From Spartobacteria bacterium (GTDB taxonomy: Bacteria > Verrucomicrobiota > Verrucomicrobiia > Chthoniobacterales > UBA10450), in NCBI GenBank assembly GCA_003167365.1, contig PMTM01000008.1:1-64000 (forward strand): a DNA stretch of 64,000 bases, given 5' to 3'. Numbering within the stretch: the stretch's first letter is position 1; each line of letters starts with the position of its first letter. The translations under genes and the position numbers were made by a program. Shown here piece by piece: positions 1 to 64,000 of the stretch. Under the pieces are notes generated by a model that was given only the letters and a program-made list of their open reading frames with translations, made no database searches and was not told the origin of the DNA.

Positions 1-81
1 AAAAAAGGATTGACGATTCTTCCAAAATTTCGTCTTCTTACATTCTTCAGGAAAACTAGAACACGACAAACACAACCTAAC

Positions 82-795
82 ATGAAACGAATTATTGGCT
101 CTCTATTTGCCGTTGCTGCATCCGTTGCCCTGGTGAGCTCCGCCTCTGCTCTAACGTGGATCGAAGTTGGTGATGCAGGCCAAAGTATCGCTACATCCCA
201 GACCCCCATACCTACGAATCAGCCCTTGAACAGCATCTTTGGTTCTTTCCTGAGCACGTCAGACGTCGATATTTTTACCATTTTTATTTCCAATCCGGCC
301 CTGTTCTCGGCGACTACGGTTTTGGGCACAAGCACGCTGATAGATACGTCGCTTTCCCTTTTCAATTCGAGCGGTCTACCGGTTTATATGAACGATGATG
401 CCGCCGGTGGCGGCACGATTCAGTCGACGCTGCCCGCGGGGAATGCCCTTGGGCCGCAAACGGCTGGTATTTATTATCTTGCCATCAGTCTTTCGGACAA
501 CGAGCCGGTCAACTTCGCCAATCAGCTTCTCTTTGCCTTGGGGGCTTCGACATCTGTGCGCGGACCAAATCCGATTGCCACGGGCCCGCTCGTCAACTGG
601 GATTCGAGCGGCGTGGCGGCTGGTTCCACGATTGGTGCTTACCAAATCAATCTAACCGGCGCGTCGACTGTGCCGGAACCTTCCGTTCCTGCTACATTTA
701 TTCTGGGCAGCTTGGTCAGCGCGGGAATATTTTTCGCACGTAAACGCCGCCGCTTTGGCGCGCACTTCTTTCTTAGGGGCGAAAATTTCCCATAA
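82..795 (+). CDS. PEP-CTERM sorting domain protein, secreted
   Basis: 237-residue exported protein. The N-terminus is a signal peptide (MKR, then a hydrophobic stretch ending near ASA at about residue 23). The C-terminus carries the PEP-CTERM signal: VPEP at residues 197-200, a hydrophobic helix at about 203-220, then the basic cluster RKRRR. In this family the signal is processed by an exosortase-like enzyme and the protein is surface-associated or exported with extracellular polymer. The middle part is rich in Ser, Thr, Gly and Asn and contains a DVDIF stretch like those of pre-peptidase/beta-sandwich domains; I cannot assign a binding function. An in-frame TTG at 10 would add 24 residues ahead of the signal peptide, so the ATG at 82 is preferred. 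A 13-residue tail after the basic cluster is longer than usual. Confidence 0.85.
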   Translation: MKRIIGSLFAVAASVALVSSASALTWIEVGDAGQSIATSQTPIPTNQPLNSIFGSFLSTSDVDIFTIFISNPALFSATTVLGTSTLIDTSLSLFNSSGLPVYMNDDAAGGGTIQSTLPAGNALGPQTAGIYYLAISLSDNEPVNFANQLLFALGASTSVRGPNPIATGPLVNWDSSGVAAGSTIGAYQINLTGASTVPEPSVPATFILGSLVSAGIFFARKRRRFGAHFFLRGENFP

Positions 796-809
796 ACATT
801 AAAAAAAGC

Positions 810-838
810 TTGCACTCGTACGGACGATTTCATATCAC
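810..838 (+). promoter_or_regulatory. possible sigma70-type promoter for the S8-like peptidase
   Basis: TTGCAC at 810-815 and TATCAC at 833-838 are separated by 17 bases, 45 bases before the ATG at 883. Both hexamers are imperfect, so this is a guess from spacing and position. No Shine-Dalgarno sequence is visible in the A-rich leader. Confidence 0.3.
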
Positions 839-882
839 CGCCGGACTGCGGGGAGTTAGGTAAAAAAAGAAAAATTAACAAA

Positions 883-3800
883 ATGAAAAAACATATCTCT
901 GTGATTGGACGCGCGCTTCCTGTTGGAGCGCTCTTTGCACTTCTGGCCAGCTCTGTTTTCGCGACCGACGTTCCTCAAAATCTCGGCAACGGTTTGGACA
1001 AATTGGTGGCCAGCAACCTCGCCTTGAAAGCACAAGCGAAGGGTGGCCGGACATCTGCCATCGCGCAGTTTAATGGCTATGCCACTGAAGAGGCCGCGAA
1101 TGCTGCGGCCAGCGCCATTGCCGATCTCGCGACGAATCGATTTCTCGTGGATATTCATCCGAACGGCCGAGTGCCCTTTCAACAACTTAAAGATACGCTG
1201 ACTTCGAAGTTCTCGTCGCTCACGATCACAGCGACCGATACGAAGTATCGGGGAGTGGGCATGATCGAGGGTTATATCTCTATCGATGATGTGCCGGCTC
1301 TCGCGAATACCTTGGGAGTTACTTCGGTTCAACTGGGCATTAAGCCCTATCATAAGAAGACAGCAGTGCCTATCAGCCCGGTCCAACCGCAGCTCGGTCC
1401 AGTCGTTAGCGCGGCTCTTACCTTACTGGGCACAACCTTCGACCAAGGTGTAACTCAGCACCGGGTCGATCAGATTGACCAAATTTATAACCCGGCCGCG
1501 TCGTTCAATTACGACGGCAACGGACTCCAGGTTGGATGTCTGTCCGATAGTTTCAGTACCAGTGGTTCTGGGGCAGGTGGAGCCACAGACCAAGCTGCCG
1601 GAAATCTGCCAGGCTCGGCCAGTCCTTACAACACAACCCCCGTCGTTAATCTTCAGGATGAACCGGGCGGCACGGATGAAGGCCGCGGCATGTGTCAGAT
1701 CGTCTATAAGATGGCGCCGAGAGCGAAGCTCGCTTTTGCGACTGCTGATACGGGCGAGCTCGGTTTTGCCAATAACATTCGTGCGCTCGCTGGTTTGGCC
1801 GGCTTCACTTATCCCAACCAAACCTTCAAAGCTGACGCGGTTTGTGACGACGTTGGCTACTACGACGAGCCAATCTTTCAAGACGGAATCATCGCGGATG
1901 GTATTGACGATGTTGCTGCCGCGGGCGTCTCGTACTTCTCGTCGGCCTCGAACGATATCGGCACAAATGGCTATGCTTCCACTTTCAATGTGGTTCCTAA
2001 CGGCACCGGACTGACGGCTGCGGCCGGCAATACCGCGCTTGTTGGCACGAACATCAACCTCACCGGCGTGCCGGCAGGTCTGTACGCGGGCGGATTCCAC
2101 AATTTCAATCCGAATGCCGGCCAACAGGATGTTGCCCAGACGTGGTCTCTTCCGAGCGGCGCGCAGACCGTTGCATTCCAGTGGGACGATCCGTACGATC
2201 AAAACACTGCGCCAGTTCTCGATATGCCGGCGATCTACCACAACACGGGATCGATCTTAACAACCACCGGGACACTCGTTACTTACTCGGACGTTCCTGC
2301 GCTGACAGCTGGCCAGCTCTATGAGATCCAGGAACACGCCACCAGCGGCAGTTTTGATGGTCAGGTCTACGTGTACGACCCAAGTAACAATCTCATAGTG
2401 TTTCAGGACAATGGAATTGATGAAACAGTAAACTTCTATGCACCGGTTACGGGCGTATATACAATTAAGATCGGTGCTTACAGCACAACCACCGGTACCT
2501 TTACTGTCGATGTCTATCACGCAGAAGGCTTCACTGGAACGACGATTACATCGAATTGGAGCCTCCTGACGTTCCGCATCGACACCGGCGCGTATATTTC
2601 TGCCAGTTCTCTTACGGCAAATACCTTCGCGACGAATGAACCTATCCAATTAGGATCGGTCACGAGACCTAGCGGCCAGACCGGCGTGCAATTTGTCTTT
2701 GCTCGTTCGAATATTCCGCCAGCCTCACCACAGCCAGCCAGTCACTTCCGGCTATCGGATCCAGGCAATGGAGCCGGGAGCATTGGGCCGGTGGAATACT
2801 TCACCTATGACTCGTTTATGACCGGCGGTCACGACTCTGCTGCGGGGTGCAACGGGATGGCTGCCTACAGTGTTTTCCGCCCGAGTATTCCGGAATCTTA
2901 TACCTCGCCCGGCCCGGTCATAATCTACTTCGACAAGAGCAATAATCGTTTGGCGACACCAACTATTCGCCTCCAGCCAACCCTCGCGGCGGCGGACGGA
3001 GCCAACCAGACTTGGACCGGGGGTGATTCAACCTCGGACGGTGATAGCACGGGAAACTTCTCTGGAACCAGCGCGGCTGGTCCGCACGCGGCTGCCATCG
3101 CAGCATTGGTGCTCCAGGCGCACGGCGGTACCGGTTCGGTGACGCCTACGCAGATGACTAGCATCTTAACGCGAAGCACCTTCCTGCATGATCTGGATCC
3201 GTGCTATGTCAGTGGCACGGCCAAGGCTGCCAACGGCGGCAAGTTAACGATTACGGTCAACAGCGATAGCAGCACCATCGCCGTGCCGGCTGGAAGCAAT
3301 CCAGCGATTACTACCGGCGGATTGGGACTTCAGGACGTTAACTCTTGGAACGTTGCTTATGTTGGGCCTGGCTTCCTAACGAGCCTTACCTTCAATCCGT
3401 CAGGCACTGCGGCGACCGCAGGTAGCCCGACCAGCGGTAACAACGGCGTGGATGCCACTAACACCTACTTCAGCAACGTTTATCCTGGCATGGTCTTCAT
3501 GCCGGCGACCAAGGCATTCACCCTTGGCACGTTGACCGGCCTCGTGGCTGCCGACGTGACGGTTCCGCTGAGCACAACGCCTTACACCGGATTCAGTAAT
3601 CTGGCTCCGCTACCATCTAACGGCACGAGCCAGTTCTGGACGATGGCGATTGGATTCCCGAACGCGAACTTCACTGGTGGTAAGTCGATTCACTTCACCG
3701 TGGGTCGTGGCCAGCAGCATTCGTCGACCGTTGGAACCTTCGCATCTCCAACGGGTGGCCTGCCATTCGCGGGTCCAAATAGCGGCACGACAGCGTCTAA

Positions 3801-4011
3801 TCCCACAGCGGATCTCCTCGGTGGCGGCGTGCTGATACCTGAAGGCACGGTTACTACGACCGGCATGGCCTTCAGTGGTACGGTGAGCGATGGGGTGAAC
3901 TCCTACCCATTCAGTGGGACTTTGAATAACCGAATCGGAAGCGGTTACTCAGTCCAGGACGGCTACGGCTTCATCAATGCGCAAACAGCTGTTTCGGCGC
4001 CGATTCAATAA
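883..4011 (+). CDS. secreted S8-like serine peptidase with S/E/D-type catalytic residues
   Basis: 1042-residue secreted protein with a signal peptide (positive start, hydrophobic core to about residue 28). Subtilase-type motifs are present: Asp in LSDSF (D222), the oxyanion-type Asn in SASND, and the nucleophile in SGTSAAGPH (S727). Where subtilases carry the catalytic His there is DEGRG with E266, as in a group of verrucomicrobial and planctomycete S8 relatives, giving a sedolisin-like Ser-Glu-Asp set. A long insert lies between E266 and S727; about residues 490-545 look like a PPC-type beta domain (VYVYDPSNN, then GVYTIKIG). The C-terminal 250 residues are Gly/Ser/Thr-rich and probably a surface module. 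The gene is monocistronic, with a strong terminator 22 bases after the stop. Substrate unknown. Confidence 0.85.
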   Translation: MKKHISVIGRALPVGALFALLASSVFATDVPQNLGNGLDKLVASNLALKAQAKGGRTSAIAQFNGYATEEAANAAASAIADLATNRFLVDIHPNGRVPFQQLKDTLTSKFSSLTITATDTKYRGVGMIEGYISIDDVPALANTLGVTSVQLGIKPYHKKTAVPISPVQPQLGPVVSAALTLLGTTFDQGVTQHRVDQIDQIYNPAASFNYDGNGLQVGCLSDSFSTSGSGAGGATDQAAGNLPGSASPYNTTPVVNLQDEPGGTDEGRGMCQIVYKMAPRAKLAFATADTGELGFANNIRALAGLAGFTYPNQTFKADAVCDDVGYYDEPIFQDGIIADGIDDVAAAGVSYFSSASNDIGTNGYASTFNVVPNGTGLTAAAGNTALVGTNINLTGVPAGLYAGGFHNFNPNAGQQDVAQTWSLPSGAQTVAFQWDDPYDQNTAPVLDMPAIYHNTGSILTTTGTLVTYSDVPALTAGQLYEIQEHATSGSFDGQVYVYDPSNNLIVFQDNGIDETVNFYAPVTGVYTIKIGAYSTTTGTFTVDVYHAEGFTGTTITSNWSLLTFRIDTGAYISASSLTANTFATNEPIQLGSVTRPSGQTGVQFVFARSNIPPASPQPASHFRLSDPGNGAGSIGPVEYFTYDSFMTGGHDSAAGCNGMAAYSVFRPSIPESYTSPGPVIIYFDKSNNRLATPTIRLQPTLAAADGANQTWTGGDSTSDGDSTGNFSGTSAAGPHAAAIAALVLQAHGGTGSVTPTQMTSILTRSTFLHDLDPCYVSGTAKAANGGKLTITVNSDSSTIAVPAGSNPAITTGGLGLQDVNSWNVAYVGPGFLTSLTFNPSGTAATAGSPTSGNNGVDATNTYFSNVYPGMVFMPATKAFTLGTLTGLVAADVTVPLSTTPYTGFSNLAPLPSNGTSQFWTMAIGFPNANFTGGKSIHFTVGRGQQHSSTVGTFASPTGGLPFAGPNSGTTASNPTADLLGGGVLIPEGTVTTTGMAFSGTVSDGVNSYPFSGTLNNRIGSGYSVQDGYGFINAQTAVSAPIQ

Positions 4012-4032
4012 CCGGACGCGAAAGTAATTAAC

Positions 4033-4066
4033 AAAACGGCAGGCCGGTTCGCTGGCCTGCCGTTTT
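4033..4066 (+). terminator. intrinsic terminator after the S8-like peptidase
   Basis: A perfect 13-bp stem (4033-4045 paired with 4054-4066) with an 8-base loop; the 3' arm ends in a T run (TTTTT at 4063-4067). It is a classical Rho-independent terminator 22 bases after the stop codon. Confidence 0.9.
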
Positions 4067-4203
4067 TGCTTGTACAACAAAGCGTAGCAAGATCGAAACG
4101 TCACCGGATATTCACCTCATCCAATGAAACATGGGAGCGACCGGTGCTGGCCAGCGTCCTGTCGAAGAGTGCAAAAATCGGGATTTGATTATATAAGATC
4201 TTG

Positions 4204-6423
4204 ATGACTAAGAAGGCGCCTTTCGCCAATTCGATTGGCTCTCGTTGGATGCGGATTGGCATTTGCGTTTTTTTGGTTGCGCTCACGTGGCTGGTCTTTG
4301 GCCAAACCCTTCGGCACGGATTTATCAACTACGACGATCCGGTCTACGTTTATGAAAACCCGGTGGTGACGAGTGGCCTGACTCTGCACGGCATCGGCTG
4401 GGCCTTCACCCACAGTCATTCGGGCAACTGGCACCCACTGACATCGATCTCGCACATGCTGGATTGCCAGTTCTACGGACTAAAGGCTGGCGGCCATCAT
4501 TTCACCAACGTGTTACTGCACACGATTGCGGTGCTCTTGCTCTTTGTCTTGCTCTTACAAATGACAGGCGCACTCTGGCGCAGCGCGTTCGTGGCGGCAG
4601 TCTTTGCCATTCATCCCTTGCGCGTGGAATCGGTCGCGTGGATTGCCGAACGCAAGGACGTCTTGAGCGGAGTCTTGTTCATGCTCACGCTGATCGCGTA
4701 CCTGCGTTACGCGCGTCGTCCCTCACTTGGGCGTTACGCGACGATGTTGGTCTTCTTCGGGTGCGGGCTAATGGCCAAACCGATGTTGGTCACGATCCCG
4801 TTTGTTCTATTGTTGTTGGACTATTGGCCGCTCGGCCGACTCGCACAGTCGCCGCCGTCACATTCTAAAACCAAAGCTGCCAATCCTCGGAAAGATTCGC
4901 CTCGAATCCGGCAATTGATTTTCGAAAAAATTCCGCTCCTCGCGCTCTCGGCCGGATCGTGCATTGCTACGTTGCTGGTGCAGAGACAGGCCATCGGCTC
5001 GGTCAAACATTTTCCACTGGGATTGCGGGCTGGCAACGCGCTCGTCACCTGCATGACCTACATCTGGCAGATGATCTGGCCGGCGGGGTTGGCGCCATTT
5101 TATCCATATCCCGGAAGTCGGATGCTGTTTTGGGAAGTTATCTTTGCGAGCGCGGCGCTGGTTGTCATTACCGTTGCGGCGGTCGCTTTGCGGAAAACGC
5201 GACCTTACTTAATGACAGGTTGGTTTTGGTACTTGGGAATGCTGGTGCCCGTGATCGGTGTAATTCAGGTAGGCTTGCAAGGACACGCCGACCGCTACAC
5301 TTATCTGCCCCAAATCGGTTTGTACATTGTGATCGCGTGGGCAATGGTCGATCTTGTTCGTTCCTGGCGATATCGGCGGCAGATTCTGGGCGTCGCAGCT
5401 GCGTTGGTAATCGCAGCATTGACCTGGCAAACATGGAATCAGACCTCCTATTGGCACGAGAGCGAATCCCTCTGGAGGCACACGCTCGCGGTGAACTCGG
5501 AGGCGGATGTCCCGCACGGGACTCTGGCCGACACTCTTTTCTCCCAGGGCCGCGTGGAGGAAGCGATTCCACATTTCCAAGCGGTCCTGCAATTCGGGCA
5601 CGAATCGCCGGAAAATCAGAGCCATCTTGGTGTCGCTCTTCTCAAAGGAGGGCGAACAGAGGAAGCGATCCGGCATTTGCGCAGGGTTTTGGAAATGGAT
5701 CCTGCCTACATCGAGGGTCATTACAATTTGGGGACCGCTCTTCTCCAAAATGGAGAGCTAAACGAAGCGATCGATCATTTCCAATGGGAGCTGCAAATCG
5801 AACCGGAGCTCGCGGATGCTCATTTCAATCTTGGCAATGCGTTTCTCAAGCAGGGGCGAGTGGATGAGGCGATTGGCGAATACAAAAAAGGGCTGGAACT
5901 CCAGCCTCGGAATTTGGCTGCCTGTTTGAATTTAAGCAGCGCTTTGCTCAGGGAGGGCCAATGGGACGAGGCGGTCGCTTCTTCCGAAAAAGCGCTGGAG
6001 ATTCAGCCCGCGAATTCGGACGCGCACAATAATCTGGCGGTGGCCATGGCAAAAAAAGGCCGCACGCGCGAAGCGATTTTCCATTGGCAAAAAGCGCTGG
6101 AGATTCAGCCGGACAAAGTCGGTAGCCAGGTTTCTCTGGCGCGGGTGCTGGCAACCTCTCCAGACGATTCAATCCGCGACGGCGTTCGGGCGGTGAATCT
6201 GGCCGAGCAAGCGCTTAAGCTTTCTGGAGGAAGAAGTCCTGCCATTCTGCAAACGCTGGCCGCAGCCTACGCCGAGACGGGACAGTTTGCCCGGGCGGTT
6301 GAAACCGCCCGAAGGGCGTTGGAGCTAACCACTGTTCAAGGCAACACCCCCCTGGCGGAAGCGCTCCAAAAGGAGATCGCCCTATACCAGGCGGGTTCGC
6401 CTTACCACGAAACGCCAAAGTAG
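4204..6423 (+). CDS. TMTC-like GT-C membrane protein with C-terminal TPR repeats
   Basis: 739-residue integral membrane protein. The N-terminal half (to about residue 420) has around ten hydrophobic helices and the loop pattern of bacterial TMTC/DUF1736-type GT-C proteins: INYDDP early, NWHPL, then HPLRVESVAW followed by ERKD, and GLMAKPMLVT. The C-terminal half (about 430-690) holds at least seven tetratricopeptide repeats, recognisable by repeated NLG and EAI...F/KAL.P units. Eukaryotic TMTC proteins are O-mannosyltransferases; the bacterial members are mostly uncharacterised, so a sugar transferase acting from a polyprenyl donor is inferred. An in-frame TTG at 4201 immediately precedes the chosen ATG. 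The gene stands alone between a terminator and a long inverted repeat. Confidence 0.8.
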   Translation: MTKKAPFANSIGSRWMRIGICVFLVALTWLVFGQTLRHGFINYDDPVYVYENPVVTSGLTLHGIGWAFTHSHSGNWHPLTSISHMLDCQFYGLKAGGHHFTNVLLHTIAVLLLFVLLLQMTGALWRSAFVAAVFAIHPLRVESVAWIAERKDVLSGVLFMLTLIAYLRYARRPSLGRYATMLVFFGCGLMAKPMLVTIPFVLLLLDYWPLGRLAQSPPSHSKTKAANPRKDSPRIRQLIFEKIPLLALSAGSCIATLLVQRQAIGSVKHFPLGLRAGNALVTCMTYIWQMIWPAGLAPFYPYPGSRMLFWEVIFASAALVVITVAAVALRKTRPYLMTGWFWYLGMLVPVIGVIQVGLQGHADRYTYLPQIGLYIVIAWAMVDLVRSWRYRRQILGVAAALVIAALTWQTWNQTSYWHESESLWRHTLAVNSEADVPHGTLADTLFSQGRVEEAIPHFQAVLQFGHESPENQSHLGVALLKGGRTEEAIRHLRRVLEMDPAYIEGHYNLGTALLQNGELNEAIDHFQWELQIEPELADAHFNLGNAFLKQGRVDEAIGEYKKGLELQPRNLAACLNLSSALLREGQWDEAVASSEKALEIQPANSDAHNNLAVAMAKKGRTREAIFHWQKALEIQPDKVGSQVSLARVLATSPDDSIRDGVRAVNLAEQALKLSGGRSPAILQTLAAAYAETGQFARAVETARRALELTTVQGNTPLAEALQKEIALYQAGSPYHETPK

Positions 6424-6526
6424 TTGTCGCTCTCACTCGGAGCAAAGTTTCGCGGACAGGCGACCAGTCCTGTTCTCCGTGAAGTTTGACGGCACGCATT
6501 CATGAGATCATATTTTGCGCGCTTTC

Positions 6527-6597
6527 GATTGCAGGGCGGGCGCACCGCCTGCCGTAATAATTACGGCAACCCGCTTGAGGTGAGTTGCCCTGCAATC
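6527..6597. repeat. 71-nt nested inverted repeat upstream of typA
   Basis: Outer arms of 11 bp are perfectly complementary (6527-6537 with 6587-6597). Inside lies a second perfect palindrome of two 8-bp arms around one base (6551-6558 and 6560-6567). The G+C-rich spacers can pair partly. It ends 13 bases before the typA ATG, so it would sit in the typA leader if transcribed from upstream. It looks like a REP/MITE-type intergenic repeat or a leader structure. There is no T run in the plus direction, so it is not a normal terminator. Confidence 0.6.
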
Positions 6598-6610
6598 ACG
6601 AGAATTTCCC

Positions 6611-8416
6611 ATGGATAAAATCCGCAACATCGCCATTATTGCGCACGTCGATCACGGCAAGACTACGCTCGTCGATCAATTGTTGCGGCAATCGGGCACG
6701 TTTCGCTCCAATCAAAAGATTGAGGAACGCGTGATGGATTCGATGGATCTCGAACGGGAAAAGGGAATCACGATTCGCGCGAAGAACGCTGCGTTCCATT
6801 GGAAAGATTATCGCATCAATATCGTCGACACACCTGGTCATGCCGATTTCGGCGGTGAAGTCGAGCGGATCATGAAGATGGTCGACGGCGTCCTGCTCGT
6901 GGTGGACGCACACGACGGTCCACAAGCGCAGACGCGCTTTGTCTTGCGCAAGGCGATGGAAAATCGCGTAAGACCGATCGTCGTCATTAACAAGATCGAC
7001 AGGGAAAATGCGCGTCCGCACAAAGTGCTCGATATGGTGTTCGATCTCTTCGTCGAACTAAAAGCCACCGACGAGCAGCTCGATTTCCCGGTCATTTACG
7101 CGAGCGCGAAAGATGGATTTGCCATGCGCGAGTTGCATGACAATAGCGAGGACATGACCCCGCTTTTTCAAGCCATCGTCGAGCATGTTCCGCCGCCTAC
7201 AGTCTCCGACGATCCGTTTTTCCAAATGCTCGTGTCGAATCTACACTACAGCGATTATCTTGGCCGAATCGCGTTGGGTCGCATCGTTAGCGGACGTGTA
7301 TCGGTGGGCGACTCCATTGTGTGCATTCATCGCGATCAACGTCGAGAGCGCGCCACTGTAACTACGCTTTTCACTTATGAAGGGCTCCAGCAAGTTGAGA
7401 CCAAGCACGCGAATGCCGGCGAGATCATTGGCCTTACCGGTTTCGAGGATGTTTACATCGGCGAAACTCTGACTGATCGCGAGGAACGCGCTCCTTTACA
7501 GTTTGTGGATATTGATCCGCCGACCATACGGATGCGCATTCTGGTGAACGATTCACCGTTCGCCGGTCGGGAGGGAAAATTTGTTACCGCGCGACATATC
7601 AAAGAACGGTTGGTGCGCGAGACGCGTGGAAATGTATCGCTGCAGGTGAACGATACCGACACGGCCGGTGCGTTCGAAATCAATGCCCGCGGCGAGATGC
7701 AGATCGCCATTCTGGTTGAACAGATGAGGCGCGAAGGTTACGAAGTGATGGTTTCCCGTCCGGAAGTAATTTTCCATCATGAGAACGGCGACCTGCTCGA
7801 ACCGATCGAGAATCTATATGTCGATCTTCCGGCGGAGAACCTTGGCGACGTTGTCCAATCGCTGGCGGCGCGCAAGGGCGAGATCGTGCACATGGATCAT
7901 CACACCACGCGAGTTTCGGTTGAAGCGATTATTCCCACGCGGGGCCTAATTGGGTTCGAAACCGACTTGGTGAACCTGACGCGCGGCGAAGGCTTGATGA
8001 GTCATCTGTTTCGCGAGTACGCGCCTTTTAGAGGCGAGATCGAGGGACGCAATCGCGGCGTCATGGTCTCGATGGAAGCGGGCACCAGCACCGCTTACGC
8101 ACTGAATAACATTCAAGAACGCGGACGGATATTCATCGGGCCGCAGGAAGATGTTTATACCGGAATGATCGTCGGTGAAAATGCGCGGCCGGAAGACTTG
8201 CCGGTCAATCCCTGCAAAGCGAAACACCTTACGAACATGAGATCGCAAGGTGATGGTAAAGGCATTCAACTCGAAGCGCCATTGCGGATGAGTCTCGAAC
8301 GCGCCATTGAGTACATCGGTATCGACGAATACGTGGAAGCGACACCGAAATCGCTCCGCTTGCGCAAGCGGATTCTGGATGCGACGGCCCGAAAACGCGC
8401 TCCGGTTGCTGTTTGA
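6611..8416 (+). CDS. typA: ribosome-associated GTPase TypA/BipA
   Basis: 601 residues, the normal family length. G1 AHVDHGKTT is at residues 11-19, G2 lies in the EKGITI region, G3 DTPGHADF at about 76-83 and G4 NKID at about 130. EF-G-like domains III and V follow (RGEMQIAIL, then the ARKGEI and RGLIGFETD regions) and the BipA C-terminal domain ends the protein ([11 protein letters not shown] near the end). BipA binds the ribosome and is needed for 50S assembly and growth at low temperature or under stress. It is transcribed alone here, 187 bases after the TMTC-like gene, with the inverted repeat just ahead of its start. Confidence 0.97.
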
Positions 8417-8552
8417 CAAAAATGCTCACTCGCACTTGAATATTCCTCGTTAGTTCGCCTCCTCGCCAGCCATTCGCTCGCGAGGTCGCATCTCGAATCT
8501 AACTCTTTTTGTTATCAGTTTTCTGGTCAGGAATAATTAACTCTGCACCGTT

Positions 8553-9308
8553 ATGTCGGGACATAGCAAATGGTCGAAGGTCAAGCGTTTCAAGGGAGCG
8601 ATCGACACGAAACGCGGTCAGATCTTCAGCAAGTTGTCGAAGGAAATTTCCATCGCCGCAAAAACCGGCGGGGGCGATCCCGATGGCAATCCGCGTTTAC
8701 GCAGTGCGATCCAGACCGCGCGCGCGCAGAGCATGCCGAACGACAACGTCGAGCGCGCGATCAAGCGCGGCACTGGCGAAGGAAGCGAAGCGCAGCATTT
8801 CGATGAGATTGTTTACGAGGGCTACGGACCGGGCGGTGTGGCGGTGATTGTCGAAGCGGCCACCGACAACAAGAACCGGACTGCGGCCGAGATTCGGAGC
8901 ATCTTCAGCAAGAACGACGGCAATCTGGCTACGACCGGAAGCGTTTCATATATGTTCCATAGGAAGGGACAAATAACCGTTCCTCGCGGAACAATTGTGG
9001 AAGATCGGATTTTGGAGCTGGCCCTCGAGGCCGGAGCCGAAGAGTTGACAACCGAGGAGGATGAGTATGTTATTACCACTTCCCATGATCAGCTCTACGC
9101 CGTAGCTGATGCGCTCAAAAAAGCGGGCGTAACGACCGATGGGCAAAAGTTTACGTTCATTCCCGATACGACTATCCCGATTGCCGACGAGGCGGTCGCG
9201 CGGCAGATCATGCGCCTGTGCGATGCCCTCGAGGAAGATGATGACGTGCAAAACGTCTATTCGAATCTAGACATTCCCGACGAATTGCTGGCCCGGTTGC
9301 CGGCCTAG
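8553..9308 (+). CDS. yebC: YebC/PmpR family protein
   Basis: 251 residues, typical length for the YebC/TACO1 family. The diagnostic start MSGHSKWSKVKRFKG is present, followed by the RLRSAIQTARAQSMP and YEGYGPGGVA motifs and the acidic C-terminal domain (EEDDDVQNVYSNLDIP). Members bind DNA as regulators in some bacteria, and more recent work shows a role at the ribosome relieving polyproline stalling; which applies here cannot be read from sequence. It lies 136 bases after typA and 63 bases before rho on the same strand, so it may be co-transcribed with rho. Confidence 0.96.
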   Translation: MSGHSKWSKVKRFKGAIDTKRGQIFSKLSKEISIAAKTGGGDPDGNPRLRSAIQTARAQSMPNDNVERAIKRGTGEGSEAQHFDEIVYEGYGPGGVAVIVEAATDNKNRTAAEIRSIFSKNDGNLATTGSVSYMFHRKGQITVPRGTIVEDRILELALEAGAEELTTEEDEYVITTSHDQLYAVADALKKAGVTTDGQKFTFIPDTTIPIADEAVARQIMRLCDALEEDDDVQNVYSNLDIPDELLARLPA

Positions 9309-9371
9309 AAGATTGCTTTTGAGATTTTGCGACGTGCGCTCGCCGCGGCGAGCGACAAGCCCCTTTTGATT

Positions 9372-10745
9372 ATGAACGAAGAGAACCAAAACCAGCCACC
9401 GCTGGAAGCGGGATCGACTGCTGCTTCCGATCAGCGTGCTCGCCGTCCGCGACGGCGTTATCCGCGACGGCGCTTCTACAATCGTGGCGAGCGCAGCGAC
9501 AATTCCAATTCATCCTACGATGATCAGCGGGGCGGCTCGCCCGATCCCGCAACCGCCACGGCTGAACCGGGAAGCCCGGAAGCGCTTGCGCAAGATCGGC
9601 AATTGCCAGGCGAAGCCGAAAACGGCGACCAGGTTCAGCGCGAACCGGAATTTGGCGAAGGCATCATCGAGATTTCCGGGAAAGGATTTGGTTTCCTCCG
9701 CGACGCGAAACGCAATTTCATTCAGACGCCCCAGGATATCTTCGTAACGCCCGAAACGGTGCGGCGTTTTGCTTTGCGCGACGGAATGTGGATTTACGGC
9801 GAAACCCGCCGGGGCAATCGCGGCCCACAATTGACCAAATTGCTGACGATTAACGGCGAAGAGCCGACAAAATATCAGGGACTCCGGCCGTTTGAGGAAC
9901 TCACGACAATCAATCCAAACAAACGGATCAAACTTGAGACGGTGCCGGATCGATACACGACCCGGATCATGGATTTGATGACTCCGCTCGGCATGGGCCA
10001 GCGCGGCCTCATCGTCGCGCCGCCGCGCACGGGCAAAACCACATTGCTTCATCACATCGCGGACGCCGTCGTCAAGAATCATCCGGACATGAAGTTGATC
10101 ATTCTTCTGGTCGACGAGCGGCCCGAAGAAGTGACCGATTTCCGGCGTTCACATCCCAAGTCCGAGATCATTGCCAGTTCGAACGACAGCGACATTAAAA
10201 GTCACACTCGCATTGCCCAACTCGCGATCGAACGGGCGAAACGGCTCGTCGAAGCCGGCCAGCATGTTTTCATCCTGCTCGACTCGATTACGCGAACGGC
10301 CCGCGCTTTCAACAACGCGATGGGCGGTGGCGGTCGCACCATGAGCGGTGGCATCGATGCGCGGGCGATGGAAATTCCGAGAAAAATTTTCGCAGCCGCG
10401 CGCAACACCGAAGAAGCGGGGTCGCTTACCATTGTCGCCACTGCGTTGATCGAAACCGGCAGCCGCATGGACGAGCTCATCTTTCAGGAATTCAAAGGCA
10501 CCGGAAACATGGAAATGGTTTTGGATCGGAAGATTAGCGATCAGCGCATCTATCCCGCGATCGACATTTTCCTGTCCGGAACGCGCCGTGAAGAACTACT
10601 GCTGCAGGCGTGGGAATTAGAGAAAATCAATCTGATTCGCCGCGGACTGGCCGGGCACAAACCGGAAGAAGCGATCCAGCGCTTGTTGATGTTCGTGAAG
10701 AAATTTCCAACCAACACCCAGATGTTGAAGGAGATTCCGGGCTAG
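9372..10745 (+). CDS. rho: transcription termination factor Rho
   Basis: 457-residue hexameric RNA helicase that terminates transcription. Residues 1-90 are a disordered Arg/Asn/Gly-rich extension (RRPRRRYPRRR near residue 25). The cold-shock-like RNA-binding domain follows (EISGKGFGFLR, then IFVTPETVRRF). The ATPase core has Walker A PPRTGKT at 217-223, Walker B in LIILLVDERPEEVTDF, and the R-loop/arginine-finger region ETGSRMDELI. Walker A differs slightly from the PPKAGKT of the E. coli protein. The ATG at 9372 is chosen; an in-frame TTG at 9327 would add 15 residues of no recognisable Rho sequence. Rho-dependent termination probably explains why few intrinsic terminators are seen in the window. 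Confidence 0.96.
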   Translation: MNEENQNQPPLEAGSTAASDQRARRPRRRYPRRRFYNRGERSDNSNSSYDDQRGGSPDPATATAEPGSPEALAQDRQLPGEAENGDQVQREPEFGEGIIEISGKGFGFLRDAKRNFIQTPQDIFVTPETVRRFALRDGMWIYGETRRGNRGPQLTKLLTINGEEPTKYQGLRPFEELTTINPNKRIKLETVPDRYTTRIMDLMTPLGMGQRGLIVAPPRTGKTTLLHHIADAVVKNHPDMKLIILLVDERPEEVTDFRRSHPKSEIIASSNDSDIKSHTRIAQLAIERAKRLVEAGQHVFILLDSITRTARAFNNAMGGGGRTMSGGIDARAMEIPRKIFAAARNTEEAGSLTIVATALIETGSRMDELIFQEFKGTGNMEMVLDRKISDQRIYPAIDIFLSGTRREELLLQAWELEKINLIRRGLAGHKPEEAIQRLLMFVKKFPTNTQMLKEIPG

Positions 10746-10900
10746 TATTTGTAATTGGCGGTGTCATTCCGAACGAAGCGAGAGCCCTCACAAGCCAGCG
10801 ACGATCTTCGCGAGATATTTCGTTCCATTTAGGACGCAGGATTCTTTCTGCCCGCCTATCGTTTCGAGATAGACTATGCCGACAAGAACGCGCCATCCTC

Positions 10901-11701
10901 ATGCGTCCACGCAGGCTGTTTAGACTAATTCTCGGGCGAACGCGCGCTACTCCCGGAGAATTGAGCACGCCGGAAATTCACCGTGCGATTTTGCGCGCCA
11001 TCGAACATTCGACGCCGCAAGTCCTGTCAGGTGATTATCTGGATGTTGGGAGCGGAGCCGGCAGACTCCTGCAGCTAATCGCCGCGCGCTATGGCGTTCG
11101 TTCCTTCGCGTGCGATTACACGGATCGGTTGATGAACGTGCAGGGCCAGCCGGTGGACATTGTCGATCTTAACCACGATCCACTGCCTTATGTGGACAAT
11201 CGGTTCGTGCTGGTCACCTGCGCCGAAACTATTGAGCACCTCGAGCGTTACCGTGAAACGCTTCGCGAAATCCATCGCGTCTTAAAACCGGGCGGGATCG
11301 CTGTTATTTCAACACCAAATGTACTCAATCTCCGCTCGCGCGTGCACTATCTGACGTTCGGATTCCCGTCTCTCTTCGGTCCACTCGCGGTTGGCGAGCA
11401 GGACGTGCACAGTCCGCGCGGGCACATTAACCCTGTCGGTTGGTTTTATCTCGCGCACGCCCTTTTGGATGCAGGTTTTGTCGATATCAAACTCAGCGTC
11501 GATCATTATCAGCGTCGCTCGTTCATCTCGCTCTTGTTTCTATTGTTGCCGATCCGTCTCGCCGCGCTGTATGCCTATCACCGCGAGTTGAGAAAATATC
11601 GCACGATCAACGCGCAGAATGAGTGGGCCGTGCGTAAAATCAATTCCCGCGACATCCTGCTGGGCCGCACGCTCATAGTGACAGCACGAAAGACGCAATG
11701 A
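10901..11701 (+). CDS. class I SAM-dependent methyltransferase
   Basis: 266 residues. Motif I DVGSGAGRLL at about 48-57 binds the methionine-derived cofactor. The post-I acidic region, CAETIEHLERY and the loop RVLKPGGIAVISTPN follow, as in the Methyltransf_11/23 group. The C-terminal third is basic with a hydrophobic stretch (ISLLFLLLPIRLAALY), suggesting membrane association and a lipid or quinone-like substrate, but this is inference. The frame is open further upstream into rho; the ATG at 10901 is the first start placing motif I at the usual distance. Its TGA overlaps the ATG of the next gene (ATGA at 11698-11701), so the two are probably translationally coupled. Confidence 0.85.
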   Translation: MRPRRLFRLILGRTRATPGELSTPEIHRAILRAIEHSTPQVLSGDYLDVGSGAGRLLQLIAARYGVRSFACDYTDRLMNVQGQPVDIVDLNHDPLPYVDNRFVLVTCAETIEHLERYRETLREIHRVLKPGGIAVISTPNVLNLRSRVHYLTFGFPSLFGPLAVGEQDVHSPRGHINPVGWFYLAHALLDAGFVDIKLSVDHYQRRSFISLLFLLLPIRLAALYAYHRELRKYRTINAQNEWAVRKINSRDILLGRTLIVTARKTQ

Positions 11702-12218
11702 GAAATCGACCTCAACCCGGGTGGGAGCTTCTTCCGCTGGAGGAAAAGGAAAAACGCACCTCGCTCGATCCACTCTTTAAATGGATCGCTTTTGTCATGG
11801 ACGATTTTCTGCGAATCCCAGGAACGAAACTTTGGTTCGGCTTGATCCGATCATCGGGTTGCTGCCGGGGATCGGCGACACCGCCTCGGCAATTATTTCT
11901 GTTCTCGCGCTTATCGTTGCGGCGCGCCGCGGCATTCCGAAAATTCTGCTCGCGCGGATGTCGTTGAACATTTTGATTAACGAACTCGTCGGAATCGTCC
12001 CCGGCGTCGGCGATGCCTTTTCATTCTGGTTCAAATCGAACGCGCGTAATTATGAGCTGCTTAACAATTATTCCGTTGTCCCCGGTCGCTCGAGAAAAAG
12101 CGATTGGATTTTTATGATCGCCGTCCTGGCTTTACTCTTCGTTATTGTGTTCGCGGGACTTCTTGTCAGTTTTCTGGTCCTGCAGCAGATCGGAAAATTT
12201 GTCGCCGGCAGAAGTTAA
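11698..12218 (+). CDS. DUF4112 membrane protein, interrupted by a one-base frameshift
   Basis: Two frames together give one DUF4112 protein. The first frame, from ATG 11698, reads WIAFVMDDFLRIPGTKLWFG. The second continues from about 11841 with LDPIIGLLPGIGDTASA, then NILINELVGIVPGVGDAFSF, and a C-terminal transmembrane helix (about the last 35 residues). The two halves of the family motif meet exactly at ggcttgat (11839-11846), where one extra C would restore the frame. No slippery heptamer or downstream structure suggests programmed shifting, so this is a recent mutation or a sequence error. DUF4112 function is unknown. The stop overlaps the convergent glnE stop (TTAA at 12215-12218). Confidence 0.75.
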
Positions 12219-14950
12219 CGGGTCGCAGTCTTGGCGTACCCCTCGTAAAGGCGATGAATCGCTTTCCGCGCATCGACATATTCTTTCGCAAACACATCGA
12301 CATTTTCGCAGCCGAGCCGGCGAGCTAACTTTTCTTGTTCTCTGGAATCGGTCGGCAATGTCGAAACATTTTTGATGTCCCAACGCCGCAGAACGACTTC
12401 GCAACGCCGCAGAAACTCATAATTCTGTTTCGCAATCTCTGCTTCGTCCGTTGAAATTACATTGCCATTCCGCAATGCATTTAGCGCGTCGCCCCAGTTC
12501 GGGTTCCATATCCCGGCCCGCATTTGCAGCGCTTGCACGAAAAATTCCGCTTCGATCATTCCACCTTCGCCGGTCTTGAAATCCAGGAAATCCGAGCCGG
12601 AACCTCGTTCGCGCCGGATTCTTGTGAGCATATTGTCGATCTTGTCGAAAAGATCGGATTGTCGGCCAGCCTCGCGCCAAATGTTTTGTACCATGTCAAT
12701 GTATGGTTGCTGCAGCGGGCCGGCGATCGGTCGCGCGCGGGTCAACGCCTGGATTTCCCAAGGCTGCGCGCGCTGACGATAATAAGTTTCGTAACCGTCT
12801 AGAGGAGAAATGAGCGGGCCCTTTTCGCCATCCGGGCGAAGACGCGCGTCCAACACCGAGATATTTCCTTCAGCGCTGGATTGCGCCATCGCCACCATGA
12901 GATTCTGGGAGGCTCGAATATCGTCACCAACAAAAAGAACATCGAGATCAGCCCCGTAGTTTAGTTCGCGTCCGCCAAATTTTCCGAGGGCAATAATCGT
13001 GATCCCGTCTCCACCCAGAAGATTCCTCAAGAAAAGCAGGCAGGCCTCCGCCAACACGGAAAGTTCGGTGAACAACGCCGGAGGATCGACCAGCCTCAGA
13101 ACATCGCGCAACATGATCCGCAGCAACTGAGTTTGTCGATAGGCACGGACTGGATTGAGCGCTTCTCGCTTGGCGCCGCAAGAATTGAGACGGCGCAAAT
13201 GTTGTTCTAAAGAAATCGAAGCATCGATGTTCTCATCACGCGTAATTTCTTCCAGCAACTGCGGCCGCCGGATGAGTAGGTCTCCGGCAAAACGGCTGGC
13301 GTCGAATGTTTTTACGATCAAGTCGAGCAGTCGCGGATTTGTTACGAGCAACTCGAAAAGCAAACTCCGCAGACCATAGGCTTCAACAAAGCGGACGAAT
13401 TGATTGAGCGTGGCGTCCGGATCGGTTGCTTTGGTCAGAGCATCAAGCAGGACCGGCCGAAGCTTGCGAAACACTTGACGGGTGCGCGGAGCGATATGGA
13501 AGGTCGTTGCCCCCGTGGCTAAATCGCTCAACGCCTTTGTCGCGCGTTGCTCGTCACTGAAAATGGTCAGGTCGACGGTGCTTGATTCTTGCGTCTTTTC
13601 CGAGATGATGCGCGCGAAGATCGAGCGAACCTTTTGCATCTGTTCTTTCAGCGCGGACGTAAATAGATCGCTCGATGAGAAGCCGAGACTTAAAGCCAGC
13701 CGTCGCAAGGCTGCCGGCTCGTGCGGCACGGTGTGAATCTGTTGCTCGGTTTCAATTTGCAAGCGGTGCTCCGTGCACCGCAGGAATCGGTAGGCCCGGT
13801 CAAGATCGAGGACTTCGCTTCGCGGAATCAATTGAAGCTGGGCCAGCGCCCGAAGCGCCTCCAGCGTGCTCGGTTCTTGCAAGAAAGCCTGGCGTGAGCC
13901 GTGAATAAACTGAAGGGCCTGCACGACAAATTCGATCTCGCGAATGCCGCCGACACCAAGCTTGACGTCGCGCTCGAGATTTTCCCGTCCGACAACATCG
14001 CGCTCGATGCGTCTCTTGATGCTTGCGATCTCGTCGAGAAGATCGGGCGTTGGGTTTCTTGGATAAATGAAGGGTTGATGCTGCCGTAGAAACTCGTAAG
14101 CAAGCTCGCGACTGCCGCTGACCCCACGTGCTTTGATCAACGCGAGCCGCTCCCAAGTTTCGCCGAAGCCGGCATAATAATTTTCCATGCTTTCCAATGA
14201 ACGTGCCAGAGGCCCGGCGGATCCTTCTGGTCGGAGGCGAAGATCGACGCGAAAAAGAGCGCCTTCGGAGTCTGGCGTCGAAAACGTTTCGAGAATTTGT
14301 TTGCCCAGGCGATTGAACCATTCGTGGTACGATCCACGCGGCGAAAGTTCCCCTTCCTCGCTATAAATGAAAAGAAGATCGACGTCGGAACTATGATTGA
14401 GCTCGCGTCCGCCCAGTTTGCCGAGGGCCAGAATTGTAAACTCAGCGGAGGGAGATCCGAAGCGGTTGCGAAATTCCGTATTCCAATGTTCGAAAACTTC
14501 GATCAAACAAATCTCCGCGAGTTGCGATAACTCGAGAGTGGTTTCCTCGAGCGGCGCGGCGCTCGCGAGTTCGCGCAGAGCGATTCGGGTCATCTGGCGG
14601 CCTTTCCAACGGCGCAAAGAGCGAAAGTTGTTGGCTGCGATATCGCCATCGCTCCACGATTGAAGGTCAGCGCGCATTCGGCCAAAGCCGCGGCGGCCCG
14701 CGCAAACGTCGAGTTGAGCGAGCCAGCGCAAGGCATCCGGGTCTTGCGCAAGACGAGACGCACAAACGCTCGAGACGGCGAGAAGATGCAGAAGCGCCGC
14801 TTCGCCTAGCGGAAAACTCTCGATTAGATCGGCGATCGACGGGACGGATGGCGGCCAGACATCGCGCAGTTGCAGGAGCGCGCTTTCAACTTGCGGGGGA
14901 TGAAGCGACGCCGCTGCCTTTTCTTGAATCCAACACGCGTGGCGATCCAT
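12215..14950 (-). CDS. glnE: bifunctional glutamine synthetase adenylyltransferase/deadenylylase
   Basis: About 911 residues from the ATG at 14950. GlnE adds or removes AMP on glutamine synthetase in response to PII signalling. Both nucleotidyltransferase copies are visible: FTILALGKLGGRELNHSSDVDLLFI in the N-terminal half and ITIIALGKFGGRELNYGADLDVLFV in the C-terminal half, each with the G-G-x12-D-x-D metal site, and each followed by the RLRPEG/RLRPDG and GGIREIEF/GGMIEAEF conserved blocks. The family is usually 940-1000 residues, so the start may lie upstream inside the rhomboid gene end. The same frame is open to 15205, but that part overlaps the rhomboid gene heavily and does not look like GlnE. 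Confidence 0.93.
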   Translation of the reverse strand: MDRHACWIQEKAAASLHPPQVESALLQLRDVWPPSVPSIADLIESFPLGEAALLHLLAVSSVCASRLAQDPDALRWLAQLDVCAGRRGFGRMRADLQSWSDGDIAANNFRSLRRWKGRQMTRIALRELASAAPLEETTLELSQLAEICLIEVFEHWNTEFRNRFGSPSAEFTILALGKLGGRELNHSSDVDLLFIYSEEGELSPRGSYHEWFNRLGKQILETFSTPDSEGALFRVDLRLRPEGSAGPLARSLESMENYYAGFGETWERLALIKARGVSGSRELAYEFLRQHQPFIYPRNPTPDLLDEIASIKRRIERDVVGRENLERDVKLGVGGIREIEFVVQALQFIHGSRQAFLQEPSTLEALRALAQLQLIPRSEVLDLDRAYRFLRCTEHRLQIETEQQIHTVPHEPAALRRLALSLGFSSSDLFTSALKEQMQKVRSIFARIISEKTQESSTVDLTIFSDEQRATKALSDLATGATTFHIAPRTRQVFRKLRPVLLDALTKATDPDATLNQFVRFVEAYGLRSLLFELLVTNPRLLDLIVKTFDASRFAGDLLIRRPQLLEEITRDENIDASISLEQHLRRLNSCGAKREALNPVRAYRQTQLLRIMLRDVLRLVDPPALFTELSVLAEACLLFLRNLLGGDGITIIALGKFGGRELNYGADLDVLFVGDDIRASQNLMVAMAQSSAEGNISVLDARLRPDGEKGPLISPLDGYETYYRQRAQPWEIQALTRARPIAGPLQQPYIDMVQNIWREAGRQSDLFDKIDNMLTRIRRERGSGSDFLDFKTGEGGMIEAEFFVQALQMRAGIWNPNWGDALNALRNGNVISTDEAEIAKQNYEFLRRCEVVLRRWDIKNVSTLPTDSREQEKLARRLGCENVDVFAKEYVDARKAIHRLYEGYAKTATR

Positions 14951-14993
14951 CAACGCGGAAGATGCCGCGAAATCAACAGAAGACCAATTGCGA

Positions 14994-15830
14994 CTAACGC
15001 GACTGAGATTCGAGAATTTTTTCGCGGCCCCTGGCCAGAATGCGCCGTTCGGCTCGCGTGAGGCTTTTGAGGCCGGCGCGCGAAATTTTTTCGAGTAAAG
15101 GGTCGATTTCCTCGACCATGAACTGTTCGGCGTCCATCTGCTGGTAACGTTCGGCCGAGGCGCGGCGTTGCGAAATAATTCGCTGCAAGATCGATGGCCG
15201 TCCAAATCCTAAAAGATGTGCGTAAAGCCATCCGGCCGCACACCCGCCGAGATAGGCGCTGTGAACCACCGTGCCTCCGCGATCGATACAAACCAATATC
15301 AACGCCAGGACAAACGCTCCGGAGGCGAGATGCTTCGCTTTCAAGCGCAGCGGCACTACGAAAAACACGGTCGAAGTGAGTTCCAGTTCCGGAAGAATGG
15401 TCGCGTAAGCGACGAGCACGGCCGCGACGCCACCCGAAGCGGCAAACAGCACGCAGCCGGAGGGCATGAGAAAAAGATGGCCGAGTTCTCCGGCAAACGA
15501 TCCGGCCAGATAAAGATAAAGAAAATGCCGTTGGCCAAGAATCGTCTCGAGATCGCGTCCCAAAACAAAGAGAATGAGCATGTTTCCAAGCAAATGCCAC
15601 GGCCCGTTATGCAGAAGCGGGGCGATGACAAACTGCCAGGTGTAGGCGTCGCGCACGCCGTTGTCGCTTATTCCAAGATAATCGCGACTGAAACCCGGCC
15701 GATATGTTTCGAGGAAAAGTTGCGTTACGAAAACCGCTACGTTGAGCCCGAGCAATGTGAGCAGGACAAAGCGCGATTGCTGGGTCCAGCGCCGGGTGAA
15801 GGTGAGCTGCTTTCGCCCGGATAAACGCAT
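14994..15830 (-). CDS. rhomboid family intramembrane serine protease
   Basis: 278 residues with about six membrane helices. The rhomboid signature is complete: HLLGN at 79-83 (oxyanion His and Asn), the nucleophile in ASGG at S132, and catalytic H190 in VVHSAYLGG. The cytoplasmic tail (about 215-278, with EIDPLLEKISRAGLKSLTRAE) is the short C-terminal domain often found on rhomboids from this kind of genome. The ATG at 15830 is preferred over a TTG at 15848. It lies upstream of glnE on the same strand, so glnE may depend on its promoter. Substrate unknown. Confidence 0.9.
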   Translation of the reverse strand: MRLSGRKQLTFTRRWTQQSRFVLLTLLGLNVAVFVTQLFLETYRPGFSRDYLGISDNGVRDAYTWQFVIAPLLHNGPWHLLGNMLILFVLGRDLETILGQRHFLYLYLAGSFAGELGHLFLMPSGCVLFAASGGVAAVLVAYATILPELELTSTVFFVVPLRLKAKHLASGAFVLALILVCIDRGGTVVHSAYLGGCAAGWLYAHLLGFGRPSILQRIISQRRASAERYQQMDAEQFMVEEIDPLLEKISRAGLKSLTRAERRILARGREKILESQSR

Positions 15831-15869
15831 TACGAAAGAGTATCGCAACGCGTTCGAATTGTCGATGTT

Positions 15870-16733
15870 TTAGACAGGTGCTAGGACGCGAAGCGAGCGT
15901 TTTTGCACGCTAAACTCGACCGGGCAATTGCCAACCAGCTCGCCATCCAGCTCCACTGGGACCGCTTGGTCGCTCGACACGCGCAACTGGCGAGTCTGGA
16001 AGTATTCGACCTCAGAAGTCCGAATCTCGGAACTGAACAGCACATTCTGAAGATACTTGATGATTTCCAGATAACCGAGCCGCTTGAATGCAACGACGTC
16101 GAGCAAACCGTCGTCGATTACGGCGTGTTTGAAAAAAGGAAATGGCCCGCCGTAGAGACGTCCATTTCCAACGAGCACGAAGGAGCCTTCATCGATCGAA
16201 GCGTTTTCAGATTCAATAAAGAGACGCGGCGGCACCCGGGCGGCGATCTTCGCCGCGTGAATAAGATAACTTAGCGGCCCAAAGCTGCGTTTTAGGGCAA
16301 AGCTAGTTTCCTTTACAACTTGTGCATCGAGTCCCACCCCGGCGAGTTGCGCGAAATGTTTTCCATTCGCGCTGGGAAGATCGACGAGGCGGGTATTTCC
16401 ACCTTTAATAATATTCCAGCAAAGTCCCAAATTGTGTGTGGGCAGGCCGAGTTCCGTGGCGAAAACATTCATGGTCCCGATTGGCAGAAGACCGAGGATG
16501 GCGTCGCTCCCGGCCAGACCGTTAACCACTTCGTGGATGGTGCCGTCGCCACCGGCCGCGACAATTCTCTCGAATCCCTCGTGCGCGGCGCGACGTGCCA
16601 ACGCTTCGGCTTCGCCCGAGCGCGAAGTTTCGCAGATGACACTCCCGCGGGCGACCGATTCAACGCGCGTCCGCTGGCGCCTTGCCCGCGCGCCGCGCGC
16701 GGCAGGATTCAAGATAACCAACGTGCTATTCAT
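15870..16733 (-). CDS. diacylglycerol kinase-like lipid kinase (YegS/DagK family)
   Basis: 287 residues. The nucleotide loop is at the N-terminus (ILNPAARG at 7-14) and the catalytic-domain signature GGDGTIHEVVNGL begins at 61. GTMNVFA, LLDVVAF and the C-terminal VPVELDGELVG block are all typical of the DAGK_cat/LCB5 superfamily. Members phosphorylate diacylglycerol, sphingoid bases or related lipids at the membrane. Given the sphingolipid locus 15 kb away a sphingoid-base substrate is possible, but nothing in the sequence decides this. The ATG at 16733 is used; an in-frame TTG at 16745 precedes it. It is divergent from the AsmA-like gene, with 58 bases between them for both promoters. Confidence 0.88.
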   Translation of the reverse strand: MNSTLVILNPAARGARARRQRTRVESVARGSVICETSRSGEAEALARRAAHEGFERIVAAGGDGTIHEVVNGLAGSDAILGLLPIGTMNVFATELGLPTHNLGLCWNIIKGGNTRLVDLPSANGKHFAQLAGVGLDAQVVKETSFALKRSFGPLSYLIHAAKIAARVPPRLFIESENASIDEGSFVLVGNGRLYGGPFPFFKHAVIDDGLLDVVAFKRLGYLEIIKYLQNVLFSSEIRTSEVEYFQTRQLRVSSDQAVPVELDGELVGNCPVEFSVQKRSLRVLAPV

Positions 16734-16791
16734 TTCGTTCGCCAAGAGGCTTTAATCTTTTCTTCAAACTCGGTCTGCGTAACATCTCCGC

Positions 16792-18360
16792 GTGCGAAAA
16801 CTCAAACAAATCGTCATGATTGTCCTTGGGGCGTTCTTGGCCCTGGCGGCAGTCGTCTTGCTCGGGGTGAATTTGTATGTGCAATCGCAAGGTACACAAA
16901 CACGAATTCAGCAGGAACTCAGCCAGCGTCTCGGAACGCCCCTCAATGTTCGGCGCATCAGTGTGACTCCTTGGGGCGGTCTTAAGCTGAGCGGCATTAC
17001 CATTCCGCAAATCTCGGGGCCGGTATCCAGTAATTTTCTGGAAGCCAGCGCGTTTCGGCTTCGAATTAGTTTCCTTTCACTTTTCTCGCGGCGCTTGGTG
17101 ATCAAAGAAGTATCGCTAGCCGATCCTCGTGTGATTTGGTCGCAAGATGCGGACGGCAAATGGAGGTTGCCTGGCTCGGCCGAACGAGAAAGTTCGCGTG
17201 CGCCGATCACCGAGGTTCCCGTCGCGGAACCATCTCCTGCAATTGTGACCACCGGGCCGTCCGCTCCAATTCAAGCATCTCCAACTATCGCGCAAGAGGC
17301 CCAGCCAAGTCGTGAAACCGTAGACGAGCATGCGACCGCTCGATTCGTTCCGGAGATTCAAGGCATCAACGTGCGTCGCGGCAACTTTCGATTCCTGGAT
17401 CAATCCGGAAACTTCGTTGCCAGTTTCGAGGGCCTGCAATTTCGTTCCACCATCCGCAGCGGCGTGGATCTGCGCGGAAATGCGAACGTGGCGAGAATCT
17501 CGTTACGCGACCGGTTCTTTCTCGATGGAATGCATTCCACGCTTCACTATGACCCTACGGAATTGGATTTGTCACAAATATTTTCGCATGCGGGGGGCGG
17601 CGATGTCACCGGTCGCTTCGTTATGCAACCGCAAGCGGAAGATTCACCGTTTAATGTGGCCGTAAGATTTCGAAATGTGGAAGCCGACCAGATAATTGCG
17701 GAAGCGGGCGGTCCGAAAGACGTCGTTCGGGGGAAATTGGAAGGAAATTTTGAAGCGACTGGTAAGATTGCCGATCCCAATGCGCTTACCGGAACCGGAG
17801 AGATTTTATTGCAAAACGGACAGTTGCAGCAATACAGCTTGCTCGCGGCTCTCGGTCAAATCTTGCAGATCGAAGAACTAACCCAGCTGCATCTCGAACA
17901 AGCCGAAGCGAAGTATCATATCAACTCGGGCGTAGTTACAGTCGATGAGCTAATCTTGCGGTCACCGAACGTGCGCCTTTCCGCCAAAGGCACGATCGCT
18001 TTCGACGGAAAACTGCGCCTCGAATCTCAGCTCGCCATCAACGACAAGATCCGCAATCAACTCTTTAAGCCGATTCGCGCGAATTTCGAACCATTGAGCG
18101 AGTCTGGTTATTACGCGGTGGATTTCGAAGTTAGCGGCACGATCGATCGGCCAAAATCGAACCTGGTCGAAAAAGTCGTGGGCCGGGATCTGAAAGATTT
18201 CGGCAGCAGCGTGATCAACAGTCTCCTAGGAGGCGGAAAGAGCGACCGCCAGCGAAAGAAGAAATCGGGTGACATTTCCCCAACGCAATCCCCGTTGCCA
18301 TCCGCCGCGCCTTCAGCAACACAATCCGAAGCCGCCTCCTCTCCGGCTGCATCGCCATGA
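16792..18360 (+). CDS. AsmA-like envelope protein
   Basis: 522 residues. One N-terminal membrane anchor (about residues 7-29) is followed by a large periplasmic domain with the AsmA opening (RIQQELSQRLGTPLNVRRISVTPWGGLKLSGI) and the repeat-like beta strand pattern of the AsmA/TamB superfamily; the C-terminal part (about 300-470, LEGNFEATGKIADPNALTGTG, then NVRLSAKGTIAFDGKL) fits the AsmA C-terminal domain. Such proteins form lipid-transfer bridges or modulate outer membrane assembly. The tail is Ser/Pro/Ala-rich and disordered. The start codon is GTG at 16792. The stop overlaps rsmD by ATGA. Confidence 0.8.
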   Translation: MRKLKQIVMIVLGAFLALAAVVLLGVNLYVQSQGTQTRIQQELSQRLGTPLNVRRISVTPWGGLKLSGITIPQISGPVSSNFLEASAFRLRISFLSLFSRRLVIKEVSLADPRVIWSQDADGKWRLPGSAERESSRAPITEVPVAEPSPAIVTTGPSAPIQASPTIAQEAQPSRETVDEHATARFVPEIQGINVRRGNFRFLDQSGNFVASFEGLQFRSTIRSGVDLRGNANVARISLRDRFFLDGMHSTLHYDPTELDLSQIFSHAGGGDVTGRFVMQPQAEDSPFNVAVRFRNVEADQIIAEAGGPKDVVRGKLEGNFEATGKIADPNALTGTGEILLQNGQLQQYSLLAALGQILQIEELTQLHLEQAEAKYHINSGVVTVDELILRSPNVRLSAKGTIAFDGKLRLESQLAINDKIRNQLFKPIRANFEPLSESGYYAVDFEVSGTIDRPKSNLVEKVVGRDLKDFGSSVINSLLGGGKSDRQRKKKSGDISPTQSPLPSAAPSATQSEAASSPAASP

Positions 18361-18929
18361 GAGTCATCGCCGGATCCGCCGGCGGGATTCAATTGCACGT
18401 TCCGAAACGCGGCGTCCGGCCGACCATGGACCGCGTGAAAGCGGCAATCTTCTCCAGTTTGGGCAACGCCGTAAGCGATGCGCATGTTCTCGATCTTTTT
18501 GCCGGAAGCGGCGCGTTGGGGATCGAAGCGTTGAGTCGAGGCGCGGCGTCTGTTTTTTTCGTGGACGAAGATCGGCAATCGATCGCAGCGATCGAGAAAA
18601 ATCTCGGAAAAGCAAGGTTTCAAGCGCGAGTGCGCGAGCAGGACGTGTTTGAATTTCTAAAGCGCTTTTCTTCACCCGAGAGATTCGAAATCATCTTCGC
18701 CGATCCGCCCTACGAAAAAACCAAATCCGGCGAGCATTTTACCGAAAAACTCTTGTCGAATGAAATCTTGCCGCAATTGCTCGAGCCGGACGGAGTCTTC
18801 ATTTTGGAAAAGCTTCCGGCTGAGGAGATTCCAATGACGAAATTTTGGGAAATCCGTCGCAGCAAACGCTACGGTTCGACGGAAGTTCTATTTCTGCGAC
18901 TGGCGACTGCAACGACGAAGACAGTTTGA
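18357..18929 (+). CDS. rsmD: 16S rRNA (guanine966-N2)-methyltransferase RsmD
   Basis: 190 residues, family-typical. The start MRVIAGSAGG, the RPTMDRVKAAIFSSLG block, motif I DLFAGSGALG (46-55) and the N-methyltransferase motif DPPY (116-119) are all present. RsmD methylates G966 of 16S rRNA in the 30S particle. The ATG overlaps the stop of the AsmA-like gene, and its own TGA overlaps the start of waaA (TGATG at 18927-18931), so the three genes form one unit. Confidence 0.95.
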   Translation: MRVIAGSAGGIQLHVPKRGVRPTMDRVKAAIFSSLGNAVSDAHVLDLFAGSGALGIEALSRGAASVFFVDEDRQSIAAIEKNLGKARFQARVREQDVFEFLKRFSSPERFEIIFADPPYEKTKSGEHFTEKLLSNEILPQLLEPDGVFILEKLPAEEIPMTKFWEIRRSKRYGSTEVLFLRLATATTKTV

Positions 18930-20215
18930 TGCGCTTCATTTATAATCTGCTTTGGCCATTCGGTCTCTTGCTGTTCCTGCCCGGATACATCGTGAAAATG
19001 ATCCGCCGGGGGGGCTATCGTGAAAAATTCGGGCAGCGCCTCGGACTGTACGATGCCGATGTGCGCCGTAAACTGGCGAAGCAGGGATCGACCTGGTTGC
19101 ACGGGGTGAGCGTGGGCGAAGTTGCTATCGCGCTAAAACTCGCTTCGCAATTGCAGGCACTCGAACCGGAACTGCAATGCGTTTTGACGACCACAACCAC
19201 GACCGGATTTGCCTTCGCGAAGAAAAATGCTCCGCACTGGATCGAGGTCGTGTACACACCGCTCGATTTTTGGCCGATCATGCGACGCGCTTTCTCTGTA
19301 ATTCGGCCGGGGCGGATCATTTTGATTGAAGCGGAAGTGTGGCCGAATCTCGCCGCCGAAGCTGATGCGCGCAGGATCCCGATTGCCCTCGTGAATGCGC
19401 GGCTGTCTCCGAGATCGGAAAAAAGATTTCTGCGGTTTCGGTTTGTCGTCGCGCCGATTTTCCGGCTTCTCGACTTGGTGTGCGTGCAGGAGCCGGGGAA
19501 TGTCGAACAATGGACGGCGCTGGGCGTTGACCGCGCGCGCATTCGCCATGTCGGCAGCATCAAGTACGATCCCGCGGATGTGCAGATCGAGTTTGGGGCG
19601 GCAGAAGGAATTCTTCGCCAACTTAAAATCGATAAGAATCGTCCAATTATTCTCGGTGGAAGCACCCACGCCGGCGAAGAGGAAGTGCTCGGGAAAATAT
19701 TTCGCGATTTGCGCGATGAATTCCCGGGATTGTTCTTGATTGTCGCGCCGCGTCACGCCGAGCGCGCCGGCGAAGTGTACCGCGCGCTGGAACGCCTCGA
19801 TCTGCGAGTCGCGCGGCGGAGTGCGATTTCACCGAACAGCGTTGAGTTTGATTGCTTGGTTATCGATACCACGGGCGAACTGCGAAATTGGTATTCAGTC
19901 GCGACCATTGTTTTCATGGGGAAAAGCTTAACCGCACACGGCGGACAGAATCCAGTCGAGGCGATTCTTGCGGCAAAGCCGGTGGCGTTTGGTCCGAACA
20001 TGGAAAACTTTGCCGCGCTCGCATACACACTTGTGAAAGAGACCGGCGCGATTCAAGTGAATTCGGTGGACGAATTACGACGAGCTATTGTCGATCTTCT
20101 GCGCGATTCGGAACAGCGCGAGCGACTTGTCCGGAATGCACGCATGGTGGTCGATGCGCATCACGGCGCGACCGCGCGGACGGCGGCACTGATCGTCGAT
20201 CTTGTCCCGAATTAA
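18929..20215 (+). CDS. waaA: 3-deoxy-D-manno-octulosonic acid (KDO) transferase
   Basis: 428-residue GT30 glycosyltransferase that adds KDO to lipid IVA at the inner membrane. An N-terminal membrane helix (LLWPFGLLLFLPGYI) is followed by REKFGQRLG, WLHGVSVGEV (the acceptor-side glutamate), TTTTTGF, ARLSPRS, and in the donor half GGSTHAGEE, VAPRHAER and GGQNPVEAILAAKPVAFGPNMENF. Its presence implies LPS-type lipid A. The ATG at 18929 is chosen because it directly overlaps the rsmD stop and places the membrane helix at the terminus. Confidence 0.94.
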   Translation: MRFIYNLLWPFGLLLFLPGYIVKMIRRGGYREKFGQRLGLYDADVRRKLAKQGSTWLHGVSVGEVAIALKLASQLQALEPELQCVLTTTTTTGFAFAKKNAPHWIEVVYTPLDFWPIMRRAFSVIRPGRIILIEAEVWPNLAAEADARRIPIALVNARLSPRSEKRFLRFRFVVAPIFRLLDLVCVQEPGNVEQWTALGVDRARIRHVGSIKYDPADVQIEFGAAEGILRQLKIDKNRPIILGGSTHAGEEEVLGKIFRDLRDEFPGLFLIVAPRHAERAGEVYRALERLDLRVARRSAISPNSVEFDCLVIDTTGELRNWYSVATIVFMGKSLTAHGGQNPVEAILAAKPVAFGPNMENFAALAYTLVKETGAIQVNSVDELRRAIVDLLRDSEQRERLVRNARMVVDAHHGATARTAALIVDLVPN

Positions 20216-20292
20216 TTGCAATTGGCCGGGTTGTATCCGGCAATTTGCCTTGCGCGACGAATCCTAAATCCGATATTGCCCGGCTTTTGTGA

Positions 20293-20368
20293 GACCCTAT
20301 CGTCCAGAGGCCTAGGACACCGCCCTTTCACGGCGGTAACACGGGTTCGAATCCCGTTAGGGTCGCCA
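20293..20368 (+). tRNA. tRNA-Glu (anticodon TTC)
   Basis: The acceptor stem pairs GACCCTA (20293-20299) with TAGGGTC (20358-20364). The anticodon arm CCGCCCTTTCACGGCGG carries TTC, and the T arm is ACGGGTTCGAATCCCGT. CCA is encoded (20366-20368). Its last 28 bases are repeated exactly at 29749-29776, marking it as the attachment site of the adjacent island. Confidence 0.96.
20341..20368 (+). repeat. attachment site, left copy (3' end of tRNA-Glu)
   Basis: 28 bp covering the T arm, 3' acceptor strand and CCA of tRNA-Glu, identical to 29749-29776. The flanking bases differ on both sides. The tRNA is left intact, as usual for tyrosine-recombinase islands. Confidence 0.92.
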
Positions 20369-20418
20369 TTTATCTTCATAGGTAAATCGGGCGAATAATG
20401 CCCACTTTCAGATTTGAC

Positions 20419-20451
20419 GTGACAGAAACGTGACAAATCTTCAAGATCGGC
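20419..20451 (+). repeat. possible integrase arm-type site, left end
   Basis: This holds GTGACAGAAACGTGACAAA, then TCTTCAAGATCGGC. Both parts recur near the right end of the island (29579-29590 and 29606-29627), in reversed order. Closeness to the core site and the integrase start suggests recombinase or excisionase binding sites; this is inferred. Confidence 0.45.
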
Positions 20452-20454
20452 CGC

Positions 20455-21669
20455 GTGAAATCGAAACGCATCGAAGTCAAAGAGGGGAGCGTTTCTGTTC
20501 CCATTTACCGGTTTTCTGATGGAAGATTTTGCGTCGACACGCTCGTTGGAAAAAAGCGGAAGCGAATCACCCGCGCCTCACTCGACGCGGCCAAGATCGA
20601 AGCGCGGAAGCTGATCGCGCAGATCGCTTCGGGCCGCGCCCATGAGGAGCGAATGACGCTCGCAGAAGTCGAGGATTACCGCCTCGCGAAGAACAAGGTG
20701 GCTCCATTCGGTATGTCACTGCTCAGCGCTGTGGAGGAATGGATCGCCGGACGGGGCAAGACGCAGCGCATCATTTCCAAAACGGTGGCCGAAGTTGTCG
20801 AGGAGTTCCTCACATCGAAGCGTGTCGAGGGCGTGAGTTTTTTCCACTTGGAAGATCGGAAATACCGGATGAACAAATTCGCCGCTGCATTCCCAGGCCG
20901 CATCGATCAAATCAGCACCCACGAAATTGAGGTTTGGTTGAATGGCCTCGAAATCAGCGGGCGCACGCGCAACAACTACCGCAATGCGGTCCTGCAACTC
21001 TTCCGCTACGCGCGCGGCAAGCGTTATCTGCCGCGGAATGAGCCGACTGTGGTCGAGGATGTGGCGTCGGCGAGTCCGGCTGAGGGTGCGATTCAGATCT
21101 ACACGCCTCAGGAGCTGCGCTTGCTGCTCTCCCATGCTCCCGAGAAACTGCTGCCGTTCTTCGCGATCGGTGCATTCTCGGGCCTCCGCAGCCAGGAAAT
21201 TATGCGGCTCGATTGGAGCGACATCCGGTTCGAGCAAGGCTTCATCGAAGTCGCTGCGGCGAAGGCGAAGACAGCCTCTCGGCGTCTCGCACCACTCCTC
21301 CCTGCGCTTGCTGCCTGGCTGTTGCCACTGCGCCAGAAATCAGGTCACGTTGTCGGCTACACGCGCAACGACATGCTCTGCGAAGCGCGGCAGCGGTTCT
21401 GCAAGGGCGGCATCAAAGTGCGCGATGAGCTGTTTCAATTCACGTGGAAACCGAATGCGCTCCGGCACAGTTACGCGAGCTACAGGCTGGCGGATATCAA
21501 AGACGCCGCGCGGGTCGCGCTGGAGATGGGTAACTCGCCGGCAATGCTGTTCCGCAACTACCGCGAGCTCGTCACCGAACAGCAAGCAACCGCGTGGTTC
21601 GGCGTGCTACCGGAAACGGAAAAACGCGCAGAAAGCAGGTCCGAAGAAAGTGCACAGCGAGCCGCTTAG
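20455..21669 (+). CDS. tyrosine recombinase (island integrase)
   Basis: 404 residues from a GTG start. It has an N-terminal arm-binding type region and a core-binding SAM-like domain (about 110-195, with FLTSKRVEGVSF and NNYRNAVLQLFRYA). The catalytic domain has Arg in GAFSGLRSQEI, then LRHSYASYRL, MGNSPAMLFRNYREL with the nucleophile Tyr in RNY. The usual GHS is GNS here, which occurs in related verrucomicrobial integrases. It sits 86 bases from tRNA-Glu and shares its stop with the convergent excisionase-like gene. It should catalyse integration between the two 28-bp sites. Confidence 0.93.
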   Translation: MKSKRIEVKEGSVSVPIYRFSDGRFCVDTLVGKKRKRITRASLDAAKIEARKLIAQIASGRAHEERMTLAEVEDYRLAKNKVAPFGMSLLSAVEEWIAGRGKTQRIISKTVAEVVEEFLTSKRVEGVSFFHLEDRKYRMNKFAAAFPGRIDQISTHEIEVWLNGLEISGRTRNNYRNAVLQLFRYARGKRYLPRNEPTVVEDVASASPAEGAIQIYTPQELRLLLSHAPEKLLPFFAIGAFSGLRSQEIMRLDWSDIRFEQGFIEVAAAKAKTASRRLAPLLPALAAWLLPLRQKSGHVVGYTRNDMLCEARQRFCKGGIKVRDELFQFTWKPNALRHSYASYRLADIKDAARVALEMGNSPAMLFRNYRELVTEQQATAWFGVLPETEKRAESRSEESAQRAA

Positions 21670-21947
21670 TTGCGTTTCTTGATCAGGAACTCCTCCATAA
21701 ATGCGACGAGTTCCTGAAGGCGATAGCGCACCAGATGTGAACTGACTTTGCGTGGATGGAGATAACCGAGTCGCACCCATTCCTTGAACTGCGATTCACC
21801 GACAGAGAGAAATTTACACGCGCCTTTGAGATCGAGATAGCCGCTGAAGTCATTGATTCGCGAAAGCTGTTTTTCGACAGCCTCACTGACCGCGCGAATC
21901 AGCAACTCGTCTGGGATTTCAACACGCAACATATTCGCTATTCGCAC
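21666..21947 (-). CDS. excisionase-like helix-turn-helix protein
   Basis: 93 residues. The C-terminal half is a MerR/HTH_17-type DNA-binding fold: YLDLKGACKFLSVGESQFKEWVRLGYLHPRKVSSHLVRY, where the layer is recognised, a helix-turn-helix follows, and a basic wing leads to an ELVAFMEEFL helix. Small proteins of this type next to tyrosine integrases usually act as recombination directionality factors or regulators. The position, convergent with the integrase with a 4-base stop overlap, supports that job. The N-terminal 35 residues (IPDELLIRAVSEAVEKQL) form an amphipathic helix of unknown role. Confidence 0.75.
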   Translation of the reverse strand: MRIANMLRVEIPDELLIRAVSEAVEKQLSRINDFSGYLDLKGACKFLSVGESQFKEWVRLGYLHPRKVSSHLVRYRLQELVAFMEEFLIKKRN

Positions 21948-22851
21948 AGCACGTTGACCATCCGGCGCGTCCGATCTTTCATGCAGGCAGCGTAGTTCAA
22001 TGCGGCTGTCTGCCTGCGCTTATCTCGGCGCAGCTTCCGGTTCACCATCGAAACAGTGAGGGTCGCTTCGATCGCTTCTTTTCGCACCAACAAACGTCCG
22101 TTGCGCGAGAGATCTTGTGTTCTACGTCGTACCAATTTTGCGCACCTGAATACGGCCGCCAATCTGCTCAATAGCTCTGCTCAAACCGGTTCTGCCTACG
22201 GAAGGAACCGTGGGCTTAGATAGAAGGGACGCCCTACCCCTTAGCGTTTCTAAGGAATTTCCGACTGGTCGCTGACCCGCTGCTGATCCAAAGAGCGAAG
22301 CCGTTGACACCAGTGCGTGCACAGCGCGTTGTCGCAGCGCTGATCTGGCAGTCACGCCGGCGATACTCGCGCCGATGACGCGAAGTCAAAGCTGCTCGGG
22401 AACACGTCTTTGACGACGTTGCAGGGTGCAATCGCCCGACGCGCCGTCCGCGCATTGCGGACGACAGTCGAAATGACTTTGAACATGGAACCGATCGCGG
22501 GGCAAATCACAGTTCAACGTCACGAGGACAACGCGGGCGATCCATTGTCGTCCAGGGGTTGGCGATGATGCGACACCGCGGAGACGATAAACAACGCCTC
22601 AAAACCATTGTGTCTGAAACCGGCCAACTTCACCGATCCGCTGTTGATTGACGAGCGAACGCGCCGACATCCCCCGTATCGGCGGCGTCTCCGCGCACTG
22701 ACCTCCCATTCACGCGCGACTGATCGCGGCGATGCCGCAGAGTCGATGCCGTTGACAGGCGGTGTACGACAGGTTCCGTAACGCGGCAGCACGTATTCTC
22801 AACGCGCGTGGACGCGTCAGACTCGCCCGGAGGTTGTACATGAGCCACGCT
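21948..22851. other. 904-bp island segment without a recognisable gene
   Basis: Only short reading frames without family motifs occur on both strands, with no good starts or ribosome-binding sites. I see no tRNA, CRISPR repeat, IS end or strong terminator. Stretches such as the GATCGCGGCGATGCCGC area are dyad-rich but not regular. It may be decayed coding DNA or a regulatory/recombination region of the island. Confidence 0.6.
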
Positions 22852-23427
22852 TTATCCGACAAATTCCTTGAATAATTTAACCCACGCGAGCAGTCCGCCG
22901 CCAACTAGCAAAAAGAGCAGAACGAAGAAGAATACCCGCGCCATCAGACCAGATCTAACGAGTTGCGCTTTCAGCCGTTCCTCGAGCTTCGGGATATTGT
23001 CAGACAAATTCATTAGCGTCGAAATCGCAAGCGCGTCGTTTCCGCTTTCACGATTGACCCTTTCCAACTCGGCGATTTGTTTTTGCACGTCCACTAGGAA
23101 GCGAAGAAGATGAACGTCCTTACATTCCTGCGCAGCTCGTTCGAGCGAGGTCAGCAGCAAAGGAGTCGGCAATACCCAAGGAAATGCTGGTTTTTCACTT
23201 TTGATTTCATTGATCCACTCCTGCAGCCATTCGAGCAAGGATTTCACGTACTCGTAGCGCGCTAACATCTCAGGCATCCGCTGAAGCAGCCAATCAGTCA
23301 TAGTTGCATATTTCGTTTTGCTATCGATTCTGTCCCTGAGAAGCCCGCGCTTGGAGCCTCTGCTGTAAACGTCTAACATGTGCATGTCGAGCGAGATCGC
23401 AGGCAGAATTCTTGGACACGTAATCAT
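22852..23427 (-). CDS. hypothetical tail-anchored protein of the island
   Basis: 191 residues, family not recognised. Residues 40-160 are predicted largely helical and charged (LLEWLQEWINEIKSEKP, VQKQIAELERVNRESG, IPKLEERLKAQLV), with heptad-like spacing suggesting a coiled coil or helical bundle. A single strong transmembrane helix lies at about 163-183 (VFFFVLLFLLVGGGLLAWV) with only a few residues after it, so most of the protein should face the cytoplasm. It is divergent from the three-repeat membrane protein, with 40 bases between starts. The start at 23427 is the first ATG; an ATG at residue 43 is an alternative. Confidence 0.6.
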   Translation of the reverse strand: MITCPRILPAISLDMHMLDVYSRGSKRGLLRDRIDSKTKYATMTDWLLQRMPEMLARYEYVKSLLEWLQEWINEIKSEKPAFPWVLPTPLLLTSLERAAQECKDVHLLRFLVDVQKQIAELERVNRESGNDALAISTLMNLSDNIPKLEERLKAQLVRSGLMARVFFFVLLFLLVGGGLLAWVKLFKEFVG

Positions 23428-23467
23428 TTGAAATTGCCATTGCGGATTTGGACCACTCTAAGTTGAA

Positions 23468-25420
23468 ATGAGCCCGTCGTACCAACTCGGTGAAGCGATC
23501 GGACGGTATGGAATCCCGCTCGCAATCGTCTGCTTAGTGATTCGATCTTGGACACGGCGCGTTGCCGGACGCACACCCGTGATTCCTGGGACGTCACGCG
23601 GTCTGTACTACTCTTCGCTGCTACTCAAGATGAGTTGGCGCGTTGCTATCATTTTCGTCTTGTCGATGTTCGTCGTGATCCTCTCGCAGATGTCGCCCGC
23701 AATAAGTCCGGAACACGCAGGTCAAGCGGGCGCAGCGGCGTTATTGCTTCTTCTTCTCGTTTGTCCTCCGGCTTTTTTCATCACTAGTTGGACTCAGACA
23801 AAGCGGAGATTTGCCGAACAGACAACAGCCGGTACGGCTGGCACTCAGCTTGCCGCGGCATCGGCAACTCCGCCGCCTCTGCCGACAGGCGCTTCTGTAT
23901 CGAGTCCCGCAGCAGTTCGGACTGTCCCAGTCAAATCCCCGCGACGTATTGGAATTTGGGTTCTCTTCATTGCCGCTGTCGTAGGTGTGATTGGAATTCT
24001 ATTGTTCGGTGTCGCCACAAGTTCAAAGCAAAATCCGACGATGGTGCACGGTCGCGCAGTAAATTATTCATTGCAGCTGCCGACCGGTTGGACAGCGAAA
24101 CCAGGCTCAGGGCGGAACGTTGGATACGATATTGTCGCCAGTTCGGGCGACGTACACGTTGGCGTTGTAGCCGAGAATGCCATTTGGGGTACGACTGACG
24201 CAATCGCTGACCGCGGAGTTAAGAGGCAGAAATCAATAATGCCCGACGCGCAATGTAGCGACCCAAAACCGATCACGATTGATGGCCATCAGTGGCTTGA
24301 ATTTTTGAGCAGCGGGCACAACGAGAGAATTCCAATCTCTATGCTTGCGTTTGTTTACAGCGGCCCGGAGGGAACATTTCAAATCTGCGGTTGGAGCGTG
24401 CAGAGCGCGTTTGATCGCTCCCTTCCTTCCATCCGCCGAGTGATGGAGAGTTTTAGATTTCCGGAAACTGCTCAAGCCGCGACCGGTTCCGCTCCTTCGA
24501 CATCACCTGTGGCTTCAGCTTCAACGGCCGCTCCCGCTACTCACGGCCAGGACTTAGACTACACGATTGAATTCCCGTCCGACTGGACCACCAAGAAAAA
24601 ATCAGATCCTTATGACATTCTTAGCAATTTAAGAAGCCTTTACATCGGAGTGATCGCGGAAAAAGAAAATCTTGGTAGTTCCGCCTTCGTCGAAAAGATG
24701 GCTCAAAAAAACATCACCGACACGGGCGCGACGGAAGTCGAAGTGAGTAATCGCGAGATAGCGGCGATCGATCAGAAGCCATGGCTTGGCTTCGTGGTGA
24801 AATGCGTCTCTGCGGAGAAGGCGCCCGTCGGCTATCAATTTTATGTGTACTCTGGCCCGGAGGGCACATACCAGCTTATCGCATGGACCGCGCAAAATTT
24901 ATTCGACCGAGAGCTCGAACACGCTCGCTCGATAATGCGAACGTTCAAATTTCCTTCAGCTACATCGCAACGCAAAAACACAGATGCGGCCACATGGAGA
25001 AAAGTGTCTGCAGGCGAGCCGCCTTGCTCGCTGCGAATACCACCTGACTGGGAGCAGAAAGCAGCCACGGACGATTTCGCTCTGATGGTTGGCCGGTCTG
25101 CAATCCGCGTGGGGATCATTGCCGAAGAAGGAAATCTCGGTTCTCCTGAAACGCTAGCGACGATCGCACGAAAGAGAATTGCAGAGACGGCGACGGAATT
25201 TCAGGCAACGCAGCCACAATCTCTCCAGATCGACGGAAGGAGATGGCTTCAGTTCGTCGCAAACTGCACAGTCGATAAAACGCCACTCACCTACCAGTTC
25301 TACGTTTACGCTGGAGATGAAGGTTCGTACCAAATCGTAGCATGGACGCTGCATGATTTGTTCGATGCAAACTCGGCTGAAATTAGACAGGTAATGCGGA
25401 CGTTTGAGTTCTCGCGGTGA
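23468..25420 (+). CDS. membrane protein with three tandem DcrB/PsbP-like repeats
   Basis: 650 residues. Hydrophobic helices lie at about 14-27, 56-75, 88-107 and 161-183; the second pair is joined by a Pro/Ala/Ser-rich linker. Three copies of a domain of about 135 residues follow, at 198-332, 363-497 and 518-650. Each copy has the order Y/S-x-L/I-x-x-P-x-x-W, a V/I-G-V/I-I/V-A-E block, W-L-x-F, Y-S/A-G-x-E-G-T/S-Y/F-Q, and a final I-R-x-V-M-R-T-F. This resembles the DcrB/DUF1795 and PsbP-type fold, found in lipoproteins and phage-entry factors, but sequence similarity is weak. The repeats probably sit in the periplasm. Function unknown; it is the largest island cargo gene. Confidence 0.7.
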   Translation: MSPSYQLGEAIGRYGIPLAIVCLVIRSWTRRVAGRTPVIPGTSRGLYYSSLLLKMSWRVAIIFVLSMFVVILSQMSPAISPEHAGQAGAAALLLLLLVCPPAFFITSWTQTKRRFAEQTTAGTAGTQLAAASATPPPLPTGASVSSPAAVRTVPVKSPRRIGIWVLFIAAVVGVIGILLFGVATSSKQNPTMVHGRAVNYSLQLPTGWTAKPGSGRNVGYDIVASSGDVHVGVVAENAIWGTTDAIADRGVKRQKSIMPDAQCSDPKPITIDGHQWLEFLSSGHNERIPISMLAFVYSGPEGTFQICGWSVQSAFDRSLPSIRRVMESFRFPETAQAATGSAPSTSPVASASTAAPATHGQDLDYTIEFPSDWTTKKKSDPYDILSNLRSLYIGVIAEKENLGSSAFVEKMAQKNITDTGATEVEVSNREIAAIDQKPWLGFVVKCVSAEKAPVGYQFYVYSGPEGTYQLIAWTAQNLFDRELEHARSIMRTFKFPSATSQRKNTDAATWRKVSAGEPPCSLRIPPDWEQKAATDDFALMVGRSAIRVGIIAEEGNLGSPETLATIARKRIAETATEFQATQPQSLQIDGRRWLQFVANCTVDKTPLTYQFYVYAGDEGSYQIVAWTLHDLFDANSAEIRQVMRTFEFSR

Positions 25421-25433
25421 TCGACTGTTCATC

Positions 25434-26006
25434 CTACATCGCTCGCGCATTGGCGCTTTGCAGTTCTAAAATCCACCGCGCGAGCAAGTCCCGATCAATG
25501 AGAGTGCAGTTCGTTGAGCGCGCGAGCATCAGCGCGCCCGGTGTGAAGTGGCTGCTCGTGATTACCATCGCACGATTGCAGGCATAGTGCTGCATTCCTG
25601 CGACCGCATCGCTGATGGCGCGTCGAGACACTGCGCCGGTGTATCGTTTCACTTGTATGGCGACGCGCTCCGTGCCGCGCGATGCGATTAAGTCAACACC
25701 GAGGTCGCCGCTGCCGCCTATAATGTTGACGTTGTATCCGCGAGAGGTAAGCAGTTTTTTAAGATAACCCTCAAACTCAGTGCCAGTCATCGAATCGATG
25801 TTGGCAAGCCTGATTGCTCGAAATCTTTTGTTCCGCCGCGACAAGAGGAGCCATAAGCCGCCGAACAGAATCGACCCGAGCAATACGTAAGTGACCACTT
25901 GCGGTATTCCGGTCTTGTCGTGAATCCAGTTCGCGAAAAGAACTGGCGCTCCGAAAATCAGAGTCAGGATTCCAAGCGCCTCCTCGCTCTTCTTCTTCCT
26001 TGCCAT
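25434..26006 (-). CDS. membrane-anchored Mrr-type restriction endonuclease domain protein
   Basis: 190 residues. Two transmembrane helices (about 9-27 and 36-56) are followed by a cytoplasmic Mrr_cat/PD-(D/E)xK nuclease domain. Visible catalytic elements are D105 in GDLGVDLIA and the Q118-V-K120 motif (AIQVKRY), with E78 in MTGTEFEGYL and the later family block ISDAVAGMQHYACNRAMVITSSHFT. This TM plus Mrr_cat arrangement is widespread; Mrr proteins cut modified DNA. Membrane tethering suggests it meets incoming DNA or responds to envelope stress, which is inference. The gene is convergent with the three-repeat protein and divergent from the DUF2971 gene. Confidence 0.85.
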   Translation of the reverse strand: MARKKKSEEALGILTLIFGAPVLFANWIHDKTGIPQVVTYVLLGSILFGGLWLLLSRRNKRFRAIRLANIDSMTGTEFEGYLKKLLTSRGYNVNIIGGSGDLGVDLIASRGTERVAIQVKRYTGAVSRRAISDAVAGMQHYACNRAMVITSSHFTPGALMLARSTNCTLIDRDLLARWILELQSANARAM

Positions 26007-26032
26007 GGCCGAGTACGTGTCGAGTGTTAACC

Positions 26033-26905
26033 GTGGCGAAAATCACACAAATTTCGAACGACTCCAAGCTTTGCGTTGACGAATCGGGTTGGCTCTGGCG
26101 TTACGTTAAGCTGAGCACGCTATTTCTTAATCTCTCAGGAACCGTCTATGTGCCGACGATTGAGCAGCTTCAAAGGTCCGATCCCAAGGAAGGATTGGCC
26201 GCGGTCTCCGCCGACTGGAGAGTTGCTTATCTGCAGGATCACCAGTCGGACGCCCTTGAGAAAATTGTGAAGGCGTTGCCACCCGAAAAACAAAAGCTGA
26301 TCAACGCTGGCGACCCATCGAATTGGGCTGACATGATGCAGAATTCGCAAATCATCGCTGACTCTTACGACGAGCAGCAATCAAAATTAAAATGTGCGTG
26401 GTGCTGGCACTGGTCGTCGCATGAGTCGGCGGCCATGTGGAAGCTGTACGCGGATTCAGGCGTAGCGATTCAAACCACACTCCGCAGAATTGCTGCCGCG
26501 GTACCAACTGATGTTTGCTTTGAAGTTGCCAGAATTCAGTACGGTAACAAAGAATCTGGCCAGACACATTCCTTTAATCCGGAAGCGTCGGGAACTAGGG
26601 ACATCCTTACGCGAGCCTACCTTTTCAAAAACAACGACTACGAATTTGAAAAAGAGATTCGGCTCATTACCGACGCAGAGATTCCTGAATGTGGACGCGT
26701 TTTAAGCAACGTATGCGCGAACCAACTAGTTCAGAAAATCGTCTTTTCGCCGTGGATTGAACTCGACGAGTTCGAAGCGCTGCAGCAGCGAATCCAGCCG
26801 CTATGTCCTGATGCGCAAATTAGTCGTTCCCCGTTGATCAAGAATATCGATGATGAGAAAACAATCCGTGCCATGCAACGGTTGCTGCCCGAACCGGACG
26901 AGTAG
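26033..26905 (+). CDS. DUF2971 domain protein
   Basis: About 290 residues from GTG 26033; the frame is open to a TTG at 26000 that would overlap the Mrr-type gene. The family signature is in the middle: CAWCWHWSSHESAAMWKLYADSGVAI, then TLRRI, the YGN region and KNNDYEFEKEIRLI near residue 205. DUF2971 proteins are cytosolic, of unknown biochemistry, and are frequent in accessory and defence-type islands. No membrane segment. Its head-to-head placement with the Mrr-type nuclease suggests shared regulation. Confidence 0.75.
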   Translation: MAKITQISNDSKLCVDESGWLWRYVKLSTLFLNLSGTVYVPTIEQLQRSDPKEGLAAVSADWRVAYLQDHQSDALEKIVKALPPEKQKLINAGDPSNWADMMQNSQIIADSYDEQQSKLKCAWCWHWSSHESAAMWKLYADSGVAIQTTLRRIAAAVPTDVCFEVARIQYGNKESGQTHSFNPEASGTRDILTRAYLFKNNDYEFEKEIRLITDAEIPECGRVLSNVCANQLVQKIVFSPWIELDEFEALQQRIQPLCPDAQISRSPLIKNIDDEKTIRAMQRLLPEPDE

Positions 26906-26936
26906 TCAAAGATTCCAACTCACCAGTGGTCGAGAT

Positions 26937-27500
26937 TCATTTTCCCGCGCTCACCGTTGAGGCGGAATCCAACTTCGATTTTACGTCTTTCAGAATGGTT
27001 TCGTACCTAGCCTGATCGCCCGGAGCCATTTTCTTGTCTGCCGAAATCGCGGATTGCCAGTCGGCCAAGCTGAAGCCGATCTTTGACGGAAGATTCAACG
27101 ACGATAGCGTCATGGCGAATACACTGTAGACATGTTCATGGGTGATGATCACGTACATCTCAGCCGGAAAGTTGTCTGTCGTTGTTCCGATAAAACCCAA
27201 GCACGGATACCTTAAACCTGTTGGCACTACGCGCGATGAGACCTTCATGTTGGTCGTGTTTACGATCTTCAATAGAGTCTCCAAGTCAGTAATCTTTAAC
27301 GCGATTTCCTTCTCAATAACTCGAGCCGCAACCGCATCCGTCCCGCGCCAGTGGACGAACCATTTGCCTTCGCCGGGCATCTTTTTCTCCAGACCTGGTT
27401 GACTTTCCCAACCTGCCGGCGCTTGTCCGTAGCAGCGAACCGCAAAGCTTAGCGCGGACGCTCCGATGATTATCAGCGTTTTAATGTCCTTAGCTCCCAT
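26937..27500 (-). CDS. exported hypothetical protein of the island
   Basis: 187 residues from the ATG at 27500, which places the hydrophobic signal (LIIIGASALSFAV) at the terminus; an ATG at 27533 overlaps the upstream gene by 8 bases and is possible. After cleavage near YGQA the protein is a small soluble domain with no family I recognise. Notable blocks are GEGKWFVHWRGTDAV and YVIITHEHVYSVFAMTL. It is last in an operon with the metalloprotease and the zinc-ribbon/TPR protein, suggesting an envelope function. Confidence 0.6.
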   Translation of the reverse strand: MGAKDIKTLIIIGASALSFAVRCYGQAPAGWESQPGLEKKMPGEGKWFVHWRGTDAVAARVIEKEIALKITDLETLLKIVNTTNMKVSSRVVPTGLRYPCLGFIGTTTDNFPAEMYVIITHEHVYSVFAMTLSSLNLPSKIGFSLADWQSAISADKKMAPGDQARYETILKDVKSKLDSASTVSAGK

Positions 27501-27525
27501 GGGCGCGCGCAGCTTATCCCCTACT

Positions 27526-28056
27526 TCAGGCAAACGCTAAGGTAATTAAGCTCGGCAAAGCCAGCGCAACCGCAACACCGTACAAAGCGTCCAGCCAAAA
27601 AAACGAACCGATCGCGCCAAGATAAATTAATGCCACAACGGGAACCGCGATCACTTTGCCGAGGAGAGGTACGTCACGACTACTAACACCTCGCCAAATA
27701 CTTTTTGCATCACCAGTGCTGGGAAACGCATGCATTGCTATCGAAATACCGAGCCAAATAAGAAAGAAATCCAGCGGTCGACCAGCATCGAACTTTAGTA
27801 CCGGAATCGCGCCTGGAAAAGCGACCACCGCTCCGAGAATCGTGTTGACCAGGAACGGTCCGACTCCGATCCAAATTTGATGCGATGCCTTCTGCGGATT
27901 TTCGTGAATGACATAGCCCGCTGGGTTTCCCAGACGAAAATAGCAAACGTCAAAAACTGGCACGCGAAACCAGCGACAAAACAATTGGTGCGCCATCTCG
28001 TGCACGATGACACCAGGAAATGTCGCCAAAGCGATTATAAAACCGGGGATGATCAT
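27526..28056 (-). CDS. small membrane zinc metalloprotease, M50-like
   Basis: 176 residues with about four helices. The zinc site HEMAH is at 19-23 inside the first helix, followed by C27, then GNPAGYVIHENP, the GPFLVNT segment and HAFPSTGDAK at 109-118 with D116 as likely third ligand. This combination marks the small 'metalloprotease family protein' group related to DUF3267/M50 enzymes. They would cleave substrates within or next to the membrane. The start is the ATG at 28056, 8 bases after the stop of the zinc-ribbon/TPR gene, so they are co-transcribed. Substrate unknown; the neighbouring membrane proteins are candidates. Confidence 0.75.
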   Translation of the reverse strand: MIIPGFIIALATFPGVIVHEMAHQLFCRWFRVPVFDVCYFRLGNPAGYVIHENPQKASHQIWIGVGPFLVNTILGAVVAFPGAIPVLKFDAGRPLDFFLIWLGISIAMHAFPSTGDAKSIWRGVSSRDVPLLGKVIAVPVVALIYLGAIGSFFWLDALYGVAVALALPSLITLAFA

Positions 28057-28064
28057 AAATGCTC

Positions 28065-29312
28065 TTACTGATTTGCCGCGACCACCTCATTTCTCCACCG
28101 TTGCAGTGAAGTGCGAGCCCAGTCCGCATCGCTCTTGTTTTCGAACACGGCACACGAATAGAGGTAAATAACGCGCTGACGGACGTAAACCATTGCTGCG
28201 GTTTCGTACTGAATGACAGTCACCGGTTTATCAAGATCAGTTGCGCGAAACTGACTCTTCAAGAGCACTGCGTAGCAAAGCGAGTTTTCGTCCTCATCAA
28301 AAACTTCTAGCGGCACAACGTTTGCACCACCATATTCAAGCCCAAGATCTTTTGAAATACTGGCAACCCCTGATTGGATTTTCGCCCAAAGCTCGGATGA
28401 ATTGAGCTTCTCCATGTCCGTCTGAAGATCGCGCCGAGTGCTCGATTTCAAGCGCATCCAGCTGGTGCCAGTGAAATAGCCGGATTTGATTAATGCTTGC
28501 GCGAACAGCCAACGCTGAAGTTCTGGAATCTCATCCTTCATTGCTAGCGCGAGATCAGAATCGGAAGCGAAAGCAGCAAGTAGCCTGTTTGTCGACGCGA
28601 GGCCACTTTTCAACTGCGCATCAACGCGATTACTTTTGCCGTCGAACCGAAAGAATCCTGTTGGCGGCGGAATATTAATCTTCGTTCCACCCACGTCGTC
28701 AGCGACAACAGTCCCGGGTTTGACGGATCGCGCCGTAGTTTGCGTGCTCGAATTGAGAGGAGTGGCGCTCGGTGCATTTTCCGCTAGGAATCGATCTAAG
28801 ATGTCGTTTGAGGAACCACGCGTAGAAGATGTAATGCCCGTTGCCTTATATTGCGCTGAATCACGATTTTGCTGCATTTCCGCAATAACCGCATTGATCT
28901 CTGTCATAAGCTCTTTTGATGCTTGTCGACCCGCCAGGGGACGCAGAGTTTGAATCGCAGCATCACGATCTCCAGCGCGGTACTGCATTATGCCCAAACG
29001 TGCGACAGCGGATATTGACTGCGGAAATTGCTCGACAGCTTTTGCGTATTCAGCCGCCGCCAATCCAAAGTTACCGGCGGCCTCGGCTCGCTGTCCGCGC
29101 TCAAATGCGATCGACGCGACTAAAGATGCGGGGGTCTTAGCCAAAGCGTAAACAAAAGCTAATGCGACTAAAATAACTGCGAATTTAATCCAGATCGGAA
29201 ACGGGCGTTTGGCCAGTTTCGTGCGGCAAACGGAACACAGCTCCGCCGAATAACCTACTTCCGCAGGTTTGTCGCAGAGCTGGCAGGTTAGTGGCGGCAG
29301 TGGAGGCTGCAT
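28065..29312 (-). CDS. zinc-ribbon, membrane-anchored TPR protein
   Basis: 415 residues. An N-terminal zinc ribbon uses C10, C13, C26 and C29 (CQLC, then CSVC). One membrane helix at about 40-58 follows, then two to three TPR-like helix pairs (about 68-140: GQRAEAAGNFGLAAAEYAKAVEQFP, then GIMQYRAGDRDAAIQTL). The C-terminal part (about 210-415) has no family that I recognise. The architecture of ribbon, helix and TPR suggests a cytoplasmic sensor with an extracytoplasmic repeat domain. First gene of the minus-strand operon with the metalloprotease and the exported protein. Confidence 0.65.
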   Translation of the reverse strand: MQPPLPPLTCQLCDKPAEVGYSAELCSVCRTKLAKRPFPIWIKFAVILVALAFVYALAKTPASLVASIAFERGQRAEAAGNFGLAAAEYAKAVEQFPQSISAVARLGIMQYRAGDRDAAIQTLRPLAGRQASKELMTEINAVIAEMQQNRDSAQYKATGITSSTRGSSNDILDRFLAENAPSATPLNSSTQTTARSVKPGTVVADDVGGTKINIPPPTGFFRFDGKSNRVDAQLKSGLASTNRLLAAFASDSDLALAMKDEIPELQRWLFAQALIKSGYFTGTSWMRLKSSTRRDLQTDMEKLNSSELWAKIQSGVASISKDLGLEYGGANVVPLEVFDEDENSLCYAVLLKSQFRATDLDKPVTVIQYETAAMVYVRQRVIYLYSCAVFENKSDADWARTSLQRWRNEVVAANQ

Positions 29313-29578
29313 CAGCTTCCGTGTATTCGAAAGCGCTTGTTTGCGACAAGAAGAATCAGCGCGGCTGAAATTTGATTGGCAATTTCGCGAATCCGCGCGG
29401 CCGACATCGGCAGCTCAACAATCAAAATGAAACCGCTGTTCGACTCTATCGCTCGCTGCGCGCCGTCAAGGTATTGCTCGCTGCGCTGCGCTCCACCTTG
29501 ACTGTGCTCGCTCCGCGGATCGGGAGGTCTTTATCGGTTTGCGTTGGAGATCATTTGCTGATCTTCATCCATGATGAG

Positions 29579-29627
29579 TTCAAGATCGGCGCTGATAAAT
29601 TGCCCGTGACAAAACGTGACAAACTTC
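29579..29627 (+). repeat. possible integrase arm-type sites, right end
   Basis: TTCAAGATCGGC at 29579-29590 and GTGACAAAACGTGACAAAC at 29606-29624 match the pair at 20419-20451 near the left end, about 120-170 bases inside the right core site. Confidence 0.45.
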
Positions 29628-29748
29628 GTCCGGTTTCGTGCCCGTTAGTGATTGATTCCATTTTGACCAGCGGCGGGGAAAGCGTACGTAAGCCCCTTGT
29701 CGCAGAACAATTAGCGAAGAATGAACGGTCACAAAACTTTCGTTCTCG

Positions 29749-29776
29749 ACGGGTTCGAATCCCGTTAGGGTCGCCA
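29749..29776 (+). repeat. attachment site, right copy
   Basis: 28 bp identical to the 3' end of tRNA-Glu (20341-20368), without the rest of the tRNA. Marks the right boundary of the island. Confidence 0.92.
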
Positions 29777-29902
29777 AAATCTGCTTCTCGCCATTTCGTA
29801 CAACCGTTTCATGGCGTGCGAAGCGGCGGGCATTTGGCGCCTGAATGGTAAAGATCTACAAATTACGCTAGAGTAACGTGAGAGCGGTCCGCGAATAATC
29901 TT

Positions 29903-30865
29903 ATGAGTTATCAGCTGCGAAGAGAGGAAACTCTTGGCAATGGGCTGCGGCGAATTTGCCGCAAGCAAGTGGAGCTCGCGCTGGCGATCGCGAACGGCAA
30001 GAAAGAAGGGGAAGACACGCCGGTCCATGAGACGCGCAAACATTTAAAAAAGGCGCGCGCCGCTTTGCGACTGGTGAGAAAGGAGATCGGTCGCGGTTTA
30101 TTCAAGCGGCAGGACCATTCTCTGCGCGATGTCGGGCGGCTTATCTCCGATATTCGCGACGCCGAGGTACGCCTGCAAACAGTCCGGCAATTGCAAAGCA
30201 TTACCCGGCGACAGAAGCGCCGTAGTTACCAAAAAATCGAAGAGGTTTTGATGCTGGAGATGGAAAATTTCATTGCTGCATTCGCCGAATGGCAGGCGCA
30301 AGCGGTTCCGATGTTGGAACGTGTGCGTGATGATATCGACAATTGGCCGGTCGAACAATTCGATCACAAGCAATTTCGCCGCAGTGTGCAGCGGACATAT
30401 AAGCTCGGTCGCGACGCCCTCGCCGATGCGAAGCGAAACCCAACCGCGAAATATTTCCACGTTTTCCGAACGCAGGCGAAACAACTCTGGTATCAACTGC
30501 GTATTTTGCGCCCCGTGAATCCGGTTGTCCTAAAAGAGCTGACTGACGAATTGAGTTCGCTGGGCGATCTCCTCGGACGCGCCCATGATTTGAGTTTCCT
30601 CGGTGAGCGCTTGCGCCAGGAGTCTGGCCGTAGCAGTGATTGGCAGCGCGAAGGTCATGAGTTGCTCGCCGTAATCGAGGCCAGCCAATCGGATTTGCAG
30701 CGCGGTGCGGCGGATTTGGCGGAGCGATTCTATTCCGAACGGCCGCGTAATATTGGAGCGCAAATCGCGACCTGGCTGGACACTTGGATTGTCGCCGAAT
30801 CTCCCTCCGTCGCCGAGACGCTTATGAATAACGATGCCTATGTTGTTAGGACGGCGCCAGTCTAG
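29903..30865 (+). CDS. CHAD domain protein
   Basis: 320 residues. The CHAD helical domain fills nearly the whole protein: VHETRKHLKKARAALRLVR near residue 38, ISDIRDAEVRLQTVRQL, FRTQAKQLWYQLRIL and LGDLLGRAHDLSFL. The conserved His and basic residues of this fold bind polyphosphate, and CHAD proteins associate with polyphosphate granules or CYTH phosphatases. No CYTH partner is nearby. It lies just outside the island on the chromosome side and ends in convergence with the GT39-type gene. Confidence 0.9.
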   Translation: MSYQLRREETLGNGLRRICRKQVELALAIANGKKEGEDTPVHETRKHLKKARAALRLVRKEIGRGLFKRQDHSLRDVGRLISDIRDAEVRLQTVRQLQSITRRQKRRSYQKIEEVLMLEMENFIAAFAEWQAQAVPMLERVRDDIDNWPVEQFDHKQFRRSVQRTYKLGRDALADAKRNPTAKYFHVFRTQAKQLWYQLRILRPVNPVVLKELTDELSSLGDLLGRAHDLSFLGERLRQESGRSSDWQREGHELLAVIEASQSDLQRGAADLAERFYSERPRNIGAQIATWLDTWIVAESPSVAETLMNNDAYVVRTAPV

Positions 30866-30905
30866 CGATCGGCCGTCGTAAAAACAAAGCCCGTCCGGAC
30901 TAACT

Positions 30906-30933
30906 CGATCTTGTTATCCATCGAACAAGATCG
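30906..30933. terminator. hairpin between convergent genes
   Basis: A perfect 10-bp stem (30906-30915 with 30924-30933) and an 8-base loop lie between the stops of the CHAD gene and the convergent GT39-type gene. There is no clean T run on either side, so it may be a weak bidirectional terminator or an mRNA-end stabiliser. Confidence 0.4.
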
Positions 30934-30992
30934 GTGCTGTTTCGCTTTAGGACTTGCAATTCGCGCCCCACATTTTTCTGGGGCAAGCGCTA

Positions 30993-32522
30993 CTAGTTGC
31001 TCTCCACGCCCTCTCTCGCGGAAGCTCGATAAACCATACCTTCGGCCGTTCGGGCCACCGGTTGGTACCGTTCTGCCAACAATTTGGCCAGAATGGGAAA
31101 GTCTCGCACAGGATACAGCGCGTTCTTAAGATCGAATTGAAGATCGACAATGTATGCGGGCAGGTGTTTGGCAAAATCTTGCTCGAGCGTGTTCCACGCG
31201 CCTGGCAAGATCCGACTGCGAGTATCCAAACCGGGGATCGGCCCGCCAAACACGTAACCGGTGAGCGGAAATGTTGCGACGTAACGAGAGGCGGGGCGTC
31301 GTCGAGCTTCGAGATAAATTTTTGACGTTTGCCCCCAGACGAAAATCCTGTCATCAGGAGCCGAGTGCGCGGAGAGATATCGGCCGGTTTCAGTCGATTC
31401 GCGTTGCGAAGCCAATCCACACCAATGCGAGATCGAAAACGTGATGACCGTGAGAGCCAGCCAGGTGTAAGCGACCGCCGGTCGCAATAGCCAGTGACGT
31501 GGTTGATTTATCGTGGACCAAAGTTGCGCAAAATGCGGTGCGGCGAGCAGCACGAGAGCCGGGATCAACTGGATGTAGTAGTGAGGATAAAAGCGACCGC
31601 CGGCCGCCACGCCAATGGCTGACGCGATGACCAATCCGAAGAGCGCGATTCGCTCAGCATGTTTGCCGGCCCAGACACCGTTGTTATCTCGAAACGCCAG
31701 CGCCGCACCGAGCACCAGTGGCAAGCTCGCACCAACGAACGCAAGCGTGAGCAAGACTCCATGTTTCCAAAAAAAGTGCGGAGAAGAGTGATTGGCAATC
31801 GTCCAGTAGAACGCGTCGCCAAGAATGTCTTGCTTCCAGAGTACGAGCGTGACCAATCCCAACGTGCCAAAAAAGCCGGCCGTCAGCATGACAGCGTGAG
31901 TGAACGAGGTTGCTCGCGATAAGCCACGGCTGGCGCGGTAGCTTGGTAGGAGTAGATAAATTCCAAGCGGCACGGCGGCGATTGCGGCCGGCTGTTTGAG
32001 TAGAAATCCAGCGCACAGGAGCGCGCCGGCTATGAGTATCTTCGGCCTTAGTCGCGACGAACTTCGTCCGAACGCGATCGCCCACGCCCAGACGATCGGC
32101 AGATTCATCATCAACTCGCCGTTGAACGCGAGATTTTGCCACACCGCCCACGGCTGGAACACACTGTAGAGCAGGGCCGCGATCAGTCCGGTGGTGCGAT
32201 CGAACAATTGTCGACCAATCACATAAAGGCCAGCCATCGTCGCCAGCGTCCACATCAAAGCGACAATGTGCAGCGCTTTCCAATTGAATTTTCCCGTCGC
32301 TTCGAAGATTGCCGCATACGTCCAGAAAAGCAGTGGCGGTTTGCGTTCTACGGCGTCAATATAGGGTCGGCCCCCATCGACGATTTCATTCGCTACCACG
32401 GAATAGATCGCTTCGTCGTCGATCGCCCACGGGTGTAGAAGCGACGGAAGGCGTGTCGCCAACGTGAGGATTACGACGCCAAGCGCGACGAATAGAAATC
32501 GTCGAAAGCTGCGAGTTAGCAT
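30993..32522 (-). CDS. GT39/ArnT-like membrane glycosyltransferase
   Basis: 509 residues with about 11-12 helices. The first extracytoplasmic loop carries the GT-C acidic motif (WAIDDEAIYSVVANEI, then RKPPLLFWTYA), as in the PMT/ArnT group. Such enzymes move a sugar from a polyprenyl-phosphate donor to a lipid or protein on the periplasmic side. The ATG at 32522 has a GAGG ribosome-binding site 5 bases upstream; an ATG at 32546 is also in frame. It is divergent from the sphingolipid desaturase gene, so a role in glycosylating the sphingolipid or another envelope lipid is possible but not shown. Confidence 0.85.
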   Translation of the reverse strand: MLTRSFRRFLFVALGVVILTLATRLPSLLHPWAIDDEAIYSVVANEIVDGGRPYIDAVERKPPLLFWTYAAIFEATGKFNWKALHIVALMWTLATMAGLYVIGRQLFDRTTGLIAALLYSVFQPWAVWQNLAFNGELMMNLPIVWAWAIAFGRSSSRLRPKILIAGALLCAGFLLKQPAAIAAVPLGIYLLLPSYRASRGLSRATSFTHAVMLTAGFFGTLGLVTLVLWKQDILGDAFYWTIANHSSPHFFWKHGVLLTLAFVGASLPLVLGAALAFRDNNGVWAGKHAERIALFGLVIASAIGVAAGGRFYPHYYIQLIPALVLLAAPHFAQLWSTINQPRHWLLRPAVAYTWLALTVITFSISHWCGLASQRESTETGRYLSAHSAPDDRIFVWGQTSKIYLEARRRPASRYVATFPLTGYVFGGPIPGLDTRSRILPGAWNTLEQDFAKHLPAYIVDLQFDLKNALYPVRDFPILAKLLAERYQPVARTAEGMVYRASAREGVESN

Positions 32523-32667
32523 GTTCCTCTTGTTATATAAGACCACTTTAGAATCAATTGTGGGGAAATGTGGCCGATCTTGCGAAAAGTTTTTCGCAGA
32601 GGTTCAAATTCCCAAGATCGACAAGGGTTGGTTTTCCGCCCATTCTGTGGTAGAAAATAAACCCGCT

Positions 32668-33696
32668 ATGCAGGCCGCTTTCCACCAATCGGAGCTCGAT
32701 CAGCCGCACCCCGGTCGTGCGCGCGCCATCGTCAAGGCGCACCCGGAAGTTCGCGCGCTAATGGTAAGAAACCCATACACGGCGCTGATCGCACTTTCGA
32801 TTGTCGTTCTTCAAACCTCCATCGCATTTTTGATGGGCAGACTGGGATTTGGTTATTGGTGGCTTAGTTTACTCATCGCCTACTGCGTCGGCGCCTTCGC
32901 CAATCATGCGAACTACGTGATCATTCATGACGCGACCCACAATCTCATTTTCCGAAGCAAGAGCTGGAACAAAATGGTCGCGATCCTGGCAGATCTCCCG
33001 AATCTTTTAACCGGCGCAATGGGCTTCCGTGTCTATCATTTGAAGCATCATTCAAATCAGGGCGACTACGAGTACGATGCCGATCTGGCCAATCATTGGG
33101 AAGCACGCCTGGTCGGCAACAAATGGTACCGGAAAGCGATTTGGCTGATGCTTTTCCCCTTTTTCCAGCTGACGCGTCCGCCCCGCCTGAAAACGATCAC
33201 CATGTGGGACCGGTGGTTCGTTGTGAATTTGGCGTGCACGGCTGTTTATGATGTCGCGGTGGTCTATTTTCTTGGTTGGCCTGGTCTGTTGTATCTGGGA
33301 TTTTCATTTTTATTTTCGGTCGGACTCCATCCCGTGGGCGCACGCTGGGTTCAGGAGCATTACACCAACGATCCCGAGCAGGAGACATACAGTTATTACG
33401 GGCCGATCAATCGGCTGGCGCTCAACATGGGATATCACAACGAGCATCACGATTTGCCGTCTGTTCCCTGGAATAACTTGCCGAAGTTGCGCGCCATGGC
33501 GCCGGAATTTTACGACGACCTTAAATACCACTCGTCCTGGAGCCGGTTGCTTTTCCAGTTCATTTTTGACAAGCGCTATAGCTTGTTCTCACGCATTGAG
33601 CGAATGAAAAAGAACAAGCCTGATCCACGAATTTCCCAGTCGATTGTCGATCCTGAAAGCAGCCTTGCTCTCAGCGCGGAGGTAACAAATGCCTGA
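32668..33696 (+). CDS. sphingolipid delta-4 desaturase (DEGS1-like)
   Basis: 342 residues. The diiron histidine boxes are HDATH (87-91), HLKHH (124-128) and HNEHH (257-261). Beyond the boxes, blocks match what I recall of human DEGS1 along the whole length: DQPHPGRARAIVKAHPEVRALM at the N-terminus, DADL after box 2, GLHP, EHY, then ETYSYYGPINRLALNMGYHNEHHD and the SW...SLFSR C-terminus. That makes it a member of the dihydroceramide desaturase family and not a general fatty acid desaturase. It would introduce the delta-4 double bond into dihydroceramide at the membrane. ATG 32668 is chosen because the matching sequence begins there. It overlaps the 2-hydroxylase gene by 8 bases. Confidence 0.87.
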   Translation: MQAAFHQSELDQPHPGRARAIVKAHPEVRALMVRNPYTALIALSIVVLQTSIAFLMGRLGFGYWWLSLLIAYCVGAFANHANYVIIHDATHNLIFRSKSWNKMVAILADLPNLLTGAMGFRVYHLKHHSNQGDYEYDADLANHWEARLVGNKWYRKAIWLMLFPFFQLTRPPRLKTITMWDRWFVVNLACTAVYDVAVVYFLGWPGLLYLGFSFLFSVGLHPVGARWVQEHYTNDPEQETYSYYGPINRLALNMGYHNEHHDLPSVPWNNLPKLRAMAPEFYDDLKYHSSWSRLLFQFIFDKRYSLFSRIERMKKNKPDPRISQSIVDPESSLALSAEVTNA

Positions 33697-34366
33697 GACC
33701 GAGAAGCGACGCTACATCTCGAACAAAAATGAAAGCGTGCGGATGTTCGACAGCAAGTTCATGGAGTTTTTTTCGCACATCCATCCGGCCACACCGGTCA
33801 TTTTGTATGTGCCGGTCATCGGTTACATGCTCTACCGCGCGTTTTCGGAAGGGTACATGTCGATCTTGACCATAGCTGCGCTTTTTTTGGCCGGCGTGCT
33901 TATGTGGACTTTATTGGAGTACGGCGTCCACCGTTATATTTTTCACTACGAACCGAAGAGTCGTGTGGGAAGGCTTTTGCATTTCATCGTTCATGGCGTC
34001 CACCATGACTATCCCAATGATGCCAGCCGTCTGGTCTTGCCGCCGGTCATCAGCATCCCCATGGCCGTTTTATTCTATTTTGTATTCGAGTCCACCTTCG
34101 GGCGTTTTGCACCGGCGGTTTCGGCGGGCTTCGGTGTCGGTTACGTCTGCTACGACACGATCCATTACGCGACACACCATTTCGCCATGAAAAACAAGGC
34201 GGGCCTCTGGTTAAAGCAGTATCACTTGCGCCATCATTACAAGGACGATGAAGCTGGATACGGCGTCAGTTCGCCCCTTTGGGATTATGTCTTTGGAACC
34301 ACTCGAAAAATAGCTTGCGAACCCTCGCTGGATGGCCACCCGGCGGTCAAAAAAAGTAGTGACTAA
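33689..34366 (+). CDS. fatty acid 2-hydroxylase (FA2H/Scs7-like)
   Basis: 225 residues with four hydrophobic segments. The dinuclear metal site histidines follow the FA2H/Scs7 order: HRYIFH at 81-86, HFIVHGVHH at 98-106 with the DASRLVLPP block, HYATHH at 159-164, YHLRHHYK at 178-185 and WDYVFGT at 198-204. There is no N-terminal cytochrome b5 domain, unlike yeast Scs7 and animal FA2H, so an external electron donor is required. The predicted reaction is alpha-hydroxylation of the N-acyl chain of (dihydro)ceramide. It starts inside the end of the desaturase gene, so the two are translationally coupled. Confidence 0.87.
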   Translation: MPETEKRRYISNKNESVRMFDSKFMEFFSHIHPATPVILYVPVIGYMLYRAFSEGYMSILTIAALFLAGVLMWTLLEYGVHRYIFHYEPKSRVGRLLHFIVHGVHHDYPNDASRLVLPPVISIPMAVLFYFVFESTFGRFAPAVSAGFGVGYVCYDTIHYATHHFAMKNKAGLWLKQYHLRHHYKDDEAGYGVSSPLWDYVFGTTRKIACEPSLDGHPAVKKSSD

Positions 34367-34605
34367 AACCTTGTCGCGGTTCGCGGAAGCAGTACAATAG
34401 ATGCCCCGACATGGAAGTCTTCGGATCGGGGGACGACACAGGGCCCCTGCTGCTAGGGCTGGCCATAAGGTAACAATCAGCAATTCGTCGATCCATCCAA
34501 GATGTTTAAGGGCAGCAATTTAGACCTGAACGCAATGGCACTCTCTTGCCGGGATTTCCGGACCGGAATAACAAGATCGACAAAAAGACGATGGAGAGTG
34601 CGCTC

Positions 34606-35856
34606 ATGAGCGAAGACCCCTTCAAACTCAGCCTGGGTAATTTCATCGCCAACGAGAGTGACGATCCCCTTCAGGCGCCACCGAGTTTTACCAATTGGGT
34701 GCGGGCCAGCGCGTGGGCAGCCGAATTGTACGAGCCGGAGATGCTGGCGACCGCGGACGCGCGCACAACGATTAGATATGACGGCAAGCCACTATCCGTC
34801 ATCAACCTTTGTTCGTATAATTATCTCGGTCTCGCCAACCATCCCGAGGTAATTGCCTCGGCGCACGAGGCGCTCAAGACGCACGGGCTGGGCGCTTGCG
34901 GTGCACCGGTGCTTTCGGGAATGACCAATCTGCATCGCGAACTGGAGCGCCGCGTCGCAAAATTTCTCGGCCGCGAGGACGCGATGCTTTTTAATAGCGG
35001 ATTTGGCGGCGCGCTTGGGACGGTTTCCGGTTTGCTCCGGAAATCGGACGTGGCCATTCTCGACAATCGCTCACATTTGAGCTTGCGCGATGGAGCCATT
35101 CTCTCTCGCTGCCGGACCGAGAAATTCGAGCATAACGATCCAAACTCGCTCGACACCGCGTTAAATCGACAAAAAGGCCGACGCCAGCTCGTCATCGTGG
35201 AAGGTCTCTATTCCATGGACGGCGATTTTGGAAACTTGAAGGAACTGATTGCCGTGACCGACGCGCATGGCGCGAGTGTTTTTGTGGATGAAGCCCATTC
35301 GATGCTTGCGTGCGGCAAGAACGGTCGCGGCGCGGCCGAACATTTTGGAGTGGAAGATCGTGTTCGACTCGTCTACGGCACTTTTTCGAAAGCATTCGGG
35401 GCGCTAGGAGGATTTGTGGCCGGCCCGAAAGACACGATCGAGTATTTGCGCTTTTACGCGCATCCTTACGTTTTCTCCTGCGCTTTGCCGCCCGTTGTTG
35501 TCGCCGGAATTCTGAAAGCGCTCGAGATCGGCACGAAGCAACCCGAACTGCGGACCAAACTTTGGGAGAACGCGGATTACTTCCATGCGCAACTTCGCTC
35601 TCTCGGCATCGATACCGGAACATCGACAACGTACGTTATTCCGATTGTGATCGGAGAACGCGAACGCATGTACCGGCTTTGCCACGAACTAAGGCGCCGA
35701 GGTCTTTGGGTTGCGCCGGTGGATTATCCAGCTGTTCCGTTGAATCGAGTTTGCTTCCGCGCGTGTGTGACTGCCAAACATACCCGAGCCGATCTCGATG
35801 AAGCGCTCAATATTCTCGAAGACACGCTCGTTCCGGCTGCGTTGCAAAATGCCTGA
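34606..35856 (+). CDS. serine palmitoyltransferase
   Basis: 416 residues, alpha-oxoamine synthase family, PLP-dependent. CSYNYLGLANHP, the glycine-rich GACGAPVLSGMTNLH region, VDEAHS at 227-232, and the PLP lysine K262 in TFSKAFGALGGF are visible. Among paralogues (KBL, AONS, ALAS), the lipid-gene context and length close to the soluble Sphingomonas enzyme point to SPT: serine plus an acyl thioester to 3-ketosphinganine, the first committed step. ATG 34606 has GGAG nine bases ahead; ATG 34591 is the alternative. A 239-base gap precedes it, with room for its own promoter. A hairpin spans its stop codon. Confidence 0.88.
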   Translation: MSEDPFKLSLGNFIANESDDPLQAPPSFTNWVRASAWAAELYEPEMLATADARTTIRYDGKPLSVINLCSYNYLGLANHPEVIASAHEALKTHGLGACGAPVLSGMTNLHRELERRVAKFLGREDAMLFNSGFGGALGTVSGLLRKSDVAILDNRSHLSLRDGAILSRCRTEKFEHNDPNSLDTALNRQKGRRQLVIVEGLYSMDGDFGNLKELIAVTDAHGASVFVDEAHSMLACGKNGRGAAEHFGVEDRVRLVYGTFSKAFGALGGFVAGPKDTIEYLRFYAHPYVFSCALPPVVVAGILKALEIGTKQPELRTKLWENADYFHAQLRSLGIDTGTSTTYVIPIVIGERERMYRLCHELRRRGLWVAPVDYPAVPLNRVCFRACVTAKHTRADLDEALNILEDTLVPAALQNA

Positions 35857-35870
35857 GTTTTCACTCAGGC
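35851..35870 (+). promoter_or_regulatory. hairpin over the SPT stop codon
   Basis: A 7-bp perfect stem (GCCTGAG with CTCAGGC) and a 6-base loop span the TGA at 35854-35856, 10 bases ahead of the next start. There is no T tract, so attenuation or transcript processing is more likely than termination. Confidence 0.4.
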
Positions 35871-35880
35871 GCGATTCTTA

Positions 35881-36825
35881 ATGCTGGAGCAAAGCGCGCC
35901 AATATCTTCGCTCGTTCAGGCGACTTACAAAGCGCGCGAAGCGGAAGGGATTCTCGATCGTTATTTTTATCGGAAGATCGGGTTCCGGCTCGCCCAGTTC
36001 TTTGCAAAATTGGGAATGACGCCGGTGGCGGTGACGCTTCTCGGCGGTCTATTTGGAATCACCGCGGGACATTTTTATTTCTATCGGGATTTACGACTAA
36101 ACATCGCCGGCATGATTCTGCATGTCTGTGCAAATGCTCTCGACAATGCGGACGGCCAACTTGCTCGTATAACCGGCCGGGGAAGTAGAGCAGGCCGCAT
36201 TATCGATAGTCTCGTCGATCATATTATCTTCGTTAACATTTACGTTCATCTGACCCTTCGCTGTTTGATGGAAGGCGCATCGCCGGCGGTTTGCCTCCTT
36301 GCTCTCGCAGCTGGTATCAGCCACGCATTGCAAGGCGCGGCCGCCGACTATTATCGAAACGGCTTTCTCTACTTCGTAACCGGCCGATCGCGTGCCCAAT
36401 TGGATTCATCGGTAAGCCTGCGGGAAGATTACAAGAAACTCGACTGGCGGCGGCAGCCTTGGCAGAAATTTTTGCTGGCGACGTATCTGAATTTTACTCT
36501 TCAGCAGGAGATGCTCGCACCGAAGCTAAACGAATTGCGAGTTGCTGCAGATCGACTATTTCCGGATGAAATCCCGGATTGGTTGAAAACACGTTATCGC
36601 GATCGCGCCAGACCGATGTTCAAATGGTGGGGCTTTTTGATGACGAACACACGGATGATTATCTTATTTCTTCTTTTGCTGGCCGGTCAGCCTATCTGGT
36701 ATTTCTGGATCGAGCTCACCGTTTTCAACGTCTTGCTAATTTGGCTGGTCGTTCGTCAATCAAACATGTTCGAATCCCTTCTCGAAACGGTGACTACACA
36801 TCGGCATCCCGCGCCTATTGGTTAG
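35881..36825 (+). CDS. CDP-alcohol phosphatidyltransferase, candidate phosphosphingolipid head-group enzyme
   Basis: 314 residues with about six helices. The signature is complete and canonical: D91-G92-x2-A95-R96-x8-G105-x3-D109-x3-D113. A long extra segment follows helix 4 (about 155-240). The N-terminal and motif style (NALDNADGQLARITG) resembles the phosphatidylinositol-phosphate-type enzymes of Bacteroidota inositol lipid clusters, as far as I can recall. The gene lies between serine palmitoyltransferase and the ceramide synthase candidate, 24 and 6 bases from them, so a role in forming a phospho-head-group on ceramide or diacylglycerol is likely. Whether the CMP donor is CDP-inositol or CDP-diacylglycerol cannot be told from sequence. 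Confidence 0.82.
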   Translation: MLEQSAPISSLVQATYKAREAEGILDRYFYRKIGFRLAQFFAKLGMTPVAVTLLGGLFGITAGHFYFYRDLRLNIAGMILHVCANALDNADGQLARITGRGSRAGRIIDSLVDHIIFVNIYVHLTLRCLMEGASPAVCLLALAAGISHALQGAAADYYRNGFLYFVTGRSRAQLDSSVSLREDYKKLDWRRQPWQKFLLATYLNFTLQQEMLAPKLNELRVAADRLFPDEIPDWLKTRYRDRARPMFKWWGFLMTNTRMIILFLLLLAGQPIWYFWIELTVFNVLLIWLVVRQSNMFESLLETVTTHRHPAPIG

Positions 36826-36831
36826 TGAATT

Positions 36832-37992
36832 ATGTCCTCGATCGAAGTTTCAAAAGTTAGTTGGCCGCAAGAACGAAAAGCATTCATCGAATTTCCCTGG
36901 CGCATTTATAAAGATGATCCCGCTTGGGTGCCGCCGCTTATTATTGAGCGACAAGCGTTTCTCGATCGCAAAAAGCATCCGTTTTACCAGCACGGAGAAG
37001 CAGAATTATTTTTGGCGCGTCGGAACGGCGACATCGTTGGCCGAATCATGGCCAGTGACGATCCGCGATATAACGAACGTCATCAAACCAACGTCGGGTG
37101 CTTTGGTCTTTTCGAATGCATTGACGATCACGATGTCGCTGCTGCGCTTTTTCAAGCGGCGGAGGATTGGTTGCGTGCGCGCGGACGCAGCGAGGTCATG
37201 GGTCCGATTGATTATTCTACCAATTACGTCTGTGCGTTGTTGATCGACGGTTTTCAGTATCCGCCCACCATTCTCACGTCGCATAATCCTCCTTACTACG
37301 CCGCGCTGATTGAAGGCTGCGGTTTTGTGAAAGCGAAAGATTGGTACGCGTGGTGGTTCTCGGAATTTCCCGCTGCGGCAGAACGATTGCGGAAGATTGC
37401 CAGCGCGCGTGCCGGAAAATTCGGCGTCACCATTCGACAGGTCAATCTGAAGAAAATCGAAGAAGAAAGTCAACGCATCCGCACGATCTACAATCAGGCG
37501 TGGCAAGAGAACTGGGGCTTTGTCCCGTTTACCGAAGCGGAAATGGAGCACATGGGAAAGGAGATGAAACCTTTGATCAATCCCAAAGGCATGTTGATCG
37601 CAGAGATTGGAGATGAGCCGGTCGGCTTCGTCATTGGCGTGCCGGACATCAATGTCGCCATCAAGCACGTCAATGGTCGCTTGTTCCGTTTCGGTTTGCC
37701 GATCGGTTTAATAAAACTGCTCTACTATAGATTGAAAACCCGCACGGGCCGGCTCATCGCTCTCGGAGTTGTCGAAAAATACAGACGCTCCGGCATCGCT
37801 GAAATGCTTGTCCTGGGTCTAATGGACGCGTCGTTCCAGCGCGGATTCACCGGTGAGCTCAGTATGACGCTCGAAGACAACGTCATGGTCAATCGTTTCA
37901 TCGAAGCGATGGGCGCGGCCCGATACAAGACGTTTCGGATTTATCAGCGTCCAATCGATGCTCGAGAAGCTAGTCGCCCGAACCTGACTTGA
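36832..37992 (+). CDS. GNAT-superfamily acyltransferase, candidate bacterial ceramide synthase
   Basis: 386 residues. It belongs to the large GNAT-like family that opens with EFPWRIYKDDPAWVPPL and continues with GEAELFLARRNGDIVGRI, GFFECIDDHD and GPIDYSTN, ending in a second GNAT-type half (LIALGVVEKYRRSGIAEMLV). In Caulobacter the bacterial ceramide synthase is, to my memory, a member of this acyl-CoA N-acyltransferase type and is genetically linked to SPT. Here it is the third gene of the SPT run, which supports N-acylation of the sphingoid base. Its end overlaps the convergent CDP-alcohol transferase by 23 bases. Confidence 0.7.
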   Translation: MSSIEVSKVSWPQERKAFIEFPWRIYKDDPAWVPPLIIERQAFLDRKKHPFYQHGEAELFLARRNGDIVGRIMASDDPRYNERHQTNVGCFGLFECIDDHDVAAALFQAAEDWLRARGRSEVMGPIDYSTNYVCALLIDGFQYPPTILTSHNPPYYAALIEGCGFVKAKDWYAWWFSEFPAAAERLRKIASARAGKFGVTIRQVNLKKIEEESQRIRTIYNQAWQENWGFVPFTEAEMEHMGKEMKPLINPKGMLIAEIGDEPVGFVIGVPDINVAIKHVNGRLFRFGLPIGLIKLLYYRLKTRTGRLIALGVVEKYRRSGIAEMLVLGLMDASFQRGFTGELSMTLEDNVMVNRFIEAMGAARYKTFRIYQRPIDAREASRPNLT

Positions 37993-39283
37993 ACGTTTCT
38001 TTGCCTGGGAATTGGTACCGCTTTACCCAAAGGGCCCAGGCCGCACGCGGAAGATGTATTGCAGCCGTAATTGATTCCCACCAAGCGATCACGACAAATG
38101 CTTTGGCTGGATTCCCCAGAAGAACGCCAACAGCTAAAATCCAAACGTAAATATTCCGCCGCCCACCGATGAGCCGGATGAACCGGTCGAACGGGCCGAG
38201 CTCGTCGATCAATCGCCCGTAGCGGAAGAGGATGCTTCCCTTGGCGATCAAGTCGAGGGCCTCGGCGAACAAAAGCAGCAAGAGATAGTTATAGGCTCCC
38301 GCCAGCTGGCCAGTCCTTTGCAAGTGATAAGCCAAAGCAGTCCACCACGAGATTTCGAACAACGTGTCGAACCAATGCTCGAGCTTACCCGCTTTGGAAC
38401 TCTCAACTTTCACTCTCGCCTGCTTGCCGTCCAAACCGTCAAGCACGCCCACGATCAAAGCCAGCGCCGTTCCCCAAACCAGCTGACCCGTCGCAAAAAG
38501 AATCGTCGCCGTCCAAGCCGCGATGTTGCCCAGGATGGTGAGCTGATTGGGCGTGATCGAGGTCTTACACAGGCGCGCGACAATGAATGTTTCGATCGGA
38601 CCGTGAATCAAGGCGGGGAAATCCAGCGTGCCCTTTTGGGCTGAGTCTAAAATTACGCGTTCTGCTCGCTGTTTATGTGTAATCGATGGTGCTGGAAACC
38701 AGTAAGCCGGCAGTTCCCGGCGCATGGTTGTGGAATACGAATCTTGAGCGGCTATGTCCAAAGGCGCGATCGTTTTTTCGTCGAGACCTTTGCCCAAGCC
38801 TTCCATGAGCGTGAGGTCTTGGCCAACAGCCCAATCGCGTTGAATAAGAGCTGGGCCGCATAGTTTTCCCCAATTCGTGCTTGGGGCCGATGCGACGAGC
38901 GGTTGGAGTAGCTGTGACACTCCGGAGTCAACCAGCGCAACAGATGAGTTCTGACCATCAACAAGACGTGGCAGTCTATTATCGAAGATCGCATCACCGG
39001 GTAGCACCAGTAACTCCGAAACGCCGTTGGGCCATACATCGACAATCTGTTTTAAGGTTACCGGACCGGCCGGTCGGCCCCGTAAATTCACAGACAACCC
39101 GGTTCGAAATGGTGAGGGTATCGAAAGATGTTTCTCCAGGATTTTCGGGGTGCTGGTTAGAATGATCGCTCGAGTCAGTTGGCAACGTTGCAAGGTGCGC
39201 AATAAGCGCTCGATCACCGAAATGCCGCACAATTCCACCAAAGCCGCCGGGGCATCGGCAATAATAATACATTCATGATGCAT
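37970..39283 (-). CDS. CDP-alcohol phosphatidyltransferase fused to a degenerate nucleotidyltransferase domain
   Basis: 437 residues. Residues 1-190 follow a Rossmann-like nucleotidyltransferase outline (ECIIIADAPAAL, SVIERLLRTLQRC, LLVLPGDAIFD) but lack the G-x-G-x-R-L loop and the K-P motif, so the domain is probably inactive. Residues 230-437 are a CDP-alcohol transferase with six helices and DGLDGKQAR, followed by the variant GKLEHWFD in place of the usual G-x3-D-x3-D. The architecture equals that of bifunctional inositol-1-P cytidylyltransferase/DIPP synthase, whose first activity seems to be supplied here by the separate gene at 40412. It probably transfers a phospho-alcohol from a CDP donor. 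ATG 39283 is chosen because upstream codons resemble nothing. Confidence 0.78.
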   Translation of the reverse strand: MHHECIIIADAPAALVELCGISVIERLLRTLQRCQLTRAIILTSTPKILEKHLSIPSPFRTGLSVNLRGRPAGPVTLKQIVDVWPNGVSELLVLPGDAIFDNRLPRLVDGQNSSVALVDSGVSQLLQPLVASAPSTNWGKLCGPALIQRDWAVGQDLTLMEGLGKGLDEKTIAPLDIAAQDSYSTTMRRELPAYWFPAPSITHKQRAERVILDSAQKGTLDFPALIHGPIETFIVARLCKTSITPNQLTILGNIAAWTATILFATGQLVWGTALALIVGVLDGLDGKQARVKVESSKAGKLEHWFDTLFEISWWTALAYHLQRTGQLAGAYNYLLLLLFAEALDLIAKGSILFRYGRLIDELGPFDRFIRLIGGRRNIYVWILAVGVLLGNPAKAFVVIAWWESITAAIHLPRAAWALWVKRYQFPGKETFKSGSGD

Positions 39284-39437
39284 TTTAAGTGGTTGCACAA
39301 AACGCTCTCGAGCAAAACGAATCCGGCATCGACGGCTGTAGTAGTAGACACGGCCTTGGGAGCGGTCAACGGACGATCTTTTTCTGCAGTCCGGGCCAAT
39401 TTCCGGCGACAAGGCGTCTTGCCACGAAGGCCGGTCG

Positions 39438-40415
39438 ATGTTATTGCAGGAGCCCGTGTTGCGCCAAGACTCATCGCGAAACGGCACCCCGAAGCCGCCT
39501 AGTCTCTCATTTCGCTTACGCTATAGCCCATTCCTGGCCCAGCTGGTCGTGATCCGCCGCTGCAACCTGTCGTGTGGGTATTGCTCCGAGTATGACAAGT
39601 CCAGTCAACCCGTGCCTTTCGAAGTCCTGGAGGAACGACTACGAAAGCTTAGAGAACTTGGCACATTTGGCATTTCATTGACTGGCGGTGAGCCAACGCT
39701 GCACCCGGAACTTCCCCGCCTCATTCGTAAATGTCGCGAGCTTGGTTTTCTTCGCACCGGTATGATCTCCAACGGCTTCTTCTTGCGGCCTGAGCTGATC
39801 GAAAAGCTCAATAAATCCGGACTTCAGGAGATACAGATTTCTATCGACGGCGTGCACGCCAATGAAACCACACAAAAGGTCCTCGACAATCTGAAGAAGC
39901 GCCTTCAGGCGCTTAAAGAGCACGCTCGTTTCGAGGTCACCGTCAGCGGAGTAATTGGTGCCTCCCCCCCAGAAGAAGCGGAGGAAGTAGTATCTGTTGC
40001 GAGTGAGATGGGGTTCACTCCACGCGTCCTCCTTGTGCACGACAGCAACGGTCAGCTCAAGCTGAACAGCAACGAGATTAAGACGTTCGAGAACATCGTT
40101 AAAAGGCTGCCGAAGAGTTGGAAGGAATTTTCTAACTACCGCAAACGTTTGGTGCATCAGGGTTCATCCCCATTTAAATGTCGCGCCGGTAGTCGTTACT
40201 TGTATGTGGATGAATTCGGAAAAGTAAACTGGTGTTCGCAAACGCGTGCTGTTTGGTCCAAAAATTTGATGAACTACACGCTCGATGACTTACGCGAGCA
40301 GTTCTATCGCTATAAATCTTGTCACGCTACTTGCACCATTGGGTGTGCGCGTTCCGCCAGCCAACTCGACAACTGGCGCCGGCAACCCGGATTTTTAGCT
40401 CGTAACGCACACTAG
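39438..40415 (+). CDS. radical SAM protein
   Basis: 325 residues. The 4Fe-4S site is C42-x3-C46-x2-C49 (RRCNLSCGYCSEY), with GGEPTLHPE as the SAM-binding loop and the QISIDG strand. C-terminal cysteines (FKCRAG, NWCSQ, CHATCTIGC) suggest a partial SPASM-like auxiliary cluster. The reaction is unknown. It stands inside the lipid cluster on the plus strand between two minus-strand genes, and its stop overlaps the IPCT-like stop (CTAG at 40412-40415). Possible jobs are modification of a lipid head group, an acyl chain or a peptide; I cannot choose. Confidence 0.85.
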   Translation: MLLQEPVLRQDSSRNGTPKPPSLSFRLRYSPFLAQLVVIRRCNLSCGYCSEYDKSSQPVPFEVLEERLRKLRELGTFGISLTGGEPTLHPELPRLIRKCRELGFLRTGMISNGFFLRPELIEKLNKSGLQEIQISIDGVHANETTQKVLDNLKKRLQALKEHARFEVTVSGVIGASPPEEAEEVVSVASEMGFTPRVLLVHDSNGQLKLNSNEIKTFENIVKRLPKSWKEFSNYRKRLVHQGSSPFKCRAGSRYLYVDEFGKVNWCSQTRAVWSKNLMNYTLDDLREQFYRYKSCHATCTIGCARSASQLDNWRRQPGFLARNAH

Positions 40416-41155
40416 CCGCGGCTGACCCGCGGTTCCTTTAACGCGCGCATCTCCGACTCGACGTGCTCGAGCATATCCGGAGTATCGATGTCCTGCCACC
40501 AGGCCGCGCCGATATCGATTACACGCGCTTTGCCCTCGGCCGCCATCGATCGAACTCCATCGGCCAGACTACAATCACCATTTCGTTTCGCTCGTTCGAG
40601 ATACGCAAAAAATTCTGGCGGACAAACAAACAGGCCGGTATCGATCGCGTCGTAGGTTTCGAGATTCTTGCCAATCGCGGTGATACGATCTCTGTGCGTT
40701 TGGACTTTCATTGCGTCATCAATATCGAAAATAGAATCGAGCTTTCGATCGATGGCGAGATTCAATCGATCAGCCGAAGCCTCACGAATGAGAAGATCGA
40801 CAATCGATTGGTCGAACAAATGATCGCTCATGGTCAAAAGAAAATGAGCGTCTACGCTCTTAGCCGCAGCGAGAACAGAAACACCGTTCTGTTTTTGCCA
40901 ATCGGGATTGTGGATGAAAGAAAGTGCGAGGCCGGGCGCGGCCAATTGTCTTACTTCTGCGCTCAACCGCTCGCTCTCATAGCCGACGACGATGTTGAGT
41001 TTCTTGATCCCGGCCCGAACGAGCGCGTCCATCGTGTAACAAATTAGCGGACGGCCGAGCACGGGGACGAGCGGCTTTAAAATCGAGTTATCAGATTCGC
41101 GTAGGCGCGAGCCCGAGCCAGCCATAAGAATCACTGCTTCGGAAATCGCGGTCAT
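40412..41155 (-). CDS. inositol-1-phosphate cytidylyltransferase-like nucleotidyltransferase
   Basis: 247 residues. The active nucleotidyltransferase loop MAGSGSRL is at 11-18, with KPLVP at 27-31 and TMSDH at 108-112 as metal/sugar-binding residues. Specific matches to the cytidylyltransferase of archaeal di-myo-inositol phosphate synthesis, as I recall it, are NGVSVLAAAKS, FLLTMSDHLF, DIDDAMKVQTHRDRITAIGKNLETYDAIDTGLF and WWQDIDTPD. This supports CTP plus inositol-1-P giving CDP-inositol. The sugar-nucleotide alternatives (GDP-mannose or UDP types) fit less well. It is coupled to the SDR gene by ATGA at 41152-41155. With the inositol-3-phosphate synthase at 52.5 kb it would feed the two CDP-alcohol transferases nearby. 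Confidence 0.75.
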   Translation of the reverse strand: MTAISEAVILMAGSGSRLRESDNSILKPLVPVLGRPLICYTMDALVRAGIKKLNIVVGYESERLSAEVRQLAAPGLALSFIHNPDWQKQNGVSVLAAAKSVDAHFLLTMSDHLFDQSIVDLLIREASADRLNLAIDRKLDSIFDIDDAMKVQTHRDRITAIGKNLETYDAIDTGLFVCPPEFFAYLERAKRNGDCSLADGVRSMAAEGKARVIDIGAAWWQDIDTPDMLEHVESEMRALKEPRVSRG

Positions 41156-41955
41156 ATCCCGTAATATTTCTTTAAGCCCCAGATCCGGAGGCGCTGGGGT
41201 AGAAATCGGAAAATGAGCGGAGCAATCTTTGTTTGAAACGCGTCGCCGGCCGTCGCCTGCGGCGGCGGATTCGGCTGATCGATCAATTCGCAAACGCGCC
41301 GCGCAACAAGGTCGGGCTTGGGCGCGTTCTTCATGTTGTGTTCAACTGCGTCCCAGGTTTTCGCAACATTGGCTTGGTAGCGCGAGTCGGGCTTCGCGCT
41401 TTTTGCCACTGCATCGTTGAAGCCGGTGCAGATATCGCCGGGTTGGAGATCGACAATGTGTATTTGCGAATTTGGCAACTCGAGTTGGATCGACATCGTA
41501 AAAGCGGCAAGTGCCGCTTTCGCTGAGTTGTAGGCCGCCATAAACGGCACGGGCAGACGCGAGGCGAGCGAAGTGACGTTGATTATCAAACCTTGTGGGC
41601 GGGATTGCATGGCGTTCAGCGCCAGGCGCATCAACTGCAACTGACCAAAGACGAGCACTTGGAATTGGCTCGCGATTTCCTTTTCGGAAAGATGCTCAGC
41701 CGGACCAAAATGGCCGCTGCCAGCATTGTTAATTACGACGTCAAAGTGGCCAGCTTCAGCAAGCGCGGCATTAAATCCGGAACTTATTGAACCGGAATCG
41801 GCGAGATCGAGTCGTAGCGGGTGCAACCGCGGCAGCGGCGCAATGCGAGCTGGATCACGAGACGTTCCCCAGACCTCATCTCCGCGCGCGACAAGCGACT
41901 TTGCGATGGCAAGTCCAATCCCCGAACTCGCCCCGGTGAGAAAAATGCGCTTCAC
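41152..41955 (-). CDS. SDR oxidoreductase, candidate 3-ketosphinganine reductase
   Basis: 267 residues from a GTG start that overlaps the preceding stop. Classical SDR: TGASSGIG at 7-14, NNAG at 76-79 and the catalytic Ser129, Tyr142 and K146 (NVTSLASR, then AAYNSAK). TSRDP after beta 2 fits NADP preference. The C-terminus (FRFLPQRLRIWGLKKYYGI) is a hydrophobic/basic tail that could bind the membrane, as in eukaryotic KDSR. Within a cluster that has SPT and an acyltransferase but no other reductase, it is the best candidate for reducing 3-ketosphinganine. The family is too broad to be certain. Confidence 0.72.
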   Translation of the reverse strand: MKRIFLTGASSGIGLAIAKSLVARGDEVWGTSRDPARIAPLPRLHPLRLDLADSGSISSGFNAALAEAGHFDVVINNAGSGHFGPAEHLSEKEIASQFQVLVFGQLQLMRLALNAMQSRPQGLIINVTSLASRLPVPFMAAYNSAKAALAAFTMSIQLELPNSQIHIVDLQPGDICTGFNDAVAKSAKPDSRYQANVAKTWDAVEHNMKNAPKPDLVARRVCELIDQPNPPPQATAGDAFQTKIAPLIFRFLPQRLRIWGLKKYYGI

Positions 41956-43450
41956 GAACTGTCCCCGCGATCAATCAAAAACAGTCGCACGACGTGATGC
42001 TTCATATGAATGACCCATGAACGTCTGAACTCCACCAAAGGGACGCGACACCATCCCTTCGGCAAGAGAAACTCTTCGTTATCGGTATACACCGCTATCG
42101 CGTCTTTGGTCGCTGCGGGCAGCGCATTGGGGGGAAGGATGGGATTAATTGTCGTGAATTCGGGAACGTACCATTTCGCATGCCATCTCTCTAGGTCGAA
42201 GAGGAGCACGACCTGGTGGCGTGTCGAGGAGGGATAAAGTTTTTCGAGATAATGCATTAATCGGATGGGAGGCGCTTCTTCCTGATGATTGGTGATCGCT
42301 AACGGGACAGTGATGAAAAGAAGCATGGCCGGTAGCGCCAGCGCGCTCCAGTTCCAAGGCGCGGGCAGTCGCAAAAACCGCGCAGACAAGCCACGAGGAG
42401 CAAAGGATAAATGACGAGATAGTATCGTTGATTTGCGGGAAGGCAGACAAAAATTATTGCGATGTGCAGCAATGCCCAGGATAGATGAAACCTCCAAAAC
42501 TGGCGATCGTTCGGTTCTCGGCGTCCAAATAAGTATGCCGCGAATCCAAATGTCACGATCAGGCCTCCCGCGAAAAGAGCGGCCCAGGACTGGAGAAAGC
42601 CAAAACCCAAGCCGAACCAACCCAGAATGTGACTCACAAAACGAAACGCGAGATATCCCGGACTCCAATCTCCCGCGAAGAGGTAAGTATGCGGTCTATC
42701 CAAACGCCAGTGCCATTGGCCGTAGACTTGTTTGGGATAAACGAGCCATGGCGAAATATTATCTCGCAGCCCGACCTGCGAGTGCCACGTCGGCACAAGC
42801 CAGAGCAAGCAACCCGCGATTAGTGCACCCACGGCAAAGATCGACATCTTCATTTGGACGGCGCCTTTTCTCAGCGCGAGAAAAAGAATAAGGAACACAA
42901 CCGCAATTAGCTGAGGTCGCGTGCCGGCCGCCGCCGCACCAAAGAGACATACTGCGAACAACGCCACCCCGCGGCCCCGCTGCCAAAACCAGATTGCGGC
43001 CGCGATCTCGGCACTAAGAAAACCTGCGGCGAGACTGTCTGTCAGGACCTTCGTCGACGTCATCCAAACAACCGTCGTTATCGCAAGACAGGCCGCGACC
43101 CACCACGCAAGTCGCTGGTTGAATTGCAATCGTATAATGAAAAACCACGCTGCCACAAATAGCGCGCCGCCAAGACTGGAAATAAAATGCAAGGAATCCT
43201 CCGGGCTCGCTCCGAAAACCTTCCCCCCGATCCAACCGAAAAAGATAAACAATGGATATCCGGGCGGATGTGGCTGGTGTTCCCATAAATTGAAGTCACG
43301 GACACCCATCGCGAATTGGACAGAATCGTACTCGTCGAGTCCCGGGGACCGTGAGAGAAAATAGGCAACGAAAGCGACGCCGAAGATCAGCATTGTTTTG
43401 ATTAGAGAGTTTCGATCAAGCCGGCCGGCGGCGGAGATGTTATCGCTCAT
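41952..43450 (-). CDS. GT-C membrane glycosyltransferase, interrupted by a frameshift
   Basis: A protein of about 498 residues when the frames are joined. From ATG 43450 the first frame runs through about ten helices with a GT-C loop (SRSPGLDEYDSVQFAMGV, then HQPHPPGYPLF) to LLLVACLRGF. It then departs at a run of five A (plus strand 42373-42377). The continuing frame picks up with FLRLPAPWNWSALALPAMLLF and ends in the soluble C-terminal part at 41952. One more base in that run restores a single frame, so this is a homopolymer indel: sequence error, phase-variable switch or recent decay. Its stop overlaps the SDR start. Confidence 0.72.
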
Positions 43451-43569
43451 ATTTGTTCGAGGCTTTCGGCAACTTGCCGATGCTAAGACTGACTCCGTGA
43501 TATTTCCATGCGACGGCGAACCGATCTTATGCTCGATGCCACGGCGGTTTATATACATCCACAATTGAT

Positions 43570-43925
43570 ATGACGGAATCTTTTCTGCCGCCGCTAGTGA
43601 TCGTGGCCGACGCAGCCCGCTGCGCTGACCAATCTGTGCGGCATCTCCTTACTGGAGCGGTTGCGCCGCATCGCCCGGCAAATCGGTTATAGGGAGGCGA
43701 TGATCTTGTCCAGACCGGTCGAATCCATCGCCGCGCACACCGGTGAGTCGTCGTGGAAAAGCGAAGACGTGGCGCTGAAGCTTCGAGAGCGCGGCGGGGC
43801 GGAGCCGAATCAAATTACGTTCGGAACAGCGTTTGTCGGTTTAAGCGTGACGCTGTTGTACGCGACCGGGTATCTCTGGATCGGAGCGTTGCTCGCGCTG
43901 GCAGTCGGGGTTTTGGATGGCGTCG
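43570..43925 (+). pseudogene. relic of a second nucleotidyltransferase/CDP-alcohol transferase
   Basis: The fragment MTESFLPPLVIVADAARCAD is followed, after a one-base shift near 43627-43631, by NLCGISLLERLRRIARQIG and REAMILSRPVES. These match the N-terminus of the gene at 37970-39283 (ELCGISVIERLLRTLQRC, then TRAIILTSTPK). After SSWK the sequence jumps to VALKLRERGG, EPNQITFGTAFVG, ATGYLWIGALLALAVGVLDGV, matching its membrane part up to the DG of the signature, and stops there. So about 190 middle residues and the catalytic end are lost. It is a dead paralogue on the opposite strand. Confidence 0.75.
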
Positions 43926-43955
43926 GCCATCTTGAAGAAATTGCCGGGCCGTGCG

Positions 43956-44858
43956 ATGTCGATCTTAATGTCCTCGGTAATTCTGGCTATCTCGGCTGTC
44001 TTGGTTATGGCCGGACTTGGACTGCTGGTTCGTTTTGCGAGAAAGCGCCGGCGACAAGCCCAGTTCATCCATGACACTTTAGCAAGCACCCGTCGGCCCG
44101 ATGATCGCCGCGTTATTGTTTCAATGTCGACCGTGCCGGATCGGATCAGCAATCTCACGCCGACCATCCGCTCTCTTCTGGATCAAACGCGCCCCCCGGA
44201 CGAGATCGTGATCGCCCTTCCGGAATTTTCAATTCGCGAGCAGCGGCCTTATGTCGTGCCGGACTATATCGCGCGCCTGCCGCGTGTGCGCATTTTGCAC
44301 TGCGGCAAAGACTGGGGCCCGGCCACTAAATTTATCCCCGTTGTTCAAGAGGAACTGGCCGCCGGTCGGGGCAGGAGTTTGATAATGGTAGTCGACGATG
44401 ATCGCGTTTACCCGCGCGATGCGCTTGAGACATATTTACATTACAGCGGGCAATTGCCGGAGGCGGCGCTTTGCTTTCGCGGCGCCGCGATGCCGATAAG
44501 TTTGGATTGGCGCCGTGCGAAGATGATCAAGGGGAGCAAGCTTTGTGAGCCGCGTCGCGCGGCCGTAATCACTGGATGCGGCAGCTACTTCATTCAACCA
44601 ACGTTTTTTGAAGAATCGCTCTGGGATTATTCCAAAGCACCAAGAGGAGCATTTTATATGGACGACATTTGGATTAGCGGCTGTCTCAGCCGGCGCGGTG
44701 TGGAAAGATATGTCGTGCCTGCTTCAAGCATGATGCGCACGGTGTTACGGCAACGCGGGACCATGTCGCTGCATGATGTTCCAAATGGGCGGCAACACAA
44801 TAATAACGAAACAATCGCGTTCTTCCGCGACACCTGGAACATCTTCCCTTTGGGCTAG
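43956..44858 (+). CDS. membrane-anchored glycosyltransferase-like protein
   Basis: 300 residues. A membrane helix (about 5-25) is followed by a GT-A-type fold: VIVSMSTVPDRISNLTPTIRSLLDQT, EIVIALPEF, CGKDWGPATKF, and the metal-binding acidic triplet D147-D148-D149 in MVVDDDRVYP. The later ITGCGSYFIQP and MDDIWISGCLSRRG blocks are seen in LPS-type GT32/GT2-related enzymes, often of unknown sugar specificity. Starts at 43917 (inside the relic), 43956 and 43968 are possible. It is convergent with the flippase, with CTAG shared by the stops. Confidence 0.72.
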   Translation: MSILMSSVILAISAVLVMAGLGLLVRFARKRRRQAQFIHDTLASTRRPDDRRVIVSMSTVPDRISNLTPTIRSLLDQTRPPDEIVIALPEFSIREQRPYVVPDYIARLPRVRILHCGKDWGPATKFIPVVQEELAAGRGRSLIMVVDDDRVYPRDALETYLHYSGQLPEAALCFRGAAMPISLDWRRAKMIKGSKLCEPRRAAVITGCGSYFIQPTFFEESLWDYSKAPRGAFYMDDIWISGCLSRRGVERYVVPASSMMRTVLRQRGTMSLHDVPNGRQHNNNETIAFFRDTWNIFPLG

Positions 44859-46408
44859 GGGCGGTAGGTCCTGGATTGGACATGGTGTCTCCACCATCCA
44901 AGACCAAACACGGCCAGGAACGCCACGGCGGACGTAAGTTGTGCGGCGATTCCGTCTAGCAGCACCCGGCAAACGATGGCTGGGACAAACGCGATGATTG
45001 CTGCCACAACCGGGGGGCTGATATCGTTCCACGACTGCTTCCATCGAAACACAAGCCGAAGCGTGGCGTAGCGGAGAACGGCCTGTACAGCGTACGCCAA
45101 AAAGATACCTACGGCGGCGCCCATCACACCGAGCCTCGGTATGAGCCATAGATTCCCGCCGAACGCGACCGCCCCAGTGATCAGGGAATGCAAGAGATTC
45201 AAACGCGGGCGTTGCACCATGATCGCCGTTTCACCTAACGAGACGAATGCAGAGATCGCGTAGGCGACCGCGACGATGCCGAGCCATGCACCCCCTTCCC
45301 GAAAAGCGGGACCGTAGATCATCAGAATAGTGGGGCCAGCGAGTGTCATCATCGCAACGAGTGGCAGCAAAACCCAGAGCAGCCATTGCGAGAGGCGAGC
45401 GTAGGTTGCAGCGGCGAGTTCGTGGTCGCCGGCGGCGGTCATTCCAGCCGCGACCGGTGCGAAAATCGGATTGAAAACTTGAGTGATTTTTCGCAGCCCA
45501 TTCGCAGTACCGACAACTGCACCGTAAATGCCGACGGTCACCAGCGTCACACCGGGCGTGCGTCCAATAAAACACCCCAAAATAATGAGATCCAATTGGG
45601 CAATGAATGTGGTAAGCAACTGGTGGGCGCTGATTGGAGCTGCGTAATTGAGCAGTTGCCTCAATTCGCTCCGCAATGAAACAGCGCCGCGTCCAACCGG
45701 AACGTGCCGGAACAGCTTTGACGCGAGCGTGAACGCCACCACTCCGGATGCCGCCGTTCCAACAATCAACGCCAGCTCCGGTCCAAAGGTTTTGAACCCG
45801 ATGGCGAGCGCAATCAAGAACGCAAGCGCCGTTACAATAGGCTCGGTAATTCCGCGCGAGTAGATGTCGTGTTGCATTACCTTCATGCCTTGCGAGACAG
45901 CAATGCTGATGCGATACAGCGCGACGCCCGGCATTGCGCAGAGAACTATCGCGATCGCGGAAACCATTTCGGGCTGTAAACGCAGACGCCCGCCAAGCAG
46001 TCGGATTGCAAAAATCGAGGCGACAGCGATGACAGCGGATTGGGCGAGGGCCAGCGCACCCGCTAGGCGAAACAAAGTCCGGCTGCGCTCCCGGTCGCCG
46101 GCAGCCTCGGAGCGCGCGATAAATGTGGTGATGGCGTTGTCGAGACCGAAGATGCCGACCTTGCTCAGGATGTCGGTGACCGCCCAAGCAATCGAGAACA
46201 TGCCCAGGGCCGCGGGCCCGAGCAGCCAAGCGACGAGCAGGTTGAAGAGCCCACGGAAGTTCGACGCCAGCATGGCGATGGCGTTGAAAAACATTCCCCG
46301 TTTCAGTTCCACGCCGGTTTCATCCACTCGCAGCAGGGAATCATCCGCCGGCGGGATGCTCGCCGTCGTCCTCACTGCCTTGAGTCGCTCACTGGTCGGG
46401 TCGCTCAC
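44855..46408 (-). CDS. Wzx-like polysaccharide flippase (MATE/MVF superfamily)
   Basis: 517 residues from GTG 46408; a TTG at 46471 overlapping the ABC gene is also possible. About 14 helices are predicted, with the O-antigen flippase-like opening (GMFFNAIAMLASNFRGLFNLLVAWLLGPAALG) and internal duplication. Proteins of this family flip lipid-linked sugars from the cytosolic to the periplasmic leaflet. Downstream of the ABC exporter genes on the same strand, it could move the glycolipid products of this region. The first 35 residues are non-hydrophobic and may be mis-started. Confidence 0.8.
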   Translation of the reverse strand: MSDPTSERLKAVRTTASIPPADDSLLRVDETGVELKRGMFFNAIAMLASNFRGLFNLLVAWLLGPAALGMFSIAWAVTDILSKVGIFGLDNAITTFIARSEAAGDRERSRTLFRLAGALALAQSAVIAVASIFAIRLLGGRLRLQPEMVSAIAIVLCAMPGVALYRISIAVSQGMKVMQHDIYSRGITEPIVTALAFLIALAIGFKTFGPELALIVGTAASGVVAFTLASKLFRHVPVGRGAVSLRSELRQLLNYAAPISAHQLLTTFIAQLDLIILGCFIGRTPGVTLVTVGIYGAVVGTANGLRKITQVFNPIFAPVAAGMTAAGDHELAAATYARLSQWLLWVLLPLVAMMTLAGPTILMIYGPAFREGGAWLGIVAVAYAISAFVSLGETAIMVQRPRLNLLHSLITGAVAFGGNLWLIPRLGVMGAAVGIFLAYAVQAVLRYATLRLVFRWKQSWNDISPPVVAAIIAFVPAIVCRVLLDGIAAQLTSAVAFLAVFGLGWWRHHVQSRTYRP

Positions 46409-46439
46409 GGACGCGGGTACATTGAGGCAGTCCGTCCGA

Positions 46440-47147
46440 TCAACTTCGTGAGCTGCGGGGGTGGCTGGCAATGATGCGGCCGTCCTTCATCTCGTGAATC
46501 CAATCGCACGCCTCCGCGATCGCCGGATTATGGGTAACGAGAAGCAAAGCCTTCTCGCCTTGGTGCACAAGATTCTTAAGTAGGTCAAAGGCGCGTTCTG
46601 AATTCGCGGTGTCAAGATTGCCCGTCGGTTCGTCCGCTAAAATTACCTTTGGATCGTTGGCGAGCGAGCGAGCGATGGCCACGCGTTGCTGCTCGCCGCC
46701 AGAGAGATGCCGGCTGGGCCGCCGCCGCTTATCTCCGAGACCGACTGCTTCGAGCAAGCCGCCGGCGCGCTCGAGCATTTCTTCCTCTGATAAACGGCCC
46801 AGTCGCCGCATCGGTATCATGACGTTTTCCTGCGCGCTGAAATCCTCCATTAGAAAATGAAATTGAAAGATGAATCCGATTAGTTCGTTGCGTCTGCGAG
46901 CGAGCTCGTCGTCACTCAGATTGGACATGAGCTGCGATTCGATCGCCACGGAGCCTTTATCGGGGGAATCGAGCAATCCGAGGATATAAAGTAACGTGCT
47001 TTTTCCGCAGCCCGAGGGTCCCACCACCGCGTGAACGCTGCCAGGGTCGAGTTGGAGTGAGACGCCGCGTAGCGCGTGCACGCGTGATTCCTCTTCGCCG
47101 AGATAACGCTCGACGTCGTGGCAACTGAGACGGATTTCTGAATTCAT
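46440..47147 (-). CDS. ABC transporter ATP-binding protein, LolD/MacB type
   Basis: 235 residues. Walker [10 protein letters not shown] at 43-51, the Q-loop FQFHFL, signature LSGGEQQR and Walker [13 protein letters not shown], with the switch His in LVTHNP, are all intact. The sequence style is that of the LolD/MacB/FtsE export group. Its ATG overlaps the permease stop by ATGA at 47144-47147. It partners the FtsX-type permease and the HlyD-type adaptor directly upstream. Confidence 0.92.
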
Positions 47148-48379
47148 ACGCTTGAACCGCGCAGTGTCGCGACTGGAGGAAGTTCGGCCGCGCGCCGCGC
47201 CGGCACGTAGCTCGCGATGGTCACAGCCACGATAGCGAGCAACGTTGCCCACATATAATGACGCCAATCCCACACTACCAGAAAATGGTTGGTGTAGAGC
47301 AAGCCGCGAATGCGAATGGGAATGTTCGAAACGCCCCAGGTCAACAATGCGCCGAAAATGCACCCAATAAGCGAGCCGGCCGCCGCAATCATGGCGCCCT
47401 GCCAGAGAAAAATCGCGCTGATGTCGATCCGTCTGTATCCCATTGAGCGAAGAATTGCGATTTCTTTAACTTTCGAAAGCACCGTCATGGTCAGCACGTT
47501 GAAAATGCCGAATCCGGCCAATAGTATTATCAACGAGACCGTAATTGCGGCGGACATCCGCAGGGTCAGGAAAAGTTGAAGCGTGCTTTCTTCACGATCT
47601 TGCCAACTTTGTGTTTCGTGCTGGAAAAGCGTTTCAAAATGCTGTGCTAAAGCCGGCGCACTATGCGGATCCCGCAGTTTGTAAATGATCATTGAGGCCG
47701 TGTAAGGCTTGTGTAAAAGCGTCTGAGCGACACGGGCATGTGAATAAACACGGGTGGCGTCGATAGGACCTATCCCACTGCGAGCAATGGCCGCCACTAT
47801 TAAGCGCCGGTACTCTCCACCTGGAGGCAGCAACTGAACGGTATCGCCCGGCTCCACATTCAGAACGTCCGCCAGGCGGGACCCGATAATTACAGAGTTC
47901 GGGTTGTTTCGAAAATCGTCGAAACTGCCATTAACAATTTGATGCGCCAGATCGGTCGTCTGCAAGTGCAGCGCCGGATCGATTCCGTAAAGATCGACAG
48001 TCGCATTTTCAAAACCCGCGCGTGCGCTAAGCGTTCCGCGCAGCACTGGCGAACAGGAAACGACGTTCGAGAATTGCCGGCTTACGCGCATGATCGCACT
48101 GGCGTCGTCTATCCCCTCGAAATAACTGCGATGTGAGGCCTGTGTCTTGGAGTTTTTCGGCGGGATAAGCATGGTCGACTGAGGACGAAAACGGGAACGA
48201 ACAATCAGCGCGCCATTGCTTCCCAGAGTCGAGTCGATGAAATACTGGGCGAATCCTTCGGTTTGCGCCTGCGTGCCGATGAAAATGGCCACGCCAAAAA
48301 CGACGCCGGCAAGGCTTAGCAACAAGGCGCGCTTGCGATGCACGAGAAAGCGCAGCGCGATGTAAAGCGGCGGAGTCAC
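47144..48379 (-). CDS. FtsX/MacB-type ABC permease
   Basis: 411 residues from a GTG start. One N-terminal helix (about 19-38), a periplasmic domain of about 230 residues (MacB_PCD-like: GSNGALIVRS, LGIDPALHL-type strands), then three C-terminal helices (SLIILLAGFGIFNVLTMTVLSK and KEIAILRSMGYRRIDISAIFLWQG are the FtsX core). This topology belongs to LolC/E and MacB systems that extrude lipoproteins, lipids or peptides using ATP. Translationally coupled to both neighbours (GTGA and ATGA). Confidence 0.9.
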   Translation of the reverse strand: MTPPLYIALRFLVHRKRALLLSLAGVVFGVAIFIGTQAQTEGFAQYFIDSTLGSNGALIVRSRFRPQSTMLIPPKNSKTQASHRSYFEGIDDASAIMRVSRQFSNVVSCSPVLRGTLSARAGFENATVDLYGIDPALHLQTTDLAHQIVNGSFDDFRNNPNSVIIGSRLADVLNVEPGDTVQLLPPGGEYRRLIVAAIARSGIGPIDATRVYSHARVAQTLLHKPYTASMIIYKLRDPHSAPALAQHFETLFQHETQSWQDREESTLQLFLTLRMSAAITVSLIILLAGFGIFNVLTMTVLSKVKEIAILRSMGYRRIDISAIFLWQGAMIAAAGSLIGCIFGALLTWGVSNIPIRIRGLLYTNHFLVVWDWRHYMWATLLAIVAVTIASYVPARRAAELPPVATLRGSSV

Positions 48380-49536
48380 TTAATGTTTCCGGCGACGATG
48401 TTGAGCCGGCGTTGCCGCACGATTTGCCCAGGTCGCAATTTGTCCTGATCCGTCACCACCACCCTATCACCCAGGGAGATGCCGCTTATTGCTTCCGCGA
48501 AATCGAGCGTGCGAAATCCAATTTTCACCGTTCGCCGTTGCACGGCGCCGCCTTTTACAATCCACGCCTGATCGACAAGTATCGCGCGCGTCGGAACGAG
48601 AAGAACATCTTCGTGCGTGCCGGTAATGATGTTCATCTCGCCGGTCATGCCCGCCATCAAATTGTCGGGCGGGTTCTCCAGGTCGAGCACGATGGTGTAG
48701 CGCTGCGTTTCCGGATCGGCCGCGGGTTGAACAGCGGAAACGCGAGCGGTGAATTGCTGGGTGCGATACGCATACAATTGCAGAATCGCCTTCATCCCCG
48801 GTTTTACTTCGCCGACGTCTTCTTCATTTACCTCGCCCCGGACATAATTCTTGCGCGCCGAGACGGTAAAAAGTTGATTGCCCTCCGCCACCAGTTCGCC
48901 ATCAATCGCTTGAATATTGCTGAGAATTCCGTCCATCGGCGCGCGGATCTCGGAATTCTTCATTTGCGCTTCGAGTTTCTTGCACGCGTCTTCCAATGTT
49001 CCGAGATTGCGGTCGCGCTCGATCCGTTCGTTCTCGACCGCGCCGCGCAACCGGCTCGCTTCGTTTTTCGCTTTTTCGTATTCAACGGCCGGCACGTTGC
49101 TTAAGGCTGCGAGTTTTTCGAGTCGCTGTAAATTGTCCTCCGCGGTTTTGAGTAACTCCGCCGAGGGCAACGGGAGCGCAGCTCGCTCGGTCGCGGCCGC
49201 CAGGTCTGCGCGAGCTTGTTTCAATTGGCGGGCGGTCGTTTCGTCGGCAATTGTCGCAAGTAATTGGCCTTTCTCGACAGTTTTGCCAATGGCGCCACGG
49301 CCAGCTGAGAAAGGATCGGCCAGCCGGATAAATCCGGCATTCTGTGCGCGAACCGGCACCACTTCTGTCGGCTCGATGCGCACCGTTCCATAGACTGCGG
49401 CGAAAGCGGTGCCGCGCTGGACGATTGCCACTTCTGCGACTGGCAAAAACAAATACCAAACAATCGCCACCACCACCACGAGCGGCGCGACCACCCAGAT
49501 CAGATTCTTCGATCGCAGAAACTTCAACGGCTGCAA
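48376..49536 (-). CDS. HlyD/MacA-type periplasmic adaptor protein
   Basis: 386 residues with an N-terminal membrane anchor (about 13-32). It has the barrel-sandwich (lipoyl-like) halves, a coiled coil (about 100-190, KQARADLAAATERAALPLP and SRLRGAVENERIERD), and the beta-barrel/membrane-proximal domains (IRAPMDGILSNIQ, GLNPDG-like strands). It links an inner-membrane ABC unit to TolC. The start codon is TTG, placed directly after the TAG of the upstream TolC gene (TAGTTG), so expression should be coupled. Confidence 0.88.
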   Translation of the reverse strand: MQPLKFLRSKNLIWVVAPLVVVVAIVWYLFLPVAEVAIVQRGTAFAAVYGTVRIEPTEVVPVRAQNAGFIRLADPFSAGRGAIGKTVEKGQLLATIADETTARQLKQARADLAAATERAALPLPSAELLKTAEDNLQRLEKLAALSNVPAVEYEKAKNEASRLRGAVENERIERDRNLGTLEDACKKLEAQMKNSEIRAPMDGILSNIQAIDGELVAEGNQLFTVSARKNYVRGEVNEEDVGEVKPGMKAILQLYAYRTQQFTARVSAVQPAADPETQRYTIVLDLENPPDNLMAGMTGEMNIITGTHEDVLLVPTRAILVDQAWIVKGGAVQRRTVKIGFRTLDFAEAISGISLGDRVVVTDQDKLRPGQIVRQRRLNIVAGNIK

Positions 49537-50874
49537 CTAATGCACGTTTTGCGCGCTGTCGTCTGAAAATTGAAAATAGCGTCCCAGCGCACGGTCCCAT
49601 TCCGCCAACGCCACTTTTTGTTGATAGGCGAGAGTGACGAGAGCACTTTTTGTTTCGAGGAGAGTGCTTTCAACTTGTCGAAACTCGAACTGCGATGCCA
49701 CGCCGCTGGCAAGATTTTGCTGGACGATGGTGGCGTTCTGCTCGGCGGCGGCAGTGGCTTCCTTGAGCGCGCTCTGTTTTGTCGCAATCGCCTTCAAGTT
49801 ATTCTGAATCCGCGAAAGCTCGCGCGGCACATCCGCTTCGAGTTTCCGCAACTCCACCTTGTTGATTTCACGTGCTTCGCGCTGTTTCATGACCGCGCCG
49901 TAAACTTTGCCGTTGTCGATCACGTGCCACGTATAAGCGCCCCCGGCGCGGATTTCGGAAGAGGCGATGTCGTCGGTACGCCGGTCTGAATTTTCCGTTG
50001 TGCGGCGAGTTCCCGAGACGGGAAGCAATTCGCCGGAGATCGTCGCGTTGATGGCTGGATAATATCCCGCCTCGATAATTCGCTGGTCTTCGTTCGCCGC
50101 GCGCACGACGAGGCGAGCGAGTTTGAGATCGGCCCGGCGCTCCAATGCCGCCGTTGTCCCAGCGTCAAGATCGACATCTATCGGCGCGAAAACCAATTCC
50201 CCTCCTGGGTTGGGCAAAGTTGCGCCAGCATCGAGATCGCTTCCCATCTCCTCAGCCAGCTTCAAAATAGCATCTCCATACGCGCGTTGCGCCGACTCGA
50301 CTCGAGGATCCTGGTTTCGCGTTTCTACTTCCACGCCGGTGAATGCGCCGCGATCGACCAGTCCCGCTTCGTATCGAGCTTTTTGGCTCACTACATTTTC
50401 TTCCAGCCGGCTCCTTTGCTCTTCGCGTAATGAACGCAATGAGCGATTGTAAAGCGCGCTGTAAAAAGCGATTCGGGCGGCGTGCAATTGCTGCGCCACT
50501 TCGACGTTGAGCCGCTGTTGCGCGATCAACAACTCCACATCGCCGCGACGGAAGGAAGCGGGAACTGCTGCGTTAAAGAGCGGTTGCAAAAAGTTGCCAT
50601 ATCCAAAACCGAATGCTTGGATCGATTTTTCACCCGCGCGATGGCCGCCTTGAACGCCGGCGACAATTCCGATGACTGCGTCGGGCAGTCCGACCGCCCG
50701 GAATATCAAGCGTTGCCCGACGGCTTGTTCAAGGCCGCATTTTGCCCTTTGAATCTCCGGATTTTTTTCAATGGTCGTTTGAAGCGCGGCCTCCAGGGTA
50801 AGTCCGAAGGTCCTCGTCGCCAAAGAAGCGATCAGACAACAAAGAAAGGCGGCCGGGAGAAACAATCGTTTCAT
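49537..50874 (-). CDS. TolC family outer membrane protein (second copy)
   Basis: 445 residues with a signal peptide (MKRLFLPAAFLCCLIASLA) and the OEP repeats: two long coiled-coil halves with GLEQAVGQ and the RLNVEVAQQLHAARIAFYSALYNRSL stretch typical of TolC hairpins. It forms trimers in the outer membrane. The start overlaps the stop of the first TolC gene by ATGA. Divergence from its neighbour suggests an older duplication. Confidence 0.88.
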   Translation of the reverse strand: MKRLFLPAAFLCCLIASLATRTFGLTLEAALQTTIEKNPEIQRAKCGLEQAVGQRLIFRAVGLPDAVIGIVAGVQGGHRAGEKSIQAFGFGYGNFLQPLFNAAVPASFRRGDVELLIAQQRLNVEVAQQLHAARIAFYSALYNRSLRSLREEQRSRLEENVVSQKARYEAGLVDRGAFTGVEVETRNQDPRVESAQRAYGDAILKLAEEMGSDLDAGATLPNPGGELVFAPIDVDLDAGTTAALERRADLKLARLVVRAANEDQRIIEAGYYPAINATISGELLPVSGTRRTTENSDRRTDDIASSEIRAGGAYTWHVIDNGKVYGAVMKQREAREINKVELRKLEADVPRELSRIQNNLKAIATKQSALKEATAAAEQNATIVQQNLASGVASQFEFRQVESTLLETKSALVTLAYQQKVALAEWDRALGRYFQFSDDSAQNVH

Positions 50875-52262
50875 CGTTGCGTCAGTTTTGCCGGAGGTTG
50901 CACAACATCGGCAACTTGCTTACCGCGCCGATCGTTGGATTGCTGGGTGATCTTTGGTTTGAATTCGAGCCCATCGGGATTCGTGGCGCAGGCACGAGCC
51001 AGTTTGGCGACGGCCGCGTTGTGCAAATAAATCGCGCTCAGCCGTGTTGTCCGAGTGCGTGTGACATCGGTTGCCGCCTGCAAAACATCGAGTTGAGTTC
51101 CCAGGCCGGCGCCGAGATTTCCTTTTGCGATTTCAAGAGATTCGTCCGCGGTCTGGACGTTTTTTGTTTCCGATTCGAGCACGTGGTCGGCTTGCTCGAG
51201 ATCAAGAATGGCGCCGCGCACTTCCGAGGCGATCGAACGCCGTGTCGCTTCCAGGGTTTGCACCGCAGCCGCGCGTCGCGCGCGCGTCGCTTCCAATCGT
51301 CCCCGAGTCGCGAATCCATCGAAGATGTGCCATTTGGCATTGATGCCGACGACATAGCCGTTATTGAATTCGTGACCGACCTCTGGATCCCGTTCGCTAT
51401 AAACTTCGTATCCGGAAAATACTTCCACCCACGGACGAGACGCGCTTCGGTCGAGTTGTTCTTGCCGATCTTCGATGTCGATGTCTTTCTGTCGCGCTTT
51501 GATTTCCGGCCGATCGGAATCCGCCCGCGCCAGGCATTCATTCAAATCGGGGTACCGTGGCTGATATTGCAACTGGCCGGTCACTTCGAATTGCGCATTT
51601 GCCGATTTTGATTTGAGATCCATTCCGAATAACTCGCTCAAGCGCAGGTAAGAATTCTGCAATTGCGTTTGGGCGTCGATCAGTTCCGGTTGCTCGTTGG
51701 CCAAAGCCACTTCCGCGCGGCTCACATTCAGCGTTCCCACGATGCCCGCGGTTAATCGTTCCTGTTGTGTTTTCAGTTCTTCCTGCAGAACGCCGACCGA
51801 TTGTTCGCGCACGCGAATCTTGGCGCGATTCAACAACAGCTCGTTAAAAGCGATCCGCACGTCCATGGCCACGCGATTGGTCACCGCCTGATATTCGTAT
51901 TCCTGCTTCTCGAGATTCAGTTGCGCGATCGCCATCTGGCTGCTTACCGCTCCGCCAGTGTAAATATTTTGGAGGACGCGAACAGAGGTATTGTAATCGT
52001 CGTTGCGCAGGCGCGATTCAGCTTGGTGCTCCCGTTCGCGCAGCAGCCCGGTGGAAACCACCGATGGAAGATAGCCCGACCGCGCTTCGATCAGCCCCCC
52101 GCGCGCGGCCTGGATTTTCTTGCGTGCGATGACCACCTCGGGATTTTGAGCTTGGGCTAATTGCACCGCCTCTTCGATGCCATAGCTAGGTGCTTCCGCT
52201 TCCATTGGTGCGGGAAGAAACAAGCCCGCCAATGACAAAACGGCCCAAAACTCCAGACGCAT
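50871..52262 (-). CDS. TolC family outer membrane protein (first copy, operon start)
   Basis: 463 residues. A signal peptide (about 1-23) precedes two OEP domains (GIEEAVQLAQAQNPEVVIARKKI, EKQEYEYQAVTNRVAMDVRIAFNELLLNRAK; later ATRRSIASEVRGAILDLEQADHVL). A basic/charged C-terminus ends the protein (KPKITQQSNDRRGKQVADVV). First gene of the export operon on the minus strand, with 211 bases of intergenic DNA shared with the divergent inositol-phosphate synthase gene. Confidence 0.88.
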   Translation of the reverse strand: MRLEFWAVLSLAGLFLPAPMEAEAPSYGIEEAVQLAQAQNPEVVIARKKIQAARGGLIEARSGYLPSVVSTGLLREREHQAESRLRNDDYNTSVRVLQNIYTGGAVSSQMAIAQLNLEKQEYEYQAVTNRVAMDVRIAFNELLLNRAKIRVREQSVGVLQEELKTQQERLTAGIVGTLNVSRAEVALANEQPELIDAQTQLQNSYLRLSELFGMDLKSKSANAQFEVTGQLQYQPRYPDLNECLARADSDRPEIKARQKDIDIEDRQEQLDRSASRPWVEVFSGYEVYSERDPEVGHEFNNGYVVGINAKWHIFDGFATRGRLEATRARRAAAVQTLEATRRSIASEVRGAILDLEQADHVLESETKNVQTADESLEIAKGNLGAGLGTQLDVLQAATDVTRTRTTRLSAIYLHNAAVAKLARACATNPDGLEFKPKITQQSNDRRGKQVADVVQPPAKLTQR

Positions 52263-52473
52263 CCCGTCTATCTCTCCGCGCGGGCCTATTTTTTCAATAA
52301 AAATCCCTCTTCTTTAGAAGCCCCGTTCGTGGCAATAGGCCAATTTGTGTGGCAAAGATGCTTGACGTGGTGGGCGGAACACGCTCCATTGCCCGCTTTG
52401 TTTTAAGGTAGATATCTTGTAACTTGCCTCTTGCCCGAGCAGAGGGGCTTTAGCTAGACTGTCATTACTAGGC

Positions 52474-53577
52474 ATGAGAAAAATTCGAATTGCAATCGTT
52501 GGAGTGGGCAATTGCGCCAGTTCCCTTATCCAGGGGATTAATTTTTATCGCGGAGGCTCCGGTAATGGCAGGAGCGTTGGACTGATGCATCGCCAGATCG
52601 GCTCCTACCAGCCCGAGGATATCGAGGTGGTCGCCGCCTTCGACATCGACCGCCGTAAGGTCGGACTCGATGTAAGCAAGGCCATCTTTTCCCCGCCGAA
52701 CTGCACCAAGATCTTTTGTGAGAAGATCAATCTCACCGGCGCAATCGTGAAAATGGGGTGCGTTTTCGATAGCTATGCTCCGCACATGCGCGAACAGGAT
52801 CCTCTTCGCACGTTCTTGCCGCTGGAAAAGGAATCGACCAGAGAACAAATCATCGCTGAGCTAAAAAACTCATCCGCCGAGATTATGTGTAATTATCTCC
52901 CGGTCGGCTCCGAAGAAGCCACGCGTTTTTACGCCAGTTGCGCCCTTGAGGCCGGCCTCGCTTTCGTCAACAACATCCCTGTTTTCATTGCCAGCGATCC
53001 GGTTTGGGCAAAGCGTTTTGCCGACAAAAAATTGCCAATCATTGGCGACGATATCAAAGCGCAAATGGGCGCGACCGTTTTGCACCGTACCATTATCGAT
53101 CTTTTCCGTAAGCGCGGGGTCAAGGTGGTGCGGACTTATCAGCTAAACACCGGCGGCAACACCGATTTTCTCAACATGCTCAATCGCGACAGGCTCGCTT
53201 CCAAGAAAACATCGAAGACCGAAGCCGTGCAATCGGTCATGGGCGAACGCCTCGACGATGAAAATATCCACATCGGGCCGAGCGATTACGTCCCGTGGCA
53301 ACGCGACAACAAAATCTGTTTTATCCGCGTCGAGGGCCGGCTCTTTGGCGACGTCCCAATGGAACTCGACTTGAAACTCTCCGTGGAAGATTCCCCGAAC
53401 TCCGCCGGAATTGCGATCGACTCGATCCGGTGCTGCAAACTCGGACTCGATCGCGGCATCGGTGGCGTCCTTCATTCCGCGTCCGCTTATTTTTCCAAGC
53501 ATCCTCCCGTGCAAATGACCGACGACGAAGCGTACCGTTCCGTGGAAGAATTCATCCGCGGCGTGCGCGCCTGCTAA
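52474..53577 (+). CDS. ino1: myo-inositol-3-phosphate synthase
   Basis: 367 residues, the short prokaryotic form. The NAD-binding loop is GVGNCASSLIQG near residues 10-21; the catalytic lysine region IGDDIKAQMGATVLHR, TYQLNTGGNTDFLNM, SKKTSKTEAV and SPNSAGIAIDSIR are all present. It converts glucose-6-phosphate to inositol-3-phosphate (1D-myo-inositol 3-phosphate), the only de novo source of inositol. It supplies the substrate needed by the cytidylyltransferase-like gene at 40412. Its stop is shared with the convergent addA-like gene (CTAA at 53574-53577). Confidence 0.94.
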   Translation: MRKIRIAIVGVGNCASSLIQGINFYRGGSGNGRSVGLMHRQIGSYQPEDIEVVAAFDIDRRKVGLDVSKAIFSPPNCTKIFCEKINLTGAIVKMGCVFDSYAPHMREQDPLRTFLPLEKESTREQIIAELKNSSAEIMCNYLPVGSEEATRFYASCALEAGLAFVNNIPVFIASDPVWAKRFADKKLPIIGDDIKAQMGATVLHRTIIDLFRKRGVKVVRTYQLNTGGNTDFLNMLNRDRLASKKTSKTEAVQSVMGERLDDENIHIGPSDYVPWQRDNKICFIRVEGRLFGDVPMELDLKLSVEDSPNSAGIAIDSIRCCKLGLDRGIGGVLHSASAYFSKHPPVQMTDDEAYRSVEEFIRGVRAC

Positions 53578-56500
53578 GCGTCGGGGTCGCTTAATTCGTC
53601 GAAAAGCTTATCTAGCGGCAACTTTGTGAGCCGCGCCCATTCGGTGTCTAATTCTTCCGCTTCATAGCGCAGAAATTGCCCATTGTGGGTAGAGTAGATC
53701 GTAGCCGCGACTTCGTGGCCGGTCATTTTGTTTACCACTTCCCGATAAGCGGCCAATTGCGGACGATATCGTTCGCGCAAGCTTTCGATCTCGACACGGT
53801 TCGTTTTCCAATCAACCAACAGCCATTCTTTTTGGCTGGGATCAAAAAAGGCCAGATCGATTATTCCCTCCAGGCACCGTTTATCGTCCATTTTCCAAAA
53901 GAACGGCATTTCCGTGCGAACAATCGGAACCCGGCTTGTCCATCCAGGAACGAAGTCTGACAGTCCGGCGATCCGTTTGCGCAAGAGTTGCCATTCTCGT
54001 GCCGCACGCGCCAGGTCGGGTGAGCTCGCATGATTTTCTTCGAAGATTTCATCCCATGACGCTGAGTCCGTAATCCATGGAACTCGCTGCACGAAATCGT
54101 GCCACCAAATACCATAGCGTGTGGCCGGGCTGACCGAGGCCGGGGTTCGTTCCGTCGTCTGCCAAATTTCTGCCGTCGAAATTTCCTCAGTCGGCAGACC
54201 GCTCGGGCTGATCTTTCGCGTGAAGTCAGCTGCACGCCGACCGGCCTTTTGTAATACCTTTTGATCGACGACCCCCGGCGATGATGGCAGCGCATCGGTT
54301 TCGCTTTGTAACTCCAGTGCCGTTGCGGAAGTTAACGCGCACGCTTGGGGCGCTGTCGTGAGGGTTTCGAACTGCTCTGCATTTGCATCCGGCGGTTCTC
54401 CAAGAACAAGCTTCAGATGAGCTCTCCTCGATAGTTTCCCTTTCGAATCGAGAAAGAGTTCCCGATCCAGCGCGAGCACGAGTGTGTGCCTTGCCCGCGT
54501 TGTCGCGACATAAAGAAGCCGCTGCATTTCCTGTTGCTCCGAGAGTTCGCGCGCCTTTTTCAGTTCTTCCGACGGATCTTCTTTGCTTAGTGCGACCAGC
54601 ATCTCGCCCGAACCCGGCGTCTTGATCAATGACGGATAGCGCGGAGCCGGCGATCGGATGTCACGACCAAGAAATGGCAGGATCACTGCCTGCCACTCGG
54701 ATCCCTTGGCCTTGTATGAAGTGATCAACTGAATCCCGTCTTCGGACGAGACACGCACGTCACGGGGTGTCTCAAAGTCTGCCCGCAGTTTCTCGGCAAA
54801 ATCGGCAAAGGTCGCTCCCTGCGCGTCGGCTTCCGCGGCCAGAGCGAGAAGTACATCAAGTTCGTTCAGGAGATCACCAAATTCGTCCGGTGGAAGCGAA
54901 GCGAGGCGTTCGCGTAACTGCGTTTTTCTCACCAAAGTGTTCACTGCATCGAAGAGCGACTTGCCTTCCACGTCCGCACGCGTTTCGGCCAAGGCGCGAA
55001 GAGATGACGAGACGATTCCGACTGCGGCCGTCTGTTCGTCGATCCGGAAACGGCTGCCGTCGCCTTGACCAAACAACGCCAGATCATGATCGGAAATCCC
55101 GAAGACTTCGCGTAGTACGCCTACGATTTCGTACCCGTTGAGTGGATCGACCATGATCGTGCACAGGGCTGTCAGCCACGCGTGCGCTGGGCTGTCCGCC
55201 TTGATTGCGCTTTCTGATTGGATTGCTGCCGGCAGTCCGATTTTGCGCAGCGCCGAAGCCATCGTGCGAAGCCAAGCTTTGCGCGGGCACAATACCGCGA
55301 CTTCTCGCCAGGAGCTTGCGCGCAGTTTTTCAAGGCCGGTTTCCTTAATCCAACACGCAAGTGCGTCCGCTTCGATTTTCGCTTTACGGTAGTCTTTGAG
55401 TTTTTCGCCGGAGGGCAGCAAACCTGCCTCGAGTGAAACGCGAATGACCTGACCAGGCAGAACTTCCGGGCGAGGTTGCAGCTCCACGAACCGAACTTGT
55501 CCGTTCTCGTCGTTCAGAATTTTGCGGAAGGTGCGATTGATAAAATCCACCTGCTCCTGATCGAGTCGAAACGTAACAGAGAACGTTAGCTCAGTCGCAG
55601 AACCGCTCCCGACTAACGAATCGTGAATGGTGCGATAGTTTTTTAGATCGGCCCGGTCGCGATAAATCGACTGCTGAAAATCGCCCACCATGCAGAAATG
55701 TCCGGACCTGGGCGACGCATTCCTAGTTTCAAGCCAGCGACCAGTCGCGTCAGGCGGCCGCGTAATTTCGAGCAGCACAGAAAATTGTGCCGGATCAGTG
55801 TCTTGTGCTTCATCGAGAATCACGCGGAGATTCTGTTCGCGCACTCGTTGCGCCGCCGCCGGATGCTGGAGCAGCTCATCTGCAAGCGCGATCTGATCGG
55901 CATAGGTGACAACTCCTCGTTCGAGACGGAAGTTGCGGTAGTCGCGCTGCACTTCCGCCGCGACGCAGAGAGCGGCATCTGCAACCCATCTTCGCAGAGG
56001 GACGAATGCTTCTCGCCAGCGCGCCGAGAACTCTTTTGCGCTGGTCAAACAAATCGGCCAGCGCAGAAAATCCCACCCCACCTTGTATCTCTCTTCCCAA
56101 TCGGCCAGCTCCGCTTTCGAGTTGATGATGTTCGCCTGTCCGCTGCCTTTGGCAGCGACCGCATGCACGTCGCTGAAGTCGATCTTTGGACACGCGCCGA
56201 TTTCTCCGGGTCGCAAAAGTGCAGAACCAGATCGGCGGCCTAACTCCATGATGTCCCGTGCTTGCGCGAGCCGAAACAAGGCTGCTCGGTTTTCTTCGCC
56301 TAATGACTCGCCAAGCCGTGTCTGTTGCTGAACGAATTCTTGCCACAAATCCTCGTCGTCGGTGATCAATTCCAGCGGCGCTGGCAGACCAAGATAATGT
56401 CCATAGTTAGTCAGCAGCTTCATGCAGAAGGCGTGAATCGTACCGAAGAATGCGCGGTTGAATGCACTCACTACTTCGGACGGAAGTCTGTCTGCGAGAA

Positions 56501-56726
56501 TTTGCTGCCGGGTCCGCTGCTGCATCTCGTCCGCCGCGCGATTCGTAAAAGTTACGACAACGAGGCGGGGCAAGATATCTCGCGCGTTCGGGGCGCGGGC
56601 GATCTGCAAAACGCGATCCGTGATTGCACGCGTTTTCCCCGAACCGGCGGAGGCTACGACGGAAAAATTACGATCGAGTTCATCTGCGAATCGACACCGA
56701 TCGGACTGGTCGCTCGGCTCTTTCAC
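53574..56726 (-). CDS. addA: AddA-type helicase-nuclease (UvrD/RecB superfamily)
   Basis: 1050 residues from GTG 56726, with a GGAGG ribosome-binding site about 8 bases ahead. Superfamily 1 motifs are seen: Walker A ASAGSGKT at 25-32, VVTFTNRAADEM, FGTIHAFC, VILDEAQDTD, SYKAKGSEW and YVATTRARHTLVLA. The C-terminal PD-(D/E)xK nuclease retains EGIIDLAFFD and LLVDWKTN at about 970. AddA unwinds and digests double-strand ends in recombination repair. It overlaps the AddB-like gene by GTGA, which supports a two-subunit AddAB enzyme. Length and domains match AddA more than UvrD. Confidence 0.88.
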   Translation of the reverse strand: MKEPSDQSDRCRFADELDRNFSVVASAGSGKTRAITDRVLQIARAPNARDILPRLVVVTFTNRAADEMQQRTRQQILADRLPSEVVSAFNRAFFGTIHAFCMKLLTNYGHYLGLPAPLELITDDEDLWQEFVQQQTRLGESLGEENRAALFRLAQARDIMELGRRSGSALLRPGEIGACPKIDFSDVHAVAAKGSGQANIINSKAELADWEERYKVGWDFLRWPICLTSAKEFSARWREAFVPLRRWVADAALCVAAEVQRDYRNFRLERGVVTYADQIALADELLQHPAAAQRVREQNLRVILDEAQDTDPAQFSVLLEITRPPDATGRWLETRNASPRSGHFCMVGDFQQSIYRDRADLKNYRTIHDSLVGSGSATELTFSVTFRLDQEQVDFINRTFRKILNDENGQVRFVELQPRPEVLPGQVIRVSLEAGLLPSGEKLKDYRKAKIEADALACWIKETGLEKLRASSWREVAVLCPRKAWLRTMASALRKIGLPAAIQSESAIKADSPAHAWLTALCTIMVDPLNGYEIVGVLREVFGISDHDLALFGQGDGSRFRIDEQTAAVGIVSSSLRALAETRADVEGKSLFDAVNTLVRKTQLRERLASLPPDEFGDLLNELDVLLALAAEADAQGATFADFAEKLRADFETPRDVRVSSEDGIQLITSYKAKGSEWQAVILPFLGRDIRSPAPRYPSLIKTPGSGEMLVALSKEDPSEELKKARELSEQQEMQRLLYVATTRARHTLVLALDRELFLDSKGKLSRRAHLKLVLGEPPDANAEQFETLTTAPQACALTSATALELQSETDALPSSPGVVDQKVLQKAGRRAADFTRKISPSGLPTEEISTAEIWQTTERTPASVSPATRYGIWWHDFVQRVPWITDSASWDEIFEENHASSPDLARAAREWQLLRKRIAGLSDFVPGWTSRVPIVRTEMPFFWKMDDKRCLEGIIDLAFFDPSQKEWLLVDWKTNRVEIESLRERYRPQLAAYREVVNKMTGHEVAATIYSTHNGQFLRYEAEELDTEWARLTKLPLDKLFDELSDPDA

Positions 56727-59700
56727 CAGTAAAATTCCTCCTCTTCCCGGGCGAGCGCCGGATGAGTCAACTCCCATTTCTCCTCGAGGATGTCTTCGTC
56801 CACCGCCAAAGTCGCCAACGGGTAATTCCGCGTGAAGGCCCACGCAGAACGCACGGGGCCGCGCATCCCGAACACTCCGGTTTGCTGCATGCGCGCGAGT
56901 TCCTGGAAAATATCCGCTTCCGCGTCCATGTCCCCAACCGAGAGTTGCGGTGAGACCGGCTTTACAACCGGGGACAATAAACTCAGGAAGATATCGGTCG
57001 CTCCAAGATGGCGGGCCGCGAGCGCGTAGAGACCGAGCTGCAACGCGGACCCGTCCAGAATTTTTTTGTGGAGCTGCGATTTCCTTTTGTCGGCATCCTC
57101 TTTTGCGGGGACCAAGGCTTTCTTGCTCGCGCCTGTCTTATAATCAAGGATCCAGAGCCCATCGGTTTGGAGTGATTTGCACTCGTGTCGTGCTAAGAGA
57201 AGATCGATCCGACCGCGGAACTGGAGTGAGACGTCACCGGTTACTTTCGTCGGAGCCGCGCCATCGATCTTCCATTCCGTTGCTATCCAAGGCCAACCCT
57301 CAACTGTCGCCAGTTTCGCCCCCAAGTGCCGCGCGAGAGAGAACGCATTTTGCCAGCCCGAATTCCACCAGTCCGGCACTTGTTTCCCGACGGACTGGCA
57401 AAGAAGTTTGATCTCCGCGCATTTCTGCTCGGCCGCGGCGCGGATATTTCGGTCGATTTCGGATGCGTCCGGCAGCCGCACAAATTTCTTCCCGGCGTCG
57501 GCGCCGGCGACATGGGCTAGCCAGCGATGGACCCATTGTCCAGTCGCTGCGCTCCATGGGTTGCTATCGTCGTCGTCGCCTTCCAATCCCAAATATTTCT
57601 TTAACCAAACCAGTGCGGGTGACTTGAGCAGCGTTTCGAACTCGCTCACGCTCAGAATTGGAATCCGCTCGGATGGCGCGCGAAGGGCAAAGTCGTACAC
57701 ACCCGACGGCGCCGCCGGATCGCGTCGGGCGTCGTAGGCCACGCGTGTTTGCCTCACATCTTCTGAGTGTGGTGCCGTTGTCTTGTCTTGGGCACGAGCC
57801 GATTGCAGCCATGCCACAGTCGTGCGTTGCAACTCCTTCATCGTTGCCTGCGTCAAAGGCCGGGGATGTGTCTTTTGATAATGGCTCGTAAACAATTCGC
57901 TCGGATTCCAGAGGCGATCCGGCGCGGATTCCTGCACAAGGCTCGCGCCGAATGCGACGCCTTCCGTCGCTGATTCGAGGAGAGTTTGAAACTGCCGGAG
58001 CGCGATCTGTCGCTGCTCCGATGGACCGAGATAGAGCGAATGACCCTCGCGAACGCTGGTATGCCCTTCACCCTGGCTGCCTTGCTTTGCCGCCCAACGG
58101 TTAAGCTGTTGAATGCCGCGATTGAACTCTTGGATTTCCTCTTCGCGCGCAAACTCACCCCTTTCCGTGGGCGGCCAGATTCCTTCGTTGAATCCGGCGA
58201 AAATGAGATGTGACCACTCCTGCCACTGTGCTTGGGCGACGGTTAAGAGTTGCACACGTGCGTAGGGATGATCGCCGGTCGCGTCGCGGTCCATGCCGAA
58301 GGTCGATGCGATCTCCTCCAGCCACCGCAGGTGCAAAGTTCGCGAGAAATCGGCCTCGACCTTGCCGGCCCAGTCACTGCTCAGACGCAGAAGTTCAATC
58401 CAGTGTCGCTTCCAGCCCAGTCGCGCAAACGCGTTCTCAGTCGCACGGAGGAATTCCGTAAAACTTCCGCGTACAGGGAGGAATTCAATTAGGTGAAGCG
58501 CTTTCGCGACCTGCTGGTTTGTTTGTTCCGCACTCGCAGCGCAGAATTTCTGCAAAACAGCGAGGTCATCGATCAACACCTCGGCGTGGGCGGAACGGAG
58601 TCTTCGTTCGAAGCCTTGGATGGTCAGTTCGGGAAATAGCTCTTCGCGATTTCGAAGCGCGCTTAGAAAGCGAAGCAACGAGTTGACGCGCGGCCCGCGT
58701 TGAAGATGCAACCAGGCGCGCCATTCGGCCGATTCAAATAGCTTCGGAATCGGATGTCCGAAGCCATCGTTGTGCGGGATGGTTAGTTTTGAAAGCGAGC
58801 TGGCGACCAGACGGGACAGTGATCCGGCACCGGCAAAGACGACACCAACGCGTGTGCACTTTTTCTCAGCAAGAAATCGTACGCACATTAATGCGATGGC
58901 TTCCGCTTGCTGCGTTGTGTCGGCGCCAACAACGAATGAGTATTTCGCCGGAGGAACGGTCGCACCTTCCATCTCCGCCTCAGTGAAGAGGCTGTTGCTA
59001 ACGTGATTTGCCGCTGGCGATATCGGTTTCGCTTCGCCAAAGGTTTCTTCCCACGTACCGACCCAAGCCTCATCGAGTCCACGGGCTTCGTCGCGCGGAT
59101 CATCGAGCAAGACGGTCGCTTGTTTTGCCGCGGAAGCTCCGGCGCGAAGCACCTGCCAGAGCGGCCAGTGCGCGCCGTTAAACCCGGTGACAAGAACGTT
59201 CGCGAAAAGCGGGTTGGCTTTGCGGGCATTTGTCGCGGCACGGAGGTCGACGGTGTGGATCAATTCGAAGCCGCACTGCGTGACATGCTTCTGGAAACGA
59301 GCTTCGACTTCACGCAATGCTGGAAGTTTCACCGCGGAAAAATCCCACCCCGCAGCGCCGAGTTGATCGATCGCGCGGAGCAAATGATCCGGCGCACGCG
59401 CCACCGATTTCGCGGCGAGAAAATCGGATTCCAGCATTCTTTTTTCTCGCAACGCGGGATCTTCCGGGAGCTTCATGCATTCCTCCGCGGCGATCGAGAG
59501 GAGAAGACGCAAGTGCTCGCGTAATGGGAGGCGCATTTCGTTTTTGCCCGAAAGAAAGTCCCGAAGTTCGGGCGGAGAAACGAAGCGAATGCCGAGAAGG
59601 GATACGCCGCGCTCGAGCAGCAGCCTTTTGATCGCGTAAGCGTGACTGCGAAAAGGCACCACCACCAAAGTGGGTTCTTGTTGCTGCCACGAGACCCGCG

Positions 59701-59815
59701 CCGCGGTTTGGAACCATGGGAGGAGCACATTTTCCCACGCGCTCGCAACCGAAGCGCCCAGGTGGAGCGTTACGCGCCGCTCGTTCTTGGGCAGATCGGC
59801 ACTTTGTCGAACCAT
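56723..59815 (-). CDS. addB: AddB-like PD-(D/E)xK nuclease subunit
   Basis: 1030 residues. The N-terminal part is an inactivated helicase fold (LHLGASVASAWENVLLPWF, VVVPFRSHAYAIKRLLLERG) without a Walker A motif. The C-terminal nuclease has RIDLLLARHE and LDYKTGASK at about 890. This is the AddB-like organisation common outside Firmicutes. The iron-sulfur cysteines of the Bacillus protein are not evident. The ATG at 59815 follows the selB stop by 3 bases; a TTG at 59818 is also in frame. Confidence 0.85.
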   Translation of the reverse strand: MVRQSADLPKNERRVTLHLGASVASAWENVLLPWFQTAARVSWQQQEPTLVVVPFRSHAYAIKRLLLERGVSLLGIRFVSPPELRDFLSGKNEMRLPLREHLRLLLSIAAEECMKLPEDPALREKRMLESDFLAAKSVARAPDHLLRAIDQLGAAGWDFSAVKLPALREVEARFQKHVTQCGFELIHTVDLRAATNARKANPLFANVLVTGFNGAHWPLWQVLRAGASAAKQATVLLDDPRDEARGLDEAWVGTWEETFGEAKPISPAANHVSNSLFTEAEMEGATVPPAKYSFVVGADTTQQAEAIALMCVRFLAEKKCTRVGVVFAGAGSLSRLVASSLSKLTIPHNDGFGHPIPKLFESAEWRAWLHLQRGPRVNSLLRFLSALRNREELFPELTIQGFERRLRSAHAEVLIDDLAVLQKFCAASAEQTNQQVAKALHLIEFLPVRGSFTEFLRATENAFARLGWKRHWIELLRLSSDWAGKVEADFSRTLHLRWLEEIASTFGMDRDATGDHPYARVQLLTVAQAQWQEWSHLIFAGFNEGIWPPTERGEFAREEEIQEFNRGIQQLNRWAAKQGSQGEGHTSVREGHSLYLGPSEQRQIALRQFQTLLESATEGVAFGASLVQESAPDRLWNPSELFTSHYQKTHPRPLTQATMKELQRTTVAWLQSARAQDKTTAPHSEDVRQTRVAYDARRDPAAPSGVYDFALRAPSERIPILSVSEFETLLKSPALVWLKKYLGLEGDDDDSNPWSAATGQWVHRWLAHVAGADAGKKFVRLPDASEIDRNIRAAAEQKCAEIKLLCQSVGKQVPDWWNSGWQNAFSLARHLGAKLATVEGWPWIATEWKIDGAAPTKVTGDVSLQFRGRIDLLLARHECKSLQTDGLWILDYKTGASKKALVPAKEDADKRKSQLHKKILDGSALQLGLYALAARHLGATDIFLSLLSPVVKPVSPQLSVGDMDAEADIFQELARMQQTGVFGMRGPVRSAWAFTRNYPLATLAVDEDILEEKWELTHPALAREEEEFYW

Positions 59816-59818
59816 CAA

Positions 59819-61753
59819 TTAGTCTAGCGTGGTGTTCGGCACCGTCACATCGATCAATGTTCGCCGGTCGCCGCTGCGTCTCGTAATTCGTTCACGATCG
59901 AATTGCTCCAGCAAAGGCACAAGGGTTCGGCGCGACGTTTGGAGCGCTTGTCGAAGCTCGCTCACGGTGGCCGAGCCGTTATGGCGGAGGAACTCTGTTA
60001 CCTTTGCTTTCATAGAGGAAAAAGCTTCGCGCGACAAAACCAAGTCAGCGCCCACCTCGACAACCTCGTCTTGCGTAATCAAAAAGTGGAGCACCTGACG
60101 GCTTCCAAAATCCGGCGCAATCTGTTTGCGGGAGGGTGGGTCGAACGGTTTTTCCGAAATACGACAACGAATTTTCTCCGCTACCGTCGCGAGATTTGGT
60201 GGAAGGGCGGCACGATGCTCTGATCGTCTGATAAAATTGCCAGTCTTGCTGTACCCGTCGCGGCAAAGGTCGGCAATGATCTCGTCGAAAATCTTCGGCG
60301 AAAGTTTCCCAACTTCCAGGCGGAGCTCAGTAAGATCGAAACCCGTCAGTTGCGGATGTTCCTTATGTTTGGCTTCGATTGCGTTGATGGCGCGTTGATG
60401 GAGTTCCGCCCAGAAACTTACGTCTGCGACGATGTCGCCACGCATCACGATCTCCTTCGTTGCAACCAATTGTTCGATTGCCGCCTCGATGTCGGAAGCG
60501 CTGAAATTGGATTTGATGAGAAGATCGACTTGTTCTCTTGCGCCGTCGCGCCGGAGTTCGCTTTGTATTGCTATCGTCGCGTCGTTCGGCGATTTGGCGC
60601 GAGCCGCCAGGAAGTCGCGTTGCTTTGATTCGCGGAATTTATTGCGACCCGCCGCAGCATCGAGCACTACACCGCCGGCCAGCGTCCGACGCTCGGATGA
60701 GTCGCGCAGAACGAAACGGTCGCCGACAAACGCGAGGATCGGTGAGTCCAGCCGCAATTGCGCGAGCGCGGTGTCCCCTGATTTTAAATTTCCTCCATCA
60801 GCAAGTGCAACGCGCGCCGCGACGCGGAAGGCACCGTGGTGCAGATAGATTTCGGCGCCATTTCTGAGCGAGTGCGAAGTTGTCGTTAATCGCGCCGACC
60901 TTGTAAGCAACACGTCGATCGTATTCACCGGCTCGCCGATCGCGGGAACTGTGACTACGTCGCCCCGCGCAACGCCGCTGGTTTCTTTGTGGACAGTTAT
61001 GTCGGGCAGGTTCAGGGCAACGCGCATTCCAGCCTCAACTTCCTGCTGCTCGCGGTTGTGACTTTGGATTGAGCGGATGCGCGCGTAAATGTTTCGCGGC
61101 TGCACGATCACGTTTTGACCGCGCGCCAATTTTCCTCCGACAAGCGTTCCGGTGACAACCGTGCCAACGCCATGCAACGAAAATGCCCGATCGACAAATA
61201 GCCTCGGTTTTCCTAGATCGCGTGACGCAGCGAGCGACGAGAGTTCGTATGAGAGGACTTGTTTCAGCTTTTCAATTCCAATGCCGGTCGCAACCGATGT
61301 TTCGACAATCGGCGCATTCTCAAATGGCGTGGCCGCCAGTTGTTCTCGCACATTGGCGGCGGTTCTCGTTGCGTCGGCAAGATCGGATTTCGTCAACACG
61401 ATGATCGCGTGTTCAACATTCAGGTAGGTGAGGATCTGAAGATGCTCTTCGGTCTGCGGCATCCAGCCGTCGTCCGCGGCGATGACGAGCAAGGCCAGGT
61501 CAATCGAGCCGACGCCGGCGACCATGTTTTTTACGAAATCTTCGTGGCCCGGGACATCAACTATTCCAACGTGGAGCTCTTCGCTACGTGCGTTGGTAAC
61601 GCTCAGTTCGGCAAACCCAAGATCGATGGTGATGCCGCGCGCCTTCTCCTCCGGCAAGCGGTCGGGATCGGTGCCCGCAAGCGCTTTAACGAGCGCGCTC
61701 TTTCCGTGGTCGACGTGCCCGGCGGTGGCAACAATAAAATTTCGCGTGGTCAC
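59819..61753 (-). CDS. selB: selenocysteine-specific elongation factor SelB
   Basis: 644 residues from GTG 61753. G1 AGHVDHGKS at 11-19, G3 DVPGHEDF, and G4 TKSD are those of an EF-Tu-type GTPase; the EF-Tu-like domains (FSLHGVGTVVTGTL) are followed by the C-terminal winged-helix array that binds the SECIS RNA (e.g. LRLEVGKLSPKIFDEII and the last domain VSELRQALQTSRRTLVPLLEQFDRERITRRSGDRR). It delivers selenocysteinyl-tRNA to recoded UGA codons. The frame is open upstream into selA, but the family match begins at this GTG, 11 bases after the selA stop. Confidence 0.95.
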   Translation of the reverse strand: MTTRNFIVATAGHVDHGKSALVKALAGTDPDRLPEEKARGITIDLGFAELSVTNARSEELHVGIVDVPGHEDFVKNMVAGVGSIDLALLVIAADDGWMPQTEEHLQILTYLNVEHAIIVLTKSDLADATRTAANVREQLAATPFENAPIVETSVATGIGIEKLKQVLSYELSSLAASRDLGKPRLFVDRAFSLHGVGTVVTGTLVGGKLARGQNVIVQPRNIYARIRSIQSHNREQQEVEAGMRVALNLPDITVHKETSGVARGDVVTVPAIGEPVNTIDVLLTRSARLTTTSHSLRNGAEIYLHHGAFRVAARVALADGGNLKSGDTALAQLRLDSPILAFVGDRFVLRDSSERRTLAGGVVLDAAAGRNKFRESKQRDFLAARAKSPNDATIAIQSELRRDGAREQVDLLIKSNFSASDIEAAIEQLVATKEIVMRGDIVADVSFWAELHQRAINAIEAKHKEHPQLTGFDLTELRLEVGKLSPKIFDEIIADLCRDGYSKTGNFIRRSEHRAALPPNLATVAEKIRCRISEKPFDPPSRKQIAPDFGSRQVLHFLITQDEVVEVGADLVLSREAFSSMKAKVTEFLRHNGSATVSELRQALQTSRRTLVPLLEQFDRERITRRSGDRRTLIDVTVPNTTLD

Positions 61754-61763
61754 GCGTGCGAAA

Positions 61764-63143
61764 TCAATGACTGGACGCTGCCGTGCAGGCCGCGCGAATT
61801 GCATCAACGACCGAATCGTCCTGCGACGAAAAAATGGTGCGTAAATCCAGCTTGAACGATTTGTTTGCGATGTAGCCAATGACCGGCGGAGTTAACGCGC
61901 GCATTCGATCCGCGAACTCATTTACGGAGCAGTCCCTCGGGACAATGTCGATGGCGACAGAGGAGATGGTCGATCTTGGCAAAGTACCGCCGCCCACTTT
62001 CACCACACCGCGTCCGATGCTGATTTGCGCCGGCAAACCGCGCAGACGCTCGATCATGGCGGCAGCGCGGGCGCGCAGCTCATCCTTCGGGATTCGTAAC
62101 AGCGCGAGCGTGGGGATTTTTGATTGGGCGCCACGAAGATGGAGATCGACTGTCGCCTGCAATGCGGCCAATCCCAATTTGTCACAACGAAGCGCGCGGA
62201 ACAAAGGTTCGCGCTTCAACCCGGCGACGAACCGTTTCTTTCCGGCGATGATTCCGGCTTGCGGGCCGCCGAATAATTTGTCGCCGCTAAAGCACACGAG
62301 ATCAGCCCCGCTCTTCAGTTCTTCCTCCGGAGTTGGTTCGGATTGGGCAGGAGCGACTTCAGCCGTGGGCTCCATCGCACCGCTGCCCAGATCGACCACG
62401 AACGGAATTCGCCGCTTTTTGACGAGCTGCGCGATTTCCCTGGTGGACGGCGAGGCGACGAAACCATCCATAAAGAAATTACTGCGATGAACTTTCAAGA
62501 TGAGCGCGGTCTGTGGACCGATGGCCTGGGCATAGTCGCGCACGGTCGTTTTGTTGGTCGCGCCGACTTCGCGCAACCTGGCGCCAGACGATTCCAGTAT
62601 TTCACCGATGCGAAATCCACCGCCGATCTGCACAATTTCGCCGCGTGAAATAATCACTTCGGATTTCGTCTTGATGAAGTGGCTTACGATCAGAACCAGC
62701 GCGGCCGCACAATTGTTAATGACGGTGGCGGACTCGGCGCCGCAAAGAATGGCCAGATTATGTTCCAAGTATCCCGCGCGATTTCCTCGCTGACCGGAGG
62801 CGAGATCGAATTCGAGATTGCTGTAGTTGGCCGACATCTGCGCGATCGATTCAAGCGCGGTCTGACTGAGAGGGGCTCGCCCGAAATTCGTGTGCAAAAT
62901 GACGCCGGTGCCGTTGATGATCGGTTGGAGCCGTGAACGAACATGTCGATCCAACGCGTGGAGGACACGTTCGAACACATCTTCGAAGGTGAAGATCTTG
63001 TCCGACTCGCGCAGAGCGGAAAGTTCGTGGCGAACCATTGCCACAACGATCGGTCGCGGAAGATCGACCGCGTCCAGTGCCTCGAGCACCTTGTTGACCG
63101 CGGGAATGTGCCGGCGGGAACGCGATTTTATCTTGTCATGCAT
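61764..63143 (-). CDS. selA: L-seryl-tRNA(Sec) selenium transferase SelA
   Basis: 459 residues, PLP-dependent decamer converting Ser-tRNA(Sec) to Sec-tRNA(Sec). The PLP lysine lies in CFSGDKLFGGPQAG, preceded by VVDLGSGAM, and the N-terminal domain (HIPAVNKVLEALD) binds the tRNA. INGTGVILHTNFGRAPLS is the family signature. It starts 16 bases inside the selD end. Confidence 0.96.
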   Translation of the reverse strand: MHDKIKSRSRRHIPAVNKVLEALDAVDLPRPIVVAMVRHELSALRESDKIFTFEDVFERVLHALDRHVRSRLQPIINGTGVILHTNFGRAPLSQTALESIAQMSANYSNLEFDLASGQRGNRAGYLEHNLAILCGAESATVINNCAAALVLIVSHFIKTKSEVIISRGEIVQIGGGFRIGEILESSGARLREVGATNKTTVRDYAQAIGPQTALILKVHRSNFFMDGFVASPSTREIAQLVKKRRIPFVVDLGSGAMEPTAEVAPAQSEPTPEEELKSGADLVCFSGDKLFGGPQAGIIAGKKRFVAGLKREPLFRALRCDKLGLAALQATVDLHLRGAQSKIPTLALLRIPKDELRARAAAMIERLRGLPAQISIGRGVVKVGGGTLPRSTISSVAIDIVPRDCSVNEFADRMRALTPPVIGYIANKSFKLDLRTIFSSQDDSVVDAIRAACTAASSH

Positions 63144-64000
63144 ATCAGCTTCTTGCGGCGCCGGACGATTCTTCCAATGATGGCAGCGGATGGCGTGCCC
63201 GCTTTTTTCAGGAGTCGCAAGACCTTGTTAAGCGCGGATTCGGCAACGCAAAGAAGTAGCCCGCCACTGGTTTGAGCATCCGTGAAAAGAATTCTTTGCG
63301 GACGAGTAGCCGCGCGCCAATCAACGATCCGGTTCGCGGCAATCAAATTCTGCTCAGTTCCTCCGGGCACGCAATCCTGCGCGATAAGGTCGGCAATTGC
63401 CTGATCAATCATCGGCACACTCCCCGGATCGACCTCAGCGGAAACGCCGCTCGCCCGACACATCGAACTCAAATGACCCATCAACCCAAAACCGGTGATA
63501 TCCGTGGCCGCGCGGACCAAACGGCGCTCCGCAAGTTCGGCGCCGACCGAATTGATCGTGGACATAAGCGCGATCACTTTTCGTTCCAGTTTGCGCGAAG
63601 CCAGTCCACGTTTAATCCCCGTTGTCGCGATGCCGGTGCCCAGCGGTTTTGTTAGGACCAGAAAATCACCGGGGCGCGCGTTGGCATTGGTCATCATTTT
63701 TGCCGGATCGACAATTCCAGTGACAGCCATTCCGTAGATGGGCTCGGGCGCGCGAATGGTGTGGCCACCGATGACCGCGCAACCGGCCTCCGTCGCTTTA
63801 CTAAGACCGCCTCGCAAAATGGCGGCGACAATCTTTGGCGACAAAGTTTCTTGAGGAATTCCAACAATGTTCAGCGCACTAAGCGGACGCCCGCCCATGG
63901 CGAAAACATCGGAGAGAGCGTTGGTCGCGGCGATGGCGCCGTAGGAAAATGGATCGTCAACAATTGGCGTGAAGAAATCGACGGTTTGCACAAGGGCACG
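63128..64000 (-). CDS. selD: selenide, water dikinase SelD (N-terminus beyond the window)
   Basis: About 290 residues of the C-terminal part are inside; the frame is open at the right edge. TVDFFTPIVDDPFSYGAIAATNALSDVFAMGG, then AVIGGHTI and ITGFGLMGHL, and DAQTSGGLL are SelD blocks. SelD makes selenophosphate from selenide and ATP. The catalytic Cys or Sec and the lysine loop lie in the missing N-terminus, so it cannot be seen whether SelD is itself a selenoprotein. First of the run selD-selA-selB-addB-addA. Confidence 0.94.
   Translation of the reverse strand, partial: RALVQTVDFFTPIVDDPFSYGAIAATNALSDVFAMGGRPLSALNIVGIPQETLSPKIVAAILRGGLSKATEAGCAVIGGHTIRAPEPIYGMAVTGIVDPAKMMTNANARPGDFLVLTKPLGTGIATTGIKRGLASRKLERKVIALMSTINSVGAELAERRLVRAATDITGFGLMGHLSSMCRASGVSAEVDPGSVPMIDQAIADLIAQDCVPGGTEQNLIAANRIVDWRAATRPQRILFTDAQTSGGLLLCVAESALNKVLRLLKKAGTPSAAIIGRIVRRRKKLICMTR

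Follow-up and report, generated by a model that had tools for sequence, protein, structure and literature searches.

Most sphingolipids known from bacteria have saturated bases; a double bond at the 4,5 position has been taken as a mark of eukaryotes. A bacterial route through serine palmitoyltransferase (SPT), a reductase and an acyltransferase has been described (PMC11087976, PMC11324152), and in Caulobacter a DesA-type protein, CC_0202, hydroxylates the acyl chain (PMC11324152). 2-Hydroxylation, which a sequence-only reading of the present DNA had regarded as mainly eukaryotic, is on record in bacteria: by the account in PMC10002949, which cites Ring et al. 2009, bacteria possess 2-hydroxy sphingolipids, and myxobacteria have functional homologues of the fatty-acyl 2-hydroxylase FA2H. 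A survey of desaturase families sets the delta-4 sphingolipid desaturases (DES) aside as a cluster of their own, with no further analysis there (PMC5037126), and a 2026 study reported an Asgard association for the whole of eukaryotic sphingolipid metabolism (PMC12872458). In the open-access literature, which mostly omits subscription papers, we found no characterised bacterial DES, and the bacterial enzyme seems to be uncharacterised there.

The locus described here lies in a window of 64,000 nucleotides (the whole stretch of DNA that was analysed) and is probably a bacterial gene cluster for sphingolipid biosynthesis that includes two tailoring oxygenases, a DES homologue and an FA2H homologue. 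Like the Caulobacter pathway (Spt, CerR, CerS/bCerS and CPG genes), it pairs an SPT-like enzyme, a candidate reductase and a candidate N-acyltransferase with enzymes that would attach the head group by CDP-alcohol and nucleotidyl transfer; unlike that pathway, for which no DES is reported (PMC11324152, PMC11087976), it includes a DES gene, its acyltransferase gene lies inside the SPT operon, and its candidate reductase is an SDR. The myxobacterial FA2H homologues, likened here by description, are also bacterial FA2H-type 2-hydroxylases tied to sphingolipids, and the passages of PMC10002949 that bear on them describe no linkage to a DES gene. Judged from its genes, the window cluster is a variant of the bacterial sphingolipid pathway in which the delta-4 step would be the new part, FA2H-like enzymes being known already.

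Layout of the cluster

The window covers the opening 64 kb of a 202-kb contig. The genome, of 3.13 Mb, is rated 100% complete, and its relatives are Verrucomicrobiota of soil that carry the labels Chthoniobacterales, Spartobacteria or Candidatus Udaeobacter. The DES homologue (342 aa; 32668..33696, forward strand) runs from ATG 32668 to TGA 33694-33696 and overlaps by 8 bases (ATGCCTGA) the gene for the FA2H/Scs7-type fatty-acyl 2-hydroxylase homologue (225 aa; 33689..34366, forward strand), which starts at ATG 33689, preceded by AGG about 10 bases upstream, and stops at 34366. Next on the forward strand is a gene for an SPT-like alpha-oxoamine synthase (34591..35856). The coordinates of the two oxygenase genes, their overlap and their position ahead of the SPT-like gene were confirmed in the sequence. 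A TTG at 34546, upstream of 34591, may be the true start of the SPT-like gene.

Two further forward-strand genes follow: CDP-alcohol phosphotransferase 1 (35881..36825; PF01066, with weak matches to inositol-phosphate transferases), a candidate head-group transferase kept beside SPT in relatives, and a GNAT acyltransferase (36832..37992; PF00583), a candidate bacterial ceramide synthase whose homologues adjoin SPT in Alphaproteobacteria (32% identity) and in a Saprospiraceae sphingolipid operon (39%). On the reverse strand are CDP-alcohol phosphotransferase 2, which has an N-terminal extension (37973..39442; PF01066 and a weak, DIPP-synthase-like match to NF041135); a nucleotidyltransferase (40412..41188), separated from it by a radical SAM protein gene, whose nearest curated family is inositol-1-phosphate cytidylyltransferase (NF041135, E 1.5e-37 across the cytidylyltransferase half); and an SDR (41152..41955), a candidate 3-ketosphinganine reductase that is kept in relatives' clusters and has NF049977 KdsR (E 1.2e-47) as its second-ranked match. 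A myo-inositol-phosphate synthase gene (52474..53577, forward strand; PF01658; TIGR03450, E 2e-128), a possible head-group source, lies 11 kb beyond the SDR gene. Each of these last three matches is below cut-off, and no SPT, KdsR or head-group gene of the window reaches its curated cut-off.

The desaturase and hydroxylase homologues

The DES homologue matches Lipid_DES (PF08557) with 29 bits (cut-off 23) and FA_desaturase (PF00487) with 98 bits; the Lipid_DES domain was also matched in all 28 aligned bacterial relatives, and its gene is single-copy in the genome. Along with the three His boxes of membrane desaturases (H87-DAT-H91, H124-LK-HH128 and H257-NE-HH261), the protein has the extended motif ETYSYYG...GYHNEHHD. 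Over the full length, Arabidopsis DES is 39% identical to it, fly Ifc 36% and an algal DES 34% (E 1e-58 to 1e-74), against 22-23% for the genome's three other desaturases; the Arabidopsis and fly sequences used may contain small errors. The algal sequence comes from a contig (L036) in another genome (G480), where the Lipid_DES match was rejected as a bacterial gene: the DES there is interrupted by a 74-base GT-AG intron, identifying a eukaryotic contaminant contig, and the sequence spliced at that intron was kept solely as a eukaryotic reference. Across eight DES proteins, three of them eukaryotic, 51 alignment columns are invariant, and 17 of these have no match in any other desaturase of the genome. 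The window protein thus has the Lipid_DES N-terminal motif, the His boxes and the 51 invariant columns in common with the eukaryotic enzymes (DEGS1, Ifc and plant DES), differing from them as an apparent bacterial operon gene in a separate sequence clade.

On this evidence the window protein is assigned to the sphingolipid delta-4 desaturase family. A general desaturase is rejected by the lower identity to its own paralogues than to eukaryotic DES, with which the trees agree, and a carotenoid enzyme by carotenoid-enzyme models that score far under cut-off. Foldseek with a model of the protein returned desaturase/AlkB-type folds only, a result that does not discriminate substrate, and a PDB search with its profile gave no match; lacking a solved relative by sequence search, the protein could serve biochemical and structural work as a simple di-iron delta-4 desaturase.

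The hydroxylase homologue matches PF04116 with 69 bits, and its gene is the only FA_hydroxylase gene in the genome. Its sole relevant solved relative is yeast Scs7 (E 7e-33, about 35% identity). The ten di-metal ligands of Scs7, which we take to be His 244, 249, 268, 271, 272, 326, 330, 345, 348 and 349, agree with His positions in the PDB chain and pair with H81, 86, 102, 105, 106, 159, 163, 179, 182 and 183 of the window protein. An AlphaFold model (mean pLDDT 79) superimposes on Scs7 with Z 20.5 and 2.8 A over 204 residues; the closest other structure, stearoyl-CoA desaturase, reaches Z 5.0, which together with the Scs7 match rules out a carotenoid or sterol hydroxylase. Sequence and model accordingly place the protein in the FA2H/Scs7 family of ceramide 2-hydroxylases, although the yeast and mammalian enzymes carry a fused cytochrome b5 domain and the window protein, at 225 aa in total, has none. 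A tree of FA2H proteins had few usable columns and long eukaryotic branches. The sequence-only reading had held that both proteins follow the eukaryotic families beyond the His boxes; the Lipid_DES match, the identities, and the Scs7 histidines and fold bear this out, and trees and scores place neither protein with general desaturases or with carotenoid or sterol hydroxylases.

Bifunctional enzymes occur within the DES family, vertebrate DEGS2 being one, and the His boxes are the same in all members; the sequence is not decisive between desaturation and hydroxylation. The DES homologue might be a sphinganine or ceramide C4-hydroxylase, or bifunctional like DEGS2, and yield phytoceramide instead of 4-sphingenine ceramide. 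We consider this unlikely: the wider family, animal and plant members included, consists chiefly of delta-4 desaturases, and the window contains no feature specific to hydroxylation.

Gene order, substrate and proposed pathway

Among 85,000 species genomes scanned, 26 DES loci were found in Chthoniobacterales. FA2H directly follows DES in 23 of them, which argues that the pairing is not chance; of the other three, one has FA2H after SPT, one has no FA2H in the locus, and in one the contig ends. The first two, from Spartobacteria relatives, count against the reading. All 21 loci whose contig runs far enough contain an SPT-like gene, and the order DES, FA2H, SPT, CDP-alcohol transferase, GNAT is kept in the family, often with the nucleotidyltransferase and KDSR genes added. 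Alphaproteobacterial DES loci include an SPT-like gene in 22 of 23 cases, mostly in the order SPT-GNAT-DES, with FA2H nearby in five; the SPT of these loci is about 34% identical to that of the window, and isolates of Methylocapsa, Methylocella and Beijerinckia are among their hosts. In M. acidiphila B2, FA2H is close to DES. A Saprospiraceae locus (L090) encodes, in order, a CDP-alcohol transferase, DES, FA2H, a phosphoinositol dihydroceramide synthase homologue (NF052609-like, E 2.5e-82, below cut-off), SPT, GNAT, an epimerase and inositol-phosphate synthase, and its SPT exceeds the curated cut-off (NF047600, 681 versus 640 bits). This locus and the window both unite DES, FA2H, SPT, GNAT, a CDP-alcohol transferase and inositol-phosphate synthase; L090 has a synthase homologue of PAP2 type and a reductase of epimerase type, whereas the window adds another CDP-alcohol transferase to its first and also encodes a cytidylyltransferase and an SDR. 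DES thus clusters with sphingolipid genes in three bacterial groups, and a tree places the accompanying SPTs in three distinct lineages, which is the strongest evidence that the DES substrate would be a sphingolipid.

Elsewhere the linkage is looser. In Ignavibacteria and most Bacteroidota, DES lies away from SPT: at 30 of the 31 other DES loci in Bacteroidota and Ignavibacteriota, no SPT-like gene was found in the flank that was fetched. DES homology alone is therefore no proof of a sphingolipid substrate. Among Bacteroidota genomes, an SPT above cut-off is present in 8 of 40 with DES and 1 of 40 without (Fisher p 0.03, kinship ignored), leaving 32 of the 40 DES-bearing genomes with none. Other lipids may be the substrates of some family members, or their SPT may be of a type that no curated model covers. 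By extension, the window pair could act on free or glycerolipid fatty acids or on ornithine-type amides, its adjacency to SPT reflecting chance or joint regulation. This appears quite improbable in view of the recurrent clustering with three SPT lineages and of a hydroxylase with an Scs7-like fold and ligands.

The sequence-only reading had also placed SPT next to the pair. Gene and position stand, but the identity of the enzyme is weaker than first implied: with 320, 318 and 264 bits against NCBIfam SPT cut-offs of 500, 640 and 670, it misses all of them, hence our term SPT-like, and models of BioF and glycine acyltransferase score slightly higher. Its identification rests on its best solved relatives, the bacterial SPTs 3a2b and 8guh (E 5e-78), on a tree that gives it a branch of its own, apart from the two other alpha-oxoamine synthases of the genome, and on gene context. 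An alpha-oxoamine synthase other than SPT, supplying a different amino-alcohol or a sulfonolipid-like base as the backbone, would suit the scores; the solved structures, the separate branches of the other two synthases, and the KdsR-like SDR and GNAT genes within the cluster make it very improbable.

With a sphingolipid cluster as the preferred reading, a ceramide-tailoring role for DES and FA2H is likely. The route that we infer, from substrates and regiochemistry to the order of steps and the head group, is as follows: the SPT-like enzyme would join serine to an acyl thioester; the SDR would reduce the ketone and the GNAT enzyme would N-acylate the base, either step coming first; the DES homologue, as a di-iron membrane desaturase, would desaturate the long-chain base of dihydroceramide between C4 and C5; and the FA2H homologue would place a hydroxyl on C2 of the N-acyl chain. 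Addition of the head group by the CDP-alcohol transferases would come last; the group is plausibly phosphoinositol, with myo-inositol-phosphate synthase and a CTP:inositol-phosphate cytidylyltransferase supplying it. The most likely products would be 2-hydroxy-acyl, 4-sphingenine ceramides, and phosphoinositol is probably their head group. The occurrence of DES in bacterial sphingolipid operons makes a bacterial 4,5 double bond testable in cultured relatives (Methylocapsa, Methylocella), and sphingosine-type ceramides in soil lipidomes are not necessarily eukaryotic.

Distribution and history of the desaturase family

In the order to which the window belongs, 16 of 147 genomes have Lipid_DES, every one of them from a single family where its presence is patchy. 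It is also present in 4 of 387 genomes across the phylum, the contaminated G480 included; in 40 of 395 Bacteroidota species genomes (about 10%); and in 5 of 398 from Pseudomonadota. DES is a widespread bacterial family, found in Bacteroidota, Alphaproteobacteria and one family of Verrucomicrobiota. In a tree of 72 rows, unrooted since the genome's other desaturases as outgroup gave branches of 8-10 changes per site, the window protein falls within a clade formed by sequences from Verrucomicrobiota, Bacteroidota and Alphaproteobacteria; the eukaryotic enzymes and four Bacteroidota proteins (L161-L164) lie opposite, across a branch with 100/99 support. Forcing eukaryotic and Chthoniobacterales DES into one clade was rejected by the AU test (p 6.6e-6).

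Recent gain of both DES and FA2H from a soil eukaryote is suggested by the eukaryotic names of the families and by the patchy presence in the family, but its probability is next to negligible: bacterial relatives of the window DES, from three phyla, are 45-84% identical and eukaryotic ones 34-39%, the AU test speaks against a common clade, and gene GC is close to the window mean. For DES, such a transfer is refuted at the level of the present data by the AU test and the identities. A viral origin was likewise rejected, a scan of viral contigs having found no relative. The window DES would instead have been inherited or exchanged within bacteria. Since it sits deep among the bacterial proteins and the test speaks against a common clade with eukaryotes, this copy tells little about transfer from bacteria to eukaryotes, and the question of transfer direction takes another form than first framed; the DES data neither confirm nor contradict the Asgard association (PMC12872458).

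One broader scenario joins several parts: at least three bacterial phyla would make 4-sphingenine ceramides by means of a true DES, soil Chthoniobacterales would add 2-hydroxylation and a phosphoinositol head for which CDP-inositol is the donor, and the delta-4 desaturase of eukaryotes would be an offshoot of the bacterial family, with the Bacteroidota lineage L161-L164 as its nearest known relative. Taken jointly, this is possible but doubtful. The bacterial DES set supplies the proper sequences for tracing the origin of the eukaryotic enzyme, and L161-L164, which are 44-51% identical to fly and plant DES and include one protein from a 3.7 Mb contig, are a better place than the window copy to pursue the question of transfer.

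Genes within and beside the window cluster

The gene for the sphingolipid delta-4 desaturase homologue (DES) is adjoined by a PMT_2 glycosyltransferase gene (window 30996-32546, minus strand), which is also close to DES in loci L022, L031 and L034. A radical SAM gene (39438-40415, plus strand), with the second CDP-alcohol transferase on one side and the cytidylyltransferase on the other, is retained in some relatives (L032, L044, L053, L054). The sphingolipid genes are separated from inositol-phosphate synthase by a MacB-type ABC exporter, a membrane-fusion protein and two outer-membrane efflux proteins (46440-52262, minus strand), a set conceivably involved in lipid export. The window also encodes selenocysteine machinery (selB and selA; 59819-63143, minus strand).

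Loci in other source genomes

Locus L037 (G265:C1:2080000-2097000), from a different family of the phylum, groups an FA2H/Scs7-type hydroxylase homologue (read as two pieces), GNAT, an epimerase-type reductase and DES between insertion-sequence-like genes on both sides; the SPT-like gene of this genome is on the same contig, away from the DES/FA2H/GNAT group. The record containing L044 (QIAB01000086.1) is titled Acidobacteria; its entire cluster is Chthoniobacterales-like (DES 81%), and the contig is probably misbinned or mislabelled. L036 (G480:C10:1-9000) is a contaminant contig of eukaryotic origin within a Verrucomicrobiota genome, and its DES gene contains an intron.

Bacteroidota desaturases close to eukaryotic DES

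Four Bacteroidota DES proteins (L161-L164; genomes G1128, G1027, G1199 and G1124) share 44-51% identity with their fly and plant counterparts, and are closer to eukaryotic DES than to the window DES. No SPT-like gene was found in the 12-17 kb of sequence around DES at these loci; one of the four genes is carried on a 3.7 Mb contig.
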